A stretch of 64,000 bases of DNA from Janibacter sp. HTCC2649 (GTDB taxonomy: Bacteria > Actinomycetota > Actinomycetes > Actinomycetales > Dermatophilaceae), in the NCBI RefSeq assembly GCF_000152705.1, contig NZ_CH672413.1, positions 2,608,139 to 2,672,138 of the forward strand, in the 5' to 3' direction. The translations under genes were made by a program, and so were the position numbers. Numbering within the stretch: the stretch's first letter is position 1; every line of letters starts with the position of its first letter. Below are positions 1 to 64,000 of the stretch, one piece after another. The notes below the pieces were generated by a model that had not been told where the DNA came from, did not search any database, and worked only from the letters and a program-made list of their open reading frames with translations.

Positions 1-3000
1 ACCGGAGAGGTCGGTCTCGAAGGCCGTCGTGGCGACGGGCCCCCAGGGCGTGCCGACGGTGACGACGTCATCCACGAGCGGCGCGACGGTGCCTAGGCCG
101 GTGGCACGCACCGTGGCAGCGCCCGCGCCACCGTGACCGACGAGCAGCACCGGAGCTGTCCGGGCAGAGAGCGCGGCAGCCACGCGCTCCGACTGCGCGA
201 GCAACCCGTCGTGGTCGGGACGGTCCGCGGCTGCGGCGGCGACGGTGGGCACGAGGACGAACCACGGCCCGTCGCCGGTCGCGGGAACGGTGGCCGGGTG
301 GGAGCCGGTCGCGTCGACGCGCTGACCGCTGGGGACGAGCTCGAGCCAGCCAGATGACCGGCCGTCGTCGCAGCCGACGTGGACGACCGCAGTCGGGACA
401 CCGCCGACTCCCGGGGTGACCGGAAGCCCGGTACCGAGTCGCGCGGAGGCGACCAGGGCGGCATACGTCATGCCTTCACGAACGGTGACGATGACGCCCG
501 AGTCTCCCGAGAGCACCTGGTGTCCACCCGAGTCGGTGGTCGTCGGAACCCCGATGAGGCCGTCGGTCGCGGACCACCGGCTGACGAGACCGGTGAGGCC
601 GAGCCCGAGTCCGGCTCGGCCGTGCAGCAGGTCGGCGAGGTCAGGGATGGCCGGCGCCACGGTGGCGAGGACGGTGGCCGTCGTGGCGGCGCTGGGGACG
701 CTTGCTCCGGTGAGCAGGTCGAGCGCTTCGGTGAGGGCCCGCCGGGGACTCTCGGGGCGGCAACCGGGCACGGTCCAGACCGCGAGTCCGGGAGCGCCGG
801 CTGCACCGCCGACGGGCAACAGCCAGGGGCGTTCGGGTCGGCCCTGTCCCAGCGGCGCCGACAGCGAACCCGCCGAGAGCAGCCAGGCGATGGGGCGCAG
901 CGCGGCGCCGAGCCGGCGGCAGTCGAGGGTGAGCTCGAGGAGCCACTGCTCGATCGCGGCCGTGGGGTCGGTGAGCAGCACGTCGAGGGCCAGCCGCGCG
1001 CGCACGGAGGGTTCGGTGGTCAGGGCCGCTGACGGGGCACCCCACCCGACGAGGTCCGCGAGCGCCGTGAGCACGTCGCTGCCCAGCCGGCGGAGCAGGT
1101 TGCCGATGACGGGTTCGAGGGCCGCCCAGTCGGGCGCCCAGTCGGGGTCCCAGTTGCCGCGGGCATCGAGGCGCGGCAGCGGGATCGGGAGGAGGTCCGA
1201 AGCACCGGCGCCCGCGGCACCCACACCGCCGAGGAGTGCCCCGACGGACGGGACGCGAAGCGCGATGCCGGCACCGCTGGGTGCAACGCGCACACCCGAG
1301 CGAGGCGACCAGGTGACGTCGACTCCGAGCCGTGGCGCCTCGATCGCGAGGCCTGCACCCAAGGTGAAGACGGCCGGACCGGCGCCGCGCGGGCCGATGC
1401 CGGCGCGGCCGACGACGCTGTCGAGGAAGGTCGTCGCGCCGGTCGACAGGTCGACGGTGAGGAGTGAGAGCCGGGCCGAGGCATCGACGCGCAGGTCGTC
1501 GAGGACATCGAGGTCGGCCACGGCCGAGATCGCCAGGCGCAGCGTCGTGCCCTCGCGCCAGAAGTCGAGACCGACCGTGTCGTCGTCGCCGAGCACGATG
1601 CGCCACGGGTCGCTCTCGATGCCGGTCCCGGGGACGACCGGACCGCCACCCCCGCCGCCCACGACGCCGAGCAACAGCTGCCGCAGGGCCGCGAGCGCCT
1701 CGGTCATCGCCGTCTGGTCTCCCGTGACGTCGAGCCAGTAGTCGCACATCGTCGCCACCGGGTCTCGGACGATGTCGAGGATGCCCGGGCTGGCGACGGC
1801 GCCTGGAGGGTCGACGCCGAGCAGGATCTTGAGGAGCGCGCCAGCATCACCGAGTCCGTCGAGGGCGTCGGAGAGCACGCCGTCGAGGACGTCATCGGCC
1901 GCGTCGATCGCGGCATCGGGACTGGAGAGGTCGACCATCGGGCGCACGGCCTGACCCGGCACCCCCACCTCGTGCAGGGTGAGGACGAAGGCCGGTCGCC
2001 GGGCCTCGTCCAACCGGATCCCGACGTGGACCGACGCGAGCCGGAAGTCCGCCGTCGTCCCCGCGAACAACCTCGTGCCGCCGGCGTCCAACCCGAAGAC
2101 GGCCTCGGCCCGCAGCGCCGGGATCGCCGTCGCCGAGCCAGTCCCGGTGTCGGCGCACAGGAGGTCGACGTGGGCCCGAGCCTCCGCGCCCGACCGGGTC
2201 CCATAGGCCAGCTCCACCCACGGAGTGAGCGTCGGGTGCCCACCCGTCCCGGCAGCGACAGCAAGCCCGACCAAGACCGTGCACGGCCCCACCGTGATCG
2301 AGACAGCGTTGCGGTCGGCATCAGCCGTCCCGCCGGTCAGGGTGGCCACCTCACCCAGCCACGCATCCAGCGAGGCCTCGTGCTCGAGGATGTCCTCGAC
2401 CCAGTCGACGAGCGCCGGCAGCCCGCGCTCGATGATGTCGTGCAGTGGCAGCGCGGGCAGGTTGGTCACCCCGTCGCGCAGACCGAACATCCCGGCCAAC
2501 GCCCGAACCTTCGCGAGCGCCACGTCCGTGGTCGACAGGGCAGCGACCTGGGCGCGCACCAGTCCGACGATGAACTCGATGAGGTCGGTGCCGACCGTGG
2601 CGAGGTCGTCGAGGGTCAGCGTCCTGGTCGTCGGCGCCGTCGCCCCCGGGAGCTGGAGGTCGATGAGCGACAGGCTGAACGCCACCGGCTCGGGCCCCGT
2701 CGGGATCCCCACCGACACCGACATCCCGCGCAGGAACGCCTCCCCGGCCACGGGCGCCGCGTCGGTGAACGTCGCCTCGACCTCGACCCCGATCCGTCCG
2801 CCCTCACGACCGAGCAGCAACCACGACGGGTTGGGTCCATCGGTGGGGCGCGAGTCGGTGCCGCGGGCGACGTGCGCGATGGGGACATGGAGCCGGGTCG
2901 TCACCTTGGGTGAGACCCGGTTGTGGGGATCGGCACCGCTGCCGGTGCTGTGCTCCACGCCCACTCCGATGCGCACCGTCCCGGCGGAAGCCGACCCGGT

Positions 3001-3309
3001 CGGCTCGAGAACGGCATACACAGTGACAGCCGGATCGTCGTTCGCGAACAGCGGAACCCACCGGGCACTGTCGTCGTCGTGGCCGGTCGGCGGTCCGAGC
3101 GTCGAGTCGACGAACTCGGTGAGCGCGTTGCGCTGGTCGTCGTCGGAGAGGATCGTCGCGAAGCCGTTGGCGTTCGAGTGCTCACTGCCGGTGCCGCCGA
3201 CGGGGTCGCTGAACCAGTCCGGGTTGTTGTCGCCGCTCGCTCCGCGGGTCAGCCCGATGGCGCGCGTCAGTGCACCGAATGCCCCGAGATCGTCCTCACC
3301 GAACGACAT
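1..3309 (-). CDS. giant protein of unknown function, C-terminus beyond window
   Basis: The frame stays open from ATG at 3309 to base 1, giving 1103 residues with the C-terminus missing. The start is supported by a G-rich ribosome site and by lying 6 bases after the stop of the upstream gene. No signal peptide is seen. The protein is rich in Ala, Gly, Asp, Leu and Val, with many short beta-strand-like repeats. Around residue 1060 a segment reads LLVGHGGAGAA, followed about 20 residues later by VTVGTPWGP. This resembles the nucleophile elbow and following loop of PGAP1/lipase-type alpha/beta hydrolases, but the expected Ser of GxSxG is Gly, so any such domain would be inactive. I do not recognise the family. 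It probably forms an operon with the 3316-3948 gene, and shares an upstream element with the caspase-like locus near 17 kb. Confidence 0.8.
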   Translation of the reverse strand, partial: MSFGEDDLGAFGALTRAIGLTRGASGDNNPDWFSDPVGGTGSEHSNANGFATILSDDDQRNALTEFVDSTLGPPTGHDDDSARWVPLFANDDPAVTVYAVLEPTGSASAGTVRIGVGVEHSTGSGADPHNRVSPKVTTRLHVPIAHVARGTDSRPTDGPNPSWLLLGREGGRIGVEVEATFTDAAPVAGEAFLRGMSVSVGIPTGPEPVAFSLSLIDLQLPGATAPTTRTLTLDDLATVGTDLIEFIVGLVRAQVAALSTTDVALAKVRALAGMFGLRDGVTNLPALPLHDIIERGLPALVDWVEDILEHEASLDAWLGEVATLTGGTADADRNAVSITVGPCTVLVGLAVAAGTGGHPTLTPWVELAYGTRSGAEARAHVDLLCADTGTGSATAIPALRAEAVFGLDAGGTRLFAGTTADFRLASVHVGIRLDEARRPAFVLTLHEVGVPGQAVRPMVDLSSPDAAIDAADDVLDGVLSDALDGLGDAGALLKILLGVDPPGAVASPGILDIVRDPVATMCDYWLDVTGDQTAMTEALAALRQLLLGVVGGGGGGPVVPGTGIESDPWRIVLGDDDTVGLDFWREGTTLRLAISAVADLDVLDDLRVDASARLSLLTVDLSTGATTFLDSVVGRAGIGPRGAGPAVFTLGAGLAIEAPRLGVDVTWSPRSGVRVAPSGAGIALRVPSVGALLGGVGAAGAGASDLLPIPLPRLDARGNWDPDWAPDWAALEPVIGNLLRRLGSDVLTALADLVGWGAPSAALTTEPSVRARLALDVLLTDPTAAIEQWLLELTLDCRRLGAALRPIAWLLSAGSLSAPLGQGRPERPWLLPVGGAAGAPGLAVWTVPGCRPESPRRALTEALDLLTGASVPSAATTATVLATVAPAIPDLADLLHGRAGLGLGLTGLVSRWSATDGLIGVPTTTDSGGHQVLSGDSGVIVTVREGMTYAALVASARLGTGLPVTPGVGGVPTAVVHVGCDDGRSSGWLELVPSGQRVDATGSHPATVPATGDGPWFVLVPTVAAAAADRPDHDGLLAQSERVAAALSARTAPVLLVGHGGAGAATVRATGLGTVAPLVDDVVTVGTPWGPVATTAFETDLSG

Positions 3310-3315
3310 CGCGGA

Positions 3316-3948
3316 TCACCCCCTCATGGCCGCCGTTCGTGACATGGGTTGGATCAGGAGCACACCCTGCGCCGCGGCGATTCCGCCGGGGATCAAGGCG
3401 CGAGATTGGGTGTCACGGCCGAGCTGCGCGCACGTGCGGCGTGCCAGCTCGACGAGCGACTCCCAGGCGAAGGCGGTGATCGCGTCCGACCACAGGTCGA
3501 CGACGATCGGTGGCCCGTTGGGCCTGGTGAAGGTCGACATCACGAGTCCGGTGGGGGCGTCGACGGTGCCGACCGCGAACGGCACGGACACCTCGGCGGG
3601 CTTGTCGAGCTGGTCGCAGCTGACGGTGACGCTCATGGTGACCAGCCCCTCGTCACAGGCGATGGCGGTCGCCGCCGTGTCCACCTCGAGCTCGCTGGCG
3701 CCCTGTTGCCAGACAAGGACGGGCGTGGTGCCGCGCGGCAGGTCGGCAACAAGGCGGACCACGTCACCGAGCAACTTCTGGGCGTCACGCGTCGGGATGC
3801 GGAGCAGGTCCTTGGTGGGTTTCCCGATGGGGACGCGGCGTTCGAGCGGCGTGAACCACTTGGCCTTGTCGAGGGTGGTGCGCAGGCGTGACAGATCGGC
3901 ATTGTCGACCAGCGGTGCCGACACCCCGAGTTGCGCCTTGCCTGCCAT
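3316..3948 (-). CDS. hypothetical protein, first gene of giant-protein operon
   Basis: A 210-residue protein starting MAGKAQLG. ATG at 3948 is chosen over an upstream in-frame ATG at 4041 because GGAGG sits at ideal spacing before it. There is no signal peptide or membrane segment. A central stretch rich in Val and Thr looks beta-stranded, and the C-terminal third looks helical. The stop lies 6 bases before the ATG of the giant gene, so the two are almost certainly cotranscribed and probably work together. The leader before the start is long, about 210 bases down to the composite element at 4162-4216. Family not recognised. Confidence 0.8.
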   Translation of the reverse strand: MAGKAQLGVSAPLVDNADLSRLRTTLDKAKWFTPLERRVPIGKPTKDLLRIPTRDAQKLLGDVVRLVADLPRGTTPVLVWQQGASELEVDTAATAIACDEGLVTMSVTVSCDQLDKPAEVSVPFAVGTVDAPTGLVMSTFTRPNGPPIVVDLWSDAITAFAWESLVELARRTCAQLGRDTQSRALIPGGIAAAQGVLLIQPMSRTAAMRG

Positions 3949-4161
3949 CACGGACCTCCGGGGAAGGAAGAACCGGACGTCCGAGTCGTGTACCGCAGCG
4001 GAGGTCGACAACTCGACACGCGGTGGAACCGGCCATGGCATCCATCGCTAATCAGAGCAGTGTGCGACGTGGCCCACAAGGCGTCCGATGACCATTTCTG
4101 GCGTAGTCACCGGACGTCATTTTCGGGCCAGTTGCTGCGTTCCCTTCCTCGGTCTTCCGGC

Positions 4162-4216
4162 GCCACCGACGCGGTGGCTCACAGGCAAGGAGGAGCGGGT
4201 ATGCCGTCAGATACGT
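4162..4216 (-). promoter_or_regulatory. composite upstream element, copy C
   Basis: Read on the minus strand: ACGTATCT (4209-4216), then GGCATACCCG, then TCCTCCTTG, then a perfect 7-bp hairpin GCCACCG/CGGTGGC (4162-4178). The same order of parts and near-identical sequence occurs upstream of the caspase-like gene (17197-17254) and its decayed copy (23680-23737). This is seen directly. A promoter or operator function shared by these loci is inferred. Confidence 0.6.
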
Positions 4217-4360
4217 CCCAGCCCAACAAACTTTCCACTTCGGTCCAGTTCCCCCCAACCCGACTTCGAGGTGCTGGTCGGTCAGCACGTGCCGCAGCCT
4301 GGCCACGGCCCACGAGCGCCAGCTGGCTGCCCGGGTGGGGACCCTGAGTGGGTTCCGGGC

Positions 4361-4882
4361 TCAGAACCGGAAGCGGGTGCAGTCCTTCGGGAAGGCGAAC
4401 CACGCCATCGCGCGGTGCGGCGTGATGACCCGCAACCCGCCGCCGTCCTCGCCCGACCACGAGTCCGGGCCGGGGGAGTAGCCGCTGTCCTTGTACTTCG
4501 TGAACGCCTCCGACAGTCGCGCCCCGAGGTCGTCGGCATCGGCGCGCGTGGCCACCGAGTCGCCCTCGATGATGACGACCTCAGTCCCGCTCTCGAGCGT
4601 CAGGGTGACGGCCGGGTTCTTCTCGACATTTTGGGTATGCCGTGTGCTCGGCGCTCCGTCGTACCAGAACTTCCCGTCCAACCAGACTCCCCACCGCGGC
4701 ACGGAGTGCGGTGTGCCGTTGGGTCGGACGCTGCTGAGCCAGTAGTGCATCGACTGCACCAGACGAGGTTCGACGTCGGCCCAGGTGAGCTGACCGTCGG
4801 TGGTCTCCGGGATGCCGTAGCCGTCCGGGAACACGGGACGGTCGGCGCTGGGTTCGCCAGATGTTGCTGCCGTGGTGTCCAT
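4361..4882 (-). CDS. pyridoxamine 5'-phosphate oxidase-fold protein
   Basis: A 173-residue protein with the split-barrel FMN-binding pattern of the PNPOx-like family: VRPNGTPHSVPRWGVW, then KFWYDGAPSTRHTQN, then KNPAVTLTLESGTEVVIIEG, and a C-terminal segment ending with conserved Trp and Phe positions (MAWFAFPKDCTRF). Relatives are F420- or FMN-dependent general-stress or heme/biliverdin-type reductases, and the substrate cannot be told from sequence. The internal ATG at 4882 is preferred to 4912 because it has a purine-rich upstream stretch and matches family length. The gene stands alone between the 4.2 kb element and the IS110 element. Confidence 0.75.
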   Translation of the reverse strand: MDTTAATSGEPSADRPVFPDGYGIPETTDGQLTWADVEPRLVQSMHYWLSSVRPNGTPHSVPRWGVWLDGKFWYDGAPSTRHTQNVEKNPAVTLTLESGTEVVIIEGDSVATRADADDLGARLSEAFTKYKDSGYSPGPDSWSGEDGGGLRVITPHRAMAWFAFPKDCTRFRF

Positions 4883-4912
4883 GCCTTTGACGCTAGCCCC
4901 GTCCACCGACAT

Positions 4913-5140
4913 TTAGCGTTGGGGTAGGTTCGCGGGCGGCCGAACCACCGACCGGGACACGTGGTGATCCCTGAGCGCTGAGTGGTCGTCCGCGAGCCGG
5001 TGTCTGGTCGATGCGGTGTCCCTGTTCGGGAACTTGGAGCCAGCCGGTTGGCGTGGACTCCTGCTTAGAGAATGTCTGGGCCGCGGCCGCGAGGGTCAGT
5101 CACCTGATGGATCAGGATCCGACTGACAGGAGCGGTGACG
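4913..5140 (+). other. non-coding left flank of IS110 transposase (possible bridge-RNA region)
   Basis: These 228 bases contain no convincing gene. In IS110-group elements the left end before the transposase carries the bridge RNA that specifies donor and target. Several short self-complementary stretches are visible, such as GGTGTCCCTGTTCGGGAAC near 5017, but no single dominant fold. The IS boundaries cannot be fixed because IS110 elements lack inverted terminal repeats. Confidence 0.3.
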
Positions 5141-6535
5141 ATGGTATTGACATTGGGTATCGACGTGGCCTGCAGGGCTGCGCATCAAGCGACACTCGTA
5201 CGCGATGGCGCGACCGTGTGGCGGGGCAGAAAGTTCTGGACCCGGCCCGCGGATCTTGATCGGTTGTGGGCCGATCTGGACCTTTGTGACCCGGGCGATT
5301 TGACGGTCGTTGTTGAGCCCACCCGCAATGCGTGGATCGTGGTCGCGGAATGGTTCCGGCGTCGCGGAGCCCGGGTGGTGATGGTCCCGACGACGCAGTC
5401 GGCGGACCTGCGGAAGTACTACTCCAAGCACACCAAGAACGACCGGATCGACTCTGAACTGCTCGCCAGGTTGCCGATGCTGCACCCCGAAGGCTTGCGT
5501 GAGTATTCCGGCCAGGGACCAGCCGACGCGCTACGGCGGCTGGTCAAGCAGCGCTCGACGATGGTCAAGCGCCGCACTGCGGTCTACTCCCGGCTCGACG
5601 CTCTGGTCGAGCTCCTGGGCCCTGCCTGGTACGAGGTGCTCGGGTCGAACTATGGCATCGCTGCGCTCGAGTTCCTGGCCCGCTATGCCGACCCGAACGC
5701 GGTGATCCGGCTCGGTCAGGCACGGCTGGCCAGGTTCCTGATCGCTCGTTCGCGCGGTGCGTGGCGTCAGGATCACGCAGCAGGACTGGTCGTGGCAGCC
5801 AAAGACACCCTCGCCCTGTGGGGACCTGCCGGGATGGACTTTGCCGAGCTCGCCGACGACATCGGCCACGAGGCCGAGCAAGCCTTGTTCCTGACCCGTC
5901 AGATCAAGCAGATCGACGAGCGGGTCGCGAACCTCTACGCCGAAGCCGACCCCCAGGGCATCGTGGCCTCCGCCCCCGGAGTGGGCCCGGTGATCAGCGC
6001 CGTCATCGCCGGCCGGATCGGCGACCCGCACCGGTTCACTTCGCTGGCCGCGATCCGCGCCTACACCGGGCTGGTCCCCAAAGTCAGCCAGTCCGGGGTC
6101 CGCAAGGTCGAGTCCTCAATCACCAAAGCCGGCGACCCCCTGCTGCGCGAAATGTTGTTCACCGCCGCCGACCAAGCCCGCAAGATCGACCCGCAGATCG
6201 CCGCGAAATACCAGCGACTGATGGTCGGCGACCGCCACCATGACTCCGCGATCTGCCACCTGGCCACCCAACTGCTCACCCGCATCGCGACCTGCATGCG
6301 CACCGGCCAGCCCTACGCCCTACGCGACGTCGACGGCACCCCCATCACCGAAGCCGAGGGCCGAGCCATCGTCAAAGAGCGATACCAGATCCCTGCGCGG
6401 CACCGCGACAACCTCCGCCACAAGCAGATGCGCGACCGCCGCAAGCAGGCGGCGAGCCCGGAGTCACAGAAGTCGCAAAGCGCTCCAACATCCGGGCCCG
6501 CCAACACCAAGCCTACGAGCCGCCAAGTGGCTTGA
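5141..6535 (+). CDS. IS110-family transposase
   Basis: A 464-residue DEDD recombinase. The N-terminal RuvC-like half carries LGIDVACR (first Asp, residue 8), VVVEPTRNAW and KNDRIDSELLARL. The C-terminal transposase_20 half carries SAPGVGPVISAVIAGRIG, LAAIRAYTGLVPKVSQSG and GDPLLREML. It catalyses RNA-guided excision and insertion of its own element. AGGAG sits 8 bases before ATG 5141, which is preferred to the GTG at 5135. The frame is intact. The tail after residue 400 is basic and rich in Gln and Ser. It is unrelated in detail to the second IS110 transposase at 31.7 kb, so the two are independent arrivals. Confidence 0.92.
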   Translation: MVLTLGIDVACRAAHQATLVRDGATVWRGRKFWTRPADLDRLWADLDLCDPGDLTVVVEPTRNAWIVVAEWFRRRGARVVMVPTTQSADLRKYYSKHTKNDRIDSELLARLPMLHPEGLREYSGQGPADALRRLVKQRSTMVKRRTAVYSRLDALVELLGPAWYEVLGSNYGIAALEFLARYADPNAVIRLGQARLARFLIARSRGAWRQDHAAGLVVAAKDTLALWGPAGMDFAELADDIGHEAEQALFLTRQIKQIDERVANLYAEADPQGIVASAPGVGPVISAVIAGRIGDPHRFTSLAAIRAYTGLVPKVSQSGVRKVESSITKAGDPLLREMLFTAADQARKIDPQIAAKYQRLMVGDRHHDSAICHLATQLLTRIATCMRTGQPYALRDVDGTPITEAEGRAIVKERYQIPARHRDNLRHKQMRDRRKQAASPESQKSQSAPTSGPANTKPTSRQVA

Positions 6536-6578
6536 CTCTGGTTAGGAGACACCGCAACCCGCGGCGACTTCGTGCCCG

Positions 6579-6824
6579 TCAGGCTGCGGTGGCGCGTTTG
6601 CGCGGGCGGCCCACCCGAGGTTTGCGCTCGACGATCGCGCCGTCATGCAAGATCTGGCCGCCCCAAACTCCCCAGCGTTCGCCGCGGTCGAGTGCACCGT
6701 CCAGGCAGGACCGTCGCAGCGGGCACCGCTGGCACAACGCCTGGGCGAGCGCGACGTCGCCCGGGTCGTCGGCAAACCACAGGTCGTCGGCGTGGACCTG
6801 ACACGGGGTGAACGCGGAGCTCAT
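6579..6824 (-). CDS. whiB7: WhiB7-type transcriptional regulator
   Basis: An 81-residue WhiB protein. Four cysteines for a 4Fe-4S cluster are at 8, 31, 34 and 40 (PCQ, then LCQRCPLRRSC). The beta-turn GVWGG that contacts the principal sigma factor is at 52-56, and an AT-hook GRPRKR at 72-77. The AT-hook plus GVWGG is the WhiB7 signature. In actinobacteria WhiB7 switches on intrinsic antibiotic-resistance genes, including its own. ATG 6824 is preferred to in-frame starts at 6851 and 6956 because GGAAGG precedes it and the protein then has normal length. A hairpin sits directly upstream in the leader (6840-6869), as expected for a gene controlled by attenuation. Confidence 0.88.
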   Translation of the reverse strand: MSSAFTPCQVHADDLWFADDPGDVALAQALCQRCPLRRSCLDGALDRGERWGVWGGQILHDGAIVERKPRVGRPRKRATAA

Positions 6825-6839
6825 CGCGGGACCTTCCTG

Positions 6840-6869
6840 ACCTGTCGGCATCAGCGGTTGCTGACAGGT
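6840..6869 (-). promoter_or_regulatory. leader hairpin before whiB7
   Basis: The arms ACCTGTC (6840-6846) and GACAGGT (6863-6869) are perfectly complementary, with an inner CAGC/GCTG pairing. The hairpin ends about 15 bases before the whiB7 start and just upstream of its ribosome site. WhiB7 genes elsewhere are controlled by a leader with an upstream ORF and an attenuator. This hairpin is a candidate for that role, but no clear separate upstream ORF was identified. Confidence 0.45.
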
Positions 6870-6963
6870 CAACGGTCGTCGGCTGAGGTAGCCGCCCACA
6901 TCGGGCATGTGCCGTATTTCGTGCGCGGCACCCACCTCAGCGGCGATTGTCGCCATGCGAAAG

Positions 6964-6995
6964 CCGTGGGGCCGGGAGAACCCGGCCCCACGGCA
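6964..6995 (-). terminator. strong hairpin terminator
   Basis: A perfect 14-bp stem, GCCGTGGGGCCGGG and its complement, closes an AGAA loop, with TTTCGC following on the minus strand. It lies 23 bases past the stop of the beta-propeller gene (7019-9793) and separates it from the whiB7 leader. Confidence 0.8.
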
Positions 6996-7018
6996 TACGC
7001 CATGGTTTTGCGTTGTGG

Positions 7019-9793
7019 TCAGAGGCTCGAGAGGGCCACCTTCCAGATGCCGCGGCCGTGGGTCGCGGCGTAGAGGCTGCCGTCCGGTGCGACGTTGAGG
7101 TCGTAGACGGTCGACAGCGGCAGGGCGCCCGCGGTGCCGGAGACTCCGCCGACGCGCTTCCAGGCCGTGACGTTGCCGGCAGTGTCGAGGGAGCCGACGA
7201 GCACGCCGTAGTCGGTGCCCGCGACGAGCGAGGTGCCGACGTGGACGAGGTCGGTGAACGGGACGTCCGGCGTGCCGGCTGACTCGTTCGTCCAGGTGAC
7301 GCCGCCGGTCTTGGTCAGCACGCCCTTCCAGACGTGGTCCTGAGCAGCGCCCGGGCCCTCGATGAAGCGGCGGTTGTAGCCGTTGAACGCCACGTAGATG
7401 GTGGCCGTGTCAGCGGAGACGGAGTCGATGGAGACTGCGCTCGGGTAGCGGTTGGGCAGGCCCGTCATGCTCAGCTCGTGCCAGGTTCCACCGAAGTTGG
7501 TCTGCACACCCCGGGTGAACCCGGCGCTGTTGCAGTTGGACTCGCCACACCAGCCGGCCACGACAACGTCCTTCGTCGCGTCCCGCTTCGCGCTCGGGTC
7601 GGCCACGGCGTCCAGGGCAACGGTCATGCGACCGCCGCTGCCGAGGGTGGCCCGCTTGGTCCAGCCGTGACCGGCCAGCGTTGCGGCGTCGTTCGCGGTG
7701 GTCGAGAAGCCGAGATCGTCGGTCCAGATGGCGTTGCCACCGGCCACCCAGCGCTCACTCGCGTGGTCACCGGTGTTCTCGGAGCCGCGGACGACCCGGA
7801 AGGGAGCGGTGAAGCGGGGGTTCGCGTCCGGGACGGCGAGGTCGATGATGGCGCTCTTCGACCCGTCCGTCTGGCCGCAGTTCGTCGTCATCCACAGCTC
7901 GAGGTAGACGTACTCGTCGAGGATGTTGCAACCGTTCTTGGGGTTGACGATGCTGTCGCCGCCGTCGCCGCCGAACGGGCTGACCATCTCGGTGTGGCCT
8001 TGGTTGTCCTTGCGGTCACCGCGGATGAGCGCGCCACCGTTGTCCTGGAGGCCACCGAAGACGGCGTATCCGGAGCGCTCCGGGTCCTTGCCGACGCCGA
8101 CCGAGTAGTACTGCAGCGTGCCGAGACCCGGCGAGTGGTTGACCCAGTCCGTGGCGTTGCCCTGGGTGTTGACCTTGCCGTTGACCGGACGGGACTTCAC
8201 ACCACCGTCGTTGCCGACGTAGACGCGACCGCCGCTGATGACGATCGAGTGCTGGTCTGAGTGGGTGGTCTCGGGGCAGGTGTTGTCGGACTGCTTGAGG
8301 GACCAGCACTTGAAGCCGAAGTTCCAGTAGGGACCGACCGCGCTCCAGCTGGAGCCGGCGTTGCTGGTCTCGTAGATCTCCTCGAGGCCGAGCCAGACGT
8401 GGTCCGGGTTGCCCGGCTCGGTGGCGATGAAGTTGTTGTACCAGGCCTGGACTCCGGGGCTGTAGCCCTTGCCGTCGGCTCCGTGCAGGGCCGAGCTGGA
8501 GTTGCCGAGCTTGTTGCTGTCGGCGATGCGGTTCCACGGGCCTTCGAGGGTTCCGGTCGAGGAGCGGTAGACGCCGTCAAGGACGGTGTCGGCTCCCTTG
8601 ATGAGTCGCTGGGGTGACTCGACGACGGTGTAGAGGACCGTCTTCTTGCCGGCCTTGTCCGTGCCCCAGGCGAACTCGGCGTTGCCGACCGACTGGTTGC
8701 CGAGGGTGCCCTGCGGCTGGACGAGGACGTAGGTGCCGGTGGCACCGGCTGCACTCTTGTAGAAGCCGTTGTAGCCCGCGCCACTGCGCCAGGCTGCGTT
8801 GGCGAGCACGGCGCCGGAGTCGTCGATCGCGACGTCGTTGACGATGTTGCTGTAGGGCGAGGCGATGTTGGTGTCGTCTGCCGGGTTGGGCATGAAGACG
8901 TTGGTCCAGTTCATGGCCGATTGCGGGGAACCGTTGGCGGCCAACGGGTAGCGCCACAGGCCACGGGTCGTCGCGGCATAGGCCCAGTGGTGGATGTCGT
9001 CGAAGCGCACCTTGTTGATGCCGCGGCTCTCGAGCTCGGTGCCGCCCAGGCGGTCGGCGTCGGTGAACTGCGCGGTGGCGGCGCTGGCGTCGGCGGCGCG
9101 GCCGTTGCGGAACATGCCGGCCCCGACGTAGGAGGTGGCGCCGGTGTTGGCCTCACCCGTGGCGTACCAGAGGGCGTTGTCGTGCCACTCGAGGTCACCG
9201 GTCGACAGCGACAGGATGCTGTCCGAGAGGGGCTGCCAGGCTCCGTCGTCCGAGGGGTCGGCCTCGACGTTGAGCTTCTTGCGCCAGACGCCACCGTTGG
9301 CGCCGCCGGCGAAGAGGTAGCCGCCACCGACCGCCAGACCGGTCACGCGTCCGGCGACGAAGCCGGCACCGCCGGAGGAGTTCGAGAAGTTGGGGTCCCG
9401 GTAGTTGGGGTCATCGGCGTCGTAGCTGAGGTTGGTGACCTCGCTCCACGCACTGCCGTTGGAGGCCAGCGTGCGGAAGTTGCCCAAGCTGCTGGACAGC
9501 TGACCGGCCGCGACCGAACCGTAGGGCGCCTGTCGCGCGTTGGCCGCTGACGTCAGCGAGGCGAGGATCTCGCTCGACTCCGAGTTCGGGTCGCCGACCT
9601 TGCCCTCGATGCCGTGCTCGGCGGCCTCGCGTGCCGCTTCGTCTCCGCTGGCCTTCTCCAGATAGCCGCGATAGTGCGGCTGACTGTTCTCCTCCTGGAT
9701 GTGGGCGTAGATGCCCGCGGATGCTCCCATTGCGACGAGCGCCGTTGCAGCGGTAGCCGCAATCAAACGTCGCCGTACTGCTCGTGTTGCCAT
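7019..9793 (-). CDS. secreted BNR/sortilin-like beta-propeller protein
   Basis: A 924-residue exported protein. The first 28 residues form a Sec signal with basic MATRAVRRRL followed by a hydrophobic Ala-rich core. AGGAGG sits just before ATG 9793, so the longer upstream reading frame is rejected. The body consists of repeated beta-propeller blades of the VPS10/BNR glycosyl-hydrolase-like type, with SGGAGFVAGRVTGLAVGG, DNALWYATGEANTG, FGGLQDNGGAL and LYAATHGRGIWKV. The QDNG motif is typical of this superfamily. Several cysteines in the middle probably form disulfides outside the cell. Substrate unknown; no Asp-box count was attempted. A strong terminator follows. Confidence 0.82.
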   Translation of the reverse strand: MATRAVRRRLIAATAATALVAMGASAGIYAHIQEENSQPHYRGYLEKASGDEAAREAAEHGIEGKVGDPNSESSEILASLTSAANARQAPYGSVAAGQLSSSLGNFRTLASNGSAWSEVTNLSYDADDPNYRDPNFSNSSGGAGFVAGRVTGLAVGGGYLFAGGANGGVWRKKLNVEADPSDDGAWQPLSDSILSLSTGDLEWHDNALWYATGEANTGATSYVGAGMFRNGRAADASAATAQFTDADRLGGTELESRGINKVRFDDIHHWAYAATTRGLWRYPLAANGSPQSAMNWTNVFMPNPADDTNIASPYSNIVNDVAIDDSGAVLANAAWRSGAGYNGFYKSAAGATGTYVLVQPQGTLGNQSVGNAEFAWGTDKAGKKTVLYTVVESPQRLIKGADTVLDGVYRSSTGTLEGPWNRIADSNKLGNSSSALHGADGKGYSPGVQAWYNNFIATEPGNPDHVWLGLEEIYETSNAGSSWSAVGPYWNFGFKCWSLKQSDNTCPETTHSDQHSIVISGGRVYVGNDGGVKSRPVNGKVNTQGNATDWVNHSPGLGTLQYYSVGVGKDPERSGYAVFGGLQDNGGALIRGDRKDNQGHTEMVSPFGGDGGDSIVNPKNGCNILDEYVYLELWMTTNCGQTDGSKSAIIDLAVPDANPRFTAPFRVVRGSENTGDHASERWVAGGNAIWTDDLGFSTTANDAATLAGHGWTKRATLGSGGRMTVALDAVADPSAKRDATKDVVVAGWCGESNCNSAGFTRGVQTNFGGTWHELSMTGLPNRYPSAVSIDSVSADTATIYVAFNGYNRRFIEGPGAAQDHVWKGVLTKTGGVTWTNESAGTPDVPFTDLVHVGTSLVAGTDYGVLVGSLDTAGNVTAWKRVGGVSGTAGALPLSTVYDLNVAPDGSLYAATHGRGIWKVALSSL

Positions 9794-10095
9794 GGCTTGC
9801 CCTCCTGGGCGTGAACCTGCCTGGATCAGGGATACGCCGCGGATCCGGCCGCTCAGATGGGGGTCGCAGGCACCGGCGCAGTTGGAACCTACGCCCATGC
9901 CGGAGGGGTGAGAAGGCCTGGGAATTGACCAGATTCGGGCCGTTCTCAGGGTCCTCTCAGGTTGCGTCCGGCCCACCTCACCCGTGACCCCACAGGTAGC
10001 CCAATGAGGGGAGACATTTCAGGTGATGGTTGGGCGCTCTCACCGGCGGGACCATGTGGGGCAGCGCTTCATCTCTCGCGCCTCAGGAGGCCCGT
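9794..10095. other. divergent intergenic region
   Basis: These 302 bases lie between the divergently oriented beta-propeller gene and the lipoprotein gene and must hold both promoters. No clear -10/-35 pair, operator or RNA gene could be picked out. Confidence 0.4.
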
Positions 10096-11019
10096 ATGGG
10101 TGCTCAGCCTCGACAGAGGTACCGCCGACCCGGGCTCGTCTGCGCCGTCGGACTCGTCGGACTCCTCGGACTTGTCGGCCTTGTCGGCTGCAGTGCGGAC
10201 CCCGACCCATCCCCGCCGCCTACCTATACGCCTACCACCACGTTCACGCCATCGCCGACTGCGACGCCCAGCCCGTCGACCCTGGGCACCCACCAGACCC
10301 CCGATGCCTCCTGCCCGTCAGGGTGGAACGGACTGGAAGTCAGCGTCGATGTGGCGGACGAGTTGGAGTACCTGGACACCATTCCGGCGTGCACGTCCGA
10401 CGGGACCCGCGTCTGGCTCCGGAACAACTCGGACGTGGTCTGGACGATCTCCTTCCCGACAAACGCCGCGTCACAACGCACGTCGGCCGAGCCTGTGGCT
10501 GAGTCGTATCGGAGCATCGTGGACGGAAATGCGCCGGGATACGCGGTCTTTGCGCCACAGGACCAGATCGTTGTCGACGCGCCCCCGACCGCCGTCTCGT
10601 TGAAGCTGAACACCCAGCTCAGCGTCGCTTGGGAAACGCACAAGATCGCGGTGGAGGAGCTGACGTCGTGGGGTCAGGCCTACGCGGTTGAGGCTCTGCG
10701 GGTGAAGGGCACGACCACCACGCGAAGTGTCGTCACTCAGTGCACTCTGTCGGGGTACGACATCGGGTCGACCGTTGCCAAGGTCCAAGCGCCCATGGAT
10801 GTGGCTGACGTGCAGGGCCTCATGACGGATGCACTCGGTGTCGGCGTCGCGGGCAACACGTGCTGGCAGGCCAGTCGTTCCCTCGGGCGGCCTGCGGGCG
10901 TGGCCGACGATGTGGCCACGGGCATGACCCGATATCTGGAGAAGCCCGCCGTCCTCGAAGGGGTGCACACCCGCATGGTCTGGGTCCAGCGGGGCGCCAA
11001 GCTGCTCAACCTTCTCTGA
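10096..11019 (+). CDS. putative surface lipoprotein
   Basis: A 307-residue protein. Basic MGAQPRQRYRR is followed by a hydrophobic segment made of Gly-Leu-Val repeats ending in the lipobox LVGC near residue 32, then a Pro/Thr/Ser-rich linker, which is the usual plan of an actinobacterial lipoprotein. The mature domain has four cysteines and looks beta-rich. No family recognised. ATG 10096 is chosen for the AGGAGG immediately upstream. The signal region is itself a short tandem DNA repeat coding for GLVGL-type units. Confidence 0.75.
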   Translation: MGAQPRQRYRRPGLVCAVGLVGLLGLVGLVGCSADPDPSPPPTYTPTTTFTPSPTATPSPSTLGTHQTPDASCPSGWNGLEVSVDVADELEYLDTIPACTSDGTRVWLRNNSDVVWTISFPTNAASQRTSAEPVAESYRSIVDGNAPGYAVFAPQDQIVVDAPPTAVSLKLNTQLSVAWETHKIAVEELTSWGQAYAVEALRVKGTTTTRSVVTQCTLSGYDIGSTVAKVQAPMDVADVQGLMTDALGVGVAGNTCWQASRSLGRPAGVADDVATGMTRYLEKPAVLEGVHTRMVWVQRGAKLLNLL

Positions 11020-11040
11020 TCAGGAGACGCTGCAGGGACC

Positions 11041-11682
11041 TCACGGAGCGAGGTCGACGTTGGTCTCTCGCCGTCCTCGGCGCGAGAGGTAGCCGTGCCA
11101 CAGCAGTCGCGCAGCCGTGGAGCGGTGCGGTCGCCACTGTTCTCCGAGCACCTCGAGCTCGCGGCCATTGGGCACGTGGGCAAGCCCGAGCCGCTCGGCC
11201 ACGGCGACCTGGAGGGCACGGTCACCGACCGGCCAGACGTCGGGCCGATCGAGACAGGCGAGCAGGTAGGCCTGCGCCGTCCAGGGACCAATGCCCGACA
11301 GCTGCGTGAGTCTCTTGATGGCCACCTCGTCGGGCAGCGTGGCCAGCCCGGCCAGGTCGAGGTCGCCGGAGCCGACGGCAGCGGAGAGCGCACGCAGGTA
11401 GCGATCCTTCTGGCGCGAGACACCGTCCTCGCGCAGCTGCTCGGAAGTGGTCGCGAGGAGTGCAGCGGGGGTCATGGCACCTGTTCGCGCGCGGACCCGG
11501 GCATAGGCGGCTGCGGCAGAGGCCAGCGACACCTGCTGCTCGAGGATGAGGAGAACCAGGCTGGGGAAGCCCGGCGGCCTTGACCACCGCTCGGGCACCC
11601 CGTGGTCGTCGAGCTCGGCGGCGAGGTGCGGATGGCCCGCCGCCACCTCCGCGACGTGCCGCGCCCACTGCGTCTCGTCCAC
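11041..11682 (-). CDS. DNA-3-methyladenine glycosylase II family (AlkA-like)
   Basis: A 213-residue HhH-GPD glycosylase. The helix-hairpin-helix LSGIGPWTAQAYLL is followed by the catalytic Asp in VWPVGDRALQ (D154), and FPSLVLLILEQQVS marks the N-terminal part of the fold. It excises alkylated bases in base-excision repair. It lacks the iron-sulfur Cys motif of Nth-type relatives and the N-terminal AlkA extra domain. GTG 11682 is used as start. It begins 9 bases after the SDR stop, so the two are probably cotranscribed. Confidence 0.85.
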   Translation of the reverse strand: MDETQWARHVAEVAAGHPHLAAELDDHGVPERWSRPPGFPSLVLLILEQQVSLASAAAAYARVRARTGAMTPAALLATTSEQLREDGVSRQKDRYLRALSAAVGSGDLDLAGLATLPDEVAIKRLTQLSGIGPWTAQAYLLACLDRPDVWPVGDRALQVAVAERLGLAHVPNGRELEVLGEQWRPHRSTAARLLWHGYLSRRGRRETNVDLAP

Positions 11683-11691
11683 TCTGGTCGG

Positions 11692-12556
11692 CTACCTGGC
11701 GCGCGCGGCGGGAGAGTCGGGCGAGGCGAGGTGACCACGACTCATCCACGCATCGCTGCCTCGCGGAGCAAGGACGTTGAGCACTGCGAAGAAGTGACCG
11801 CCGAGCCGGTCAACCGTCACCGGGCGGTCTTCGAGAGCGCGGACCACGATCGCGGCGGCCTGGTCGGGACTGAGCGAGCGACGCTCCGCGACACCCGGCA
11901 CCGTCGCCACCATCGGCGTCATCACCAGCCCGAACCGCACGCTGGTGAAGGTCACCCCGTCGGCATAGGTCTCGCGCCCGGCGATGCGGCCCCATGTGTC
12001 GAGCGCCGACTTCGACGCGAGGGCTGAACTTCGGCTGCTTCTTCTGCACGCCCCAGCTGGTGACGTTGACGACGTGCCCGAAGCCCTGGTCCCGCATCGC
12101 CGGCAGCACCGCCAGCGTCAGGCCAACGGCACCGAAGTAGTTGACGGCCATGGTCCGCTCCACGTCGTGGAACCGGTCATAGCTCAGGTCGAGGCTCCGT
12201 CGGATCGACCTGCCCGCGTTGTTGACCAGGTAGTCGACGCCACCGTGGTCGGCATTCAGCCGGACGGCAAGCGCGTCCACCTCGGCAGCGTCGGTCAGGT
12301 CGCACACGTGGACGACGGCATCGCCACCAGCCGCCTCGATGGTGTCGCGGACGCGGCGCAGCTCTTCGCCGCGCCGGGCGAGCAGGTGCACGTGCGCGCC
12401 CTGTCGGGCCACCTCGTATGCCGTGGCCTCGCCGATGCCGCTCGACGCGCCGGTCACGAGCACGCGCCGTCCTTCAAGAGGGCCGGAGTCATCGCCGGTC
12501 AGCCGCCGCCCCAGCCGTCGGGCCCGGGCAACGGGCGTGAGCAGGAGGCGGGACAC
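11692..12556 (-). pseudogene. short-chain dehydrogenase/reductase with frameshift at the catalytic site
   Basis: The first part from GTG 12556 is a normal SDR: LVTGASSGIGEATAYEVAR (NADP loop), VCDLTDAAEVDAL, DYLVNNAGRS and VVNVTSWGV (catalytic Ser). After QPKFS the frame is lost near 12021-12026. The neighbouring frame then continues exactly as expected with ALASKSALDTWGRIAGRE and TFTSVRFGLVMTPMV to a stop at 11692. The catalytic YxxxK motif falls right at the break: the Lys is present (ASK) but the Tyr codon is missing. A 2- or 5-base deletion would explain this. Either a true inactivating mutation or an assembly error. Confidence 0.8.
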
Positions 12557-12587
12557 GTGTTGAGTCTCGCAGCGACCTCGCCCCACA

Positions 12588-13493
12588 TCAGGTCGAATGC
12601 ACCACTTCGTCCGGTGCCACGTCCCGGCGCCTGCCGGGCCAGCGGTTGACGGCGAAGACGCCGGCACAGACCAGCACCGTTCCCACGGCCAGAGGCCAGC
12701 CCAGCTGCTCGTCGAGCACCAGCCAGCCGAGGAGCACGGCGACGACCGGGACCAGGAAGATGCTGACCGCCACGCGCCCCACCTCACCCGTCGTCACGAG
12801 ATGCATCCAGAACAACCACGCGAGCGCCGTCCCGATGAGCGCCGTCCAGGCGATGGCGGCACCGACGCGCGGAGTGAGGTCGAGGCCGTCTGACCCCGGG
12901 CCCGCCGTGGCGGCGACCGCAGCGAGCAGGACCCCGCCACCGACAAGTGGGAGCGCCACCGCCCACAGGGGTTCGACGCGGGACACCGTCCGCTTGACGG
13001 TGATCGTTCCCAGCGACCAGCAGAGCGCGGTCGCCACGGCCAACGCGATGCCAGAGGACGACACCTGACCGTCGTGGCGCAGCGAGACCACGGCGACTCC
13101 GGCGAAGGCGGTCAGCGCGCCCAGCACGCGGACCGGACCCAAGGGGTCCCCCAGCAGCGGCCGGGCGAGCAGCACGGTGAACACCGGCTGGAGGTAGAGC
13201 AGCAGCGAGGCGTAGCCCGAGTCGAGATGGTCGATCGCGAGCACCTGGAGGCCGAAGAAGCCGACCACGTTGAGCTGCGCCAGCAAGGCGTACGGCCCGA
13301 GGTTGCCGCGCAGGCCGGGTCGCCTCCCGGACGCCAGTGCAACGAGGGCAAGGAGCCCGCCGCCGATGAGACACCGCGTGGCGGCCAGCACCAGTGGGGG
13401 GCAACCTTCCAGCGCGATCTTGATCGACGTGAACGTCGAGCCCCACGCCAGGATCAGCAACGCCGTCACGATCAGCCGGGTCCGCACCGGCAC
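12588..13493 (-). CDS. EamA/DMT-superfamily transporter
   Basis: A 301-residue inner-membrane protein with about ten hydrophobic helices in two EamA repeats. The first begins LLILAWGSTFTSIKIALEG, and the second ALCWSLGTITVKRTVSRVEP. Members export metabolites such as amino acids or purine derivatives. The substrate is not predictable. A short basic tail (WPGRRRD) ends the protein. The gene is followed after 31 bases by the broken SDR gene. Confidence 0.85.
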   Translation of the reverse strand: MPVRTRLIVTALLILAWGSTFTSIKIALEGCPPLVLAATRCLIGGGLLALVALASGRRPGLRGNLGPYALLAQLNVVGFFGLQVLAIDHLDSGYASLLLYLQPVFTVLLARPLLGDPLGPVRVLGALTAFAGVAVVSLRHDGQVSSSGIALAVATALCWSLGTITVKRTVSRVEPLWAVALPLVGGGVLLAAVAATAGPGSDGLDLTPRVGAAIAWTALIGTALAWLFWMHLVTTGEVGRVAVSIFLVPVVAVLLGWLVLDEQLGWPLAVGTVLVCAGVFAVNRWPGRRRDVAPDEVVHST

Positions 13494-13542
13494 AGGATGG
13501 CAGATGGCCTGACACCTCGCCGGCGTTGCCCGCCGCTCATGA

Positions 13543-15240
13543 TCAGGCGTCGACGACCACCGGAATGATCAGGGGGCTTCGGCGGTGCGTTCGGTGCGCC
13601 CAGGTGGAAGCGGCTCGACGGACGAGGTCCTCGATCTGCTCCAGGTCCTCGATGCCATCCGCGACAGCCTTGGTGAGGGCCTTCTGGATGAGGGGCGTGG
13701 CCGCCGAGAAGTCCAACAGGTCGGGCGGGAAGCCGTGGGCGAGGTAGTCGGGCTCCTCGGCCAGGGTTCCGGTGTCCGGGTCCATGATGCAGACGATGGT
13801 GACGACGCCCTCCTCGGCAAGGGTGCGGCGCACATGCAGCGTCTCCTCGGTGGCACCACCCACGGTCATCGCGTCGACGTAGACCAGCCCGGCGGGGACG
13901 TTGCCGGTGATCTTTGCGCGACCATCGATGAGGTCGATGACGCTGCCGTCCTGCGCGATGAGCACCCGATCCGCGTCCACGCCGGTGCGGATGGCGATGT
14001 CGGCGTTGGCGCGCAGGTGGCGCCATTCGCCGTGGACGGGGAGCACGTTCGTCGGCTCGATGATGTTGTAGCAGTAGGCCAGCTCGCCGGCGCTGGCGTG
14101 ACCGGAGACGTGGACCTTGGCGTTGCCCTTGTGGACCACGTTGGCGCCCCAGCGGGTGAGCTCGTTGATGACCCGATAGATGGCGTTCTCGTTGCCGGGG
14201 ATCAGGGAGCTGGCCATGAGGACGGTGTCGCCGGGCATGATCTCGACGGGGTGGTCGCGGTTGGCCATGCGCGCCAGGGCTGCCATGGGTTCACCCTGGG
14301 AGCCGGTCGCGATGATCGTCATCTGGTCCGGTCGCAGTCGCTCGAGGGCCTTGAGGTCCTTGACGACGAGACCGTCGGGGATGGTGAGGTAGCCCAGCTC
14401 GCGGGCGATGCCCATGTTGCGCACCATGGACCGTCCGACGAACGCGACCTTGCGCTTGTGTTGGTGGGCGGTGTCGAGGACCTGCTGGATGCGGTGCACG
14501 TGGCTGGCGAAGCTGGAGACGATGACCCGGCCCTTGGTCTCGCGGAAGACCTTGTCGATGGCGGGGGCGAGTTCGCCCTCGGACACGGTGAACCCGGGCA
14601 CTTCGGCGTTGGTGGAGTCCGGGAGGAACAGGTCAACGCCCTCCTCACCCAGCCGGGCGAAGGCGCGCAGGTCGGTGACGCGGCCATCGAGCGGGAACTG
14701 GTCCATCTTGAAGTCGCCGGTGTGCAGCACCAACCCGGCCTTGGTGCGGATGGCGACGGCGAGGCCATCGGGGATGGAGTGGTTGACCGCGATGAACTCG
14801 CAGTCGAAGGGGCCGAACTTGCGGCGGTCACCCTCGACGACCTCGATGGTCCTCGGCTTGATCCGGTGCTCGGTGAGCTTGGCCTCGATCAGGGCGAGGG
14901 TGAGGCGGGAACCGACCACGGGGATGTCGGGACGCTCGCGCAGCAGGTAGGGAACCCCACCAATGTGGTCCTCGTGCCCGTGCGTGAGCACGATCGCGTC
15001 GACCTTGTCGAGGCGGTCCCTGATCCAGGTGAAGTCAGGAATGATGACGTCGACCCCGGGCTGCGAGTCGTCGGGGAAGAGCACACCGCAGTCGACGATG
15101 AGGAGTCGGCCCGCGTGCTCGTACACGGTCATGTTGCGCCCGATCTCGCCGAGCCCGCCCAACGGCACCACCCTCAGACCGTTCGGCGGCAGCGCCGGCA
15201 GTGAACCCGTGCGCTTGCTGCGCGTCGACCGCCGACTCAT
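13543..15240 (-). CDS. rnj: ribonuclease J
   Basis: A 565-residue metallo-beta-lactamase/beta-CASP ribonuclease. The N-terminus carries RVVPLGGLGEIGRNMTVYE, and the zinc motif HGHEDHIGG is near residue 87. LPDSTNAEVPGFTVSE, IVSSFASHVHRIQQV, IIATGSQGEP and HVSGHASAGEL complete the beta-CASP core, with PVHGEWRHL near the end. It degrades and matures mRNA and rRNA with 5'-exonuclease and endonuclease activity. ATG 15240 (MSRRSTRSKR) gives the family length; the open frame extends further upstream without homology. In many actinobacteria it follows dapA, which is not the case here. Confidence 0.95.
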   Translation of the reverse strand: MSRRSTRSKRTGSLPALPPNGLRVVPLGGLGEIGRNMTVYEHAGRLLIVDCGVLFPDDSQPGVDVIIPDFTWIRDRLDKVDAIVLTHGHEDHIGGVPYLLRERPDIPVVGSRLTLALIEAKLTEHRIKPRTIEVVEGDRRKFGPFDCEFIAVNHSIPDGLAVAIRTKAGLVLHTGDFKMDQFPLDGRVTDLRAFARLGEEGVDLFLPDSTNAEVPGFTVSEGELAPAIDKVFRETKGRVIVSSFASHVHRIQQVLDTAHQHKRKVAFVGRSMVRNMGIARELGYLTIPDGLVVKDLKALERLRPDQMTIIATGSQGEPMAALARMANRDHPVEIMPGDTVLMASSLIPGNENAIYRVINELTRWGANVVHKGNAKVHVSGHASAGELAYCYNIIEPTNVLPVHGEWRHLRANADIAIRTGVDADRVLIAQDGSVIDLIDGRAKITGNVPAGLVYVDAMTVGGATEETLHVRRTLAEEGVVTIVCIMDPDTGTLAEEPDYLAHGFPPDLLDFSAATPLIQKALTKAVADGIEDLEQIEDLVRRAASTWAHRTHRRSPLIIPVVVDA

Positions 15241-15444
15241 CGCTGCACACCCGCAACCGATGGGGTGTTGGGCAGTGACGTTGGGCGGGGGTGGGGCAAG
15301 CGGTTCACATGTACTCCGTTGGTGAGATCTCGACCGGCCAGGCAAGTGCTGATGTCGCTGGGTGCTGGCGTCCAGAGTCGCGACAAGGGAAGCGTCCCAG
15401 ATGTGTGGACCGAACACGACATCACCTGTGTGGAACCACGGCTC

Positions 15445-15490
15445 AGGGTCCTTGGAAACGCGGCACCTGGCACGCGTTTCCAAGGACCCT
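15445..15490 (-). terminator. long hairpin terminator
   Basis: A perfect 18-bp inverted repeat (AGGGTCCTTGGAAACGCG and its complement) with a 10-base loop, extendable by about three pairs. It lies 20 bases beyond the stop of the 15510-16472 gene and separates that operon from rnj. The rest of 15241-15509 shows no gene. Confidence 0.75.
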
Positions 15491-15509
15491 GGGCTGGTGC
15501 CCCCGAGGG

Positions 15510-16472
15510 CTACTTGCCGCGAACGCGACCTCTCACGACGACGCCCGGCTCGAGCCGCCCGCCGCCGTAGCCCGCCTCCGCCAGCGCCTTGGGGTGCGCC
15601 AGCTGGAGGTACTGCCCGAACCGCACCGACACCGTCTCGTCGCGACCCACCTCGACGCCGCTGACCTCGCCCTCGACCCTGAGGGCCGGCGCGGCATACG
15701 TCTGCACGACGTCGGCCGGCAGCGCGAGCAACCCGAAGGTTGCCGCCGTGATGGTGATGCGCGCGCCCTCGCGGACACCGTGGCCCGACCAGCTCTGTGC
15801 GAGCAGTCCGGAGAACGCCTCGTCGAGTGACTGGGTCGCCACTTCGCCGGCGGTCTCGACGCCGCGGTTGACGTGGAACATCCGCGCCAGCGCCGGCCGG
15901 CGCCCGTCGTCCTCGGGGTCGAAGTGCAGGTTCGTCTTCGCGCCGGGACCGATGAGCGGAAGTCCGTGGACGGCATACGCGAATCGCACTGTTGCGCGCC
16001 CGGGTCCGCTGTCCACCTCCTTGCCGTCCTCGTTGAGCTGCGCCCACTGCCCGAGACTGACGTCGAAGCTCGCGTACTCGTCGCGAATTCCGATGCGGCG
16101 CAACAGTTCCAGGCCATGGTGGCTGAGTTCCTTGGCCGTCGAGTCGCCGAGACGGTAGGTGCCGTCGTCGTCGCGTTCGACGTCGCTCCACTTCCGGCTT
16201 TCATCGGCGTATGCCGTGAGTCGCTCCGTGTTGCGCGCTCGGACCGCGCCGCTCGCCGAGAAGACCTCGACCTGGCCGCGGTCGCTGCCGACGGCGTATC
16301 CGTGGGGGACTTGGGCGGTGCCCTTGACGTCGATGTCGAGGACTTCGGCGATGGCTCGCGTGGTCTCCTTGCTGTCGCGAAGGCAGGGCGGGGTGTGGGT
16401 GACCACCGGGGTGATCCTGGGGATGTCGGGCAGGTCGACCTTGAAGTCGATGTCCGTGAATTGCATTGGCAT
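15510..16472 (-). CDS. hypothetical protein, partner of caspase-like gene
   Basis: A 320-residue protein starting MPMQFTDIDFKVDLPDIP, with GAGGAG before ATG 16472. It has no signal peptide. Beta-rich segments dominate (for example VRFAYAVHGLPLIGPG and GARITITAATFGLLALP). The C-terminal part (PGVVVRGRVRGK) is basic. It begins 15 bases after the stop of the caspase-like gene and ends at a strong terminator, so the two form a bicistron. A role as binding partner, inhibitor or substrate-recruiting protein of the peptidase is only a guess. Family not recognised. Confidence 0.75.
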   Translation of the reverse strand: MPMQFTDIDFKVDLPDIPRITPVVTHTPPCLRDSKETTRAIAEVLDIDVKGTAQVPHGYAVGSDRGQVEVFSASGAVRARNTERLTAYADESRKWSDVERDDDGTYRLGDSTAKELSHHGLELLRRIGIRDEYASFDVSLGQWAQLNEDGKEVDSGPGRATVRFAYAVHGLPLIGPGAKTNLHFDPEDDGRRPALARMFHVNRGVETAGEVATQSLDEAFSGLLAQSWSGHGVREGARITITAATFGLLALPADVVQTYAAPALRVEGEVSGVEVGRDETVSVRFGQYLQLAHPKALAEAGYGGGRLEPGVVVRGRVRGK

Positions 16473-16486
16473 GACTGGCTCCTCGC

Positions 16487-17170
16487 TCAGCACGTGCCGC
16501 GCGCGGTCCAGAAGGACCGGTTGCTGACGGGGTCGTTGGACTCGGCGACGCGCAGCCGCTCGTTGTAGGTCGGGGCGTCCGGGGACTCGGCCCGCAGGTA
16601 TGCCCAGGTGACGTTGCTGCCCTCGACGATCTCGTTGGCTTCGGCCCAGGCTTCGCGCACGGGGATGTCGACGCGGAAGAGCCAGCTGCCGGACCAGTAG
16701 TAGAGCCAGGCGGAGTACATGGCGAACCACGTCCCGCGTGAGGCCTGCCCGCTGCCGGAGTACGAGTGGTTGTGGAAGCCGAGCATGTAGTGCAGCCGCT
16801 GGAACGCCGGGATCCAGCGTCCGACGGAGTTGCTCGACGTGTGCTCGAGGAGGTCGCAGGCGTGTGTCGCGAAGATCTCGAGGTCGTTCTTGCCGAAGTC
16901 GATCGCTTCGCTCGCGTTGACGCGGCCGTCCCAGACGAGGAACTCGTTCGGGTTGCCGTGCGAGCTCATCTGCATCGCGTCGACCTGGTCGCTGCGTTGA
17001 GTGGTGTTGGCGGTCGTCACGAAGTCGGACTCCTTGACGTCGCTCTCACCATGGTTCTGGGTCCAGTCGAACTCGGACAGCCCCCCAAGCGTCGACGCGA
17101 AGCCTTCAGCCTCGAGCCGGCGCCCGTCCACGGTGTCCCTGATCCACCACGACCCCACGTACTTGGCCAT
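16487..17170 (-). CDS. caspase-like (clan CD) cysteine peptidase-type protein
   Basis: A 227-residue protein starting MAKYVGSWWIRD. MQMSSHGNPNEFLVWDG contains a His-Gly dyad (His71), and LEIFATHACDLLEH an Ala-Cys dyad (Cys105). Each follows a hydrophobic strand, which is the layout of clan CD peptidases (caspases, gingipain, legumain), although spacing and length are smaller than in classic members. It resembles the DUF6345-type proteins. Trp and Tyr are unusually frequent in the second half (AWLYYWSGSWLF). GGGGG lies just before ATG 17170. The composite element 17197-17254 is directly upstream. A decayed copy of the 5' part lies at 23.4-23.65 kb. Peptidase activity is inferred from the dyad only. 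Confidence 0.7.
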   Translation of the reverse strand: MAKYVGSWWIRDTVDGRRLEAEGFASTLGGLSEFDWTQNHGESDVKESDFVTTANTTQRSDQVDAMQMSSHGNPNEFLVWDGRVNASEAIDFGKNDLEIFATHACDLLEHTSSNSVGRWIPAFQRLHYMLGFHNHSYSGSGQASRGTWFAMYSAWLYYWSGSWLFRVDIPVREAWAEANEIVEGSNVTWAYLRAESPDAPTYNERLRVAESNDPVSNRSFWTARGTC

Positions 17171-17196
17171 GTCGTGCCCCCTTGCTTTGTGTTTGA

Positions 17197-17254
17197 CCAC
17201 CGGGAGTCGGTGGCGACACAAACAAGGAGGACCGGGTATGCCGCCCAGATACGT
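17197..17254 (-). promoter_or_regulatory. composite upstream element, copy A
   Basis: On the minus strand, ACGTATCT (17247-17254) is followed by GGCATACCCGG, TCCTCCTTG and then a CCACCG/CGGTGG hairpin (17197-17213) that ends 27 bases before the caspase-like ATG. It matches the element before the 3948 gene part by part, although the genes themselves are unrelated. Bases 17214-17340 otherwise show no gene. Confidence 0.65.
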
Positions 17255-17344
17255 TCTCGTGAGCCGCCTTTTGAATGTTGTCGCCTTGATCCAGGCCGTT
17301 CGGCACACTGGATGAACGCGAAGATCGCTCTGGAGGGAGGGGCC

Positions 17345-17683
17345 GTGAAGGTTCGCGCACCTGCCACCGTTGTCGCAGAGGGCGACGGGTGGAGCATCTG
17401 CCTGACCGGCCTGCCGATCGCGGCGGACGGCACGACCCTCGAAGAAGCGCTCGAGGAGGCAGCTCTCGCGCTCCGCGACTACGCGACTGCCTGGGGCGAT
17501 CGGTTGTGCCTCGCTACAAACCAGGCCGACAACTCAAGTTTCGTCCGGTTCGTCGAGTCCTCCGACGACGTTCAACTCACGGCTTTGCTACGGAAGAGAT
17601 CGCCCGTCCGGTCCGTGATGTCGTTGGTCAGAGGGTGTCCCAAGAGGGCCCGGAGAAGATTTCTGCTGTGGCCCGGCCGGTGA
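17345..17683 (+). CDS. HicB-like antitoxin-type protein with foreign tail
   Basis: A 112-residue product from GTG 17345, which has GGAGGGAGG upstream. Residues 1-70 match the HicB/UPF0150 fold: a strand-rich start, then GWSICLTGLPIAADGTTLEEALEE, then helix ALALRDYATAWGDRL. The usual continuation fades after SSDDVQLTALL. The last 35 residues are basic and unlike the family, and they overlap the 3' end of the convergent HIRAN gene by 56 bases. This suggests the original C-terminus was replaced when the HipA-like/HIRAN pair arrived. No HicA toxin is adjacent, so it may be an orphan regulator. Confidence 0.6.
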   Translation: MKVRAPATVVAEGDGWSICLTGLPIAADGTTLEEALEEAALALRDYATAWGDRLCLATNQADNSSFVRFVESSDDVQLTALLRKRSPVRSVMSLVRGCPKRARRRFLLWPGR

Positions 17684-18374
17684 AGCGAACGAGGAGCCGG
17701 AAGTGGAAACCGACCTCGGGACCGTTGGCCTGTTCGACGACCACTTGCGGGTTCTCCACGGACTCGACGACATCAATGAGCGGGTCGGGAAGCCAACCCA
17801 GCCGAATTTCGTCGGTGTCTGTCACAAGTTGAGCTTTCGGGTTCACCTCATTGCCATGGTCAACAACGAGTCGCAGTGGCTCTAGCGGCACCAGGTCGCT
17901 GATGCGTTCCTGCTCGCGCTCGGCGAGATACCGGACGCCATGAGTCAGGAAGGTGAAGGAAACGTCGTCTCCGATTCCGACACTCGGCGCACTCAGCAAC
18001 TCAACCGTGTCGCCCACTCGCTGACCGTGCGATCGAGCGAGAACTTCCATCGGTGCCGCGTCTATGGGCAGACCGAGCGCTTCAAATGAGTCGCGTCGAT
18101 CTGGACGACGAGATGAGATCACTCGCTCCGCAAAGAGTGGAAACAGATGACCGGAGGACATTGGCCCTTTCGTCGCGGCCACGAGTCCAGGCAGGGGCCG
18201 AAAGTCTGACCGCTCGAGCTCGCGGCGAAGATACGCGAACGTGTAGTGCCCTGCCTCCTCGGTAAGGAAGCCGACGGGTCGGTACTGCCGCGTGTGAGGG
18301 TCGCGAGTCGTCACCAGCAGACGCATGGAGGAGGCAACCCTGCGAGCCCTGGGCTCAAAAACAGTCGAGGTCAT
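17628..18374 (-). CDS. HIRAN-domain protein, second gene of HipA-like pair
   Basis: A 248-residue protein. The first 120 residues resemble the N-terminal capping region of HipA proteins (YRPVGFLTEEAGHYTFAYL, then LPGLVAATKGPMSSGHLFPLF). Residues 140-215 look like a HIRAN domain (LRLVVDHGNEVNPKAQLV, then LGWLPDPLIDVV), a fold that binds DNA ends or damaged DNA. Its ATG overlaps the stop of the HipA-like gene by 4 bases (ATGA), so it is translated in fixed ratio with the kinase. The overlap and domain pairing recall split HipA systems in which the N-terminal lobe is a separate antitoxin-like chain. Toxin-antitoxin function is inferred. Confidence 0.65.
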   Translation of the reverse strand: MTSTVFEPRARRVASSMRLLVTTRDPHTRQYRPVGFLTEEAGHYTFAYLRRELERSDFRPLPGLVAATKGPMSSGHLFPLFAERVISSRRPDRRDSFEALGLPIDAAPMEVLARSHGQRVGDTVELLSAPSVGIGDDVSFTFLTHGVRYLAEREQERISDLVPLEPLRLVVDHGNEVNPKAQLVTDTDEIRLGWLPDPLIDVVESVENPQVVVEQANGPEVGFHFRLLVRFTGRATAEIFSGPSWDTL

Positions 18375-19261
18375 GCCTGCAGCCTCCTTCGATTGATGTC
18401 CAGCAGTCTAGTGAGAAACGTACGGCGTGCCTCTGACATCTCAGAGATGTTGGCAAGCACAGCTGCGACGCTTTCCTCAGGAACCGCCGCCAGCCGAACC
18501 CGCCACTCCTTCGCCCGACGCTCAGCCATGTCCTCGGCTCGGCGCGCCAGATCGACCAGTGACTGCTTCGCGCCGTCCTCGAATCGACCAGCGAAACCTC
18601 TCGCGGCGAACTCCTCCACGCTGATGCTCTTGAGCCGGTCCTCCTGGGTCCCGGATGCGAGTGCACTGCCGTGGTCGAACGATGCGGCGAGAGCTCTGCG
18701 GTCATCGTCCTTGTTCGTCAGAAGTCCCCAGTTGATGGCGTGACGATCCGTGTTGGCAATCCACGCATCGAAGACCAGGTAGCCGACGAAGACGTCGAAC
18801 GCTGGCCAGTCCTCGCACGAGGTGCCAGGCGGACCAGCGGCCCCGACCAACACGCCGGCGATGTTCGACAGGTTGTGGCCCAGGCGATTCTTCAACCGGT
18901 CGTCACCCGCACAGGTGACGTACCCATCGACCTCCGAGAGCATCGTGTCTCCCGATTCCAGGGTCCACCCGTCAGGAGTCACGTTGTGCGAGATGATTCC
19001 CGCGTCTGTCGAGGCCCGAGCCAATTCCACGCGGGCGGCTGGAAGGTCAAGCAAAGCGGCGAGTTCGGACGAGAATTTCTCGGACCAGTCATCAAACCGG
19101 CGATATGAGGCCTTCTTGATGGGCTTATACAACCACCAGTCGCTCTGCTGTTCTCGAGTGACGACGTCAGGTGGAGCCACCCATCCCTTTGGGTCGAGCC
19201 CTCGAGATTCCTGGAAGACCAAGGGCCAAGAACTGATGTCTTGGACTCGGTATTCGGCCAT
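18371..19261 (-). CDS. HipA-like kinase-fold protein
   Basis: A 296-residue protein with the HipA/PI3K-like kinase core: WWLYKPIKKASYRRFDDW (candidate nucleotide Lys), catalytic IANTDRHAINWGLL (D172, H174, N177) and the metal Asp in ASFDHGSAL (D196). It lacks the N-terminal HipA lobe, which seems to be supplied by the next gene. HipA toxins phosphorylate tRNA synthetases, while related proteins act on other targets. ATG 19261 follows a purine-rich leader. No XRE-type HipB is adjacent. GC content is lower than in resident genes. Confidence 0.75.
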   Translation of the reverse strand: MAEYRVQDISSWPLVFQESRGLDPKGWVAPPDVVTREQQSDWWLYKPIKKASYRRFDDWSEKFSSELAALLDLPAARVELARASTDAGIISHNVTPDGWTLESGDTMLSEVDGYVTCAGDDRLKNRLGHNLSNIAGVLVGAAGPPGTSCEDWPAFDVFVGYLVFDAWIANTDRHAINWGLLTNKDDDRRALAASFDHGSALASGTQEDRLKSISVEEFAARGFAGRFEDGAKQSLVDLARRAEDMAERRAKEWRVRLAAVPEESVAAVLANISEMSEARRTFLTRLLDINRRRLQA

Positions 19262-19445
19262 GACATCTCCGTCGCTGCTCGTCCGATACTCGACTCATCC
19301 TTGCATCGGAGGGCGACACTCCACCTCAGTCATGCACAGGCAGCACGCCCAACCGCAGGTGAGTTCTGGGCCTGCGCTCGCGGCGAGGTCACACCCCGAT
19401 CGAAGCGGACCTTGGCGAGCCCCCTGACCGATCCCGATGCCTGGC

Positions 19446-19724
19446 TCAGGCGTCGGCCTTGCGCGCGGCTCGCACCGAGCGAAGGAGCGACTTGAGCTGC
19501 GGGTTCGGCTTGGCCTCGGCATCGAGTGCCGCCTCAAGCTGCAGCACATCGGCGGGCGTCAGCCGAAGTGCGCGCTCTTCGGCCAATACCTGACGTGCAC
19601 GATCCAGTGCAGCGGCAAGCATGAAGCTGGTCAGGTCCTGGTCCTGGACCTCAGCGGCTTCACGCAGGAGGTCCAGCGAGTCCGCACTGCAGCGGAGGTT
19701 CACGCGTTCAGTCTTCGTGCTCAG
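19446..19724 (-). pseudogene. DUF1778 (TacA-type) antitoxin cut at its start codon by IS3
   Basis: A ribbon-helix-helix antitoxin: STKTERVNLRCSADSLDLL, then DLTSFMLAAALDRARQVL, then the C-terminal neutralising helix. The natural ATG (21027-21029 in the far flank) was split by the IS3 insertion. In the present sequence the frame begins with CTG, whose C comes from the IS end, and the native ribosome site GGGAG stays on the other side of the element. The coding part is otherwise intact at about 92 residues. The GNAT toxin that normally follows DUF1778 is absent; 19262-19445 holds no gene. Expression is probably lost unless the IS provides a promoter. Confidence 0.78.
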
Positions 19725-19765
19725 GGACTGCCCCCGGTCTGGTTGACACTCGGGGTTGATGATTC

Positions 19766-20650
19766 TCAGGCCGCTTCTGCGGCTGCGTAGATCATCTCAA
19801 ACTCGATCGGGGTGAGCTTGCCCAGGGCCCGCTGGCGACGGCGGCGGTTGTACTTGGTTTCGATCCAGATGACGATCGCGAGCCGGAGTTCATCGCGGCT
19901 TTCCCAACGCCGCGTGTTCAGGACGTTCTTTTGCAGCAGTGAGAAAAACGACTCCATGGCGGCGTTGTCACCGGATGATCCGACGCGACCCATCGACCCG
20001 CGCAGGCCGTTGTTCTTCAGCAGGCGCACGACCTTCTTCGAACGAAATTGGCTGCCCCGATCCGAGTGCACGATCGTGCTCACCGGTGCGCGCAGCGCGA
20101 TCGCGTTCCGCAGCGCCGATGCGGCCAGGGACGACTTCATCCGTGAGTCGATGGAGTAGCCCACGATTTTGTTGGAGTACACGTCCTTGACCGCGCACAG
20201 GTAGAGCTTGCCCTCACGTGTGGGGTGCTCGCTGATGTCGGTCAGCCACACCTGGTTCGGTCCGGTCGCAGCGCCGGTGAAGTCGTGGGTGACCCGGCCC
20301 TTCTCGTCGACGCTGGCGAGCAGGTCATCGTGCACGGCCGGTCCGGGCTTGCCGGCCTTGCCCCTGCGCCGGTGGTGCGAGGCGAAGATCCCTGCGGTCG
20401 AGCACAGCCGCCACACACGGTTCTCTGAGGCTTGGACGTTGTGGTCCTCGAGCTCGTCGGCGATGAATCGGTAGCCCAGCGTGGGGTCGTCTTCGTGGAT
20501 CCCCCGGATCACCTCGATGACGTGCGCGTCATCCCAGTCCCGCTGACTGACGGGGGCGTTGAGCCACTTGTAGTACCCCTGGGTCGACCAGCCCAGGACC
20601 CTGCACGCCACCGCGACCGGCACCCTGATGCGGGCACCGGTCGCGGCCAA
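19766..20650 (-). CDS. IS3 transposase OrfB (made by -1 frameshift)
   Basis: An integrase-core DDE transposase. HTH_21-type HEDDPTLGYRFIADELEDH is followed by the DDE triad: VWLTDISEHPT (Asp), TIVHSDRGSQFRS (Asp) and SGDNAAMESFFSLLQKN (Glu). The frame is open upstream to the OrfA stop. The slippery heptamer GGGAAAA at 20674-20680 lies directly before OrfA stop TAG, so OrfAB fusion by programmed -1 frameshift is expected, with OrfB sequence beginning at about 20672. Frames are intact, so the element may be active. Confidence 0.92.
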   Translation of the reverse strand: MAATGARIRVPVAVACRVLGWSTQGYYKWLNAPVSQRDWDDAHVIEVIRGIHEDDPTLGYRFIADELEDHNVQASENRVWRLCSTAGIFASHHRRRGKAGKPGPAVHDDLLASVDEKGRVTHDFTGAATGPNQVWLTDISEHPTREGKLYLCAVKDVYSNKIVGYSIDSRMKSSLAASALRNAIALRAPVSTIVHSDRGSQFRSKKVVRLLKNNGLRGSMGRVGSSGDNAAMESFFSLLQKNVLNTRRWESRDELRLAIVIWIETKYNRRRRQRALGKLTPIEFEMIYAAAEAA

Positions 20651-20670
20651 TTCGCGGACGAGAGGGAAGA

Positions 20671-20958
20671 CTATTTTCCCGGCAGGTTGGCCTGCGACAG
20701 ATAGGCAGCGGCACGCCGCAGGACCTCGTTCTCCTGCTCAAGGAGCCGGATCCGCTTGTCCTTCTCCCGAGACTCCATACGGGCGGCGTCGGTCACGCCG
20801 GGACGGTTGCCGTCCTCGATGTCCGCCCGCTTGAGCCAGTTGGACAGCGTGCCTTCGGAGATTCCGAAGTCCTTCGCGATCTGGGACATCGCAGCGTCGC
20901 CCTTGCGGGCCACTGCCAAGACGTCGTCGCGGAACTCCTTGGGATATGCCTTCGCCAT
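20671..20958 (-). CDS. IS3 transposase OrfA (helix-turn-helix)
   Basis: A 95-residue transposase_8 protein. HTH YPKEFRDDVLAVARKGDA and SQIAKDFGISEGTLSNWLKR is followed by a leucine-zipper-like RIRLLEQENEVLRRAAAYL. It binds the terminal repeats and is fused to OrfB by frameshifting. It ends in LPGK with the frameshift heptamer (G GGA AAA) and TAG. Confidence 0.9.
   Translation of the reverse strand: MAKAYPKEFRDDVLAVARKGDAAMSQIAKDFGISEGTLSNWLKRADIEDGNRPGVTDAARMESREKDKRIRLLEQENEVLRRAAAYLSQANLPGK
20674..20680 (-). promoter_or_regulatory. programmed -1 frameshift heptamer GGGAAAA
   Basis: In the OrfA frame this reads G GGA AAA followed by TAG. It has the canonical X XXY YYZ form, and slipping back one base joins OrfA LPGK to OrfB IVFPLVREL. 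Confidence 0.75.
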
Positions 20959-21141
20959 GGTGAACATCCTTCCAGCGAGGACGAATCCTCACAGGTCAGG
21001 TGTCAACCAAACTCTGGGCAGACCCTCATGTCATTCTCCCAGCCATTCGAACTCAACCGTACACACCATGTACGTACGTATCGAATGCTTTCAGCCCTCG
21101 TTGACCGTGGCCCGAAGTGGCGCTCGTACGGTGTTGGGAAA

Positions 21142-21180
21142 GGAGTGTCTTTGCTTCAACATGTGAAGCAAAGACACTCC
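21142..21180 (-). terminator. 17-bp hairpin terminator
   Basis: GGAGTGTCTTTGCTTCA and its exact complement flank ACATG. On the minus strand the stem is followed by TTTCCC. It lies 38 bases after the stop of the papain-like gene and could also stop plus-strand transcripts. Next to it (21058-21085) is a GTAC-rich stretch, CCGTACACACCATGTACGTA, possibly the operator of the displaced antitoxin promoter. Confidence 0.75.
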
Positions 21181-21217
21181 CTAGGCGGCTGGATCGGTGT
21201 CAAGCCCCGATGAAACC

Positions 21218-22822
21218 TCAGCCGATCCGAGGGATGCGCACCCGGTTGAGGTCCTTGACGCGGCCCCACTGTGGGCGGGCGCGACGTCCCTGCACGCCGA
21301 ACGTCATCCCGGCCCACACCGTCGTCCCGGAGAAGCGTCCGCTCTCCTGCGTGTGGTTGAGCAGGGTGAACCGCTGGATGTTGTCGTCGGCGAAGGGGAT
21401 CGAGAACGACAGCTGATAGCCGTCGGGCGCCACGAAGTCACGCAATGCCAGCGGCGCCCCACCGTCAGGCGTGTAGGTGCCGGCCCACGGCCCGGTCGAC
21501 GTGATGCTGAGCCGTCCGTGCCAGCCGTCGTGGTTCATCTCCCAGTCGCCCTGCCATCCCGCGCTTCGCAGAGGGCTGGGGATCGCTGCTCGCGCCATCG
21601 TCACGCCGAACGGGCAGCCGTTCCACCACGTCACGCCGGCGGCGAGGCCGTCCTCGCGGGTGAACTGGTAGGCCCGGAACTCCTGTCCCGACTGCATGCC
21701 CGGCGTGATGCGTCCGGCTTGGTCGGCGATCCAGAAGTGCAGCTGGCGTCCGTCGTCCTCGGTGCGCCCATTGACCTGCCGGGCAGGCCCGCCGTTGAAG
21801 AAGTAGTCGCCGACCTTGGTGAAGTCGCCGTCCGCAGCCCGGAAGTTCTGGGTCCGCCGCAGGACGAGCTGCCCCTGCCACCCGTCGTGGTTCATGTGCC
21901 AGCGCCCGATCCACGTCGCCTCCAGGTCACGCGCTGCGTCGGGCGGCTCCATCGCGGTGATGTAGGTGCCGCCAAGCAGTGGGGTCGTGGCCATGGACCA
22001 GCGTTCGGGGCCGGGGGAGCCCCAGGAGTTCTTGACGATCCACTCCTCGGTGGTGAGGTCATAGCCAATGATGAGGAAGCAGTGGCCGGGGATGTCGGTG
22101 ATGACCTCGTGGCCCGCGTCGATGACGGCCATGACGTTCTCGCGTGACGCGCTGGGCAGGAACTGAAGGGACCGCACACGGTAGCGGGCGGCATACCGGG
22201 CGGGTGTGGGTATGTATCGCTCGTCGAACTCGAATCGGTCGAACTGGTCCTGGGTGCTCGTCGTCCAATCCAGGGTGCCGATCGCCGGGTCGGACGTGCG
22301 GATGGTTTCGAGCTCCACGTCCGATCGGTAGGGCGCGGCGGCTTCGTCGGGGATGGCGCAGCGAGCGACCTTCGCGACGATGTCGGACGAGCCCTGGAAG
22401 CCCTCGTAGGAGGTGTTGTTCTCATGGGCGGGCGAACCACCGAGGTAGAAGTCGAACAGCTCGGCGACCTTGTTGAGGTGGAAGAGGAAGTCCTCCGAGA
22501 GGTCGAGCACGACGCCGTGGTCGCGCCGGTACGCGGCTTCCATGGCGGCCACCGTCGCGAATGCGTAACAGGTCCCGCGACCGCCTTGATTCCGGTATGC
22601 CGTCTGGTCCGGTTCCAGCGTGACCGTGCGCCGGGGCGGGGGCCGGTCCTTGAAGACGGGCGTCCCGACGAGGCCGCGGGCCGCAGCGAGTTCGAGGCGT
22701 TGGGCGATGTCGTTGCGCTGTTCGGCGACGTCGAGCAGGACGTGGGGGCGAGGCGCCTTGGTGAGGAGGACGTCGTTGAACCGGTCGAGGGTGACGGTGT
22801 CGAAGAGTTCGTGGCCGGGCAT
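21218..22822 (-). CDS. papain-like (C1A) cysteine peptidase with C-terminal WxMNHDGW repeats
   Basis: A 534-residue protein. The peptidase domain has the complete papain set: Gln and Cys in YRNQGGRGTCYAFATV (Cys85), His in IPGHCFLIIGYD (His247) and Asn in WIVKNSWGSPG (Asn265). A 60-residue N-terminal stretch may act as propeptide. Two C-terminal modules carry the same signature: GRWHMNHDGWQGQL (about 307) and GDWEMNHDGWHGRL (about 426). They suggest paired lectin- or wall-binding-like beta modules. No signal peptide is seen, so action inside the cell or non-Sec export is implied. GGAGG precedes ATG 22822. A reduced form of the composite element lies upstream, and a strong terminator follows. 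Confidence 0.85.
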   Translation of the reverse strand: MPGHELFDTVTLDRFNDVLLTKAPRPHVLLDVAEQRNDIAQRLELAAARGLVGTPVFKDRPPPRRTVTLEPDQTAYRNQGGRGTCYAFATVAAMEAAYRRDHGVVLDLSEDFLFHLNKVAELFDFYLGGSPAHENNTSYEGFQGSSDIVAKVARCAIPDEAAAPYRSDVELETIRTSDPAIGTLDWTTSTQDQFDRFEFDERYIPTPARYAARYRVRSLQFLPSASRENVMAVIDAGHEVITDIPGHCFLIIGYDLTTEEWIVKNSWGSPGPERWSMATTPLLGGTYITAMEPPDAARDLEATWIGRWHMNHDGWQGQLVLRRTQNFRAADGDFTKVGDYFFNGGPARQVNGRTEDDGRQLHFWIADQAGRITPGMQSGQEFRAYQFTREDGLAAGVTWWNGCPFGVTMARAAIPSPLRSAGWQGDWEMNHDGWHGRLSITSTGPWAGTYTPDGGAPLALRDFVAPDGYQLSFSIPFADDNIQRFTLLNHTQESGRFSGTTVWAGMTFGVQGRRARPQWGRVKDLNRVRIPRIG

Positions 22823-22871
22823 GGCAAGCCTCCAGGAATGCGGGCGCGCGGAATGGCGCACCTGTCATCAG

Positions 22872-22902
22872 GGAGGAGGCCTTGGTGGAGTGGGAGATAC
22901 GT
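22872..22902 (-). promoter_or_regulatory. reduced composite element, copy D
   Basis: On the minus strand ACGTATCT (22895-22902) and TCCTCC (22872-22877) are separated by 17 bases, about the distance seen in the other three copies. The GGCATACCCG core and the hairpin are absent. It lies 50 to 80 bases before the papain-like ATG. Weak support by itself; meaningful mainly because the box recurs before the caspase-like gene. Confidence 0.35.
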
Positions 22903-22928
22903 CGGGCGCGATCGCGTTGGATGGTGCT

Positions 22929-23405
22929 GTGAGCGAACTCGAGGTCATGGACCACTGCCGGCTGCTGCTGCGCGGAGTGCGCGTGCTGCACGAACGCGGC
23001 CTCGAGCTGGCGCGGATCAGTCCGGGCATGGCGCCCTCAGGTCTCTATTGGCGACTCACCATCGCACCTGCCACCGCCTTCGATCCGGAGAGCCGGCTGG
23101 GCTGGCAGCTCCGCGGCTCGTCGCCCACGGTGTCGTGGACGTCGGGCAACAGCCCGGAGTACGCCGGGCTCGTCATGACGTCACGCACCACCCCGGCCGA
23201 GGTCGCCGATCACATCCTCACGCTCCTCCCGGAGCGCTCCTTGCGCGGCGGGGACATGCCATACATGCGTTGGTATGCCGGCCTGCTCGCCGAGTGCGAA
23301 CGCCTCGAGACCGTGCCGGTCGCCTTCTCGGACTCGTGGGAACCGCACAGTTGGCACGTCGGCTGGGGCGGCCCCGACTACCCGCCCCCGCCACCCGCTG
23401 CGTAG
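22929..23405 (+). CDS. hypothetical protein divergent from papain-like gene
   Basis: A 158-residue protein from GTG 22929 (or ATG 22947). It begins with a helix (LEVMDHCRLLLRGVRVLHERGLE) and is rich in Trp and Pro at the end (SDSWEPHSWHVGWGGPD, then a run of prolines). No signal peptide, membrane helix or known family was recognised. It shares the 106-base intergenic region with the papain-like gene and could be its partner or inhibitor; that is a guess from position only. Confidence 0.6.
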   Translation: MSELEVMDHCRLLLRGVRVLHERGLELARISPGMAPSGLYWRLTIAPATAFDPESRLGWQLRGSSPTVSWTSGNSPEYAGLVMTSRTTPAEVADHILTLLPERSLRGGDMPYMRWYAGLLAECERLETVPVAFSDSWEPHSWHVGWGGPDYPPPPPAA

Positions 23406-23418
23406 CCGAGGTCAGCCC

Positions 23419-23652
23419 AGACGAAGAGCCTCGGACCAGTCGTGCGAGCTCATCTGCATCGCGCCGACCTGGTCGCTGCGTTGAGTGGTGTTGGCGGTCG
23501 TCACGAAGTCGGACTTCTTGACGTCGCTCTCATCGTGGTTCTGGGCCCAGTCGAACTCGCACAGCCCGCCGAGCGTCGCCGCAAGCCTTCAGCCTCGAGT
23601 CGACGACCGTCGACGGTGTCTCCGGCCACTACGACCCCACGTACTTGGCCAT
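23419..23652 (-). pseudogene. decayed second copy of the caspase-like gene, 5' part
   Basis: From ATG 23652 the sequence repeats the start of the gene at 17170 (MAKYVGS, then QRSDQV and AMQMSSH recognisable). It has an early TAG at codon 8, small deletions and a truncation just where the catalytic His-Gly lies. DNA identity is high to about 23441 and then fades. The upstream element (23680-23737) is duplicated too, so at least 300 bp were copied in direct orientation. Probably a leftover of a tandem duplication. Confidence 0.85.
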
Positions 23653-23679
23653 GTCGTGCCCCCTTGCTTTCCTGTTGCA

Positions 23680-23737
23680 CCACCGGGAGTCGGTGGCGAC
23701 ACAAGCAAGGATGACCGGGTATGCCGCCCAGATACGT
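23680..23737 (-). promoter_or_regulatory. composite upstream element, copy B (of pseudogene)
   Basis: Nearly identical to 17197-17254: ACGTATCT, GGCATACCCGG, TCATCCTTG and the CCACCG/CGGTGG hairpin. It has survived better than the coding part that follows. Bases 23738-23954 show no gene. Confidence 0.6.
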
Positions 23738-23955
23738 TCCCGTGAGCAGCTCTACGCTCCCGTCGGCCTGGGAGCCTTTGCTTCAAATTCTGGGGCAAAT
23801 GCTCAATCTGCCCTGTCAGCGCTTCCGGAACACCGCACGAGCGACATCGATCCTTGGGCCCCACTTGGGCGGATTGCGCCATAAGCCCAAGGGCGGACCG
23901 ATGCGTTGACCCCACCACCACCAGTGACTGGTGGCCAGGACGTCGTCAGACGCGC

Positions 23956-24942
23956 CTAGCTGTACTGACCCGACAGGTTGGTTAAGCGGGTGATGGGTGG
24001 CTTGTTCCCGCAGGCGGTGTGGGGTCGGTGGTGGTTGTACTCGTGGAGCCATGCTGGCAGAGCTTGGCGTCGTTCGGTTTCTGAGGTGTAGCAGCGGGCG
24101 TATCCCCACCCGTCGGCCATGGTGCGGTGGAAGCGTTCGATCTTGCCGTTGGTCTGCGGACGGCGGGGTCGGGTGCGGGAGTGCTTGATCCCGAGCTCGG
24201 CGCACACGTCGCGCCACAGGTGCGAGATGTAGGCGGATCCGTTGTCGGACAGGACTCTGCGTGTGGTGATGCCACGGACAGCGAACCAGGCGACGGCGCG
24301 GCGTAGGACACCAGTGGCGGTCACGGCGGTTTCGTTGTCGTGGACCTCGGCGTAGGCCACACGAGAGTGGTCATCGATGACGGTGTGCACGAACGCGTGG
24401 CCCATCTTCGGCTGGTAATGCTTGTTCCTCGGTTTGCCCGGGGTGCCTGCCCGGTTCTTCCCGCCTTGGGCTCGGCCCACGAAGCGCCACCCGCCACCGT
24501 CGGGGATGTTTCCGAACTTCTTGACGTCCACGTGCAGCATGTCCCCGGGGCGCTCGTGCTCGTAACGGCGCACCGGCTCCCCGGTGGCACGGTCGACGTG
24601 CGCCAACCGGTTGAGGTGGCACCTGGTGAGCACCCGGTGCACTGTGGAGGGTGCAACCCCCACGTGTGCGGCGAGCTGGACCGGGCCCAACCGTTTGCGC
24701 AGCCGCAACGACACGATCCGCTTCGTCGTCGAGGGAGACGTCTTGGCGGGCATCGCGTGTGGACGGCTCGAGCGGTCGCTCATCGGTTCACCAGCGGCGT
24801 ACCGATCGGCCCATCGCTTCACCGTCGGCCAGGAACATTGGAATCGTGCCGCGACCTCGCTGATCGGGACTCGCTGATCGACGACGAGCTGAGCGACCTT
24901 GAGCCGGTGACGAACCGTCAAAGCGGCATTAGCGTGGGACAT
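23956..24942 (-). CDS. IS481-family transposase
   Basis: A 328-residue DDE transposase. HTH KVAQLVVDQRVPISEVAARF and WPTVKRWADRY is followed by the catalytic set: DMLHVDVKKFG (Asp), RVLSDNGSAYISH (Asp) and TNGKIERFHRTM (Glu). ATG 24942 has a purine-rich leader. The frame runs right through the left terminal repeat, and its TAG stop (23956-23958) lies in the duplicated target CCTAGC, not in the element. The length of the tail therefore depends on the insertion site. Confidence 0.93.
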   Translation of the reverse strand: MSHANAALTVRHRLKVAQLVVDQRVPISEVAARFQCSWPTVKRWADRYAAGEPMSDRSSRPHAMPAKTSPSTTKRIVSLRLRKRLGPVQLAAHVGVAPSTVHRVLTRCHLNRLAHVDRATGEPVRRYEHERPGDMLHVDVKKFGNIPDGGGWRFVGRAQGGKNRAGTPGKPRNKHYQPKMGHAFVHTVIDDHSRVAYAEVHDNETAVTATGVLRRAVAWFAVRGITTRRVLSDNGSAYISHLWRDVCAELGIKHSRTRPRRPQTNGKIERFHRTMADGWGYARCYTSETERRQALPAWLHEYNHHRPHTACGNKPPITRLTNLSGQYS

Positions 24943-25064
24943 GAGGGCCTCCTGTGTGTGGCAGTGGTGACTTGGCAGTTCCACTCCACCGCGGGAGGCC
25001 CTTCCCGCGCCACTGATCAGATCAGCGGATCGCAATCACTCAACCAACCTGTCGGGTCAGTACA
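23961..25064 (-). mobile_element. complete IS481-family element with 6-bp target duplication
   Basis: 1104 bp bounded by 23-bp perfect inverted repeats starting TGTACTGACCCGACAGG and continuing TTGGTT. The flanks carry CCTAGC on both sides (23955-23960 and 25065-25070). One transposase gene fills the element. The element is intact and looks recent. Confidence 0.93.
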
Positions 25065-25201
25065 CCTAGCCCTCTGAATCCACTCGGGAGGACCCCAACA
25101 CCCCGCGCCGAACTGCGGAGGCTAAGGGTGCCGGCCTCACGCCCAAATCGTCAGGACGAGTTCGCCCCAGCCGGACTCACTCCCAACCGGAGAATGCTGC
25201 C

Positions 25202-26344
25202 CTATCGACTGCTCGCACCGCCTTCGCCGTCGAAGAGCCGCAACTGGTCAGGGTGGTCGCCAGGTCTCGGCACGGCGGTGTCCCGGTCGAGAACGAACTC
25301 GAACGAGTCGAAGTACAGCGGCGTCTCAACGTCGCGCTCATCGTGCACGACCGTCATCAGGCCGGTCATTGGGATGGACGTCGTGATCTGCTCCACGCCG
25401 GTCCAGTTGTTCTCATGCTGAATCAGACCCGCCTGGCGCGCTTCCTCTGAATTCATGGACACCTCGACCTCAAACTCAATCGGGAACTCGTAAACGACTC
25501 GATTGGCACCGCTTTCAGTCTTCTCGTGGCTCAACCGCTCGAGATACCCGAATCCGTGGCCGCCCGTTCCACCGTAGCTCACATCGGTGATGTTGGAATC
25601 TGGCGGCAGCCCGAGTTCCTCTGCCGTGAGACCCGGATCCTCGAACATGTCCCAAGGCGCAAACATGGCCGCCACCTGTTCGTCTCTGGCGAGGCCGGAC
25701 GCCTCCCGAAGGTCCGAGACGTCCTTCCAGGGCACCTGTTCGGTCAGCCACTTGCCCAAGTTGCGCACGAGAGTGACGTTGCCCTCAAGGGCCGCGACCT
25801 CCGCTTCGAGTTGGGGGGCAAGCTGGAGATTTCGTCCGGCGAAGTCCTTGTCCTGACTGACGAGATACACGTCTCGGCCTTGGTTGGCGAGCTCGACGCA
25901 GGTCATCCACGTAAGCGTGTCCCGGTAACCGCTTCCGTTCTGGTCAAAGGGCGGCCTACGCGACACGGCGCGGGCCACGATCTCCTCGTGAGGAGTCTGT
26001 GGAGTTGCCGCGACCTCGATCCAAAGGCTTTCAAACCTTTCCCTCAGCACGAGTTCGTAGTTCAACTGGTCGTTGGATTCCGGCACTGGGAAGCCTGAGG
26101 CAACGCCCGTCACTCTTCGGAACTCGGTCGCAGCCTTTGTCATCGCCCGTCGAGCGACTGTGTAGTGACGCTCGTGGTTAGCAACCGCCTCGGCGACGAC
26201 CGAGGCCGGGACAACCGGGTCGACTCGGTGTGAGCTAGATAGGAAGCGGAGAAGCGGGAACTCGAGGCCCGCCAGAAACCAGTCCCTGTGAATCTCCGTC
26301 GCGTCGAGCACGACACACGGGGTTGTCTTGCTCCTCATTTCCAT
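25202..26344 (-). CDS. PIN-domain RNase-like protein (DUF4935 type)
   Basis: A 380-residue protein. The N-terminal PIN fold carries CVVLDATEIHRDWFL (first Asp), PASVVAEAVANH (Glu), GSGYRDTLTWMTCVELA (Asp) and VYLVSQDKDF (last Asp), the four acidic positions of metal-dependent PIN nucleases. Residues 230-380 form a separate alpha/beta region ending in FDSFEFVLDRDTAVPR. ATG 26344 or 26338 is the likely start. DUF4935 proteins occur singly in defence islands and are thought to cut RNA. It is divergent from the GHKL gene, and no antitoxin neighbour is present. Bases 25071-25201 show no gene. Confidence 0.72.
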   Translation of the reverse strand: MEMRSKTTPCVVLDATEIHRDWFLAGLEFPLLRFLSSSHRVDPVVPASVVAEAVANHERHYTVARRAMTKAATEFRRVTGVASGFPVPESNDQLNYELVLRERFESLWIEVAATPQTPHEEIVARAVSRRPPFDQNGSGYRDTLTWMTCVELANQGRDVYLVSQDKDFAGRNLQLAPQLEAEVAALEGNVTLVRNLGKWLTEQVPWKDVSDLREASGLARDEQVAAMFAPWDMFEDPGLTAEELGLPPDSNITDVSYGGTGGHGFGYLERLSHEKTESGANRVVYEFPIEFEVEVSMNSEEARQAGLIQHENNWTGVEQITTSIPMTGLMTVVHDERDVETPLYFDSFEFVLDRDTAVPRPGDHPDQLRLFDGEGGASSR

Positions 26345-26629
26345 AATCGGGAGCCTAGGTGGAGCTCGCCCACTCCCGCCCGGCGTCACCGCGCCGGGAC
26401 AGATTCGTCCGGCCTCGTTCAGGCAGGCTCGTGAGTGGCTGGTCTGCGCCGTACACCCCCCGGGCGTCCAGTGCGCCCCGTCGCCGTCTGATCGCGCCAA
26501 CTGCAGCCCGTTTCCTGACTACCTCTTGCCGTTTCAGTCCCGGCCAACAACCTGGGGTAGTCCGGCCTGGATCTGGGGTGGAACCTCAATCCAAAGGATT
26601 TTACAGAAGTTAGCCGATAGTGTGCCCGA
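26345..26629. promoter_or_regulatory. divergent promoter region, leaderless -10 before GHKL gene
   Basis: 285 bases separate the PIN and GHKL genes. TAGTGT at 26618-26623 fits the actinobacterial TANNNT -10 and ends 6 bases before ATG 26630, which has no ribosome site. Leaderless transcription is therefore likely. The AT content rises sharply near 26585. Confidence 0.4.
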
Positions 26630-28345
26630 ATGACTATGCACACCTCCGTCGTCTCCCAAGAGCACCTCCTTCGACAGGCGGTCCTCAACACCAGTCAGTC
26701 TATTGAATTGCTACGGGAGGCTGTTTCGAACAGCGTCGACGCGGATGCACGGAACATCGACATCAAGTTGACGAACGACAACGGCGAGATATGGAACATC
26801 GTCATCCAGGACGATGGCAACGGTATGGAAGATCAGCACATGAGAGCGTTCTTTAATGCCGGACAATCCGTCAAAGACTTTACTCAACAGGCTATCGGCG
26901 AGAAGGGGCTCGGTTCAAAGACCTCGTTCGTCGCCAAGGGCATACTCGTCGAGTCGCGGCGTCATTCAAACCCCACGGTCCTATTGGTGGGCAAGATGGC
27001 GGACCCATTGACTTCCCTGGCGGGTGGATCAATGCCGGACTACTCTATTGACGTGAATCCGAATGGGCACCTTGGCAGCCTTTCCACAAAAGGAACTCGG
27101 ATCGAACTGTCTGGAGTTCATCTAACAAGCTTCAACGGCAAGAAGACCGCAGATGGTCCCGAAATCGCTGCACGCGTGATGCACTACCTGCGGAGCATGT
27201 GCGCAACAGGAACGGTAAAAAGTAGGCACACACAAAAGGCTCACATCCTCCAGAATGTGATGAACGTTGGAACAATACCCCAAGTATCGCTCGAGGTCGT
27301 CACATCGACAGGGACGGTCAACATCGGACCTCTCCCGGGCGTCTATCAGGTTCCAAATCCCGACCTTGCGCCCACCGGCGGTCCACTAGAAGAGGGGATT
27401 CAACGGAACTCCAAGAAGTTTTGCGACGTTTTCGATTTTTCCGGAAGCAAGACCATCAGCGTTCAGGGCCAATCGTTGACCGTCAACTACGACGGGACCG
27501 CCATCATTGCCGGTGATCTCGTGCGCCAGGAAATGCTGCGAGACGAGTTGAAGGCGGGGTGGACGCAGAAGTCTCAAATGGGTGTGCATCTATGCAAGGA
27601 CTTCATCCCCCTGCGCAACAACACCTCGCTCTCGCGGGATCTTTTGGACGACGAGTACTACTACGACTTCAAACTGTTCCTGAACTGCCAAGACTTCCAG
27701 CTCAACGCGGACCGGAACGTCATCACTAACGAAGAGTCCGACGAGATAGCATGGATCTGGGCTGATTTCAAAGCAAACGTCCTTCCGCAGATCAGGGCAC
27801 GGACTACGCCGTATCGGCAAATGCGCGCGGCCGAGGATGCCGCGATCGAGGCTTCCAAGAAGACGGCACAAGCGGCGTCGCTCAAAGCGGGATACTCGTC
27901 CGCGTCAGACATAACCATCACTAAAGTTGGCGCATCCCTGAATTTCGTCAAAGAACCCAAGAAGGAGGCCGACGTTTCGCACCTTCTGGCAATGATGATC
28001 CAATCCGGCTCCTGGGCGCCCGAACTAACACCGATCGATAAACTCGGCCAGTACATTGACGCGTCCACGGACATACTTGCGGAAGACTCGCTCGGAAATG
28101 TAATGCTCGTGGAGGTCGAAAACCAGTTGGGGAACCTATTTGCCCACAGGCATCCGATGACTTCTTACGACATGGTTGTTGTCTGGTCGCGGGGAGGTAT
28201 GGCACATTTGAGTCAGGCGAATGCGCCTTGGGGAACAAACGGATCGAACGTTACGGTGACCCTTCAGCAAATACCGGGGAGTCGCTGGGAGTTGAAATGG
28301 GGAACCAACTCGAAGCCGGTTATCGTCCTCTCGGAGATTATCTGA
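26630..28345 (+). CDS. GHKL ATPase with C-terminal nuclease-like domain
   Basis: A 571-residue protein. The Bergerat ATP site is complete: IELLREAVSNSVDADAR (N-box, Asn34), VIQDDGNGMED (G1) and AIGEKGLGSKTSF (G2, with the ATP lid). This places it with MutL/Hsp90/MORC-like ATPases. Around residues 480-500 TDILAEDSLGNVMLVEVENQ looks like a PD-(D/E)xK core, suggesting a nuclease. GC content and codon use are clearly more AT-rich than in neighbours, a sign of transfer. It lies upstream of, and co-oriented with, a restriction endonuclease. It is probably a defence effector that cuts DNA in an ATP-dependent way; this is inferred. Confidence 0.75.
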   Translation: MTMHTSVVSQEHLLRQAVLNTSQSIELLREAVSNSVDADARNIDIKLTNDNGEIWNIVIQDDGNGMEDQHMRAFFNAGQSVKDFTQQAIGEKGLGSKTSFVAKGILVESRRHSNPTVLLVGKMADPLTSLAGGSMPDYSIDVNPNGHLGSLSTKGTRIELSGVHLTSFNGKKTADGPEIAARVMHYLRSMCATGTVKSRHTQKAHILQNVMNVGTIPQVSLEVVTSTGTVNIGPLPGVYQVPNPDLAPTGGPLEEGIQRNSKKFCDVFDFSGSKTISVQGQSLTVNYDGTAIIAGDLVRQEMLRDELKAGWTQKSQMGVHLCKDFIPLRNNTSLSRDLLDDEYYYDFKLFLNCQDFQLNADRNVITNEESDEIAWIWADFKANVLPQIRARTTPYRQMRAAEDAAIEASKKTAQAASLKAGYSSASDITITKVGASLNFVKEPKKEADVSHLLAMMIQSGSWAPELTPIDKLGQYIDASTDILAEDSLGNVMLVEVENQLGNLFAHRHPMTSYDMVVVWSRGGMAHLSQANAPWGTNGSNVTVTLQQIPGSRWELKWGTNSKPVIVLSEII

Positions 28346-28614
28346 GTGTGTGACGTTTGCCCAACGTCGAGTGAAACCCGCAAACTTGGCAACAGTTGGT
28401 AACCTGAGGCGACATTGCGTCTTCAGTGGCCTTCTAATGGCAACTTGGAAACTCTCTCGGGCTTCCCTCGTTCGTCCCGCTCTGTGTGGATGCAACCAAC
28501 CGAACCGATTCCATCTGTGAGGGGCAGCGAGCCCGAGGTGCCGGTCTCCTTGATCAACAGGCCGAGAAATGCCGACGAGCTTGGTTGGCTGGGAAGGGTG
28601 GTAGAAATCTCCAT

Positions 28615-29889
28615 ATGGGTTCCGTCTCCGTTGATCAAATCGGGCCGGACGGCACCCTCCTTGCAGATGTCGACACCACTCTCAGTGAGAGCCGCAAGAA
28701 TGCGCTGCTGCTGCACGCTCTGCCCGGGGCCACGGTCGAGATCTACGCCAACGAACGGGTGATTCGTTTTCGTGACCAGATCATCCTCAAAAAGCAGGTA
28801 ACGCACCTAGGCAACCCGTGGCCAGGCTTCAAGAAGCGGATTCAGATCCCCAAGTCATGGCTCGTCGTGGAGCGCCAAGCGCGCGCAGATGATCTTGTCC
28901 CCCGGTTCGTGGGCATCTACCACTACGGCGAGGTCACGATCTTCGTTGACTTCGACCCCCGTACCTACGTCGGACGCAAGGCCAACAACTCCGCTGCGCA
29001 CGTATCGACCAACGACCTGTTCCAGGCGCAGACGTTGGGGCAGTTCTCGAGGGAAGATCACAACGCCAACCGACTCACGAGCATCCGAGCCGATGAGTTC
29101 GAGGCCTACTTGCTGGCCGGGTACGCAGCAGACCCTCGCGTCGAAGTTTTCGAGCAGTTCAACGCCGAGTTCCTGACTGGATCCGAGCTCGAGGCGCTAG
29201 TAGCGGTCAAGCAGATGCACGCGGCCTCTTGGCCGGACACATTCCAAGGTGAGTGGCCTGGCTTCTATCTCGAATACAGGCTCGACTCGTACCTCGACAG
29301 GGAATCTCACACTGATCTGGTCCAGTTCCAGAAGGAGAAGAAGCGAGGTCGGTTCGACTACGACCTCGTGCTCGCTTGGGATGGCGTGCTGGAGTTCTAC
29401 GGGGATCTCAAATCCTCCGACGTCACAAAGCATGTGTCACCAGGCAATGACGCTGAGGACCTCAGGCGGTGCGTCTCTGAGTACGGACGGTTCTGGTATG
29501 TCCTGTACGAGCACGAGACTCTCCACGCGCGTGACCACGGCGACGTCGCGACTGTCGAGTGGAACGAGTGGAGACGCTCGGTCGGCCATCAAGGTGCGAA
29601 GGACTTCAACCCGCTCTCATACGCCGGAAGGTTCAAGCAGTCTGTCCGGTACGTCTCCATGAAGATCCTCGAGCTCAACGAGGCGAACTTCGGCCTCGTC
29701 CTCGGTGACTTCAACCAGGGCAAGCAGCAAGACGGTGCCGCCAGAGCCATCAAGGTGATGATCAACAAGCGGAACATCGACAACTTCTTGATCTACTCGG
29801 ACAAGGTCGAGCCCGACCTTGCGGGCGGCACCTCAGGCCCGCCACCGGAAGCACGTGTAGGAGAAGCCGACCGGGATCGGCTCTTCTAA
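28615..29889 (+). CDS. putative type II restriction endonuclease
   Basis: A 424-residue protein. FDYDLVLAWDGVLEFYGDLK (residues 246-265) has the order of a PD-(D/E)xK nuclease core, with D249 or D255 as first acid and the D263-x-K265 pair. The N-terminal 110 residues are beta-rich, and the C-terminal tail is disordered (TSGPPPEARVG). It faces a C5-cytosine methyltransferase gene with 7 bases between the stops, the usual arrangement of a restriction-modification pair. Recognition sequence unknown. ATG 28615 is chosen as the first Met with homology-like sequence; its ribosome site is weak. Bases 28346-28614 hold no clear gene. Confidence 0.68.
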   Translation: MGSVSVDQIGPDGTLLADVDTTLSESRKNALLLHALPGATVEIYANERVIRFRDQIILKKQVTHLGNPWPGFKKRIQIPKSWLVVERQARADDLVPRFVGIYHYGEVTIFVDFDPRTYVGRKANNSAAHVSTNDLFQAQTLGQFSREDHNANRLTSIRADEFEAYLLAGYAADPRVEVFEQFNAEFLTGSELEALVAVKQMHAASWPDTFQGEWPGFYLEYRLDSYLDRESHTDLVQFQKEKKRGRFDYDLVLAWDGVLEFYGDLKSSDVTKHVSPGNDAEDLRRCVSEYGRFWYVLYEHETLHARDHGDVATVEWNEWRRSVGHQGAKDFNPLSYAGRFKQSVRYVSMKILELNEANFGLVLGDFNQGKQQDGAARAIKVMINKRNIDNFLIYSDKVEPDLAGGTSGPPPEARVGEADRDRLF

Positions 29890-29896
29890 CGCCCAG

Positions 29897-31315
29897 TCAG
29901 CCAGCTTGAGCATCCATGGCTGACCGCTCCAACGCGTCAGCCTCGAACGCGTGAGCTGAGGGGGACAACGCATCGCCGCTCGGGTTACGAGGGGCGTTCA
30001 GCACCGCTCGAGTCAGCCCCTTCGGTAGGTCCGCGGAATTCTGCTCGACGTGAGCGCGGAAGACGTGCCATGCCGCGCCTGCGGCGACTCCGTTCCCGAC
30101 CTGCTTGTACGAAGCCTGATCACGTTGGCTACCAAAGGCGAACGACCTTGGCAGCCCCTGCAGCCGCGCGGCCTCATGTGGCGTGAGCCTGCGTCCACGG
30201 CTGCCCACGATGGATGTCTGAGTGATGGCTACGAGTGCCGGAAGGTAAGTGGGCGCCTTCGCCCTGATCCCCGAGGGGCGGAAGTGCATGACGGTGTGCC
30301 ACAGCGACGCCGTGTCCTGGGCCTGCCACTCCAACTTCCTGCGCGAGTCAGGGAACTTAGCGAACACGGGGTTCGCCTTCTTCCACGCCTTGATGATGTC
30401 GCGGTGCTCGTCATAGAACCTAGCGTTCTTGACCAGGATGCTGGACTTCCATCGGGGCAGAGCTTCCAGCTCGAGAGGGTCGAGTCCACGCTCGGGGATC
30501 CAGGCATCGGCCCACAGGGGGAAGCCCGGCAAGCGCACGCCCCGTGCGGACCACATGCGCTGCACGAGGTCGTCCCACACGTTGATCCACTGGGTCTCAG
30601 CGGCTGTGAGCTTGTACTTGGCCAGGTCCGGGATGGAGGCGTCGTCATCGAGAATCCACTCGGCATCCCAGTCGCGGACGTTCCAACCATCCACCGGCCT
30701 GCGGGCAACGGTCGGTGGCACGTCGACCTCGGCCATCGCACGCTCAGGGCCGACGAACGTTCCGAGAATGAAGACCCGGTCCCTGACCTGAGGTGTTCCG
30801 CCTAGAGAGGGCGGAAGGAAATGTGGTGAGAAGACTGATGGCGTCGAGGACACCCGGTACCCCAACTCGCGCAAGGTCTGGATAATCACCTCCCACTCGT
30901 GGCGGTGGCGAGGGCCCGCAAGGTTGCGGACATTCTCAAGCAGTACAACTGCTGGCTGGCGCTCCTCAAGGATGCGAGCGATGTTCCAGAACAGGGTGCC
31001 TCGGGCCTCGTCCATGCCGCGCTGATAACCCGACTTCGAGAACGGCTGGCATGGGAAGCCAGCAGCCAGAACGTCATGGTTCGGCACGTCCACGGGAGCA
31101 TCGTCGGGGGTCGCGATCGTGATGTCCGTGTTGACGATGGGCTGTTGCGCGGTCGGCAGGGGGTCCACCCAGTTGCGGACGTAGGTCTGGCGTGCCTCGC
31201 GGTCGATCTCGGAGACGTAGACGCACCGGCCGCCAGCGTGATCGAGCATGGCGTGGAAGCCACCTATTCCAGCGAAGAGATCGACGTAGGTAAACGGCGT
31301 GATCCCTTGCTTCAT
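29897..31315 (-). CDS. DNA cytosine-5 methyltransferase
   Basis: A 472-residue enzyme with all main motifs: I FTYVDLFAGIGGFHAML, IV LAAGFPCQPFSKSG (catalytic Cys89), VI VVLLENVRNLAG, VIII GTPQVRDRVFILG, IX RRLTPHEAARLQGLPRSF and X YKQVGNGVAAG. The target-recognition region is about 150 residues between VIII and IX. It should methylate the site cut by the adjacent endonuclease. ATG 31315 gives the normal N-terminus; an in-frame start at 31396 is upstream of the promoter palindrome and is rejected. No ribosome site is visible and TAAGCT lies 7 bases before the ATG, so the transcript is probably leaderless. Confidence 0.92.
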   Translation of the reverse strand: MKQGITPFTYVDLFAGIGGFHAMLDHAGGRCVYVSEIDREARQTYVRNWVDPLPTAQQPIVNTDITIATPDDAPVDVPNHDVLAAGFPCQPFSKSGYQRGMDEARGTLFWNIARILEERQPAVVLLENVRNLAGPRHRHEWEVIIQTLRELGYRVSSTPSVFSPHFLPPSLGGTPQVRDRVFILGTFVGPERAMAEVDVPPTVARRPVDGWNVRDWDAEWILDDDASIPDLAKYKLTAAETQWINVWDDLVQRMWSARGVRLPGFPLWADAWIPERGLDPLELEALPRWKSSILVKNARFYDEHRDIIKAWKKANPVFAKFPDSRRKLEWQAQDTASLWHTVMHFRPSGIRAKAPTYLPALVAITQTSIVGSRGRRLTPHEAARLQGLPRSFAFGSQRDQASYKQVGNGVAAGAAWHVFRAHVEQNSADLPKGLTRAVLNAPRNPSGDALSPSAHAFEADALERSAMDAQAG

Positions 31316-31324
31316 AGCGCAAAG

Positions 31325-31346
31325 CTTAGCTGATTGGTCAGCTAAG
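31325..31346 (-). promoter_or_regulatory. methyltransferase promoter with perfect 9-bp operator palindrome
   Basis: CTTAGCTGA-TTGG-TCAGCTAAG is a perfect inverted repeat. On the minus strand TTGACT and TAAGCT are 16 bases apart and overlap the two arms, so a protein bound here would cover both promoter boxes. No separate controller gene is seen nearby; the methyltransferase itself could be the repressor. Confidence 0.6.
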
Positions 31347-31512
31347 TCAAGCATCCGAGCTGAGCGCGTGAAGTCGCCTGGCAGGGTCTCGGTCATGGCA
31401 AAGCAGCCCCTCGTCGTGCACGCCCTGGACCCTGATCCGCCGCGTGAGGTGTTGTGATCCGTACATGGCTGTTCATGCCATCACCCGGCACTGACACTGA
31501 TGATGTTTGTTG

Positions 31513-31588
31513 CCCCGAGGGTCATGACTCTGGCACTGACTGTCGGCCTGCTGGCTTGACCATCAACTGGACCGCCTGACTCTCGGGG
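31513..31588 (+). ncRNA. candidate IS110 bridge-RNA stem
   Basis: Upstream of the second IS110 transposase, CCCCGAGGGTC (31513-31523) pairs with GACTCTCGGGG (31578-31588) over 11 bp with one G-U pair, enclosing a 54-base loop. It is followed by a GC-rich segment and a small GAG/CTC hairpin near 31624-31640. Such folds in the left end of IS110 elements make the bridge RNA. The full limits of the RNA (roughly 31450-31700) are not determined. Confidence 0.45.
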
Positions 31589-31708
31589 TCCCGCGCGCCG
31601 GCCGGGCGGATATGACCTCATAAGAGCCTGGCGAAGCCTCATCAGTGTCCTGTCTGCTCGCCCGACCGGCGTCGACCAACCGAATCGACACGGAAGGCAC
31701 TTTCCATC

Positions 31709-32920
31709 ATGACAGTGACAAATCTCGAGCCCGGAACGCTTGTGGGAGGCGTTGACACCCACGCCGACACCATCCACGTCGCGGCTGTTGACTCGTGGGG
31801 GAGGCAGTTGGGTGACCAGGAGTTCCCCACGACACCTTCGGGGTATCGGCAGGCCCTGGCGTTCCTGACCGGTCGAGGTGAGGTGGTGGGGATCGGGATT
31901 GAGGGCACCAGTTCGTATGGAGTGGGTATCACTCGAGCGGCCGGTGAGGCGGGCATCGCGGTCTTCGAGGTGGTGCGGCCTGAGCGGGCGGTACGCCGGC
32001 GCGAGGGCAAGTCGGATCCGTTGGATGCCTACCAGGCGGCCCAGGCCATGTTGAGCGGTAGGGCAACCGCGGCAGCGAAGTCAGCGGACATCACCGCGCT
32101 TCGCGCTCTACACAATGCTCGGCGCTCAGCTGTCAAAGCCAGAGCAGCAGCACAGGTCCAGATTCGCCACCAACTGGTGACGTCCCCGGCCGACCTGCGG
32201 GAAAAATATCGCAACCTCACCGCGGCACGCCTGATCCAGACGCTCGCAGCCTGCCGCCCCAGCGTGCACCCAGATCTCGAAGAACGTCTGGTCCTGACCG
32301 CATTGAAGTCCCTCGCGCGCCGCCACCAGAGCCTGACCCGAGAGATCAGCGAACTCGACACCGAACTGACCACAATGATCGAAAGGGCCGCGCCCCATCT
32401 ACTGCACCTCCACGGCGTTGGGAACACCACCGCGGCACAACTGCTCATCACCGCCGGCGGCAACCCCGACAGGCTGCGCAGTGAGGCTTCGTTCGCCGCG
32501 CTCTGTGGCACCGCGCCCGTCCCGGCCTCGTCAGGCAAGACCACACGCCACCGGTTGTCACGCGGGGGTGACCGACGCGCAAACAACGCATTGCACACCA
32601 TCGCGATGGCACGGCTCAGGAACCACCCGCCCACCAAGGCCTTCGTACAGCGACAGCGTGACCGCGGCCGGTCCACGCCAGAGATCCTGCGGCTCCTCAA
32701 ACGCGCCATCGCCCGGGAAATGTTTAAGCAACTCACGCGGCCACACGAGGACCTCGGCGTCCACGACCTGCGCCCCACCAGGCAGGCCAAGAACATCACC
32801 CTCGCAGCAGCAGCCCACGCACTTGGCCTAGCAACGATAACCATCAGCCGAACCGAGCGAGGGCTGCACATCACTCCAGAAGTCGTTAACCGCTACCGCG
32901 AGTGGCTCAATACCGCTTGA
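31709..32920 (+). CDS. IS110-family transposase (second element)
   Basis: A 403-residue DEDD recombinase. LVGGVDTHADTIHVAAVD (first Asp), VVGIGIEGTSSYG (Glu) and GKSDPLDAYQAAQAML (two Asp) form the RuvC-like half. HLHGVGNTTAAQLLITAGG, EASFAALCGTAPVPASSG and LSRGGDRRANNALHTIA form the transposase_20 half with the serine region. GGAAGG lies before ATG 31709. The frame is intact. It belongs to a different subgroup from the transposase at 5.1 kb. It was inserted behind the methyltransferase promoter region. Confidence 0.93.
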   Translation: MTVTNLEPGTLVGGVDTHADTIHVAAVDSWGRQLGDQEFPTTPSGYRQALAFLTGRGEVVGIGIEGTSSYGVGITRAAGEAGIAVFEVVRPERAVRRREGKSDPLDAYQAAQAMLSGRATAAAKSADITALRALHNARRSAVKARAAAQVQIRHQLVTSPADLREKYRNLTAARLIQTLAACRPSVHPDLEERLVLTALKSLARRHQSLTREISELDTELTTMIERAAPHLLHLHGVGNTTAAQLLITAGGNPDRLRSEASFAALCGTAPVPASSGKTTRHRLSRGGDRRANNALHTIAMARLRNHPPTKAFVQRQRDRGRSTPEILRLLKRAIAREMFKQLTRPHEDLGVHDLRPTRQAKNITLAAAAHALGLATITISRTERGLHITPEVVNRYREWLNTA

Positions 32921-33246
32921 CAGACATAGGAGCTTCAGTCAGCGGCCAGATGCGTAGGGCGGCCGCAGTCGAACGACGTGCCAGCGGTACTCCTGGGTGA
33001 CTGCGGTGGAGATCCGGTTCCTCGGCGTTGCGCGGCATCGCATTCAACACACGTCGGCATTTGGCCCGCCCAGAACGTCTTGCGGACGGACCCCGTTGCG
33101 CAAAATCCTGACCCCCTCTCACGACAGACATGAGATTGCGCCGGGGTGGACTAAATTCTGGCCTTCCTCCGACCGACCAACTGTTTCTACATACGCGATT
33201 GCACAAACCGGTCACAAACCCACGGCGCGCGCGATACAACTGGCCC
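32921..33246 (+). other. right flank of IS110 and leader of small gene
   Basis: 326 bases without a convincing gene. The right end of the IS110 element must lie here, but it has no inverted repeat to mark it. The last 60 bases are AT-richer and probably contain the promoter of the 33247 gene. Confidence 0.4.
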
Positions 33247-33546
33247 ATGTCGAAGGAAATCGAAATTGCAGCCATCGCCCGCCTCGTGGGCATCCCTGAT
33301 CCCGGTCTTGGTATCGGCTCGTCGGTGCCGAAGGCGTTGTTCGATGGGGTGTGTCGGCGCTTCGGCCTCGACGCGAGCGGAACTATGCCCGCTCAGGCGG
33401 AGCGCATAGTGAGAGCTGCTGACATGCCATATGTGCAGTCGGCTTTCGACAGTCGCCACTCGGCCTCCGGCGGTGGGTCAACTGTGACCCTCGAGGGACT
33501 CCGACAGATCCGCACCGCCGCACAGCGACTTATCGGACGCGAGTAG
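33247..33546 (+). CDS. small hypothetical protein, restriction-module-like
   Basis: A 99-residue protein starting MSKEIEIAAIARLVGIP. It has a helical first half (SVPKALFDGVCRRFGL, then PAQAERIVRAADMPY) and a Ser/Gly loop followed by a helix (SASGGGSTVTLEGLRQI). From memory, similar segments form accessory or terminal domains of some restriction-type proteins, but I cannot name a family. The gene stands alone between the IS110 element and a terminator hairpin. It may be a leftover domain of a larger gene displaced by the IS. Confidence 0.6.
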   Translation: MSKEIEIAAIARLVGIPDPGLGIGSSVPKALFDGVCRRFGLDASGTMPAQAERIVRAADMPYVQSAFDSRHSASGGGSTVTLEGLRQIRTAAQRLIGRE

Positions 33547-33596
33547 GACCAACTGGGCGCAACGCCAGCCAGTCGTAGCACTACAACCGGATGCAG

Positions 33597-33619
33597 GCAG
33601 GCGCCTGGCAGGCGCCTGC
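33597..33619 (+). terminator. hairpin between convergent genes
   Basis: GCAGGCGCC and GGCGCCTGC pair perfectly around TGGCA, 50 bases after the 33546 stop and upstream of the convergent MazG-like gene end. Confidence 0.6.
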
Positions 33620-33738
33620 TGATGCGCGGCAAGCCACGCGCGGGCGGCCAGTTCCGACGACTTCGCGCCGAGATTAGAGGCCGGGGTCAGGGTCCGTGCG
33701 CGGAGCGTTCGGCATGAGGGAGGAGCGCTGCACTCGGG

Positions 33739-34098
33739 TCACCGCCTCTCGGGCGCGCGACCTCTAACTCCCTCGGCCGGGAACCTCGAACTGGCGCCTT
33801 CAAGTTTTTTGCGCGCAGCGGCGAGTAGGTCCACGCCCAGGACATCGGCGAGGTTGAGTAGGTAGATGAACACGTCTGACATTTCTTCTGCAGCTCGCCG
33901 CTGGCGCGACCCCGAGCTGAACTCGGCGAGCGCCCGATCAGCCGGGATCCACTGGAAGAGTTCGGAGAGTTCGCCGACCTCACCCACCAACGCGAGGATG
34001 AGGGATTTGGGGTCGTGGAACTGTGCCCAGTCGCGCTCGGCTCGGAAGGCGCGCAGTTCCGCCTGAAGGTCCTCAACGGCATACGGCTCGTTCGTCAT
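33739..34098 (-). CDS. MazG-like nucleotide pyrophosphohydrolase
   Basis: A 119-residue all-alpha NTP pyrophosphatase of the MazG/dCTPase (RS21-C6) type. RAERDWAQFHDPKSLILAL is followed by the metal motif VGEVGELSELFQW (Glu40, Glu43, Glu46), then AAEEMSDVFIYLLNLAD (Glu71, Glu72, Asp75). It hydrolyses a nucleoside triphosphate to the monophosphate and pyrophosphate. In defence islands such enzymes may limit nucleotides for phages. ATG 34098 is chosen over the upstream in-frame start at 34227 by family length. Divergent from the helicase gene. Confidence 0.85.
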   Translation of the reverse strand: MTNEPYAVEDLQAELRAFRAERDWAQFHDPKSLILALVGEVGELSELFQWIPADRALAEFSSGSRQRRAAEEMSDVFIYLLNLADVLGVDLLAAARKKLEGASSRFPAEGVRGRAPERR

Positions 34099-34256
34099 AT
34101 CCGAATCCTCGCACCGGAAGACCCTCGCCAAGGGCCCATCTCCCACCGCACACAGAGAGCCGCAGTTAGAGTCGCTCACGTCAACGCGGATCGACGAGCT
34201 TCTGAACTTGGACATGCTCCCCCGCACGCTTATGTCGTGCTGCCCGGGAGTTCCTT

Positions 34257-36116
34257 GTGTCGTCGTTGTTGCGCTGCTCTGCAGCGGGCTTCTCGGCGCT
34301 CGAGCTTGATCTTGAGCAGCGGTTGGCGCAGCAAATGAAGTGCGCGACCGGTCGCTATCCCTCTCCCGGCGAGCGGCGTTCGTGGAGTCGTAGCCTCCCC
34401 GTGCTCGCCGCGGATCTGCATGACGCGGGGCTCTCCGGAGTCGAGATGCTCGTCGAGTTCCAGTTGCCGCTTACGAGTAAGCGGGCAGATGTGGTGCTCG
34501 CCGGCGTCGATCGGCGAACGGGACTCCCGGGGTACGTCGTCGTTGAACTCAAACAATGGACCGACGCCGAGCGCTTTGAAGACAGCGATGAGCTCGTTGT
34601 AGTGGGCGGCTACGGAAGCCGACCCGTCACGCACCCTGCGGCCCAAGTCAGTGACTACGTCGACTACCTGACGGACTTCACAGCCTCCCTGGCAGACTCC
34701 GGTCAGAGCGTTCGCGGAGTCGCCTACTTGCACAATGCGACGGACTACGGAGTGAGTGACCTCCTGGCGTTCGGGGCGACACGCGACGGACGCATGTTCA
34801 CTGGCCAGCGAAGGGCCGAGTTTCAGGCCTATCTGTCCGACATTTTTGCTCCCACAAGTGGCGCGTCAGCTGCGGACCAGCTCGTCGGAAGCGCTATCCG
34901 CCCATCTCGACAACTGATGGCAGCCGCGGCAGATGAGGTCCAGCGGCGCGAAGTCTTCACTCTGCTCGATGAGCAGAAGGACGCTTACAACTACGTGCTC
35001 CACTCGGTGCGGAGAGCTGCTCAGTCCAACACCAAGACCGCAGTGGTGATCTCGGGAGGTCCCGGCAGCGGCAAGAGCGTCATCGCTCTGTCGCTATTAG
35101 GCGAGCTCAGCCGGCAGGGCCGCACGGTCATTCACGCGACCGGATCGCAGTCATTTACTCAGACGCTCCGAAAGGTCGCGGCCCAGGGCAACCCCCGCGT
35201 GCGGAAGGCCTTCCTCTACTTCAACTCCTTCATGTCGATGGAGCCCAACTCGTTGGACTGCGTCATCCTCGACGAGGCCCATCGAATCCGCGAGACCTCC
35301 GTTAATCGCTACACGCGCGCTGAGATGCGCACGGGCAGGGCGCAGGTCGACGAGTTGCTCTCCGTTGCCCACACACCGGTCTTCTTGCTCGATCAGCACC
35401 AGGTCGTGCGGCCGGGGGAGATGGGAACCGTGGCAGACATTCGAGCTGCAGCCGCCGCACGTGGAATCGACGTCATGCAGGTCGACCTCGATGCCCAGTT
35501 CCGGTGCGGCGGCTCACTCGAGTACGTCCGATGGGTTGAGGGTCTGCTCGGGCTCGGCGGTACGGAGGCCCATCAGTGGATCGGCGACGACCACTTCTCA
35601 GTCGAAGCGATGGAGAGCCCCGAGGAGCTTGAGGCGTGGCTGGCAGCCAAGCAGTCCGGCGGTTTCGGAGCACGTTTGTCGGCCGGCTACTGCTGGCCGT
35701 GGAGTGACCCGCGGCCCGACGGATCACTGGTTCCCGACGTACAGATCGGCGAGTGGTCTCGGCCCTGGAACCTCAAGGGCGACCGCTCCGTGGGTGGGGC
35801 ACCCCCCGCGCCCCTCTGGGCGACCGACCCCGCAGGTTTCGGACAGGTTGGCTGTGTCTACACGGCGCAGGGCTTCGAGTACGACTTTGCCGGCGTCATC
35901 ATCGGACCGGACATTGTATGGCGTGATGAAGGTTGGAGCATCGCGCGCGGGGCTAATAAGGACCCATCCCTGCGAAGCCTTACGCAGGTTCCCGATGCTG
36001 ACTTTGACCGGCTGGTGCGGAACATCTACAAGGTCCTGCTGACGCGTGGCATGCAAGGCGTAGGCATCTATTCGCCTGACGACGAGACGCTCCGACATAT
36101 CGCGTCATTGATCTGA
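34257..36116 (+). CDS. DUF2075 helicase with N-terminal nuclease-like domain
   Basis: A 619-residue protein. Residues 1-110 look like a PD-(D/E)xK nuclease: a Glu-rich helix, then LTSKRADVVLAG (Asp) and YVVVELKQW (E-x-K). An SF1-type motor follows: Walker A VISGGPGSGKSVIAL (about 270), Walker B CVILDEAHRIRE (about 338), FLLDQHQVVRPGE (motif III) and LDAQFRCGGSLEYVRW (motif IV). Near the end, VYTAQGFEYDFAGVIIG is followed by LLTRGMQGVGIY (motifs V and VI). This nuclease-DUF2075 architecture is common in defence islands. GTG 34257 has GGGAG upstream. Divergent from the MazG-like gene. Confidence 0.85.
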   Translation: MSSLLRCSAAGFSALELDLEQRLAQQMKCATGRYPSPGERRSWSRSLPVLAADLHDAGLSGVEMLVEFQLPLTSKRADVVLAGVDRRTGLPGYVVVELKQWTDAERFEDSDELVVVGGYGSRPVTHPAAQVSDYVDYLTDFTASLADSGQSVRGVAYLHNATDYGVSDLLAFGATRDGRMFTGQRRAEFQAYLSDIFAPTSGASAADQLVGSAIRPSRQLMAAAADEVQRREVFTLLDEQKDAYNYVLHSVRRAAQSNTKTAVVISGGPGSGKSVIALSLLGELSRQGRTVIHATGSQSFTQTLRKVAAQGNPRVRKAFLYFNSFMSMEPNSLDCVILDEAHRIRETSVNRYTRAEMRTGRAQVDELLSVAHTPVFLLDQHQVVRPGEMGTVADIRAAAAARGIDVMQVDLDAQFRCGGSLEYVRWVEGLLGLGGTEAHQWIGDDHFSVEAMESPEELEAWLAAKQSGGFGARLSAGYCWPWSDPRPDGSLVPDVQIGEWSRPWNLKGDRSVGGAPPAPLWATDPAGFGQVGCVYTAQGFEYDFAGVIIGPDIVWRDEGWSIARGANKDPSLRSLTQVPDADFDRLVRNIYKVLLTRGMQGVGIYSPDDETLRHIASLI

Positions 36117-36190
36117 TCTCAGTTCACCAACAACGCGGATCGACAGGCTTCCCGTAGGACATGCCTCCCCGCCTCCTCGAGAGGCTCGGC

Positions 36191-37084
36191 ATGTCGACCC
36201 ACATCATCCTTATCGATCACAACGTCCCTCAGCACTGGGACTACGCGAAGCAGAACGGCTTCTGGGACCTGCAGAAGGACTGGCAAGGGCTGATCGCCGG
36301 CGATGAGGCCTACTTCTGGATCACTGGCACCCCGGGCAGAGTCGTGGGACGAGCTCGCCTGACGAGCGGCAAGGTCCCTCTGCCCCTGGGCGCCCCACAT
36401 GCATGGTCTCCGCGGGACAGCCGTCGCGGCGACTACCACTTCAGGATCCAGCTCGCAGACTTCGAAGACATTCCCGTGGTTCGACTTAAGTGGGGCGAAG
36501 TCCGAGCCGCTACCAACAGCCCCGGTCGCCTCAACCCCGTCACAAGAATCCCGGATGCCGGAGTGTCTTGGTTGCGAGCACGTCTTGGAATGGCAACAGA
36601 CCCCTATGACGAGGCAATCACGGCCATCCGCCACAGCGGCAACGCCGACATCGACATAGAAGTCATGCTTGAGGACCGTCGCGTACGAGTACCTGCCTCC
36701 GTCGTTGTCAGACGTGGTGCCAGAGCGTTTCGCGATCAACTCCTGACGGCTTACGCAGGCCGCTGCGCAGTCACAGGAACGTCGACCGCGGGCGTGCTTG
36801 AGGCCGCACACATGTCTGACTACAAGGGTGACCAAACGGATCGTCCGTACAACGGGCTGCTCTTACGCGCTGACATCCACACGTTGTTCGACCTGAACCT
36901 GCTGACCATCACCACGCCCGACTACACGGTGCATGTTGCGCCCGAGGTCAAAGACAGCACCTATCGAGATCTCCACGGCAAACGGTCTGCGGTTTTGCCA
37001 GCGTCCATTCATGACAGACCCCACGTCGACCTGTTGGCGAAGCATAACTCCAAGTGCGACTGGCTAGCAAAGAAATCGAAATGA
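36191..37084 (+). CDS. EVE/PUA-like plus HNH endonuclease fusion
   Basis: A 297-residue protein. The N-terminal 140 residues (ILIDHNVPQHWDYAKQNGFW, then YFWITGTPGRVVGRARL) resemble the EVE/PUA superfamily that recognises modified bases. Residues 175-260 are an HNH_2 nuclease: YAGRCAVTGTSTAGVLEAAH, GLLLRADIHTLFDLNLLTI. This plan matches modification-dependent restriction enzymes that cut DNA with altered bases. ATG 36191 is chosen over 36161. The gene starts 74 bases after the DUF2075 gene in the same direction, possibly one unit. The specificity is inferred. Confidence 0.8.
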   Translation: MSTHIILIDHNVPQHWDYAKQNGFWDLQKDWQGLIAGDEAYFWITGTPGRVVGRARLTSGKVPLPLGAPHAWSPRDSRRGDYHFRIQLADFEDIPVVRLKWGEVRAATNSPGRLNPVTRIPDAGVSWLRARLGMATDPYDEAITAIRHSGNADIDIEVMLEDRRVRVPASVVVRRGARAFRDQLLTAYAGRCAVTGTSTAGVLEAAHMSDYKGDQTDRPYNGLLLRADIHTLFDLNLLTITTPDYTVHVAPEVKDSTYRDLHGKRSAVLPASIHDRPHVDLLAKHNSKCDWLAKKSK

Positions 37085-37203
37085 TTCAGGAACCCGAAGC
37101 TTCTGGCGCAAACTTAACTGGTTCGGCTTTCTCCATGGGTGCTGGCACGCGGGAGGGTTGAGACGCTTGATCGTCGTCCTTCGGCTCGGGGTTTTCTTGC
37201 CAA

Positions 37204-37626
37204 TCATCGGGTCCGTCTTGGGACGAGTTGTCGTTTGAAGCGCGGCGCCTCCCTACTCACGTCACCCAATAATTTGGCGGCGAAGGCACCCGCGAAGCCA
37301 CCGACGATCGCACCGACAACTGCGGTACCGACGCCCACCCATACTGCGAGTCGTTGTGCCTTGGCGGTTTCAACTGCCATGCCTTCGAGTTCGGCCCGGA
37401 CGTTTCCGGTCGCCCGTTCCACATCGCCAACAGCACCTTCGACCTCCTTTGTGGATGCTGCCAGCCATTCGGCATGGCGACCTGCGATTAAGAGGAGGAG
37501 GGCTCCCAACACAGCGAGCCCGAGGAAGACGTGACCCTCAACCTCGGCGCGCACCGCGTAGAGCCGACGATCCCCAGGGCTCAAACTCTCGCCCCACCTC
37601 TCCCTCCGACGGCCCAGAATGCCCAT
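37204..37626 (-). CDS. small two-helix membrane protein
   Basis: A 140-residue protein. A basic Arg-rich start is followed by TM1 VFLGLAVLGALLLLIAG, a charged helical stretch (KEVEGAVGDVERATGNVRAE) and TM2 LAVWVGVGTAVVGAIVGGF. It ends with a basic tail. No family recognised. In this setting it could be a membrane-damaging effector or a phage-derived small protein; no evidence decides. Bases 37085-37203 show no gene. Confidence 0.6.
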   Translation of the reverse strand: MGILGRRRERWGESLSPGDRRLYAVRAEVEGHVFLGLAVLGALLLLIAGRHAEWLAASTKEVEGAVGDVERATGNVRAELEGMAVETAKAQRLAVWVGVGTAVVGAIVGGFAGAFAAKLLGDVSREAPRFKRQLVPRRTR

Positions 37627-37822
37627 ACGGGGCAGGCTAGGTCACAGCAAGGCCGCGTGAATGGGTTCCCGGTTTGAGGACACCTCGTCGCCTCCAAGCC
37701 GGTCCTCAAGCGATCCTGCTCCGTTTGGTCAGTGACTGCTTGCAACTGGAATGAAACACGACACACCGCCAGAGTCGCCTCGGATCAGGATTGGTCTCGT
37801 TGAGCAAACATGCAACTTGACA

Positions 37823-37945
37823 TCATTCCTGGGCGGAGGCCGTCAACTCCATCATCGAACGTGAGTAGGTTTCGCCGTCAATCTCGCCGTCGTGGTACTG
37901 GCGCATCAGCTCGTCGATTTCGGCCTTCAGTTCTGCGCGGTCCAT
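37823..37945 (-). CDS. 40-residue acidic SHOCT-like small protein
   Basis: The product MDRAELKAEIDELMRQYHDG continues EIDGETYSRSMMELTASAQE. A good ribosome site, GGGAG, lies 6 bases before ATG. The pattern leu-x-x-leu, then Gly-Glu-Ile-(aa)-Gly-Glu-x-Tyr, is that of SHOCT-type short helical pairs, which usually mediate oligomerisation. The rest of 37627-38251 shows no other gene. Confidence 0.55.
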   Translation of the reverse strand: MDRAELKAEIDELMRQYHDGEIDGETYSRSMMELTASAQE

Positions 37946-38251
37946 CTTTGCTCCCGGTATGTTGAGGTGCACGGCGTCCTCTAGATTGCAAAACGCCTTG
38001 GATGTGGCGGCCGCCCGGCTTGGGCGACCTATGGAATTGGATCAGAGCCCACTCGAGACTACGAGGGGCACCTTACGGAACGCTTTGGCAGCGGCTGCTC
38101 CCTGTCGTTGTTTGGCCTAGTTGAGCCGATGGGCGACTCCTGTACAGCTTCGTGCATGCCTTCGACAGACCGAACTGAGCGATGCTGTTTCATTCAACCT
38201 CACAGATCCCACAGGTGGCCTCCCTCAACGAACTGCAGGCCAAGTCTGGTC

Positions 38252-39073
38252 CTAGGGCGCAGCAATTGGCCTGACTTCGACGTCTTGCGTCCGGGGTTCC
38301 CAAACTGCGCGAAACGAGCAGTTTGGGCCGTCGACGCCCAGGCTGGGGGCATCCCAAGAGCCGCCAATGACGTAGTAGGAGGACTTGGAAGGGTCAGTGC
38401 ACCCAGTGGCACGAAGCAGGCTGGCCCTGCCATTCTCGTTCACAGTGACTCTCACCTGGTTTGGTCCGTCGCTGGGGACAACCTCCAGTAGCGCGGGAGC
38501 GATGACCAGGAATCCTGCGATAACCGCGTTGGCGCCAACGAAAGTCCATTTGAACCTTCTATACGGGCCCCGAATGCGGTCGTAGATGGACCACTGCCGG
38601 ATGGCGTCACCTGCAAGGGCGAGACGGCTCGCGCGCGCATCATAGTCATCTCCGCCGACGTCGGCGTCAGCGAAGCGGACGAGTTCTGCGTCGTAGGTGG
38701 CCTTGTCGAAGAAGTACGGCATCGCGATACCGGCGCCCATGGCGCGAGCGACGTCTGCGCGCGGAGACATTCCTTGCGAAGTGCTCGAGGTGTGCCCTGT
38801 CTGCAGGTCCGCAAGGTCGATTGGTTGAACAGTGAGGACCTGTTGCCCTGCGAACAACACCCCGGCGATGGATGCAAAGAGCGCAAGAACGATCAGGAGA
38901 ACCGGTCCGTGGCTGACGGCCCAGTCCATCAGCGAAGGTGCTGCGCGGGCGGAGGCGACCATGTCGGGGCCCACAACCAAGGCGGCCGCGGTCAGTGCCG
39001 CAGTAGGTATGAACGCAGTGAGCCACTTGACGGTGTCTCTGATCGCTGCTGTCGCCGACTCATAGATGGACAT
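38252..39073 (-). CDS. membrane protein with three predicted helices
   Basis: A 273-residue protein. Hydrophobic segments lie at residues 15-38 (AFIPTAALTAAALVVG), 55-75 (GPVLLIVLALFASIAGVLFAG) and 167-190 (VGANAVIAGFLVIAPALLEV). The middle loop is charged, and the C-terminal 80 residues look beta-stranded with two cysteines. Layout recalls SLATT-type or Pycsar-like effector membrane proteins, but motifs are not conclusive. GGAGGGGG lies before ATG 39073. Divergent from the Phd-like gene. Confidence 0.6.
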   Translation of the reverse strand: MSIYESATAAIRDTVKWLTAFIPTAALTAAALVVGPDMVASARAAPSLMDWAVSHGPVLLIVLALFASIAGVLFAGQQVLTVQPIDLADLQTGHTSSTSQGMSPRADVARAMGAGIAMPYFFDKATYDAELVRFADADVGGDDYDARASRLALAGDAIRQWSIYDRIRGPYRRFKWTFVGANAVIAGFLVIAPALLEVVPSDGPNQVRVTVNENGRASLLRATGCTDPSKSSYYVIGGSWDAPSLGVDGPNCSFRAVWEPRTQDVEVRPIAAP

Positions 39074-39160
39074 CAACCCCCTCCAACGCGGGTCCTTGCT
39101 TTACCTACATGTGAAGGTACACTGTTCGGGTCAGACGGTCACCTCGTGAAAGGTCGAGCC

Positions 39161-40102
39161 TTGCCTTCAGACTACGGGCCAGTCCCCATCAGTCGCTTCA
39201 AGGCAGAATCCTCGCGCATCTTTGACGCGCTAGAGGTTGGCCGTCGCGTGCTCGTCTCCAGACAAGGTCAAGTGGTGGCCTCTATCGCACCTGCTAGCGC
39301 CGCAGACCTGGCCTTGCTAGTGCAGTTCGCGATCAACGGCGGAACGGAAGAGGACACGCTCTCAGCGCGGGCTGTCAACCAAGGGTCGCCCTCCGCCTTC
39401 GTGAACCGGGCCGCGGCGGGTGAGCGGCTGTTGGTAACCCGGGACAACAAGGCCCTAGGTGTACTCCAGCCCTATAGCGCCGACGACGAAATCGATCGAC
39501 TCCGAGCCCGAGAGGTAGCGCTGACCGAATTTGAGCGCCTCCATCCCGAGGCGAGCCAGGCGGAGCATGTCGCGTTTGAAGACTCATTGGATGCGGCGCC
39601 TGAGCCAGCAAGGGACGAGATGTTCGTGGTCTGGAACACGGAACGAACGAGCACGCTGGCTCACATCACGCATGAGCTTCGAGGATCCACAGTCCATGCG
39701 GGGTGGGGGCACATTCCCCCGACGGCCAAAGCGGCAATTAGGCGGCTCATGCCGCCTAAGACACGCCCTTCGGCCAAGAAGATTTGGGAGAAACACTCAG
39801 TCGTGGAGGTTAACCCATTTCGCCCGCAACTGAAGATCGGTGCAACGGATCAGTTGATTGCGCGATCCCTGTGGAGGCCGGCCGCACTTCTGGAGGTCGC
39901 GGGCAAAGAGAAACTGGACCGGTTCGCTGAAGTAGTCGAGGTTGGCAGCAAGTTCGCGGTCAGCGGGTCGGGAAGGGTGAAATTGGTCGAGAAGGGCGAC
40001 AAGATCCGATACAAGTCCGGCGGCGCTGTCGAGGTCGAGTTCGGCGGTGATGAACTGCTCATCCTGTCGAAGAGTGCAGTCGTCGAAGTGGTGGAGGACT
40101 AG
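39161..40102 (+). CDS. Phd/YefM-like protein with C-terminal effector-like region
   Basis: A 313-residue protein from TTG 39161 (AAAGG upstream) or GTG 39146. Residues 3-45 match the Phd/YefM antitoxin DNA-binding fold (YGPVPISRFKAESSRIFDAL, then VLVSRQGQVVASIAPAS). Residues 70-105 look like a second degenerate repeat (FVNRAAAGERLLVTRDNKAL, then GVLQPYS). The C-terminal 180 residues are alpha/beta (HELRGSTVHAGWGHIPP; QLIARSLWRPAALLEVAG) and of unknown fold. A normal Phd is about 85 residues, so this is a long fusion, possibly an antitoxin fused to its effector. Confidence 0.6.
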   Translation: MPSDYGPVPISRFKAESSRIFDALEVGRRVLVSRQGQVVASIAPASAADLALLVQFAINGGTEEDTLSARAVNQGSPSAFVNRAAAGERLLVTRDNKALGVLQPYSADDEIDRLRAREVALTEFERLHPEASQAEHVAFEDSLDAAPEPARDEMFVVWNTERTSTLAHITHELRGSTVHAGWGHIPPTAKAAIRRLMPPKTRPSAKKIWEKHSVVEVNPFRPQLKIGATDQLIARSLWRPAALLEVAGKEKLDRFAEVVEVGSKFAVSGSGRVKLVEKGDKIRYKSGGAVEVEFGGDELLILSKSAVVEVVED

Positions 40103-40173
40103 CCGAAAAGGCGCGTCTCGAACCTCTGCTCGTGGTTCAATGCATCCCAAATGGTCAGCAAACGAGCGGGGGC

Positions 40174-40575
40174 ATGATGGGGCGGGGCATCACGACCGAG
40201 AACTTCATCGACCCGCTTGTGGAGTGGAATGCCCGCCTCGCATATCTGGGCCACTTCGGGCTGGAGAAGCAAGTTCGTGACCTGCTCAAGGGAAACGTCA
40301 TCACAGCAAGGGATGGCGACGTCGAAATTGCCTACTCAGACCAACCCACAGCGGGCCACCACATCCTCACGGTCAGAATCCCCGACGCTCCTCGCGTGGC
40401 AGACATCGGACTTCGAGTCTTGACACGTGACGACGCGCTCGCAGCCGTGGATCGTGACGGCCGTCTACCCACACCCAGCACGGATCGATGGCGACAGGCC
40501 GGAGCGACACCCGACTTCGTCGAATGGGAACTCTTTAACTGCGTCGTGTGGAACGTCAGCTCCCGCGCCAACTAG
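40174..40575 (+). CDS. hypothetical protein
   Basis: A 133-residue protein starting MMGRGITTENFIDPLVEWNA, with GGGGG just upstream of tandem ATGs at 40174 and 40177. It is a mixed alpha/beta protein without signal or membrane segment. It follows the Phd-like gene by 71 bases in the same direction and may be its partner. Family not recognised. Bases 40576-40774 show no gene. Confidence 0.6.
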   Translation: MMGRGITTENFIDPLVEWNARLAYLGHFGLEKQVRDLLKGNVITARDGDVEIAYSDQPTAGHHILTVRIPDAPRVADIGLRVLTRDDALAAVDRDGRLPTPSTDRWRQAGATPDFVEWELFNCVVWNVSSRAN

Positions 40576-40774
40576 ACGTGTTTACCCCCTCGCTGGCCAC
40601 CACCTCAGCGTGACGCGACCGCATGTATGCCGTGAGGCCACCCATGGTTTCGTCGTTCCCGTGCCGCTCGTGGAGCTTCGGCGCCGAGCGATTGACCGGA
40701 CGTGCTGGCGGGCTGTTGATGGATCGAAGTCAGGACCGAGCGCGCCTGTCGTTCGCTATCCCCTGACCTGCGCG

Positions 40775-41071
40775 AATCAAGCGTCAACTATATCGAGGCT
40801 TACGTTGACGGCATCGCCTTTCCTTGATGCCTTCGGCCGAACGGACTGCCTTCTTCACCGGCAGGACGTAGCTGCCGATCTTCGTGTCGGGGAAGACCGA
40901 CGTGGACCAGGTCGTCGCACCGACGGTCACGCGCACTCGCACGGACCCGAATGCCCTTGCGGCGCGCGGGATTTCGGCGATCTCGTCGGCGGCATCTGTG
41001 GGCAGGGTGACGAAGTACCACCCGCCTTGCGCACTCCACTCCCACAGCGGGGCGACAAACTGGAAGCGCAT
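40775..41071 (-). pseudogene. DUF1905 protein with late frameshift
   Basis: MRFQFVAPLWEWSAQGGWYF, then VTLPTDAADEIAEI, then VRVRVTVGATTWSTSVFPDT and YVLPVKKAVRSAEGIKE is a good DUF1905 domain. After KE the frame reads RRCRQRKPRYS and stops at 40784. Dropping one A from the AAA run near 40820 continues as the family expects with GDAVNVSLDIVDA and a stop at 40775. Only the last 10 or so residues are affected. It could be a homopolymer sequencing error. Confidence 0.7.
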
Positions 41072-41212
41072 CCTCGGATGCTACGCACCGGCCCCCGGTC
41101 GGCCCCACGAATCCGCCACCACAGCCTGAGCACAGGATTCGCAGACCGAACGCGTAGGCCGACCCGGCACAGTCCTTCCAGTCAGCGCGAACCAGTCGTG
41201 AAGGAAGTCCAC

Positions 41213-42223
41213 ATGAGTCACAGTCCAGAGCCGCAGCAAACCGCCAGCGGGCCGGCATACGAAGGTCGTCTTCTCAACCGTCCGCAGGACGAGGTCGTGG
41301 ACCAGGGCGCGGCCTTCGACGCGCGAACCCTCTTCTCCCGTCGCCGGATGCTGAGCGTCATGGGACTTGGCGCAGGCACCCTCACTCTCGCGGCCTGCGG
41401 CGCCGACGGCACGACCACCACAACCGGCACGAGTTCGACCACGGGCGCCGCCACCACCAGTACCGGCGAGATCCCCGAGGAGACCAACGGCCCGTACCCC
41501 GCCGACGGCACCCAGGACCTCAACGTCCTCGAGCAGTCCGGCATCGAACGGCAGGACATCCGCTCCAGCCTGGACGGCGGCACGACCGCCGAAGGTGTGG
41601 CGCTGACGATGGCGTTCGTCGTGACGGACATGGCCAAGGGCAAGCCCTTCGAGGGCGCCACCGTCTACGCGTGGCAGTGCGACGCCAAGGGCCAGTACTC
41701 CATGTACACGCAGGGCGTCGAGAACGAGACGTTCCTGCGCGGGGTCCAGGTCGCCGACGCCGACGGCAAGGTGAGCTTCACGACGATCGTCCCTGGCTGC
41801 TACACCGGCCGCTGGCCGCACATCCACTTCGAGGTCTACCCGGACCTCGCGTCGGCGACCGACGTCGACAACGTCATCGCCACCTCGCAGGTCGCCTTCC
41901 CCATCGAGATGCTGACGCCGATCTTTGAACGCGCCGAATACGCCGGCTCGACCAGGAACCTCACGGCCATTGGCTCCGTCGACAAGGACATGATCTTCGC
42001 CGACAGCATCGCCCTGCAGACGCCGACGCTCACCGGCGACATCACCAACGGATACGCCGCGACCCTCGCCGTCAAGGTCGACACCGCCACCACGCCGAGC
42101 GCCGGCGGCGGCATGGGCGGCGGAGGCCAGCCGCCCGCAGGAGGTCAGCCCCCATCGGGTGGTCAGCCCCCATCGGGTGGTCAGCCTCCCGCGGGCGAAA
42201 TACCGTCCTCACCACCGAACTGA
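41213..42223 (+). CDS. Tat-exported intradiol dioxygenase-like lipoprotein
   Basis: A 336-residue protein. A Tat-type twin-Arg signal FSRRRMLSVMGLGAGTLTL ends in the lipobox LAAC (Cys62), followed by a Thr/Ser linker. The intradiol ring-cleavage fold has candidate iron ligands Tyr162 or Tyr165 (DAKGQYSMY), Tyr197 (VPGCYTGRW) and His203/His205 (PHIHFEVY). The C-terminus has Gly-rich sequence and four GQPP(A/S)G repeats. GAAGGAAG precedes ATG 41213. It acts on the outer face of the membrane, probably on a catechol-like or protein-bound aromatic substrate; family enzymes of this exported class are poorly characterised. It resembles resident genes in composition. Confidence 0.88.
   Translation: MSHSPEPQQTASGPAYEGRLLNRPQDEVVDQGAAFDARTLFSRRRMLSVMGLGAGTLTLAACGADGTTTTTGTSSTTGAATTSTGEIPEETNGPYPADGTQDLNVLEQSGIERQDIRSSLDGGTTAEGVALTMAFVVTDMAKGKPFEGATVYAWQCDAKGQYSMYTQGVENETFLRGVQVADADGKVSFTTIVPGCYTGRWPHIHFEVYPDLASATDVDNVIATSQVAFPIEMLTPIFERAEYAGSTRNLTAIGSVDKDMIFADSIALQTPTLTGDITNGYAATLAVKVDTATTPSAGGGMGGGGQPPAGGQPPSGGQPPSGGQPPAGEIPSSPPN
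42125..42196 (+). repeat. four 18-bp in-frame repeats
   Basis: The unit GGTCAGCCCCCATCGGGT occurs twice exactly, flanked by two variants. It codes for GQPPSG or GQPPAG at the tail of the dioxygenase. It could change in copy number by slippage. Confidence 0.85.
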
Positions 42224-42271
42224 CCGTACTTCTCGCCAGAAGGCAATCCCCTGAAGCATCAACGCAAGCGA

Positions 42272-43276
42272 TCAGCGGTCGCCAGGCGACCCGTCGCGCG
42301 CGATCCCATACGCCGTTGCCAGGGCCGAATTGAACTCCAGCAAGGACCGACCTCTCGTGGACGCCGCCGGTATCGGGCTGGGATGTGTCGCCTTGATGAT
42401 CTCGATGCCCCGAGCCCGTAGGTCTCGCTCGTCCGGGGCGATCGACGCTTGAGCCCGTCGGCCAAGTGCCAATATCACGCGAATCTCCGGTGCCAGCTCG
42501 AGCAGTTCTTGAAGGTAGCGGCGTCCGCGTTCAACCTGAGCGGAAGTCACGGATCTGTTCTTCTTGCCATCCCCGACGTACCAAGGCACGGCATTCCAAG
42601 GTAGGCCGAAGGTTCGAGGCATCCCGGAGTCCTGATACCCAAGCCATACGTTCTTAGCAGTTTCGTCGTCGTTGTCAGCCGACAGCATTCGGGAACCGAG
42701 CGCAGCCGGCCCGGCAGGGGACTCAAGGAGGAAAAGGACTCTGGCGCTCACCCCTCCCGAGTCGGGGTCGACGTACGGCACAAAGACAGGTGGCGCATCT
42801 TCGCCATGTTCCGTCGCCCATTCCTCGGCGATCTCCGTACGGATCTGGTCAACGAACTGATTCACCGGTGCCACGTGGTCCTCCCCCCACCTGGCTTGCT
42901 TTGCAGCAAGGAAGGCCGAGTCCTTGTGCATCTTCGGGGCTGATGAGAATTCCGTCGGCAACGAGAGGACAGCCGGTGACAGGTTCGCGGGTGGCCGATC
43001 TGATTTGTGGGCCGACGGATGCTCCCTGAGTCGGTCGAGGACATCGGCCCACTCATCACCAAACGTGCCGCCACCAGCGTGCCTGTCGGCCAGAACCAAG
43101 TAGAAGGCCCACCCACGCAGAAAGTCGACGCCACACCACTCTGGAACCCGGTCATTCGCCTTCCACGAGCTGCGGGCGGAGCGCAGGAGTTTCTCAAGAT
43201 GTCCCGGCGACGCGCCAAGCCTTTCGTAGCCGTTGTAGGTGTGGGCCCAGTGGATCTGAGCTTGGGTGGGTGTCAT
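42272..43276 (-). CDS. uracil-DNA-glycosylase-superfamily protein (third gene of operon)
   Basis: A 334-residue protein. Residues 175-315 have the UDG fold signature: VLFLLESPAGPAALG (motif 1, 185-189), TFGLPWNAVPWYVG (225-233), EIRVILALGRRAQAS and IKATHPSPIPA (motif 2, 298-301). The N-terminal 170 residues are an added helical domain. UDG-fold enzymes remove uracil or modified bases; Brig1-type members act against phages with glucosylated hydroxymethylated bases. Target base unknown. Its ATG overlaps the upstream nuclease-like gene by 4 bases (ATGA), so the two are coupled. The stop faces the dioxygenase gene across 48 bases. Confidence 0.78.
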   Translation of the reverse strand: MTPTQAQIHWAHTYNGYERLGASPGHLEKLLRSARSSWKANDRVPEWCGVDFLRGWAFYLVLADRHAGGGTFGDEWADVLDRLREHPSAHKSDRPPANLSPAVLSLPTEFSSAPKMHKDSAFLAAKQARWGEDHVAPVNQFVDQIRTEIAEEWATEHGEDAPPVFVPYVDPDSGGVSARVLFLLESPAGPAALGSRMLSADNDDETAKNVWLGYQDSGMPRTFGLPWNAVPWYVGDGKKNRSVTSAQVERGRRYLQELLELAPEIRVILALGRRAQASIAPDERDLRARGIEIIKATHPSPIPAASTRGRSLLEFNSALATAYGIARDGSPGDR

Positions 43277-44181
43277 CGATACTGCCTCGTCTGCGCGTCT
43301 CGGATCGTTCTGACCACGTCCGGTGGGAGCTCGACGACCTCAATGTCGACACCCAACTCTCTGATGGCCGCGCCCTGCCAGGAGCGGCCTCTCAGGTGGG
43401 CGACTGCCAGTTCATCGGAGACGCAGAGGATCAGACGGTACGGGCGCTTCTCCAAGCTCTTGGCGATCCACGCAAGTTTGGTCGCATCGTTGACGAGCTT
43501 GTATTTCTGGGCCACCTTGGCCGGGCCCTGATGCGCCCAGCATTCGACGAGGACGCGCAAATCTTCACTTGCCCCATCCACCTCCACGAACGCGCCCGAA
43601 GGATGAGTCAATCGGCGAGGGTTCAGGCTCGTGTCAAGGCGTGCCCCGAGCAAATCGAGCATCACTCGCTCGGCGTTTCTTTGCTCATGTGAACTTCCAG
43701 CCGCGACTGACGGAGGTACTCCTGGCGGGGCCTGAGGCGCCGTCGGGCTCTCCGTCGACTGCCGCGGTGGTGAGACTTGAGGTGCCGCGCTTGAGGCGAT
43801 GGCCAAGGCCTTGGCGCGGAGTGCATCACTCGGCAGCCATCCAAGAACCTCCTCTCGCTCCAGCTCTGTGAAAGCAGCACCGGTCGACAGTGACCGAGCG
43901 AACTTGGCGGCGTGCTTGGCATCATGCCCGGGCTGATAAGTGCCCTTGGTGGACCCACCACAACCACAGAGACAAACCCGACCCTGCGGGTCGCGGATCG
44001 CGTTGACCAATTTTCCTGAAGGCCCGACCCTGCGGCTCAGGAGGCCCTGAGCCTCCAGGCGTCGACAGATTTGGTTGACCTGTTGCCGCGGAGAAATCTC
44101 GCACCGCTGGGCAAGTGCGTCATCGTCCAGCGGGATATCGCTCGCACGAAGGGCACTGAGGAGCCTGTCAGCGTTCGTCAT
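43273..44181 (-). CDS. winged-helix plus nuclease-like protein (second gene of operon)
   Basis: A 302-residue protein. Residues 1-60 form a winged helix (ALAQRCEISPRQQVNQICRR, LEAQGLLSRRVGPSGK). Residues 68-92 hold a Cys-rich zinc-like motif (RVCLCGCGGSTKGTYQPGHD). A Pro/Ser linker follows. Residues 165-245 look like a PD-(D/E)xK or related nuclease (GAFVEVDGASED, LVECWAHQGPAKVAQKYKLV with Glu200, Asp202, Glu213 and Lys222/226). Together these suggest a DNA-binding nuclease. ATG 44181 lies inside the end of the first gene (14-base overlap). Activity inferred from pattern. Confidence 0.7.
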   Translation of the reverse strand: MTNADRLLSALRASDIPLDDDALAQRCEISPRQQVNQICRRLEAQGLLSRRVGPSGKLVNAIRDPQGRVCLCGCGGSTKGTYQPGHDAKHAAKFARSLSTGAAFTELEREEVLGWLPSDALRAKALAIASSAAPQVSPPRQSTESPTAPQAPPGVPPSVAAGSSHEQRNAERVMLDLLGARLDTSLNPRRLTHPSGAFVEVDGASEDLRVLVECWAHQGPAKVAQKYKLVNDATKLAWIAKSLEKRPYRLILCVSDELAVAHLRGRSWQGAAIRELGVDIEVVELPPDVVRTIRDAQTRQYR

Positions 44182-44794
44182 CAGCAGCCTTCTGGCTCAC
44201 ACCACCATCAACAACGGTGTTGAGGCGTTCCCGAATCTGGTCTCTTTCGCGGGCGTATGCGGCAGCCCCACCGCCATCGAGAACAGGTATGCGGATGACT
44301 GGGGGTTGACCGAACGCCGGTGCGAGAAGGTCACGCAGGGCATCGTGGTAGGCCCGCTGCCTTTGGCGTCCGCCTGCACCGAAGCCCACGGCTGCCTTGG
44401 AGGCTCGGTACCGGTCCGAGCGAGGTGCCAACCGGGCACATAACGCCACGTAGCCCGCATAGTCGAAACCTAGGAGTACCCCGCGTGGATAGAGCATGAG
44501 CGACGTCGCTCGAAAAGACGTGAAGTGCTGGCTCTCGTCAATCTCGATGAAGGTCCCGGTGTTCGGATCCACGAAGTCACCCTGCAGCGGCGTCGACCGC
44601 TTCCCAGCTTGTGCAGCAAGATCTCCGCCAAGCGCGATGAAGATCCTTTCCAGCGCGCTCCGTACGTCCACTGCCTCAGGTGGAAGGCCCAAGTGACCAC
44701 GTTGATTGATCCACGGCACTTTCGCCAGATCAAGGTGCAGGCCGTCCTTGGCCGCCGCCGCTCCGAAAGCACGCTGACAGTCCCCTACAGGCAC
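44168..44794 (-). CDS. nuclease-like protein (first gene of operon)
   Basis: A 208-residue protein from GTG 44794, with an ideal ribosome site GGAGGTGA. A central core LQGDFVDPNTGTFIEIDESQ continues HFTSFRATSLMLYP, with acidic residues Asp73, Glu84, Asp86 and Glu87 and then Gln-His. This resembles the DUF7255-type proteins and a PD-(D/E)xK-like arrangement. Then GFDYAGYVALC and a basic helical part follow. It opens the three-gene operon that ends with the UDG-fold protein. Function inferred from pattern and context only. Bases 44795-44880 show no gene. Confidence 0.65.
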   Translation of the reverse strand: MPVGDCQRAFGAAAAKDGLHLDLAKVPWINQRGHLGLPPEAVDVRSALERIFIALGGDLAAQAGKRSTPLQGDFVDPNTGTFIEIDESQHFTSFRATSLMLYPRGVLLGFDYAGYVALCARLAPRSDRYRASKAAVGFGAGGRQRQRAYHDALRDLLAPAFGQPPVIRIPVLDGGGAAAYARERDQIRERLNTVVDGGVSQKAADDER

Positions 44795-44880
44795 CGAATC
44801 ACCTCCGTCACGACGCTCGCTATGACAAGGATGCCCGTGAACTCTCTAACGACACTCCTGTTCGCCCAAAACGTTTGGCC

Positions 44881-44902
44881 TGCCGCCCGCTCGAGGGCGG
44901 CA
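44881..44902 (-). terminator. palindromic terminator of the pknG operon (family copy 1)
   Basis: TGCCGCCC and GGGCGGCA pair around GCTCGA, 19 bases after the FHA gene stop. The core GCCGCCCGCTCGAG and the flank GGCATACTC-CCGTT-TG-TCGT recur at 61418-61470, so the two hairpins share one origin. Confidence 0.7.
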
Positions 44903-44920
44903 TACTCACCGTTTTGTTCG

Positions 44921-45700
44921 TCAGGCCAGGGCGGAGATCTCGTCGTCGCTGGACGGGCGGAGCACGATCCGGGTCCACGAGCCCACGTAGATCCGGTCGT
45001 CCGCGTCGACTTCGCGCTTCTGGCCGGTCGGGATCGACGTCGTGGGGAGGTCGCCGACCGAGTCGCCGATGTAGGTGCCGTTGGACGAGGCGAGGTCCTC
45101 GACCCACCAGCGGGTGCCGTCGGTCGTCAGCTGGGCGTGACGCCGGCTGACGCCGTTGTCGACACCGCAGTCGATGTCGGGGTGGATGCCGCGGCTGTTC
45201 GACACGCGGCCAATGAGAAGCGAGGTGTTGCGCAGGGCGAAGACCGCCGGCGGACCCTGGCTCGGCAGCGGGTCCGAGCTGCCCTGAGCGGTGTACCAAG
45301 CGGGGTCAATCCAGAGCTCAGCCACCCACGGCGTGGCAAGGTCCTTGGAGGTGTTGGCTGGTGCCTCAACCGGAGGGGCAGCCGCTGCGGAGCTGTCTGC
45401 GCCACGCGGGAGAGTGCCGGTCGTGTGGTCGTAGCCGCAGACCTCACAGAACAACGCGTCGGGTGAGTTGGGTCCTCCGCAGTTGGGGCACGGCCGCGTC
45501 GCTGACTCCGGTTCCGGGGCGGCGGCCGGGGTGTCCGAGGGAGAGGAGGAGGCGGCAGGGTCGCCTGCCGAACCAGCCTCGCCGGACGCACCCTCCGCAG
45601 CAGGGTGAACGCCGGTCGGGGCGCCGTCGGCATTCATGGCCGCCCCGCAGATGTCGCAGTAGTCGGTGGCCGTGGAGTCGTGGCCGCTGGGGCACTTCAT
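44921..45700 (-). CDS. zinc-ribbon FHA-domain protein
   Basis: A 259-residue protein. Two zinc ribbons lie at the start: MKCPSGHDSTATDYCDICGA and CPNCGGPNSPDALFCEVCG. After an Ala/Pro linker comes an FHA domain (LLIGRVSNSRGIHPDIDC; GVSRRHAQLTTDG; VEDLASSNGTYIGD), with the Arg, Ser-Arg-Arg-His and Ser-Asn-Gly motifs that read phosphothreonine. It is likely the reader of PknG phosphorylation. ATG 45700 overlaps the VWA stop by 4 bases. Last gene of the long operon, followed by a terminator. Confidence 0.9.
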   Translation of the reverse strand: MKCPSGHDSTATDYCDICGAAMNADGAPTGVHPAAEGASGEAGSAGDPAASSSPSDTPAAAPEPESATRPCPNCGGPNSPDALFCEVCGYDHTTGTLPRGADSSAAAAPPVEAPANTSKDLATPWVAELWIDPAWYTAQGSSDPLPSQGPPAVFALRNTSLLIGRVSNSRGIHPDIDCGVDNGVSRRHAQLTTDGTRWWVEDLASSNGTYIGDSVGDLPTTSIPTGQKREVDADDRIYVGSWTRIVLRPSSDDEISALA

Positions 45701-46977
45701 GGCTTGCGGACCCGGGTGGTCTTCGTCGACGCGGTGTCCAGGGCCATCTCGTCGGCCTTCTCGACAGCCTTCTTGAGCTGGACCGTGCCGGCGTCGGCGT
45801 CCTCGATGTCGACGACCTTGCGCAGTTTGGCGGTCGCCTCGTCGTTGCCCGTCTCGGCAGCCAGCTGCACGGCGCGACCGAGCTTGGTCGTCGCGGTCTC
45901 CTCGTCGCCGACCGCCTTGGCGGCCAAGCCCTCCTGGATGACCTGGGCGAGCTCGGCCTGGCCCGTGTAGTGGGCGACCTGCTGGTCGATCCGGGTGGTC
46001 AGGGCGGAGTCGTCGGACCACTTCGCCTTGACCAGGCCCTGCGCCTTGACCTCGTCGCCCACGACCACCTGGACACGCGCGGCCAGCTGCTCCTGGCCGA
46101 TCGCCTTGGCTGCCAGCCGGATGGCGACGTGGTAGTCGCGGGACTCGTCGGACCACGCGCCGGTCGGATAACCACCCGTCAGGTCGTTGACCACCGAACG
46201 GCGACCGGTGAGGTCGTCGACGGTGGGGGAGACCTGCTTTACGAAGACGACCGTTGAGCCCTGCGGAGCCCAGACCCGCAGCTCGGCGTCGGCGACACCG
46301 CGTGACATCGACGTGCGCATGATGGCCTGGAACTCGGCCCGCAGCTGGCTGGGCGCCGGGATGATGTCGATGGTGCCGAGCAGTGCCTGGGCGATCGGCC
46401 TGATGTCGGCCACCTTCCAGTCGACGCCGACACCTCGGCAGTCGCACTGGTAGTAGCCGGTGGCCCGGTCGGTGGCCGCCTGGAGCACCTCTGGCGCCTC
46501 GTTGTTCTCACCGTCGGTGAGCAGGATCGCGTGGCGTTGCTGCACTTGGGGCACCGAACCGAAGACGACCCCGGCGAGGTCGAGCCAGGTGCTGATGACG
46601 GTCCCGCCGCCAGCTCGCAGCTGCGCCACCGCCGCGGACGCCTGGGCGCGTGAGGTCGCCGTCATCTGGACCATGGCGGGCCCGCTCGTCACGTTCGGAT
46701 AGACGAGGAAGGCGGCGCCGTTGCCCGAGATCACGGAGAAGTAGGTGCCGTCGACGATCTCGGCCAGCGCGGCCGTCGCGGCCTGCTTGGCGGCCTCCAT
46801 CGACTCGACACCCATCGACCCCGACGTGTCGATGATGATGATCTCCCCAGCTGCTGCCGAGCCACCCTGACCGGCCACGCCGGCACCCGAGCACGTGACC
46901 GAGACGATCGCGTTGACGTCGGTGCCCCCGTCGGGAAGGAACTCGTTCTGGTAGACCGCCGCGGTGAACTCAGCCAT
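45697..46977 (-). CDS. VWA-domain protein
   Basis: A 426-residue protein. The von Willebrand A domain has the MIDAS IIIIDTSGSMGVESM (Asp50), then GGTVISTWLDLA and HAILLTDGENNEAP, and is followed by a beta-rich region and a helical C-terminus (AVEKADEMALDTASTKTTR). VWA proteins act as metal-dependent scaffolds, often with AAA ATPases such as the one at 53946-55565 in this operon. AAAGG lies before ATG 46977, which overlaps the phosphatase stop by 8 bases. Confidence 0.88.
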   Translation of the reverse strand: MAEFTAAVYQNEFLPDGGTDVNAIVSVTCSGAGVAGQGGSAAAGEIIIIDTSGSMGVESMEAAKQAATAALAEIVDGTYFSVISGNGAAFLVYPNVTSGPAMVQMTATSRAQASAAVAQLRAGGGTVISTWLDLAGVVFGSVPQVQQRHAILLTDGENNEAPEVLQAATDRATGYYQCDCRGVGVDWKVADIRPIAQALLGTIDIIPAPSQLRAEFQAIMRTSMSRGVADAELRVWAPQGSTVVFVKQVSPTVDDLTGRRSVVNDLTGGYPTGAWSDESRDYHVAIRLAAKAIGQEQLAARVQVVVGDEVKAQGLVKAKWSDDSALTTRIDQQVAHYTGQAELAQVIQEGLAAKAVGDEETATTKLGRAVQLAAETGNDEATAKLRKVVDIEDADAGTVQLKKAVEKADEMALDTASTKTTRVRKP

Positions 46978-48193
46978 GGATCTGCCTTTCGTCGTTCGTG
47001 AGATTCTCCACCACCGGCTCGATGACCGCCTCCACCACCGGCACGGGGCCGACCCGGGCCAGCGTGACCGTGATGTTGTCCTGACCGCCCTGCGCATTGG
47101 CCCAGGCCACCAGGGCCGAGGCGAGGGCGAGCGGCTCCATCGTGCCTGCCGCGTCGATCTGTGCACGCAGTGCCGCCGGCTCCGAGGCGTAGTTCCACAG
47201 GCCGTCCGAGCAGACGAGCAGCCAACCCGGCTGGTCAACCGTCACGGTGACCACCCGAGGCACCACGTCGGGGCTGTCGGAGCCGAGCCACTTCGTGATC
47301 GCGTGGGCCTGCGGGGAGGCCTCGGCCTCGAGCCGAGGGTGCCCGGCGTCGATGAGCATCTGGGCCATCGAGTCATCGGTGAGCAGCTGGGTCCCGCCGC
47401 CCGCGTCGGGGAGCAGGTAGGCACGGGAGTCACCGATGACAGCGCACCGCAGCGTTGCCCCGTCGACGAGGCCGACGACGAATGTGCACGACGCGGGTCG
47501 CGGCGAAGACGGCTCGGTGTTCGCGATGACCGCGGTGTTGGCGGCAGCGGCCGCCAACGTGAGCACCCGGGTCGCTGCGGCATCGGCACTGGTCGCACCA
47601 CCGATGCCCTTGGGCAGTGGCGCTCGCAGCACGTCGAGGGCGGCACGCGCTGCCGCCAGCGACGCCACGTCGGAGTCGTCGGAGTTGGAGACGCCGTCGC
47701 ACACGACGAGGACGGCCCGCCCGCCCTGAGTCGGCTCGGCATACAGCGCCATCGCGTCTTCGTTGCGGTGATGCTTGATGCCGCGGTCGCAGACCCCGGC
47801 GACCCACGGAGCCGGTGCGTCCTCGAAGTGGTCGCGCTCCGACGGAGCCTTGGAGCCACAGACCGTGCAGTACCCGTCGTCGCCCACCGGCGAGCCACAG
47901 CTGGCACAGGCACGCGGACCAGCAACCGTGGGCGGCGCAGAGGCGGACGTGTTGCGGTTTGTCGGCGTGCTGATCGGGCTGAGATCGTCGAGGGGCGACT
48001 CGGGACCTGCCCCATCCGCAGCCGCAGCCGAGACGTCAGCGACGCTCGCGCCGCACGCCTCGCAGAACTGGGCACCCGCCGCCAACGTGGCCCCGCACGA
48101 CGGGCAGGCCGACCGAGCAGCCTGGGCCGCCTGCGCAGCCCCGTCAGCAGGGTCGTTCGGAGTCGCCTCGGCGGGCGCCGGCAACTGGGTCAC
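46970..48193 (-). CDS. PP2C-type protein phosphatase with zinc ribbons
   Basis: A 407-residue protein. Two Cys-rich ribbons (CPSCGATLAAGAQFCEACG; CASCGSPVGDDGYCTVCG) precede a PP2C domain: VCDRGIKHHRNEDAMALY, VLVVCDGVSNSDDSD, RCAVIGDSRAYLL, LLVCSDGLWNYA and GGQDNITVTLA supply the metal-binding Asp residues. It removes phosphate from Ser/Thr and so should reset the PknG kinase encoded next to it. GTG 48193 overlaps the kinase stop (GTGA). Confidence 0.92.
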   Translation of the reverse strand: MTQLPAPAEATPNDPADGAAQAAQAARSACPSCGATLAAGAQFCEACGASVADVSAAAADGAGPESPLDDLSPISTPTNRNTSASAPPTVAGPRACASCGSPVGDDGYCTVCGSKAPSERDHFEDAPAPWVAGVCDRGIKHHRNEDAMALYAEPTQGGRAVLVVCDGVSNSDDSDVASLAAARAALDVLRAPLPKGIGGATSADAAATRVLTLAAAAANTAVIANTEPSSPRPASCTFVVGLVDGATLRCAVIGDSRAYLLPDAGGGTQLLTDDSMAQMLIDAGHPRLEAEASPQAHAITKWLGSDSPDVVPRVVTVTVDQPGWLLVCSDGLWNYASEPAALRAQIDAAGTMEPLALASALVAWANAQGGQDNITVTLARVGPVPVVEAVIEPVVENLTNDERQIHG

Positions 48194-50514
48194 GTGCTCG
48201 TCCAGGGGCGCACCGTGTTGGCGCGGTCGACGAGGGCGATCCGCTCCTCGCGGGTGCCGGCCTCGCGGGCCAGCGCCCGATAGCTCGCCTCGAGCGCGGT
48301 GCGCAGGGTCTCGTCTTGGGCGGCATACGGCCCGATGTTCAACGGTTGTGGTCCGGTCTCGCCGACGATGGCGATCGCCTTCTCGAGGATCCGGGCGGTG
48401 AGGCCCTCACGCTCGACGGTGTCGAGCCGCACCCCGTCGACGCTGGTCAGCGCCTGGCCCAGCCGGCCGAGGTCCTTGTCGGATCCCGCCAGCAGGACGT
48501 CGGCGCGCAGTCGGCGGGCCTCGCCATAACCGCGGCTCGTCGACGGCACGAGGTCAAGCGCCTTCACCGCGCCATCGGTGTCGCCGGCCGCCGCCCGCAA
48601 CCGGGCGATCCCGAACGCCGCGGGCGCGACATAAGCAGCGTCCGTCTGGGCACACGTGCGATAGAGGCCTTCGGCGACGTCACCCTGACCGCCCGCCTCA
48701 CACGCGACGGCGAGCGCCAGCTTGGGTGCCAGCTCGCCGGGAACCTGTTGATAGACAGCGCTGAACGACGCCTGCGCATCCGCCCAGTCGGAGGACTGCA
48801 GCGACGCGAGCCCCTGGAGCCACAGCGCCCGCCAGTCCCACGGGTCGAGGGCGAGCAGCTGCGCCGCCTGCTCCTTGGTCGCCGAGCCGTTGCCGTCGAG
48901 GAGGTACTCCGCGCCGCGGGCGAGGTGGACCTCGGCCGTCGCCTCGGGCGCCTTGGCGAGGTCGGCGAGCCGCTCCTGGGGTTCGCCGGGGGCCAGGCTG
49001 ACCAGCCAGGCGTATTGCGCGTCGGTCGTGTCGGGGCGCAGCGACGGCAGCTGGTTCCAGTCGATGCGGGCCGTGGAGACCGCCGGGGTCGTGAAGCTCA
49101 CCGACGCGGCGGAGGTCGTGCTCGTGCCCACGGTGCGGGCGGCGACAACCTCGCGCAGCACTCCAAGAGCCTGGGCTCGCAGCTCGTCAGCGGAGGCGAA
49201 CCGGTCGGCCGGATCAGGAGCGCAGCACTTGGCGACGAGCCAGTAGAACGAGTCGTGGTCGCGGAACACCGGGGTGGTCGCCGGGTCGGGCAGTTTCGAC
49301 AGGTAGGTCGACTGGTAGCCCTTGAACTCCATCGTGAGGACGACGAGGGTGCGGCCGATCGTGTAGACGTCCGAGGCGATCGACGTCCCCGACTCGGCGA
49401 CCTCCGGTGCCTGGTAGCCGACCGTCCCGTAGATCGCCGAGTCGTCGTCGTCGATCCGGCGCACCCCGCCGAGGTCGATCAGCTTGACGGCGTCACCGAC
49501 CTGGATGAGGTTGTCCGGCTTGAAGTCGCAGTAGACGAGCCCGAGGTCGTGCAGGTACTGGAAGGCCGGCATGATCTCGACGATGTAGGCGAGGGCCTGG
49601 TCGACGGGGAACGGGTCGTAGGAGCCGTGGGCTCGCATCCGCTCCTTGAGCAGCTGCTTGAGCGACTCGCCGCCGACGTACTCCATGACGATGTAGCCGG
49701 CCTCGTCGTGGGTGACGAAGTTGTAGATCTCGACGATGCTCGGGTGCTCGACCTGGGCGAGGAACCGCTGCTCCGCGATCGCCGCGGCCAGTGCGTCCTT
49801 GTCGCCGGAGTTGAGCAGGCCCTTGAGGACGACCCAGCGGTCAGAGACGTTGCGGTCGCGCGCGAGGTAGATCCAGCCGAGTCCGCCGTGCGCGAGCGCA
49901 CCGGCGACGAGGTACTGCCCTCCGACGAGATCGCCGGACTTGAGCTTGGGCGTGAAGGAGTATGCCGTGCCGCACTTGGGGCAGAACCCTTCCGGTCTCC
50001 CGGGCTGGCCGTCGATCGAACGACCCACTGCCGCACCGCAGTTGGCGCAGCTGCGTTTGTCCTCGGGCACCGAGGGGTTGGTCTGCACGGCCTTGGCCGG
50101 GTCGATGGCGCGCGCCGGCGGGATCGTCGTGATTCCCGCTCCGAGGCGGGCGGCGCGGGTCCGGGACGACCCGACCCGGCGGGTCGCCGTCGAGCCCGAG
50201 CCGGCGCGACGCGAGCCGATCGCTGCCGACTGGATCCGGTGCGACGTGGAGGCAGTCGAGGCCGTGCCGGCGACCCCCGCGGGCACGGACCCAGCATCGC
50301 TGGCGGGAGTTCCGCCTGGCGTCCCGCACACGTCGCAGTAGCCGTCGGCGATCGTGCCCGAGCAGCCGGGCTGGGCACACTTCGCGCCGTCGGACGCCGC
50401 GGGCGCCGAGGATGCCCCGGTCGCGGCCGAGGCCAGCTCGGACGGCGGCATCCCGCAGACGTCGCAGTAGCCGTCGGTGACGGTGCCCGAGCATCCGGGC
50501 TGCTCACACTTCAC
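48190..50514 (-). CDS. pknG: PknG-type serine/threonine protein kinase
   Basis: A 774-residue kinase. Two short zinc ribbons (CEQPGCSGTVTDGYCDVCG; CAQPGCSGTIADGYCDVCG) and the rubredoxin-like PknG ribbon (CANCGAAVG, then GFCPKCGTAYS) precede the kinase domain: GALAHGGLGWIYLARD, VVLKGLL (Lys), VYCDFKPDNLIQ (catalytic Asp), KLIDLGGVRRID and YGTVGYQAPE. The C-terminal 300 residues are TPR helices. PknG regulates 2-oxoglutarate metabolism through GarA-type FHA proteins in response to amino acids sensed by GlnH/GlnX, both encoded upstream. The start is GTG 50514, in GTGA overlap with the previous gene. Confidence 0.95.
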   Translation of the reverse strand: MKCEQPGCSGTVTDGYCDVCGMPPSELASAATGASSAPAASDGAKCAQPGCSGTIADGYCDVCGTPGGTPASDAGSVPAGVAGTASTASTSHRIQSAAIGSRRAGSGSTATRRVGSSRTRAARLGAGITTIPPARAIDPAKAVQTNPSVPEDKRSCANCGAAVGRSIDGQPGRPEGFCPKCGTAYSFTPKLKSGDLVGGQYLVAGALAHGGLGWIYLARDRNVSDRWVVLKGLLNSGDKDALAAAIAEQRFLAQVEHPSIVEIYNFVTHDEAGYIVMEYVGGESLKQLLKERMRAHGSYDPFPVDQALAYIVEIMPAFQYLHDLGLVYCDFKPDNLIQVGDAVKLIDLGGVRRIDDDDSAIYGTVGYQAPEVAESGTSIASDVYTIGRTLVVLTMEFKGYQSTYLSKLPDPATTPVFRDHDSFYWLVAKCCAPDPADRFASADELRAQALGVLREVVAARTVGTSTTSAASVSFTTPAVSTARIDWNQLPSLRPDTTDAQYAWLVSLAPGEPQERLADLAKAPEATAEVHLARGAEYLLDGNGSATKEQAAQLLALDPWDWRALWLQGLASLQSSDWADAQASFSAVYQQVPGELAPKLALAVACEAGGQGDVAEGLYRTCAQTDAAYVAPAAFGIARLRAAAGDTDGAVKALDLVPSTSRGYGEARRLRADVLLAGSDKDLGRLGQALTSVDGVRLDTVEREGLTARILEKAIAIVGETGPQPLNIGPYAAQDETLRTALEASYRALAREAGTREERIALVDRANTVRPWTST

Positions 50515-51659
50515 GAGGCGGTCCTCCCAGCATGCTTCACCGGTGCGGACTGCCCGGCGAGATCGATCCACGCGAGATAGGCACCCACGAGGTGCTCGAC
50601 CACGGCGACCGGGGTAGGCCTCCGGTCGAGCAGGTCCTGCGCCAACCGAGCAGCGGCAACCACATCGGGCTGGGTGCTCACGCCGGTCGCCTCTGCCTTG
50701 ACCTGGGCGGCCGCGAGCCGGTCGGCGAGGGAAGACCGGGAAGCCAGCGCAGCGGCATACCGCTGCTCTGCAATGTCCATCGCCTGACCGACACGGACCA
50801 GACGTTCCCCGTATGCCGCGAGCGCACCCGGGTCTGTCGGTGCGGCACCCAGCAGGGAGACGTCGGGGACGGCGTTGCGCGGGGCCGGGAGAACGGTGGC
50901 GACGGCTTCATCGGCCAACGCGCTGACGTGGGCCTCGCGGGTGGTGAGGTCGGCGCGCACCCGCTCGAGCGCAGCGAACTGGTCACGAGCCTCACGGCGC
51001 TGCACCCCACCGACGATGAGGTCACGCTCGGTGCGGGAGGCGTCGTTCTCGAGCGGACCAAGGAGTCCACCGACGTCGCCACCCCGCTCGAGTCGGACCC
51101 CGACGTCGGCGACCCGAGTGGTCAGGGCGTCGAGCTGGCGCTGGGCGGTGGGCCGGCTGGTGGGGGGTTCGAGAGCGACCTGGTCGTGCAGCCGGTCGAG
51201 CTGGGCACGCAACGAGCGAAGCCGACGGGCGCTCTCCTCGACCGCCGGGGCCAGACCGAGCCGGGCCCGCAGCGCACCGGCGAGGGCATCGGAGAGGCGG
51301 CACGCCTCTGGCACCGAGACCATGGCGCCAGCGGCAGTGGCCGCCGCGCTGTCGAGCCGGCCCCAGATGAGCACGGCGATCCGGTCGAGGTCGCTGGCGT
51401 CGACGCGACCGCCAGCGAACGCCTTCTCGAGCTGGTCGCGGCGATCGGCCACCGACTTCCACAGGGCCATGGAGAGGACGACATCGCCGGAGACCTCGTG
51501 GTGTCGTGGCGACGTCAGCGCTGCCCGGTCGATGTCGTCGAGCTCGGCCCGCCGTCCGGCGACCCAGGCGTCGAGCTCGCCGAGATAGGCCAGAACTGCT
51601 GCAGGAGTGGGCCGCTGCGCCAGTCCACCCGGAGCGACCGGCGCGAGGACGTCGCTCAC
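50511..51659 (-). CDS. helical protein between glnH and pknG
   Basis: A 382-residue cytosolic protein, almost all helix with coiled-coil stretches (ARRLRSLRAQLDRLHDQ; RREARDQFAALERVRADLTT). No catalytic motif. GTG 51659 overlaps the glnH stop and its own stop overlaps pknG (GTGA at both ends). It may link the membrane sensor to the kinase; inferred from position. Family not recognised. Confidence 0.82.
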   Translation of the reverse strand: MSDVLAPVAPGGLAQRPTPAAVLAYLGELDAWVAGRRAELDDIDRAALTSPRHHEVSGDVVLSMALWKSVADRRDQLEKAFAGGRVDASDLDRIAVLIWGRLDSAAATAAGAMVSVPEACRLSDALAGALRARLGLAPAVEESARRLRSLRAQLDRLHDQVALEPPTSRPTAQRQLDALTTRVADVGVRLERGGDVGGLLGPLENDASRTERDLIVGGVQRREARDQFAALERVRADLTTREAHVSALADEAVATVLPAPRNAVPDVSLLGAAPTDPGALAAYGERLVRVGQAMDIAEQRYAAALASRSSLADRLAAAQVKAEATGVSTQPDVVAAARLAQDLLDRRPTPVAVVEHLVGAYLAWIDLAGQSAPVKHAGRTAS

Positions 51660-52630
51660 GGTGTCGGCCGACCGTAGGACGGCGCCGGCTGGCCGGTGCC
51701 CTTGCCGAGCTCGGGCGCGAGCCAGGTGTTGTAGGACGTCGTCCAGTCGCCCGACGTCCGGTCGTTCTCGAGGACGGTGTTGACGAACTTGACCAGGTCG
51801 ACCTGGTCGGCCGCGATGCCGACGCCGTAGGGCTCCGCGGTGAACGCCTTCTCACTCAGCACCACGGCATACGGGTCCTGGGACGCGAGCCCGGCGAGGA
51901 CCGTGTCGTCACCGGTGATGGCCTCGACCTTGCCCTGCTGGAGGTTGACGAGGCATTCGGTGTGGGTGGTCGCGGGAACGGCGATCGCCTTCGGCGCAAG
52001 CCGGACGAGGTTGTCCAGGCTCGAGGTGCCGGTCGGCGCACAGACCCGCTTGCCCGCGAGCGAGGCAAGGCCGGTGATGGTCGAGCCCTTGCGGATGAGG
52101 ATCTTCTGGCCCGCGCGGTAGTACTCGGCGGAGAACGCGATCGTCTTCCACCGGTCGCAGGTGATCGTCATGTTGCGGACGACGACATCGACCTGGTGGT
52201 TCTGCAGGACGGGAAGCCGGTCGGCCGCAGTGATGACCCGAAGCTCGACCTTGGCGTTGGGGCCGAGGATGGCGTCCGCGATCTGCTGGACGAGGTCGAT
52301 GTCGAAGCCCTCGATCCTGCCCAGGAGCGGGTTGCGTGAGCCGAGCAGCCGGGTGTCGGCCGAGACGCCCGCGATGAGCCGCCCACGGGCCTTGATCTTG
52401 CCCATCGTCGACGCGCTCGGGATGCCGCTCGGGGCGGGCAGGGCGCCGTCCGGGGCATAGGACTGGACCGCGTTGGTGCACGACTGTGCGGTCGGAGCCT
52501 TGCCCGCGGTGACCGATGCGGAGGGCGCCGCCTTGGGCAGTGGGGTGGGCGCCACCGACGAGCACGCTCCGAGCCCGAGGGCCACGGTTGCGGCGACGAC
52601 GAGGGGTGCGGTGACCCGGGTCAGCCTCAT
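51656..52630 (-). CDS. glnH: glutamine/amino-acid-binding lipoprotein GlnH-like
   Basis: A 324-residue lipoprotein: MRLTRVTAPLVVAATVALGL then lipobox GAC. It has a periplasmic-binding-protein type 3 fold: RLIAGVSADTRLLGSRNP, EGFDIDLVQQIADAI, VVVRNMTITCDRWKTIAFS and LASLAGKRVCAPTGTSSLD. In the GlnH-GlnX-PknG pathway it binds Asp, Glu or Gln outside the membrane and signals through GlnX. ATG overlaps the glnX stop by 4 bases. Confidence 0.92.
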   Translation of the reverse strand: MRLTRVTAPLVVAATVALGLGACSSVAPTPLPKAAPSASVTAGKAPTAQSCTNAVQSYAPDGALPAPSGIPSASTMGKIKARGRLIAGVSADTRLLGSRNPLLGRIEGFDIDLVQQIADAILGPNAKVELRVITAADRLPVLQNHQVDVVVRNMTITCDRWKTIAFSAEYYRAGQKILIRKGSTITGLASLAGKRVCAPTGTSSLDNLVRLAPKAIAVPATTHTECLVNLQQGKVEAITGDDTVLAGLASQDPYAVVLSEKAFTAEPYGVGIAADQVDLVKFVNTVLENDRTSGDWTTSYNTWLAPELGKGTGQPAPSYGRPTP

Positions 52631-53949
52631 GAGTACTCCTCGATCCGGGTGGTGACCCCGCGCCAGGCGGCGGCCGCTCCGGCCAGGCCGGCCACGAGGG
52701 CGAGGATGAGGAGGCCGAGGAAGAGGAACCGGCCGCTGTCCAGGTCGTCCGTGGTGCGGTTGCCGGCGGCATCGACGACCTTGCGCAGGGAGTCATCGAC
52801 GGCGTTGAAGGCGGCGGTCGAGCTGCCGCTGGCCGAGCTCGTGGCCGCCGCCACTGCCTGGTCCCAGTTGCCCTCGGTGTCGAGGGCCACGATCTTGGCG
52901 TGCGCCGCGGCATAGGTGCTCCACTGGCCCGCGACCGACCCGAGGGCCTCGCCGGAGGTCTTGTCGACGATCGTCGCGGCGGCGGCCTCCCACTTCTTCT
53001 CGTAGGTCGCCCCGCTGCCTCGGGAGATGAGGCGCAACGACTCGTTGGCCTTCGCGTCGTTGGCGGCACTGCGGGCGATGACTCCGTCGACGACCGTTGC
53101 GTACGAACCCTTGAGCAACCTGCTGTCCTCCGAGCCCTGGTTGCCGGCGGCGACAGCGGCGAGACCGACCATGACCAAGGTCGCTGCCCCGGCCGCGACG
53201 ATCCCGACGTTGAACCGGCGCCTGAACCGCTGCGCCAGCTGCTGGTTGAGCCAGCCGAGCGCGACGAGGGCGAGCAGCCCGGGAAGGACGACGAGGATCC
53301 ACGGCAGTGGCGACATCGCGTCACGGGAACGCTGCTGGTTGGCCGTCACGAGGTTGTCGACGAGCGGCAGGGCGGTGCTGCGCAGTCCGGTGCTTGCCTG
53401 GTTGAGGTAGGCGGCGCCGACCGGGAACCCCTGCCGGTTGTTGGCCCGAGCCAGCTCCATCGAAGAGGTGTAGGTGAGGACGGCCTCGTTGAGGGCGGCG
53501 AGCGCTGCCCGGTCGGCCGGCTGGGCCTGCGCCGCATCGGTCAGCGTGCGCTCGACCTCGACCAGGGCACTGTCGTAGGCCGCGCGCTGCTCGGCCGGCT
53601 CGAGCCCACCGACGAGGAAGGCGTTGGTGGCGAGCGCGTCGGCGCGCAACAGGTTGACCTTGATGGTCTGGACCCGGACGAGCTGGGCGGTGTCGGCCGA
53701 GGCCGCTCGGGTGTCCTGCCACGTGTTCAACAGCATGAGCGCCGTGAGGGTTGAGGCGAGGACGCAGACGGCGGCAATGACCAGACGCCACTGGGCCAGC
53801 CAGCCGGGCGTCGTGGAGGTGGTCCTGCTGGCGCCGGTCTGCCGGCCGGTCACGGCACCCGGAGCGGAAGGTGCCGTGGCAGCGGGAGCCGGCACACCGG
53901 CATACGCCGTCGTCGTTGTTGCCTGCGCGACTCCTGCGGACTGACTCAT
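52627..53949 (-). CDS. glnX: GlnX-like membrane sensor
   Basis: A 440-residue protein with four membrane helices: VIAAVCVLASTLTALMLL, ILVVLPGLLALVALGWL, VGIVAAGAATLVMVGLAAV and FLFLGLLILALVAGLAGAA. Two extracellular helical domains lie between helices 1-2 and 3-4, which is the plan of GlnX. It is thought to carry the GlnH ligand state to PknG. ATGA overlaps join it to the AAA ATPase upstream and to glnH downstream. Confidence 0.92.
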   Translation of the reverse strand: MSQSAGVAQATTTTAYAGVPAPAATAPSAPGAVTGRQTGASRTTSTTPGWLAQWRLVIAAVCVLASTLTALMLLNTWQDTRAASADTAQLVRVQTIKVNLLRADALATNAFLVGGLEPAEQRAAYDSALVEVERTLTDAAQAQPADRAALAALNEAVLTYTSSMELARANNRQGFPVGAAYLNQASTGLRSTALPLVDNLVTANQQRSRDAMSPLPWILVVLPGLLALVALGWLNQQLAQRFRRRFNVGIVAAGAATLVMVGLAAVAAGNQGSEDSRLLKGSYATVVDGVIARSAANDAKANESLRLISRGSGATYEKKWEAAAATIVDKTSGEALGSVAGQWSTYAAAHAKIVALDTEGNWDQAVAAATSSASGSSTAAFNAVDDSLRKVVDAAGNRTTDDLDSGRFLFLGLLILALVAGLAGAAAAWRGVTTRIEEYS

Positions 53950-55565
53950 GACGCCTCCTCCCCCGTGGGCTTCGGCTCAGTCTGCAACAACTCGGCCCCC
54001 ACCGGTGGAGGTCCGTCAGACAGGTCCTCCGCCTCCAGGGAGCGCAACTGCTCGACGGTGGGCTCGTCGATCTCCCGCAACCGCCAGGCCTGGTGACCGA
54101 CGGCGGCCTCGAAGACGTTGCGCGCATAGCGGCCGTTGCCGAAGGACGCGTCCCGGGCCTGCTCGCCGAGCAGCTCACGGAATCGGGCCTCGACGGCATC
54201 GGTCACGTCGTAGTCGCCGCCGGTCGCGATGCCGCAGAAGATCGCGACGAGCTCGTCGTCGGTGTAGTCCACGAAGTCGATCGTCGTCCGGAAACGGCTG
54301 GCCAGGCCGGGGTTCTGCGCGATGAAGAACTGCATCGGCACGGGGTAGCCGGCCACGATGACGACGAGGTCGTCGCGCTTGTCCTCCATCTCCTTGACGA
54401 GGGTGTCGACGGCCTCGGTGCCGTACTGGTCGCCAGCGAGGGAGTACGCCTCGTCGATGAACAGGACGCCGCCCATCGCGGACTTCACGACCTCCTGGGT
54501 CTTCATCGCGGTCTGCCCGAGGTAGCCGGCGACCAGCTCCGCGCGGTCGACCTCGATGAGCTGGCCCTTAGAGAGCAGGCCGAGGGCGCGGTAGATGCCG
54601 GAGACGAGCCGGGCCACGGTCGTCTTGCCAGTGCCGGGGTTGCCGGTGAAGACGAGGTGCCGGGTCAGGTCGGGGGTCTTCAAACCGGCGGCAGCGCGCT
54701 TGGCCTCGATCCGCAGGACCGCGACCTGGCGGTGGATCTCGGCCTTGACGGCGGCCAGCCCGGTGAGGGCGTCGAGCTCCGCGAGCAGCTCCTCGACGGA
54801 CTTCTGCGGTTCCTCCGGTTTCGCCGGCTCGGGGGCGGGCTGCTCCGGCGGCTCACCTGCCGTCGCGGTGTCGTTGGGGCCGCTGGCGTCGGTGGGCCCG
54901 CTCGGCCCGCTCGGCTGGCTCGGCTGGCTCGGACGGGGGCCGGTCAGGTCGCCGAAGGCACCCGGACCCCACGGGTCGGCCTGCGGGTCGAGGTCCAACG
55001 GCGAGCCCGCGCGGACCTCTTCGGTGCGGGTGCGCAGGGTGTCCAGCTGACCCATGACCTCGCCCCAGAGGCCGCGAACCCCGCGGGTGAACTCGTCGGT
55101 CTGGCTGGGCGAGGTCGCGACCGGAGTCTGCGGGGTCGGCGTGGGCTGGAAGGCGCCGAGCTGGGCGGCGGCGGCCTGCGAGGCGTTGCCGATGGTCTGG
55201 GTCGTCGGTGTCCCCAGACCGGCACCTGCGGTGCAGACCAGAGCCAAAGCCTTCGCGTATGCCGGTGCCTCACCTGAGCGTTCGGCTGCCAGTCGGGCGA
55301 GGGTCGGGGTGGGTGTCGACCGCCACCGGCGGCCGCGGGACGCAGCCGCCGTGAAGTCCTCCGCCGACCGGTCGCCGCCGGTCTGGGCAACCCAGTCGAC
55401 CCATGCGCCCGTGGCCGCCTCGGCCACGGTCGCCGCCAGCGCCTCACCCTCGGCGCGGGCATCGGGCTCCGGCACGCCGGCGGCCAGGGCCACCTCGAGC
55501 AGGGACGCCAGGGCGGCAGACAGGGTGGGGCTGGAGCTGGCCGGGTTGGTCATGGGGTCGCTCAC
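53946..55565 (-). CDS. CbbX/SpoVK-type AAA ATPase
   Basis: A 539-residue protein. A variable N-terminal half with a Gly/Ser/Pro linker is followed by one AAA module: LVFTGNPGTGKTTVARLV (Walker A, about 308), GGVLFIDEAYSLAG (Walker B, about 370), VVIVAGYPVPM, NPGLASRFRTTIDF (arginine finger) and NGRYARNVFEAAV (sensor 2). Relatives remodel enzymes or assist type VII secretion (EccA). It may act with the VWA protein. GTG 55565 overlaps the previous stop. Confidence 0.9.
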   Translation of the reverse strand: MSDPMTNPASSSPTLSAALASLLEVALAAGVPEPDARAEGEALAATVAEAATGAWVDWVAQTGGDRSAEDFTAAASRGRRWRSTPTPTLARLAAERSGEAPAYAKALALVCTAGAGLGTPTTQTIGNASQAAAAQLGAFQPTPTPQTPVATSPSQTDEFTRGVRGLWGEVMGQLDTLRTRTEEVRAGSPLDLDPQADPWGPGAFGDLTGPRPSQPSQPSGPSGPTDASGPNDTATAGEPPEQPAPEPAKPEEPQKSVEELLAELDALTGLAAVKAEIHRQVAVLRIEAKRAAAGLKTPDLTRHLVFTGNPGTGKTTVARLVSGIYRALGLLSKGQLIEVDRAELVAGYLGQTAMKTQEVVKSAMGGVLFIDEAYSLAGDQYGTEAVDTLVKEMEDKRDDLVVIVAGYPVPMQFFIAQNPGLASRFRTTIDFVDYTDDELVAIFCGIATGGDYDVTDAVEARFRELLGEQARDASFGNGRYARNVFEAAVGHQAWRLREIDEPTVEQLRSLEAEDLSDGPPPVGAELLQTEPKPTGEEAS

Positions 55566-56149
55566 TCCAGGTCAAGGCTGTTGGTCGACGGTGACTGTGG
55601 TGATCCAGACTGTGGTGATCTGTCAGACGACGGGCTGGGCAGGGGAGTTCCCGAGGGCACCTCGAGGACGCCGCCACCACTGGGTGCACCGAACTTGGCC
55701 TCGAGGAACCGGCCGTGCGCGATGAGTGCCTGGGCGTCGGAGCGGTTGGCGGCGTCGAGCACCTTGTCCATCGTCGAGCCGAGCAGCTCAAGTTGGTCGA
55801 CGAGCATCATCAGGGCGGTCCGGCCGGCGTCGATCGGCCGCGTGTCGGCCCAGTCGCGCGGAAGCCGCAGGTAGCCAGCCACCGCCTCCGGGAGATAGCT
55901 CGTGGCCGTCGCGACCACGGCATACGCATCGGCACTGCCCAGCCCGAGCGCCGCGAGACGCGGAAGCGTGGCTCGCACGAGTCGGTCGATCCGGGCCACC
56001 CGCAACCCGATGAGCGGCGACGCCTTGCCCTCGACGAGCGCCGCGGACACCCGATCGAGGGAGCCCAGGATGTCGGCCTCGGTGGGCGCGGCGGGCACGC
56101 TGGAGGCCGGGGGGTCGGGCGCCCCGCGCAGCCAGTCCCGAAGGCCCAC
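55562..56149 (-). CDS. small helical protein between telA and AAA gene
   Basis: A 195-residue protein from GTG 56149. The helical core includes SLDRVSAALVEGKASPL, VRATLPRLAALGLGSADAYA and DWADTRPIDAGRTALMMLVD. The Ser/Pro-rich tail (PSPSSDRSPQSGSPQSP) is probably disordered. No family recognised; it resembles the helical proteins often found beside TelA. Coupled to the AAA gene by GTGA overlap. Confidence 0.75.
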   Translation of the reverse strand: MGLRDWLRGAPDPPASSVPAAPTEADILGSLDRVSAALVEGKASPLIGLRVARIDRLVRATLPRLAALGLGSADAYAVVATATSYLPEAVAGYLRLPRDWADTRPIDAGRTALMMLVDQLELLGSTMDKVLDAANRSDAQALIAHGRFLEAKFGAPSGGGVLEVPSGTPLPSPSSDRSPQSGSPQSPSTNSLDLE

Positions 56150-56155
56150 CGCCGC

Positions 56156-57376
56156 TCAGGCTCCGTCGAGATCGAGGTTCTGGGTCCCGCGGGCGTCCTG
56201 GTTCTGGACCCGGGCGAGGTAGTCCTTGGACTTGTCCACCTCGGTCTCGAGCACCCCGATCGTCTGGGCCATCGTGTCGAGCGCCTTGAGCTTGAACTGA
56301 TCGATCGAGTCCATGGTCTGGTAGATGTTCTGGAACGCGGCCTGCAGCTCGGCCACCCCGATCGTCGAGGACGCCGCCTGCTCCTGGATCTGCGCCGAGT
56401 TGTCGCGCAGCATCTCGGAGGTCCGCTGGATCATGCTCGACGTCGTGGAGTTCAGCGCCGAGATCTGGTCGAGGACCAGCTTCTGGCTGCCGAGGGCCTG
56501 GGCGACGATGACCGCCGTCCGAAGGGCCGAGACCGTGGTCGTCGAGGCCCGGTCGACGCCCTTGATCAGCTCGATGTTGTTCTTGATGATGATGTCGATC
56601 GCGAGATAGCTCTGGATCGAGACGGCGAGCTGGGTGAGCAGGTCCTGGTGCTTCTGTCGCACGTAGAACAGGACGTCCTGGGACAGCGCCTTGGCGGCCT
56701 CGGGGTCGCTCAGCTCGAGCTCGGCGATCTTGGCCGCGAGCTTGGTGTCGAGGCGTTCGGCGATGTAGATGTACTGGTTCAGCCGGCCCATCGCGGCCCA
56801 GAGGTTGGTCTTCTCCAGGTTGAGGGCGACGTTGTCCTTGGTCAGCTCGTCCTGGCCGCTGCGCAGGCTGTGCAGGATGCCGTTGAGCTGGGTCTGGGCG
56901 GACTGGTAGCGCCGGAAGTAGTCGGTGACCTTGTCGCCGAACGGGATCATCCCGAGCAGCTTGCGGCCACCGGTCATCCGTCCCGGGTCGAGGTCCTCCA
57001 CCGTGCGACGCAGCTCGAGCAGGGTCTTGCCGACGTTGCTCCCCTGCGACAGTGCGCCCTCCTTGAGCGCCTGGACCGGCTTGTCGAGCAGCCGGTTCGA
57101 CGTCTCCGCCGCGCGCCTGATGTCGGCGTCGCCCATGGTGCGGACGTTGTCGGCCTGCTGGGCGAACTCCGGGCTGCGGGGCGCGGCCGTGGTCAGGGCA
57201 TCCATGAACGACTCGACCTTGGCGTCCAGCCCGGGCACGGCTTCCGCGCTCACCTGGGGCGCCATCTTGGGCGCCTGGGTCTCGACGACCTGTTTGGGCG
57301 CCTCGGGCGCGATCAGGGTGAGGGTCTGGTCGGGCGGCTGGAGCGGCGCGACGGCTGCGGATTCGTCTGTTGACAT
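56156..57376 (-). CDS. telA: TelA-family toxic anion resistance protein
   Basis: A 406-residue all-helical protein of the TelA family: KVESFMDALTTAAPRSPEF, LLDKPVQALKEGALSQGSNV, RRTVEDLDPGRMTGGRKLLG, KTNLWAAMGRLNQYIYIAE, VRQKHQDLLTQLAVSIQSYL and EVDKSKDYLARVQNQ. Such proteins are linked to tellurite and envelope stress responses, but the mechanism is unclear. ATG 57376 has GGAAA before it. Ends 7 bases before the next gene. Confidence 0.9.
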   Translation of the reverse strand: MSTDESAAVAPLQPPDQTLTLIAPEAPKQVVETQAPKMAPQVSAEAVPGLDAKVESFMDALTTAAPRSPEFAQQADNVRTMGDADIRRAAETSNRLLDKPVQALKEGALSQGSNVGKTLLELRRTVEDLDPGRMTGGRKLLGMIPFGDKVTDYFRRYQSAQTQLNGILHSLRSGQDELTKDNVALNLEKTNLWAAMGRLNQYIYIAERLDTKLAAKIAELELSDPEAAKALSQDVLFYVRQKHQDLLTQLAVSIQSYLAIDIIIKNNIELIKGVDRASTTTVSALRTAVIVAQALGSQKLVLDQISALNSTTSSMIQRTSEMLRDNSAQIQEQAASSTIGVAELQAAFQNIYQTMDSIDQFKLKALDTMAQTIGVLETEVDKSKDYLARVQNQDARGTQNLDLDGA

Positions 57377-57418
57377 GTGTGGGTTTCCTTGTGGGAGTGG
57401 ACGATTCGCGTATGCCGG

Positions 57419-58069
57419 TCAGGCCGGCGGTTGCTCGGACGGAGACTGACGCTCGGGCTGGGGTTCGTCGACCCCGACCTGGGACTGCGGCGGTGGGATG
57501 GCCGTGTCGCGCTGACCGAAGTCGACCTTGGGGGCCTCGCGCTGCTCGCCGACGGCCTCGAAGTACTCAGCCGTCTTGATGCCGAACATGCCGGCGACGA
57601 AGTTCGTGGGAACCGTCTCGACCTTGGTGTTGAGGTCACGCACCGTCGCGTTGTAGTAGCGGCGGGCCGAGGCGATGCGGTCCTCGGTGCTGGTCAGCTC
57701 CTGCTGCAGGGCCATGAAGTTCTGGTTGGCCTTGAGGTCCGGGTAGGCCTCGGCAATCGCGAGGAGTCGGCCGAGCGCCTGGCTCAGCATGTTCTCGCTC
57801 TCGGCCTGCTGGCCCGGAGACTGGTTCGGCGCCATCGCCTGGCTGCGCGCCTTGACGACGTCCTCGAGGGTGCCGCGCTCGTGCGCCGCATAGCCCTTGA
57901 CCGTCTCGACGAGGTTGCCGATGAGGTCGTGCCGACGCGTGAGCTCGACATCGATCTGGCGCCAGGCCTCCTGCACGAGGTTGCGCAGCTTGATGAGGCC
58001 GTTGTACATCCCGACCGCGACGAGCACGAGCAGCACGACGATGACGAGAACGACGATGAGCGGGATCAC
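57419..58069 (-). CDS. lemA: LemA-family membrane protein
   Basis: A 216-residue protein. One N-terminal membrane helix (IPLIVVLVIVVLLVLVAVGM) and the LemA core follow: LVQEAWRQIDVELTRRHDLI, NLVETVKGYAAHERGTLEDV, AIAEAYPDLKANQNFMALQ and RRYYNATVRDLNTKVET. The Pro/Gln-rich tail is disordered. GTG 58069 has AGGGGAG upstream. It is the first gene of the long operon, so the operon promoter should lie in 58070-58330. Confidence 0.92.
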   Translation of the reverse strand: MIPLIVVLVIVVLLVLVAVGMYNGLIKLRNLVQEAWRQIDVELTRRHDLIGNLVETVKGYAAHERGTLEDVVKARSQAMAPNQSPGQQAESENMLSQALGRLLAIAEAYPDLKANQNFMALQQELTSTEDRIASARRYYNATVRDLNTKVETVPTNFVAGMFGIKTAEYFEAVGEQREAPKVDFGQRDTAIPPPQSQVGVDEPQPERQSPSEQPPA

Positions 58070-58333
58070 GTGGGCTCCCCTGCGAGTAGGTGACCTGTCC
58101 GAGCTCGATCCTATGCGTGGCGCACGGACTCGTACCGGGTTCGCGCGGCATACGTCCGCGTGACGACGTCCGCTCGGGAAGGGGATGCGCCTGCTCGGCC
58201 CAGTAGCCGTCAGCGAAGGCTGCTCACGGGTCGTCCATCCCGAGCGGTCTGATGAGCACCTTCGAGGAACCCCTGGAGTCGAGCCTGGCCTCAAATTTCC
58301 CGGCTTCCGGCTCTCCAGTTGTGCGTTAAGAAG

Positions 58334-58372
58334 TCCTCCAATATTACGGTGAAACATCCTCCAATTTTACGG
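58334..58372 (+). promoter_or_regulatory. two 16-bp direct repeats before DUF4143 gene
   Basis: TCCTCCAATATTACGG (58334-58349) and TCCTCCAATTTTACGG (58357-58372) are 23 bases apart, about two helical turns, ending 31 bases before ATG 58404. They are AT-rich within high-GC surroundings, which suits a promoter and a same-face pair of operator sites. The rest of 58070-58403 shows no gene; it must also hold the promoter of the lemA-led operon. Confidence 0.55.
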
Positions 58373-58403
58373 AAAACATCGCGCTTGGTGGTAGTTTCGC
58401 TCC

Positions 58404-59684
58404 ATGAGCGGACCCCCAGCGGAGAAAATCGAGCGCCGCCTCAGCCCGCTGCTGACGGAGAGGGCCGAGGTTGAGCCCGTCATCGCCCTTCACGGGCCTC
58501 GCTCTGTCGGCAAGTCCACGATCCTGACCACGTTTGCTCAAGCCCACGGCGTCCCCGTCATCGACTTGGACGACCCAGCGACCAGGGACGCGGTGGTCAG
58601 CAACGCTGCCTCAGCGGTCAACGAGCACACCCCCCTGTGCCTCGACGAATACCAACACGCCCCAGTTGTGCTCGATGCGCTCAAGGCCCGGCTCAATCGT
58701 GAGGGTGCCCAGCCGGGGACAGCGGTTCTCACAGGATCCACTCGTCAAGATGCACTACCCCGGACGGCCCAAGCACTGACCGGACGTCTACATGCGATGA
58801 CCATCTGGCCGTTGTCCCAGGGCGAGATTGACGGAACCGTCGAAAACCTGCTGCCTGCACTTCACGCAGACCCTGTGTCAGCCGTCGGAGCACACCCAAC
58901 CTCCCGCACGACGCGGGCGGACTACGTCGCACGGGTCTGCTCAGGCGGCTTCCCTCTCGCTTTGCGGCGCCCAGTCGGCGCCACCCGCAATCGGTGGTTC
59001 GACGACTACATCACGCAGTCCATTGAGCGCGACGCGCTCGAACTCGCCCGCATCCGCCAACGACAGGTGCTCCGAGATCTCTTGGGACGATTGGCCGGCC
59101 GGACCGGCCAAGTTCTCAACCTGTCTGCTGCCAGCCAAGGTCTCGACCTTGCCCGCACGACGGCCGAGGAGCACACCCGACTGTTGGAGGACCTCTTCCT
59201 CATCGAGCGACTCCCGGCGTGGGGCAAGACCCTGCGAGCCCGCACGGTTGCCTCGCCCAAGGTTCACGTCGTTGATTCCGGGGTGGCTGCCAGGCTGCTC
59301 AAGGTCAGCCCCGACAAACTCGCAAGCCTGGATCCAACGGCTCTGACCGAGTTCGGAAACCTGTTGGAGACCTTTGTCGTCGGCGAGCTCCGCAAACAGG
59401 CCTCCTGGCTGGATGAGCCTGTGACTGTCGGGCATTGGCGAACCCACGACGGCGATGAGGTCGACTGCGTCATGGAGTTCGACGACGGGCGGATCCTCGC
59501 CTTTGAGATCAAGGCCAACGAGCGCGTCGCTGGCAGCGACCTGAAGGGACTTCGTACCCTGCGTGCGGCGCTGGGGGACCGGCTCATCGCCGGGATCGCG
59601 TTCAGCACCGGAGCTCGGTCCTACACCTACGAAGAACGGATCCACGTCATGCCGGTGGATCGCCTCTGGCGCCCTGTCCCGTGA
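58404..59684 (+). CDS. AAA ATPase with DUF4143 domain
   Basis: A 426-residue protein. Walker A ALHGPRSVGKSTILT (residues 31-38), Walker B TPLCLDEYQHAP, sensor region TAVLTGSTRQDAL, then the DUF4143 part (WFDDYITQSIERDALEL; LEDLFLIERLPAWGKTLR; GNLLETFVVGELRKQASW) and a nuclease-like end (DGDEVDCVMEFDDGRILAFE then IKANE). It belongs to a widespread, often mobile or toxin-antitoxin-linked family of unknown biochemical role. ATG 58404 is used although the leader is AT-rich with no strong ribosome site. Confidence 0.88.
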   Translation: MSGPPAEKIERRLSPLLTERAEVEPVIALHGPRSVGKSTILTTFAQAHGVPVIDLDDPATRDAVVSNAASAVNEHTPLCLDEYQHAPVVLDALKARLNREGAQPGTAVLTGSTRQDALPRTAQALTGRLHAMTIWPLSQGEIDGTVENLLPALHADPVSAVGAHPTSRTTRADYVARVCSGGFPLALRRPVGATRNRWFDDYITQSIERDALELARIRQRQVLRDLLGRLAGRTGQVLNLSAASQGLDLARTTAEEHTRLLEDLFLIERLPAWGKTLRARTVASPKVHVVDSGVAARLLKVSPDKLASLDPTALTEFGNLLETFVVGELRKQASWLDEPVTVGHWRTHDGDEVDCVMEFDDGRILAFEIKANERVAGSDLKGLRTLRAALGDRLIAGIAFSTGARSYTYEERIHVMPVDRLWRPVP

Positions 59685-59835
59685 TCACGCCGGGTGTCGG
59701 CGGTGACGACCGCTGTGCCACACCGGAACTCATGCTCTTCTGCGACAGCCAGCCCACCGGCATACCCACTGGTGGTGCGATTCTCGTCGCCCGGCTCAAG
59801 GCTGAGTTCGACACGACAAGCCTGACCAGTCGGCG

Positions 59836-60498
59836 CTACCTCGCGTCGCGGAGATGGACCATCGCGTCGTAGAGCTGCTCCGATGTCATGGGCGGCTCGG
59901 CAATCGGATGCGCTCGCTCAGCTCGATACGCGTCGAGCATGAGGTGGAGGTTGCGTCGCCAGGCGTCCGGAGCGGTGGTGCCGGTGGCATCGATGATCCG
60001 CCCGGTCGCCCAGATGAGGTTGACGATGTCGGCCAGGACGATGTCCGGGCGGGCCGCCCCGGCATCCTGGGCTCGAGTGAGCACGCCTTCGATCTGGTCG
60101 CACATCTCGTCGTGCATCCGCTCGGTCTCCGCGTTGTCGGTGAAGCGGCGGGAGAGGAAGTCGCTGAACCCTCGATCGCCCACCTGCATGCCGAACAAGT
60201 GCTCCAGGTAGGCGACCAAAGCTGTCCACGGATCGTCCATCGCCAGAACCTCATTGGCCCCGTCGACGAACTCCTGGAGTCGCGGTCTCAGGGCGGCCAT
60301 GAGCAGGTCCAGGCGCGCCGGGAAGTGGCGATAGAGCGTGCCGATCGACACGCCGGCGTCGCGCGCGATCTTCTCCAGCGACGCATCCACACCACGCGCG
60401 GCGAACTCGCTCTGCGCTGCGGCGATGAGCTTGTCGCGGCTCTCCCGAGCATCGCGACGCAAGGGGCGGCGCCCCTGTTCCACCTCGCTCTGGCTCAC
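59836..60498 (-). CDS. TetR-family transcriptional regulator
   Basis: A 220-residue repressor. The N-terminal HTH RDKLIAAAQSEFAARGVDAS and LEKIARDAGVSIGTLYRHF is followed by an all-helical ligand-binding domain. GTG 60498 is the start. It is divergent from the F420-type oxidoreductase gene and probably represses both genes through the paired sites at 60522-60558. Bases 59685-59835 show no gene. Confidence 0.9.
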   Translation of the reverse strand: MSQSEVEQGRRPLRRDARESRDKLIAAAQSEFAARGVDASLEKIARDAGVSIGTLYRHFPARLDLLMAALRPRLQEFVDGANEVLAMDDPWTALVAYLEHLFGMQVGDRGFSDFLSRRFTDNAETERMHDEMCDQIEGVLTRAQDAGAARPDIVLADIVNLIWATGRIIDATGTTAPDAWRRNLHLMLDAYRAERAHPIAEPPMTSEQLYDAMVHLRDAR

Positions 60499-60521
60499 CG
60501 TCGCAGCCTACCGCGAAAGTC

Positions 60522-60558
60522 GAGGCATCCCTCCGGAATAGATTGAGGCACCCCTCCG
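60522..60558. promoter_or_regulatory. paired TetR operator candidates
   Basis: GAGGCATCCCTCCG (60522-60535) and GAGGCACCCCTCCG (60545-60558) are 23 bases apart. Each contains the inverted repeat GAGG-4-CCTC. They lie between the divergent TetR and oxidoreductase genes. Confidence 0.6.
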
Positions 60559-60636
60559 CTTACCTGGGAGCAACGGAGCAACACCGGACGGGTCACTCAC
60601 CCGGACGCACCGCCACATCACGGAGGCACGTTCATC

Positions 60637-61251
60637 ATGACAAGCATCAGCATCATCGGTTCGGGCAACATGGCCACCGCCATCGGCACCAGGGCCGTCG
60701 AGGAGGGCCACACGGTCGAGTTCCTGAGCCGTGAGGCCGCCAAGGCCCAGGCCCTCGCCGACCAGATCGGCCAAGGAACAACCGTCGGCACCTACGGGTC
60801 GCGACCGGCGGGCGACATCGTCATCCTGGCCGTCCTGGCCGGCGCCGCGGTGGACGTCGTCACGCACTTCGGCGAGGCCCTGTCCGGCAAGATCCTCGTC
60901 GACATCACCAACCCGTTCAACGCCGACGGCAGCGGACTCGACACCACCGCGGGCAACTCCGTGGCCGAGCAGATCGCCGCGGCCGCCCCCGACAGCGCGG
61001 AGGTCGTGAAGGCCTTCAACACCCTCTTCAGCAGCGTCCTCAAGCAGGGCAACGTCGACGGTTTCCTCGCCGGCGACAGCGTTGACGCGAAGGCTCAGGT
61101 CGCGGCCTTCATGGAGAGCCTGAACCTGCGGCCCCGCGACGCGGGCGCGCTCAGCATGGCTCACGCCCTCGAATGGGCCGGTCTCCTCCTCGTGGGAGTG
61201 GCACGCAACGGCGCGGGCTTCGACCTCGCCCTGGCCACCCAGGTCGCGTGA
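60637..61251 (+). CDS. NADPH:F420-oxidoreductase-like Rossmann protein
   Basis: A 204-residue protein of the F420-dependent NADP reductase family: nucleotide loop TSISIIGSGNMATAIGTRAV, DIVILAVLAGAAVDVV, ILVDITNPFNADGSGLDT and VVKAFNTLFSSVLKQ. It would move hydride between NADP and F420 or another acceptor. GGAGG lies before ATG 60637. It is likely controlled by the divergent TetR protein. Confidence 0.85.
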   Translation: MTSISIIGSGNMATAIGTRAVEEGHTVEFLSREAAKAQALADQIGQGTTVGTYGSRPAGDIVILAVLAGAAVDVVTHFGEALSGKILVDITNPFNADGSGLDTTAGNSVAEQIAAAAPDSAEVVKAFNTLFSSVLKQGNVDGFLAGDSVDAKAQVAAFMESLNLRPRDAGALSMAHALEWAGLLLVGVARNGAGFDLALATQVA

Positions 61252-61258
61252 GCTCAGG

Positions 61259-61414
61259 TCACCCGTCGCCGCGCGCCTGACGATCGAGTCGGCCGAGGAA
61301 GAACTGACCGACGCCGTGCAAACCGCGCGCGATGCGGGTGACTCCTGGACGGTGATCGGAGCCGCGCTCAACACCTCGCGACAGGCTGCGCAGCAGCGGT
61401 TCGGCCACGACTGA
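61259..61414 (+). pseudogene. helix-turn-helix fragment without start codon
   Basis: An open frame reads LTIESAEEELTDAVQTARDA then GDSWTVIGAALNTSRQAAQQ and RFGHD to TGA 61412-61414. The pattern is a C-terminal HTH seen at the end of larger actinobacterial proteins, for example Clp-N-type. No ATG or GTG precedes it before the stop of the oxidoreductase, only CTG near 61276, so it may be a relic or use an unusual start. Confidence 0.5.
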
Positions 61415-61417
61415 GGT

Positions 61418-61451
61418 GAGTATGCCGCCCGCTCGAGCGGGCGGCATACTC
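61418..61451. terminator. perfect 34-bp palindrome, bidirectional terminator (family copy 2)
   Basis: GAGTATGCCGCCCGCTC is followed at once by its exact complement. It lies between the convergent HTH fragment and desaturase gene. The core and the CCGTT-TG-TCGT flank are shared with 44881-44925. Confidence 0.75.
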
Positions 61452-61475
61452 CCGTTCTGCTCGTTCCACCCCGGA

Positions 61476-62513
61476 TCAACTGTCGCGCAGCGGTGCACCC
61501 ACGTGGTGCAGGTGACGCAACGCCTCGGCGTACGACTTCACGAGTGACGCCTCCGCATAGTCGACACCGATCTCCGCGCAATAGGCCTTCACGATGGGGC
61601 GGGCCTTGCGCAGCTGCGGTGTCGCCATGCTGGGGAAGAGGTGGTGCTCGATCTGATGGTTCAGGCCGCCCAGTGCGACGTCGACCAGCACCCCTCCGGT
61701 GACGTTGCGTGAGGTCAGCACCTGCTTGCGCAGGAAGTCCGGCTTGTCGTCGCCGGTCATCGTCGGCATCCCCTTGTGGTTGGGAGCGAAGATCGCACCG
61801 AGGTAGAACCCCCACAGCGCCTTGTGCACGATCGCGAACGCGAGCGCCTGGGCCGGTGACATCACCAACAGCAACGCACCGGCATACGCCACCGCGTGAG
61901 CGACGAGCAGCGCCGCCTCCGTCCCACGGTTCTTCAGGCCGGGCTTCGACACCGCGCGCACAGCGGACGCATGCAGGTTCAGACCCTCCAGCGTGAGGAG
62001 CGGGAGGAACAGTCGGCCCTGCAGTGGCGCGAGGCGGCGAGCGATACCCGTGCTGTTGCGCGCCTGGTTCTGCGACCAGACCAGGAGGTCCGGGGCGACG
62101 TCGGGGTCGAGCTCCTCGTGGTTGGGATTCGCGTGGTGCCGGGTGTGCTTGTCCATCCACCAGCCGTAGGACATCCCGAGCAACAGGTTGCCCACGATCA
62201 GCCCACAGAACTGGCTGGGCCGCCCCGTCCGGAAGATCTGGCGGTGCGCCAGATCGTGCGCCAGCAGCGCGAACTGGCCCGACAGGATCGCGAGCACCGC
62301 GGCCACAGCCAGTTGCCACCACGAGGCGCCCAACGTCATCGAGGTCGCGATCAGGCCAGCGCTCACCAGCGCGAGCAGGCTCACCCGCACGGCGTAGTAG
62401 GCGGGTTGGCGCTCGAGGAGCCCAGCCGCCTTGATCCGGCGGGACAGCTCGGTGAAGTCGGACCCCTTGCGTTCGCGGGTCGACGGAGTCTGGGCATGCG
62501 CACTGTTCGACAT
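61476..62513 (-). CDS. membrane fatty acid desaturase
   Basis: A 345-residue enzyme with the three His boxes: LAHDLAHRQIF, MDKHTRHHANPNHEEL and GGLNHQIEHHLFPSM. The last one begins with Gln before Ile-Glu-His-His, as in front-end acyl-CoA or acyl-lipid desaturases. Hydrophobic pairs of helices lie between the boxes. It uses a di-iron centre to insert a double bond in membrane lipids. ATG 62513 (MSNSAHAQ) is taken; 62537 is an alternative. Confidence 0.93.
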   Translation of the reverse strand: MSNSAHAQTPSTRERKGSDFTELSRRIKAAGLLERQPAYYAVRVSLLALVSAGLIATSMTLGASWWQLAVAAVLAILSGQFALLAHDLAHRQIFRTGRPSQFCGLIVGNLLLGMSYGWWMDKHTRHHANPNHEELDPDVAPDLLVWSQNQARNSTGIARRLAPLQGRLFLPLLTLEGLNLHASAVRAVSKPGLKNRGTEAALLVAHAVAYAGALLLVMSPAQALAFAIVHKALWGFYLGAIFAPNHKGMPTMTGDDKPDFLRKQVLTSRNVTGGVLVDVALGGLNHQIEHHLFPSMATPQLRKARPIVKAYCAEIGVDYAEASLVKSYAEALRHLHHVGAPLRDS

Positions 62514-62600
62514 GCCTGCGAACGTAGGCACGACCAACGCTGCGGGTCGTCACTCGCCGGAGTGAGTTCGCGGTGCTACCTCAGGGTGACCGCCAAGCGG

Positions 62601-63554
62601 TCAGGCCAGGAAGCGGTGGACGGCGCTCACGGCTTGTCCGTCCGGGCTTGCGGTGATCACGAGCCGTCCACGGTCCTCACCGTCCAGCAGGCATGCGTAT
62701 GCCGGGTGCCCACCTTCCCAGCCCACAGTCACCAGCTCGTAGCGCCCGCCACGACCTGCGGCACTGACCCGAAGGAAACGGCTGATGGCGTCGACCCCCT
62801 GGTAGCAGTGCGGCGCTGGAGGCATCCTCAACCAGGCGTCGTCGGTCAACAGAGCCACGACGCCGTCGACGTCATCGCGGGCATAGGCATCCGCCAGCTT
62901 CGCGGCCAGCGCCACCTCGGCGTCAGCGGGAGCCAGGTCGACACCCGGTGGCATGGCGGCGCGGGCTCGCTGTAGCAGACCCTTCGTGGCGGTCACGGTG
63001 CTGCCCAGCATTTCCGACACCTCTGACAGCCGGAAGTCGAGGACGTCGCACAGCACGAGAGCCGCAGTCTGTCGTGGTGGCAGGGACTGAAGGGCTGCGA
63101 TGAACGCGATCTCGATGCCCGCGCGCGCGGTGAGGGTTTCCTCGGGGCCGAGCAGCCACCCGGGGTAGGGCTCGAGCCACGTCACGGACTCCCGGCTCGT
63201 CGGCTCGGGTGGGTCGAAGGGTGGCAAGGGTGCTGCCTGCGGTCGGCGGGCCCCATCACGGATGGCGTTGAGGCACCGCGAGGTCGCGATCCGGTAGAGC
63301 CAGGTCCGCAGGGAGGAGCGCCCCTCGAACTGCCCGAGGGCGCGCCACGCCGACAGCAGGGTCTCCTGCAGGGCGTCATCGGCGGCATGGACCGAGCCGA
63401 GCAGCCGGTAGCAGTGCACGTGCAGCTCCCTCTCGAAGGGGCGCACCAGGGCGGCGAAGGCCGCATCGTCCCCGGCAACTGCGGAGTTCAGCGTCGTTGC
63501 GTCAGCCACGGTTCCATCGTGCAGCGTTCCGATCGGGTTCGGGGCGGTGTCCAT
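62601..63554 (-). CDS. ECF sigma factor with C-terminal SnoaL-like domain (SigJ/SigG type)
   Basis: A 317-residue protein. Sigma region 2 (FAALVRPFERELHVHCYRLL; DALQETLLSAWRALGQFEGR) and region 4 (AALQSLPPRQTAALVLCDVL; RLSEVSEMLGSTVTATKGL) are followed by a SnoaL-like domain (KLADAYARDDVDGVVALLTD; LRMPPAPHCYQGVDAISRFL). In this class the tail replaces an anti-sigma factor. Divergent from a second SnoaL-like gene 37 bases away, a probable target. Confidence 0.92.
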   Translation of the reverse strand: MDTAPNPIGTLHDGTVADATTLNSAVAGDDAAFAALVRPFERELHVHCYRLLGSVHAADDALQETLLSAWRALGQFEGRSSLRTWLYRIATSRCLNAIRDGARRPQAAPLPPFDPPEPTSRESVTWLEPYPGWLLGPEETLTARAGIEIAFIAALQSLPPRQTAALVLCDVLDFRLSEVSEMLGSTVTATKGLLQRARAAMPPGVDLAPADAEVALAAKLADAYARDDVDGVVALLTDDAWLRMPPAPHCYQGVDAISRFLRVSAAGRGGRYELVTVGWEGGHPAYACLLDGEDRGRLVITASPDGQAVSAVHRFLA

Positions 63555-63591
63555 CTCTCATCACCTCATCGACGTTCAAGGAGAGATCACC

Positions 63592-63960
63592 GTGACACCA
63601 CTAGAGACCTCGCTCGCGTACTTCCGCGCATGGACCACCGGCGACACCGACACCGCGTGGGCGCTGCTCGCTGAGGACGTCGTCTGCCTCACACCCGCCG
63701 GCCCACTCCAGGGCAGAGACGCCGTCGCGGGGTTCATGGGGCCGTTCGCCGCGATGCTCACCCACTCGAACCTCCTCGCGAGTGGTGGTGATGCGCAGGA
63801 GTCCACCCTCGTCTACGACACCGCCAATGCGGCCGTCCCCAGCGCACCGGCCGCAGAGGTTCACGCTGTCAGCGAGGGGCTGATCACCGAGATCCGGATC
63901 ATCTTCGACCGGCTGCCCTTCGCTCTGGCGCGCGGCGAGGTGGTTCGGGCCGCACGCTGA
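63592..63960 (+). CDS. SnoaL/NTF2-like protein
   Basis: A 122-residue alpha-plus-beta cone-fold protein: TSLAYFRAWTTGDTDTAWAL, LLAEDVVCLTPAGPLQGRDA and ISEGLITEIRIIFDRLPFA. AAGGAGAG before GTG 63592 sets the start. It could be a small-molecule isomerase or hydrolase, or a partner of the adjacent sigma factor. The last 40 bases of the window show nothing. Confidence 0.8.
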   Translation: MTPLETSLAYFRAWTTGDTDTAWALLAEDVVCLTPAGPLQGRDAVAGFMGPFAAMLTHSNLLASGGDAQESTLVYDTANAAVPSAPAAEVHAVSEGLITEIRIIFDRLPFALARGEVVRAAR

Positions 63961-64000
63961 CGACGTGGTTCGCCCTGCTAGTCCGGCATGGCGCCGATGC

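Follow-up and report, generated by a model that had tools for sequence, protein, structure and literature searches.

A three-gene unit at the edge of a defence island in Janibacter sp. HTCC2649 encodes a predicted UDG-superfamily glycosylase and two putative nucleases

We find that three overlapping minus-strand genes of Janibacter sp. HTCC2649 encode a divergent DUF7255 protein that is plausibly a nuclease of the Vsr/DUF559-like kind (gene 3), a winged-helix protein whose C-terminal domain, from its model, is supported as a PD-(D/E)XK-like nuclease-type fold and putative nuclease (gene 2), and a UDG-superfamily protein, predicted from its sequence to be a glycosylase, that carries a small additional domain at its N terminus (gene 1). 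The component folds are largely supported; a conserved glycosylase-plus-nuclease system is not. The unit, which was probably acquired, borders a variable hotspot and has the following features in the window (the whole 64,000-nucleotide stretch analysed), all on the minus strand:

44920..50764, minus: conserved flank with a PknG-type operon (FHA, VWA, PP2C, PknG), 90% identical in the sister genome G121; hotspot edge
44857..44925, minus: strong GC-rich hairpin, possible terminator, separating gene 3 from the FHA gene of the PknG operon
44168..44794, minus: gene 3, divergent DUF7255 protein, putative Vsr/DUF559-like nuclease, 208 aa (Pfam PF23913, alignment, model)
44510..44578, minus: gene 3 core motif D..G..E-x-D..HF..R, residues 73-95 (8-row alignment; hhalign to DUF559)
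43273..44181, minus: gene 2, winged helix, Cys/His stretch and PD-(D/E)XK-like domain, 302 aa (Pfam, alignment, model, phage-family match)
43996..44181, minus: gene 2 winged-helix domain, residues 1-62 (MarR_2 matches, model, Foldseek)
43792..44001, minus: gene 2 Cys/His-rich stretch, residues 61-130, common to phage proteins (phrog_5390, E 1e-10)
43276..43692, minus: gene 2 nuclease-like domain, residues 164-302, with E171, D202, E213, K228, D232 and K235 (alignment, model)
42272..43276, minus: gene 1, UDG-superfamily protein with extra N-terminal domain, 334 aa (Pfam PF03167; profile matches to TM0511 and other UDGs)
42983..43276, minus: gene 1 N-terminal domain, residues 1-98 (free-standing relatives L075 and L084)
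42317..42922, minus: gene 1 glycosylase core, residues 119-320, with E185, N228 and H298 in three motifs (family alignment, profile comparison)

In the ORF list of the window, gene 3, which has a GTG start and is first in the unit, overlaps gene 2 by 14 bases, and gene 2 overlaps gene 1 by four, in agreement with the span and overlaps given in an earlier, sequence-only reading of this DNA. Purine-rich, ribosome-site-like stretches (GGAGG, AGAAGG, GAGG) lie upstream of the three starts, their ends 6-8 bases away, and every gene has protein relatives outside the window. GC3 is 0.70, 0.68 and 0.63 in genes 1, 2 and 3 respectively, whereas two genes of the PknG operon reach 0.90 and 0.85. The unit could form the downstream end of the PknG operon. 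Its separation from that operon by the hairpin argues against this, but the hairpin is absent from the output of a simple terminator scan, and the promoter/terminator scan found no promoter-like site for the unit. Identity to G121 ends at base 44920, below which the sequence differs and where G121 carries, at the corresponding hotspot position, an McrB-like ATPase and an MmeI-type enzyme; the earlier placing of the unit at the edge of a defence-rich island is thereby borne out. The far island edge relative to G121, at 15502-17254, is less certain than the near one because part of the G121 stretch, which may be a repeated element, also matches 23416-23737 and 4162-4216. The same island holds a DruM2-type C5-methyltransferase (29897-31396; PADLOC E 7e-254) about 11 kb from the unit, with an IS110-type transposase gene between them. 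Pfam detected no methyltransferase inside the operon, and neither NCBIfam nor PADLOC returned anything for genes 1, 2 or 3.

Gene 1 matches PF03167 (E 1.6e-5, 25.4 bits) above the curated cut-off of 24.3. Members of the UDG superfamily carry an acid/proline motif 1, an asparagine in motif 2 and an H-P-S motif 3, and the gene 1 family alignment bearing E185, N228 and H298 (A4, from which six of 27 loci, L080, L086, L089, L091, L094 and L097, were excluded for broken or badly bounded frames) corresponds in these motifs to TM0511 and to a type-4 chain. The family profile aligns, for the greater part of the domain, with the UDG structures TM0511 (1vk2), 2d3y (which we take to be a family 5 UDG), type-4 UDGs and UdgX (6ail), with the motif-1 E/P, motif-2 N and motif-3 HPS in register, but the relationship is distant (best E 1.3e-5) and the N-terminal domain is an addition of gene 1. 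Residues 6-98 occur as a stand-alone small protein in two of 296 genomes (L075, L084), and alignments with plasmid relatives begin at residue 88-119 in the 20 matches listed. The UDG-type assignment and the extra domain of this 334-residue protein, both proposed earlier, are hence upheld. Among the 20 plasmid matches listed, 16 are annotated uracil-DNA glycosylase, and metabolic or transport genes adjoin the gene 1 relative in three of six plasmid regions. No relatives were found in 50,697 phage records, nor in viral contigs scanned with the single protein. Since the host genome has four further Pfam UDG matches, uracil repair is probably covered already.

For gene 2, Pfam gave winged-helix matches only, weak and under the cut-off; MarR_2 was matched in 11 of 29 family members, and MarR-type proteins were among the Foldseek matches of this domain. 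All 29 matches of gene 2 in the 50,697 phage records were to Arthrobacter phages, and the 20 of these that were listed covered only the Cys/His stretch with neighbouring residues (43/68-118); the family alignment recovered two loci in viral contigs. The structure model has a core of order a-bbb-a-b (H165-182, E187-192, E198-204, E210-215, H223-242, E249-254), with a block pLDDT of 93-98 over residues 171-300 and a whole-chain pTM of 0.51. E171, D202, E213, K228, D232 and K235 are invariant columns in a 20-row alignment (A1, for which 19 of 59 loci were used; 28 of the 40 excluded match the winged helix only). D202 and E213 provide the PD-(D/E)XK acidic pair on core strands. The canonical lysine two residues past the second acid is missing, position 215 being W, and the conserved K228 and K235 sit in the next helix, as in known PD-(D/E)XK variants. 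Part of the family may be inactive because, in a wider 22-row alignment, E213 is Q in seven rows; D202 is E in three. Foldseek yielded no match at E ≤0.001, BstEII reaching E 0.0065 (TM 0.27). The fold prediction gives a nuclease-type core with conserved acids and lysines, which supports the nuclease-like part proposed in the initial reading.

The arenavirus L-protein endonuclease is described as a PD-(D/E)XK variant (PMC2940758) and shares with gene 2 the layout E, D, E, K-x3-D-x2-K, the latter in the helix after the core. All matches between the two are weak (PDB phmmer E 0.10-0.21, Pfam E 0.23, Foldseek E 0.013 and 0.020 with TM-scores, normalised by query, of 0.23-0.26), and the gene 2 family profile A6 did not recover the viral enzyme. 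Gene 2 differs in being bacterial, fused to a winged helix and accompanied by restriction genes nearby; such a resemblance would follow from convergent evolution or from a fold inherited from a very remote common origin.

Gene 3 matches PF23913 (DUF7255; E 1.5e-10, 41.4 bits against a cut-off of 27), its motif columns are invariant across eight alignment rows and its model has a pLDDT of 87. The D..E-x-D..H layout is common to DUF559/Vsr nucleases, and hhalign to a 12-row DUF559 alignment, chosen for motif presence from 24 loci, paired D73, E84, D86 and H90 with a score (20.9) above all 100 shuffled decoys (maximum 16.05) but a probability of only 2%; Pfam gave no match to Vsr or DUF559. Foldseek produced no significant match (best E 0.96 in the PDB, 0.18 in the viral set), although, of the 50 viral matches listed, 35 are named rows and 18 of these are nucleases. 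Neither the 50,697 phage records nor plasmids contained relatives, nor did viral contigs in the single-protein scan; the family alignment found one viral-contig locus. The DUF7255 likeness claimed before and a nuclease-like motif therefore stand, while the protein stays a putative nuclease, its fold having no significant match.

At least two of the three genes occurred together at seven of 193 loci (tblastn, E 1e-3), all seven being the window's own stretch, so that a recurring three-gene system is not supported among these loci, and the outcome is negative under the refuting condition set in the earlier reading, that homologues seldom lie together. Gene 3 was found in none of 16 gene 2 genomes (a search run without a positive control) and gene 2 in none of six gene 3 genomes; where one genome has relatives of two genes (G072, G409, G240, G035, G150), these are on other contigs or far apart. 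Restriction or methyltransferase genes were present near nine of 21 gene 2 relatives (six without self-donated hits) and five of ten gene 3 relatives (two without such hits), compared to 0/20 control windows; merging near-duplicates left 5/17 gene 2 loci (p 0.014). None occurred near the 17 gene 1 relatives, six of which had just 3.5 kb of flank. The neighbours of gene 2 relatives vary (type I R and M, DUF5655, GmrSD_N, Mrr, PvuII-like, methylases), and Mrr, GmrSD-like, type I and PvuII-like genes lie ≤6 kb away at several loci, families of which gene 2 itself matches none in Pfam.

The most likely mechanism, which we put forward tentatively, is a co-expressed restriction-type cassette, probably acquired, in which base excision by the glycosylase would be followed by nuclease cutting. 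Gene 1 would remove a non-canonical base, which could be uracil, some modified pyrimidine or a different base of phage DNA, leaving abasic sites. At or near these, gene 2 would cut, with its winged helix as guide and gene 3 as helper or partner, and so convert a repairable lesion into a break; the glycosylase would occupy the place held near gene 2 relatives by Mrr, GmrSD-like, type I or PvuII-like enzymes. Consistent with this are the overlaps and start sites, the upstream hairpin, the lower GC3, the island edge, the UDG assignment, the gene 2 nuclease core with its conserved residues and the restriction-rich surroundings in which relatives of genes 2 and 3 lie. Against it stand the lack of any linked pair in the other loci among the 193, gene 1 relatives without restriction neighbours, the gene 3 fold without a significant match, the E213 to Q change in 7/22 rows and the other host UDGs. 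Recent reports supply precedents for base excision in defence, with Brig1, Brig2 and Brig3 as defence glycosylases. Brig1 is a UDG-superfamily glycosylase encoded in a defence island, with the homologues found mostly in Actinobacteria and many near defence genes (PMC11078745), and Brig3 acts jointly with BapA, the two genes forming one operon (PMC13160076), which makes the earlier view of glycosylase defence as single-gene outdated. The unit resembles Brig1 in pairing a UDG-superfamily protein with a defence island and Brig3 in having an operon partner, but BapA is described as a glucosyl hydrolase, in contrast to the nuclease-like partners here. Compared by description, Brig1 homologues are reported to be annotated as hypothetical proteins, unlike the plasmid relatives of gene 1, and no Brig-named entry was among the 30 PDB sequences matched with the gene 1 profile. 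R.PabI is reported to use base excision as restriction promoted by AP endonucleases, to have a HALFPIPE fold and to excise within its recognition sequence unless this is methylated (PMC10273834); by comparison, gene 1 resembles UDGs, and no methyltransferase is present in the unit. The literature searched contained no example of glycosylase-based phage defence with a dedicated nuclease.

That genes 3 and 2 form a two-protein restriction module, with the glycosylase a passenger that landed downstream and has its own repair or defence role, is only slightly less likely: restriction-rich neighbourhoods were found only for these two genes, and the changing neighbours of gene 2 relatives fit it, but the pair is linked at no other locus of the 193, and the four-base overlap and ribosome-site-like sequence of gene 1 would be expected of coupled expression. 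Two successive tight overlaps, and the restriction-type background common to genes 2 and 3, tell against three independent defence or repair genes accreted in a hotspot and sharing only transcription, a reading we consider unlikely even though no gene pair recurs among the 193 loci and the hotspot cargo differs in G121. Decidedly unlikely is a stronger form of the joint cassette, a three-protein base-excision restriction machine in which the UDG-fold glycosylase would mark foreign DNA by taking out an unusual base, and gene 2, with an arenavirus-like site (E, D, E, K-x3-D-x2-K), would cut at the abasic sites together with its DUF7255 partner, gene 2 founding a new class of partner-swapping restriction nuclease. 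The C5-methyltransferase in the same island and the DUF559/Vsr-like motif of gene 3 hint at an accessory role in mismatch repair alongside cytosine methylation, in which a Vsr-like nuclease and a glycosylase would act on T:G or U:G from deamination around that methyltransferase. This we hold to be highly improbable: the methyltransferase lies far off past the transposase gene, methylases near gene 3 relatives are of N6/N4 or D12 types (L173, L134), Pfam links gene 3 to neither Vsr nor DUF559, and the scheme leaves gene 2 without a role.

Gene 2 suggests the existence of a nuclease family that has no Pfam model at cut-off and carries its lysines in a helix, and this family, recurring near type I, Mrr, GmrSD-like and PvuII-like genes, is a candidate restriction component even if there is no joint action. 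Glycosylase-based phage defence is a young field (Brig1, 2024; Brig3 with BapA, a 2026 preprint). If the three proteins cooperate, a single operon would combine base excision with strand cutting, and joint action, if true, would explain how abasic sites become lethal to phage instead of being repaired.

The sequence-only reading had described an operon of three overlapping genes, and the overlaps, 14 bases between genes 3 and 2 and 4 bases between genes 2 and 1, are borne out by the open reading frames:

44168-44794, minus strand: gene 3 ORF, transcribed first (DUF7255 protein)
43273-44181, minus strand: gene 2 ORF, transcribed second (winged helix and PD-(D/E)XK-like domain)
42272-43276, minus strand: gene 1 ORF, transcribed third (UDG-superfamily protein)
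44857-44925: GC-rich hairpin with arms CAAAACG/CGTTTTG, a possible terminator at the hotspot edge

Ribosome-site-like stretches end 6-8 bases 5' of all three starts, GGAGG for gene 3 and, located within the preceding genes, AGAAGG for gene 2 and GAGG for gene 1; overlaps this tight favour joint expression. On its upstream side, gene 3 lies 126 bases from the FHA gene, the last of a PknG-type operon (PknG, PP2C, VWA, FHA). Since a strong GC-rich hairpin occupies this gap (-52.1 kcal/mol for a 131-nt fold, z -2.56, matched by 3 of 200 shuffles), the three genes probably form a unit of their own, apart from the PknG operon; the terminator scan did not return the hairpin and no promoter-like site was found. 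GC3 is 0.70, 0.68 and 0.63 in genes 1, 2 and 3, lower than in two PknG-operon genes (0.90 and 0.85).

Linked homologs of the three genes were not found elsewhere: in a tblastn search across 193 loci, many with only 1.5-6 kb of flank and with distant relatives missed by the method, at least two genes were linked in 7 loci, every one of which is the window's own stretch. Singly, the gene-2 C-terminal domain was found in 46 loci, the gene-1 core in 45 and gene 3 in 22 (own copies counted, some places double). Gene 3 was detected in 0 of 16 genomes with gene 2 (a search without positive control) and gene 2 in 0 of 6 with gene 3 (two other genomes being positive in the same search). Among 19 genomes carrying gene 2 or gene 3, only G072 had a gene-1 relative, distant from its gene-2 relative; the genomes G409, G240, G035 and G150 also carry unlinked relatives of two of the three genes each. 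That the genes do not recur together speaks against an established three-gene system.

Neighbours of the relatives were compared using a panel of 18 proteins related to restriction or methyltransferases, counting tblastn matches at 1e-8 no more than 6 kb away. Raw matches occurred at 9/21 gene-2, 5/10 gene-3 and 0/17 gene-1 loci and at 0/20 control windows (from five genomes, at positions picked by the report's author), counts inflated because the panel was drawn largely from the same loci and lowered by loci shorter than 12 kb, among them six gene-1 loci with 3.5-kb flanks. With self-donated matches removed, 6/21 and 2/10 remained for genes 2 and 3, and merging near-duplicate loci left 5/17 for gene 2 (p 0.014 versus controls). 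By Pfam, gene-2 relatives lie near type I R and M subunits, DUF5655, GmrSD_N, Mrr, an N6/N4 methylase, a PvuII-like enzyme and another methylase, and gene-3 relatives near an N6/N4 methylase, ResIII/DUF3427, a D12 methylase and Mrr.

Gene 3 was detected in 4/149 family genomes and in 0/8 other genomes of the genus, and DUF7255 in 7/396 phylum genomes (own counted in the family and phylum figures); the name DUF7255 was not found in the literature searched. Residues shared in an eight-row alignment include D73, G80, E84, D86, H90, F91, R95, Q146, R147 and D151. Its good structure model (pLDDT 87, pTM 0.85) gave no significant Foldseek match, the best E being 0.96 in PDB and 0.18 for viral models; of the 50 viral matches listed, 35 are named, and 18 of these are restriction, Vsr, DUF559 or other endonucleases. 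Together with an hhalign score against DUF559 of 20.9 versus a decoy maximum of 16.05 (probability 2%), these names are only suggestive of endonuclease likeness.

In gene 2, the winged helix (residues 1-62) is a widespread module coupled to varied C-terminal parts across several phyla, and appears to be a portable DNA-binding module. Among five fusions to dissimilar C-terminal parts in other phyla (L053, L054, L056, L023, L067), by eye that of L023 looks PD-(D/E)XK-like and that of L067 seems to contain repeats. Residues 61-130 resemble phage proteins. The model has a mean pLDDT of 84.7 and a pTM of 0.51, which makes relative domain placement unsure; its C-terminal domain (residues 171-300, block pLDDT 93-98) has a predicted strand and helix order like that of PD-(D/E)XK nucleases. 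Q167, E171, D202, E213, A216, G219, K228, D232, K235 and L236 are invariant in 20 rows; across a broader alignment of 22 rows K235 is still invariant, K228 and D232 are retained in at least 90%, E213 is Q in seven rows and D202 is E in three. The K-x3-D-x2-K spacing is shared with K115, D119 and K122 of the LCMV endonuclease, whose remaining site residues are E51, D89 and E102 (available portion of PMC2940758). Weak matches to arenavirus endonucleases lean in that direction too (Pfam E 0.23; PDB sequences E 0.10-0.21), but the family profile did not recover their chains. Foldseek gave LCMV at E 0.013, Pichinde at 0.020 and BstEII at 0.0065. Their query-normalised TM-scores are no higher than 0.23-0.27, no match reached E 0.001, and the matches listed are mostly winged-helix proteins. 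Against a 12-row DUF559 alignment, hhalign scored 24.05 versus a maximum of 17.22 for 100 column-shuffled decoys (probability 9%).

Gene 1 scores slightly above the Pfam UDG cut-off, and the genome has four further Pfam UDG matches. Its 22-row profile matched 30 PDB sequences at E <=1, 27 of them UDG-type, led by two TM0511 entries (E 1.3e-5 and 1.6e-5), with 2d3y at 0.0018 and type-4 or UdgX chains at 0.004-0.021; the window protein alone as query did not find UDG in PDB. The other three matches, a LacI-type protein (0.0016), a sugar-binding protein (0.014) and an ExoU chaperone (0.49), were dismissed as noise. Motif residues E185, N228 and H298 align with their UDG counterparts. The N-terminal 98 residues are free-standing in two of 296 class genomes sampled (G433 and G425), and a separate sample of 296 phylum genomes gave no match outside the window's own genome. 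An ADP-ribosylglycohydrolase plus DSPc protein (L098:5420-7093) is encoded close to one free-standing copy; a Brig1 homologue adjoins a predicted ADP-ribosyl glycohydrolase (available portion of PMC11078745). Relatives of gene 1 occur in 20/296 class genomes (own genome and the two N-domain genomes included) and 97 of 72,556 plasmid records, none with 80% query coverage. Their neighbours differ from locus to locus: toxin-antitoxin-type genes in Paracoccus, LysR and TDT-transporter genes in Sphingobium and Cryobacterium, transposases in Streptomyces, a molybdopterin enzyme in Deinococcus and a GIY-YIG protein on two Rhodococcus plasmids. On these Rhodococcus aetherivorans plasmids (L006, L138) the GIY-YIG nuclease-family gene follows in the same direction.

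Identity to the sister genome G121 (90% over 44920-50764) ends at the low-coordinate side, near the hairpin; the VWA gene is present in 1/8 other genomes of the genus, G121 itself. Beyond that end G121 carries a 400-aa gene, an AAA_5 ATPase that we take to be McrB-like, a DEAD helicase and an MmeI-type enzyme. The window's low side also holds a HipA-like gene, a PIN protein, transposases, a MazG-like match under cut-off and the following:

26630-31396: consecutive genes for a HATPase protein (MORC-like), an MTaX1-type type II enzyme (PADLOC E 4e-177) and a DruM2-type C5-methyltransferase (E 7e-254), likely a separate restriction-modification set
34257-37084: Schlafen group 3 helicase (PF09848, E 8e-84) adjoining an HNH_2 protein (36161-37084), the latter weakly matching a phosphorothioate-DNA restriction model under its cut-off

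The sequence-only reading offered as one possibility that the glycosylase removes a modified phage base and both nucleases cut the abasic DNA. Such joint action, in which the glycosylase would excise a base and the nucleases would then cut, is a tentative proposal, though rated the likeliest of the four; precedents for abasic-site defence are Brig1 (PMC11078745), Brig3/BapA (PMC13160076, which also mentions Brig2) and R.PabI, with AP endonucleases promoting its restriction (PMC10273834), all as described in the available portions of these papers. Literature searches on glycosylases in phage defence also brought up PMC13216743 and PMC12707154. With restriction neighbours recorded for genes 2 and 3 and none for gene 1, the pair may be a two-nuclease module carrying a passenger glycosylase, a doubtful alternative given slightly less credence, and genes 2 and 3 were not linked in any other of the 193 loci. 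Independent cargo, with the non-recurrence on its side and the overlaps against it, seems unlikely, and a methylation-repair role around the island's C5-methyltransferase quite improbable. The locus resembles a defence hotspot whose cargo can be exchanged, and the three genes look like the last item before the conserved PknG operon; in this overlapping unit a mobile glycosylase family has joined two families whose neighbourhoods are of restriction type.
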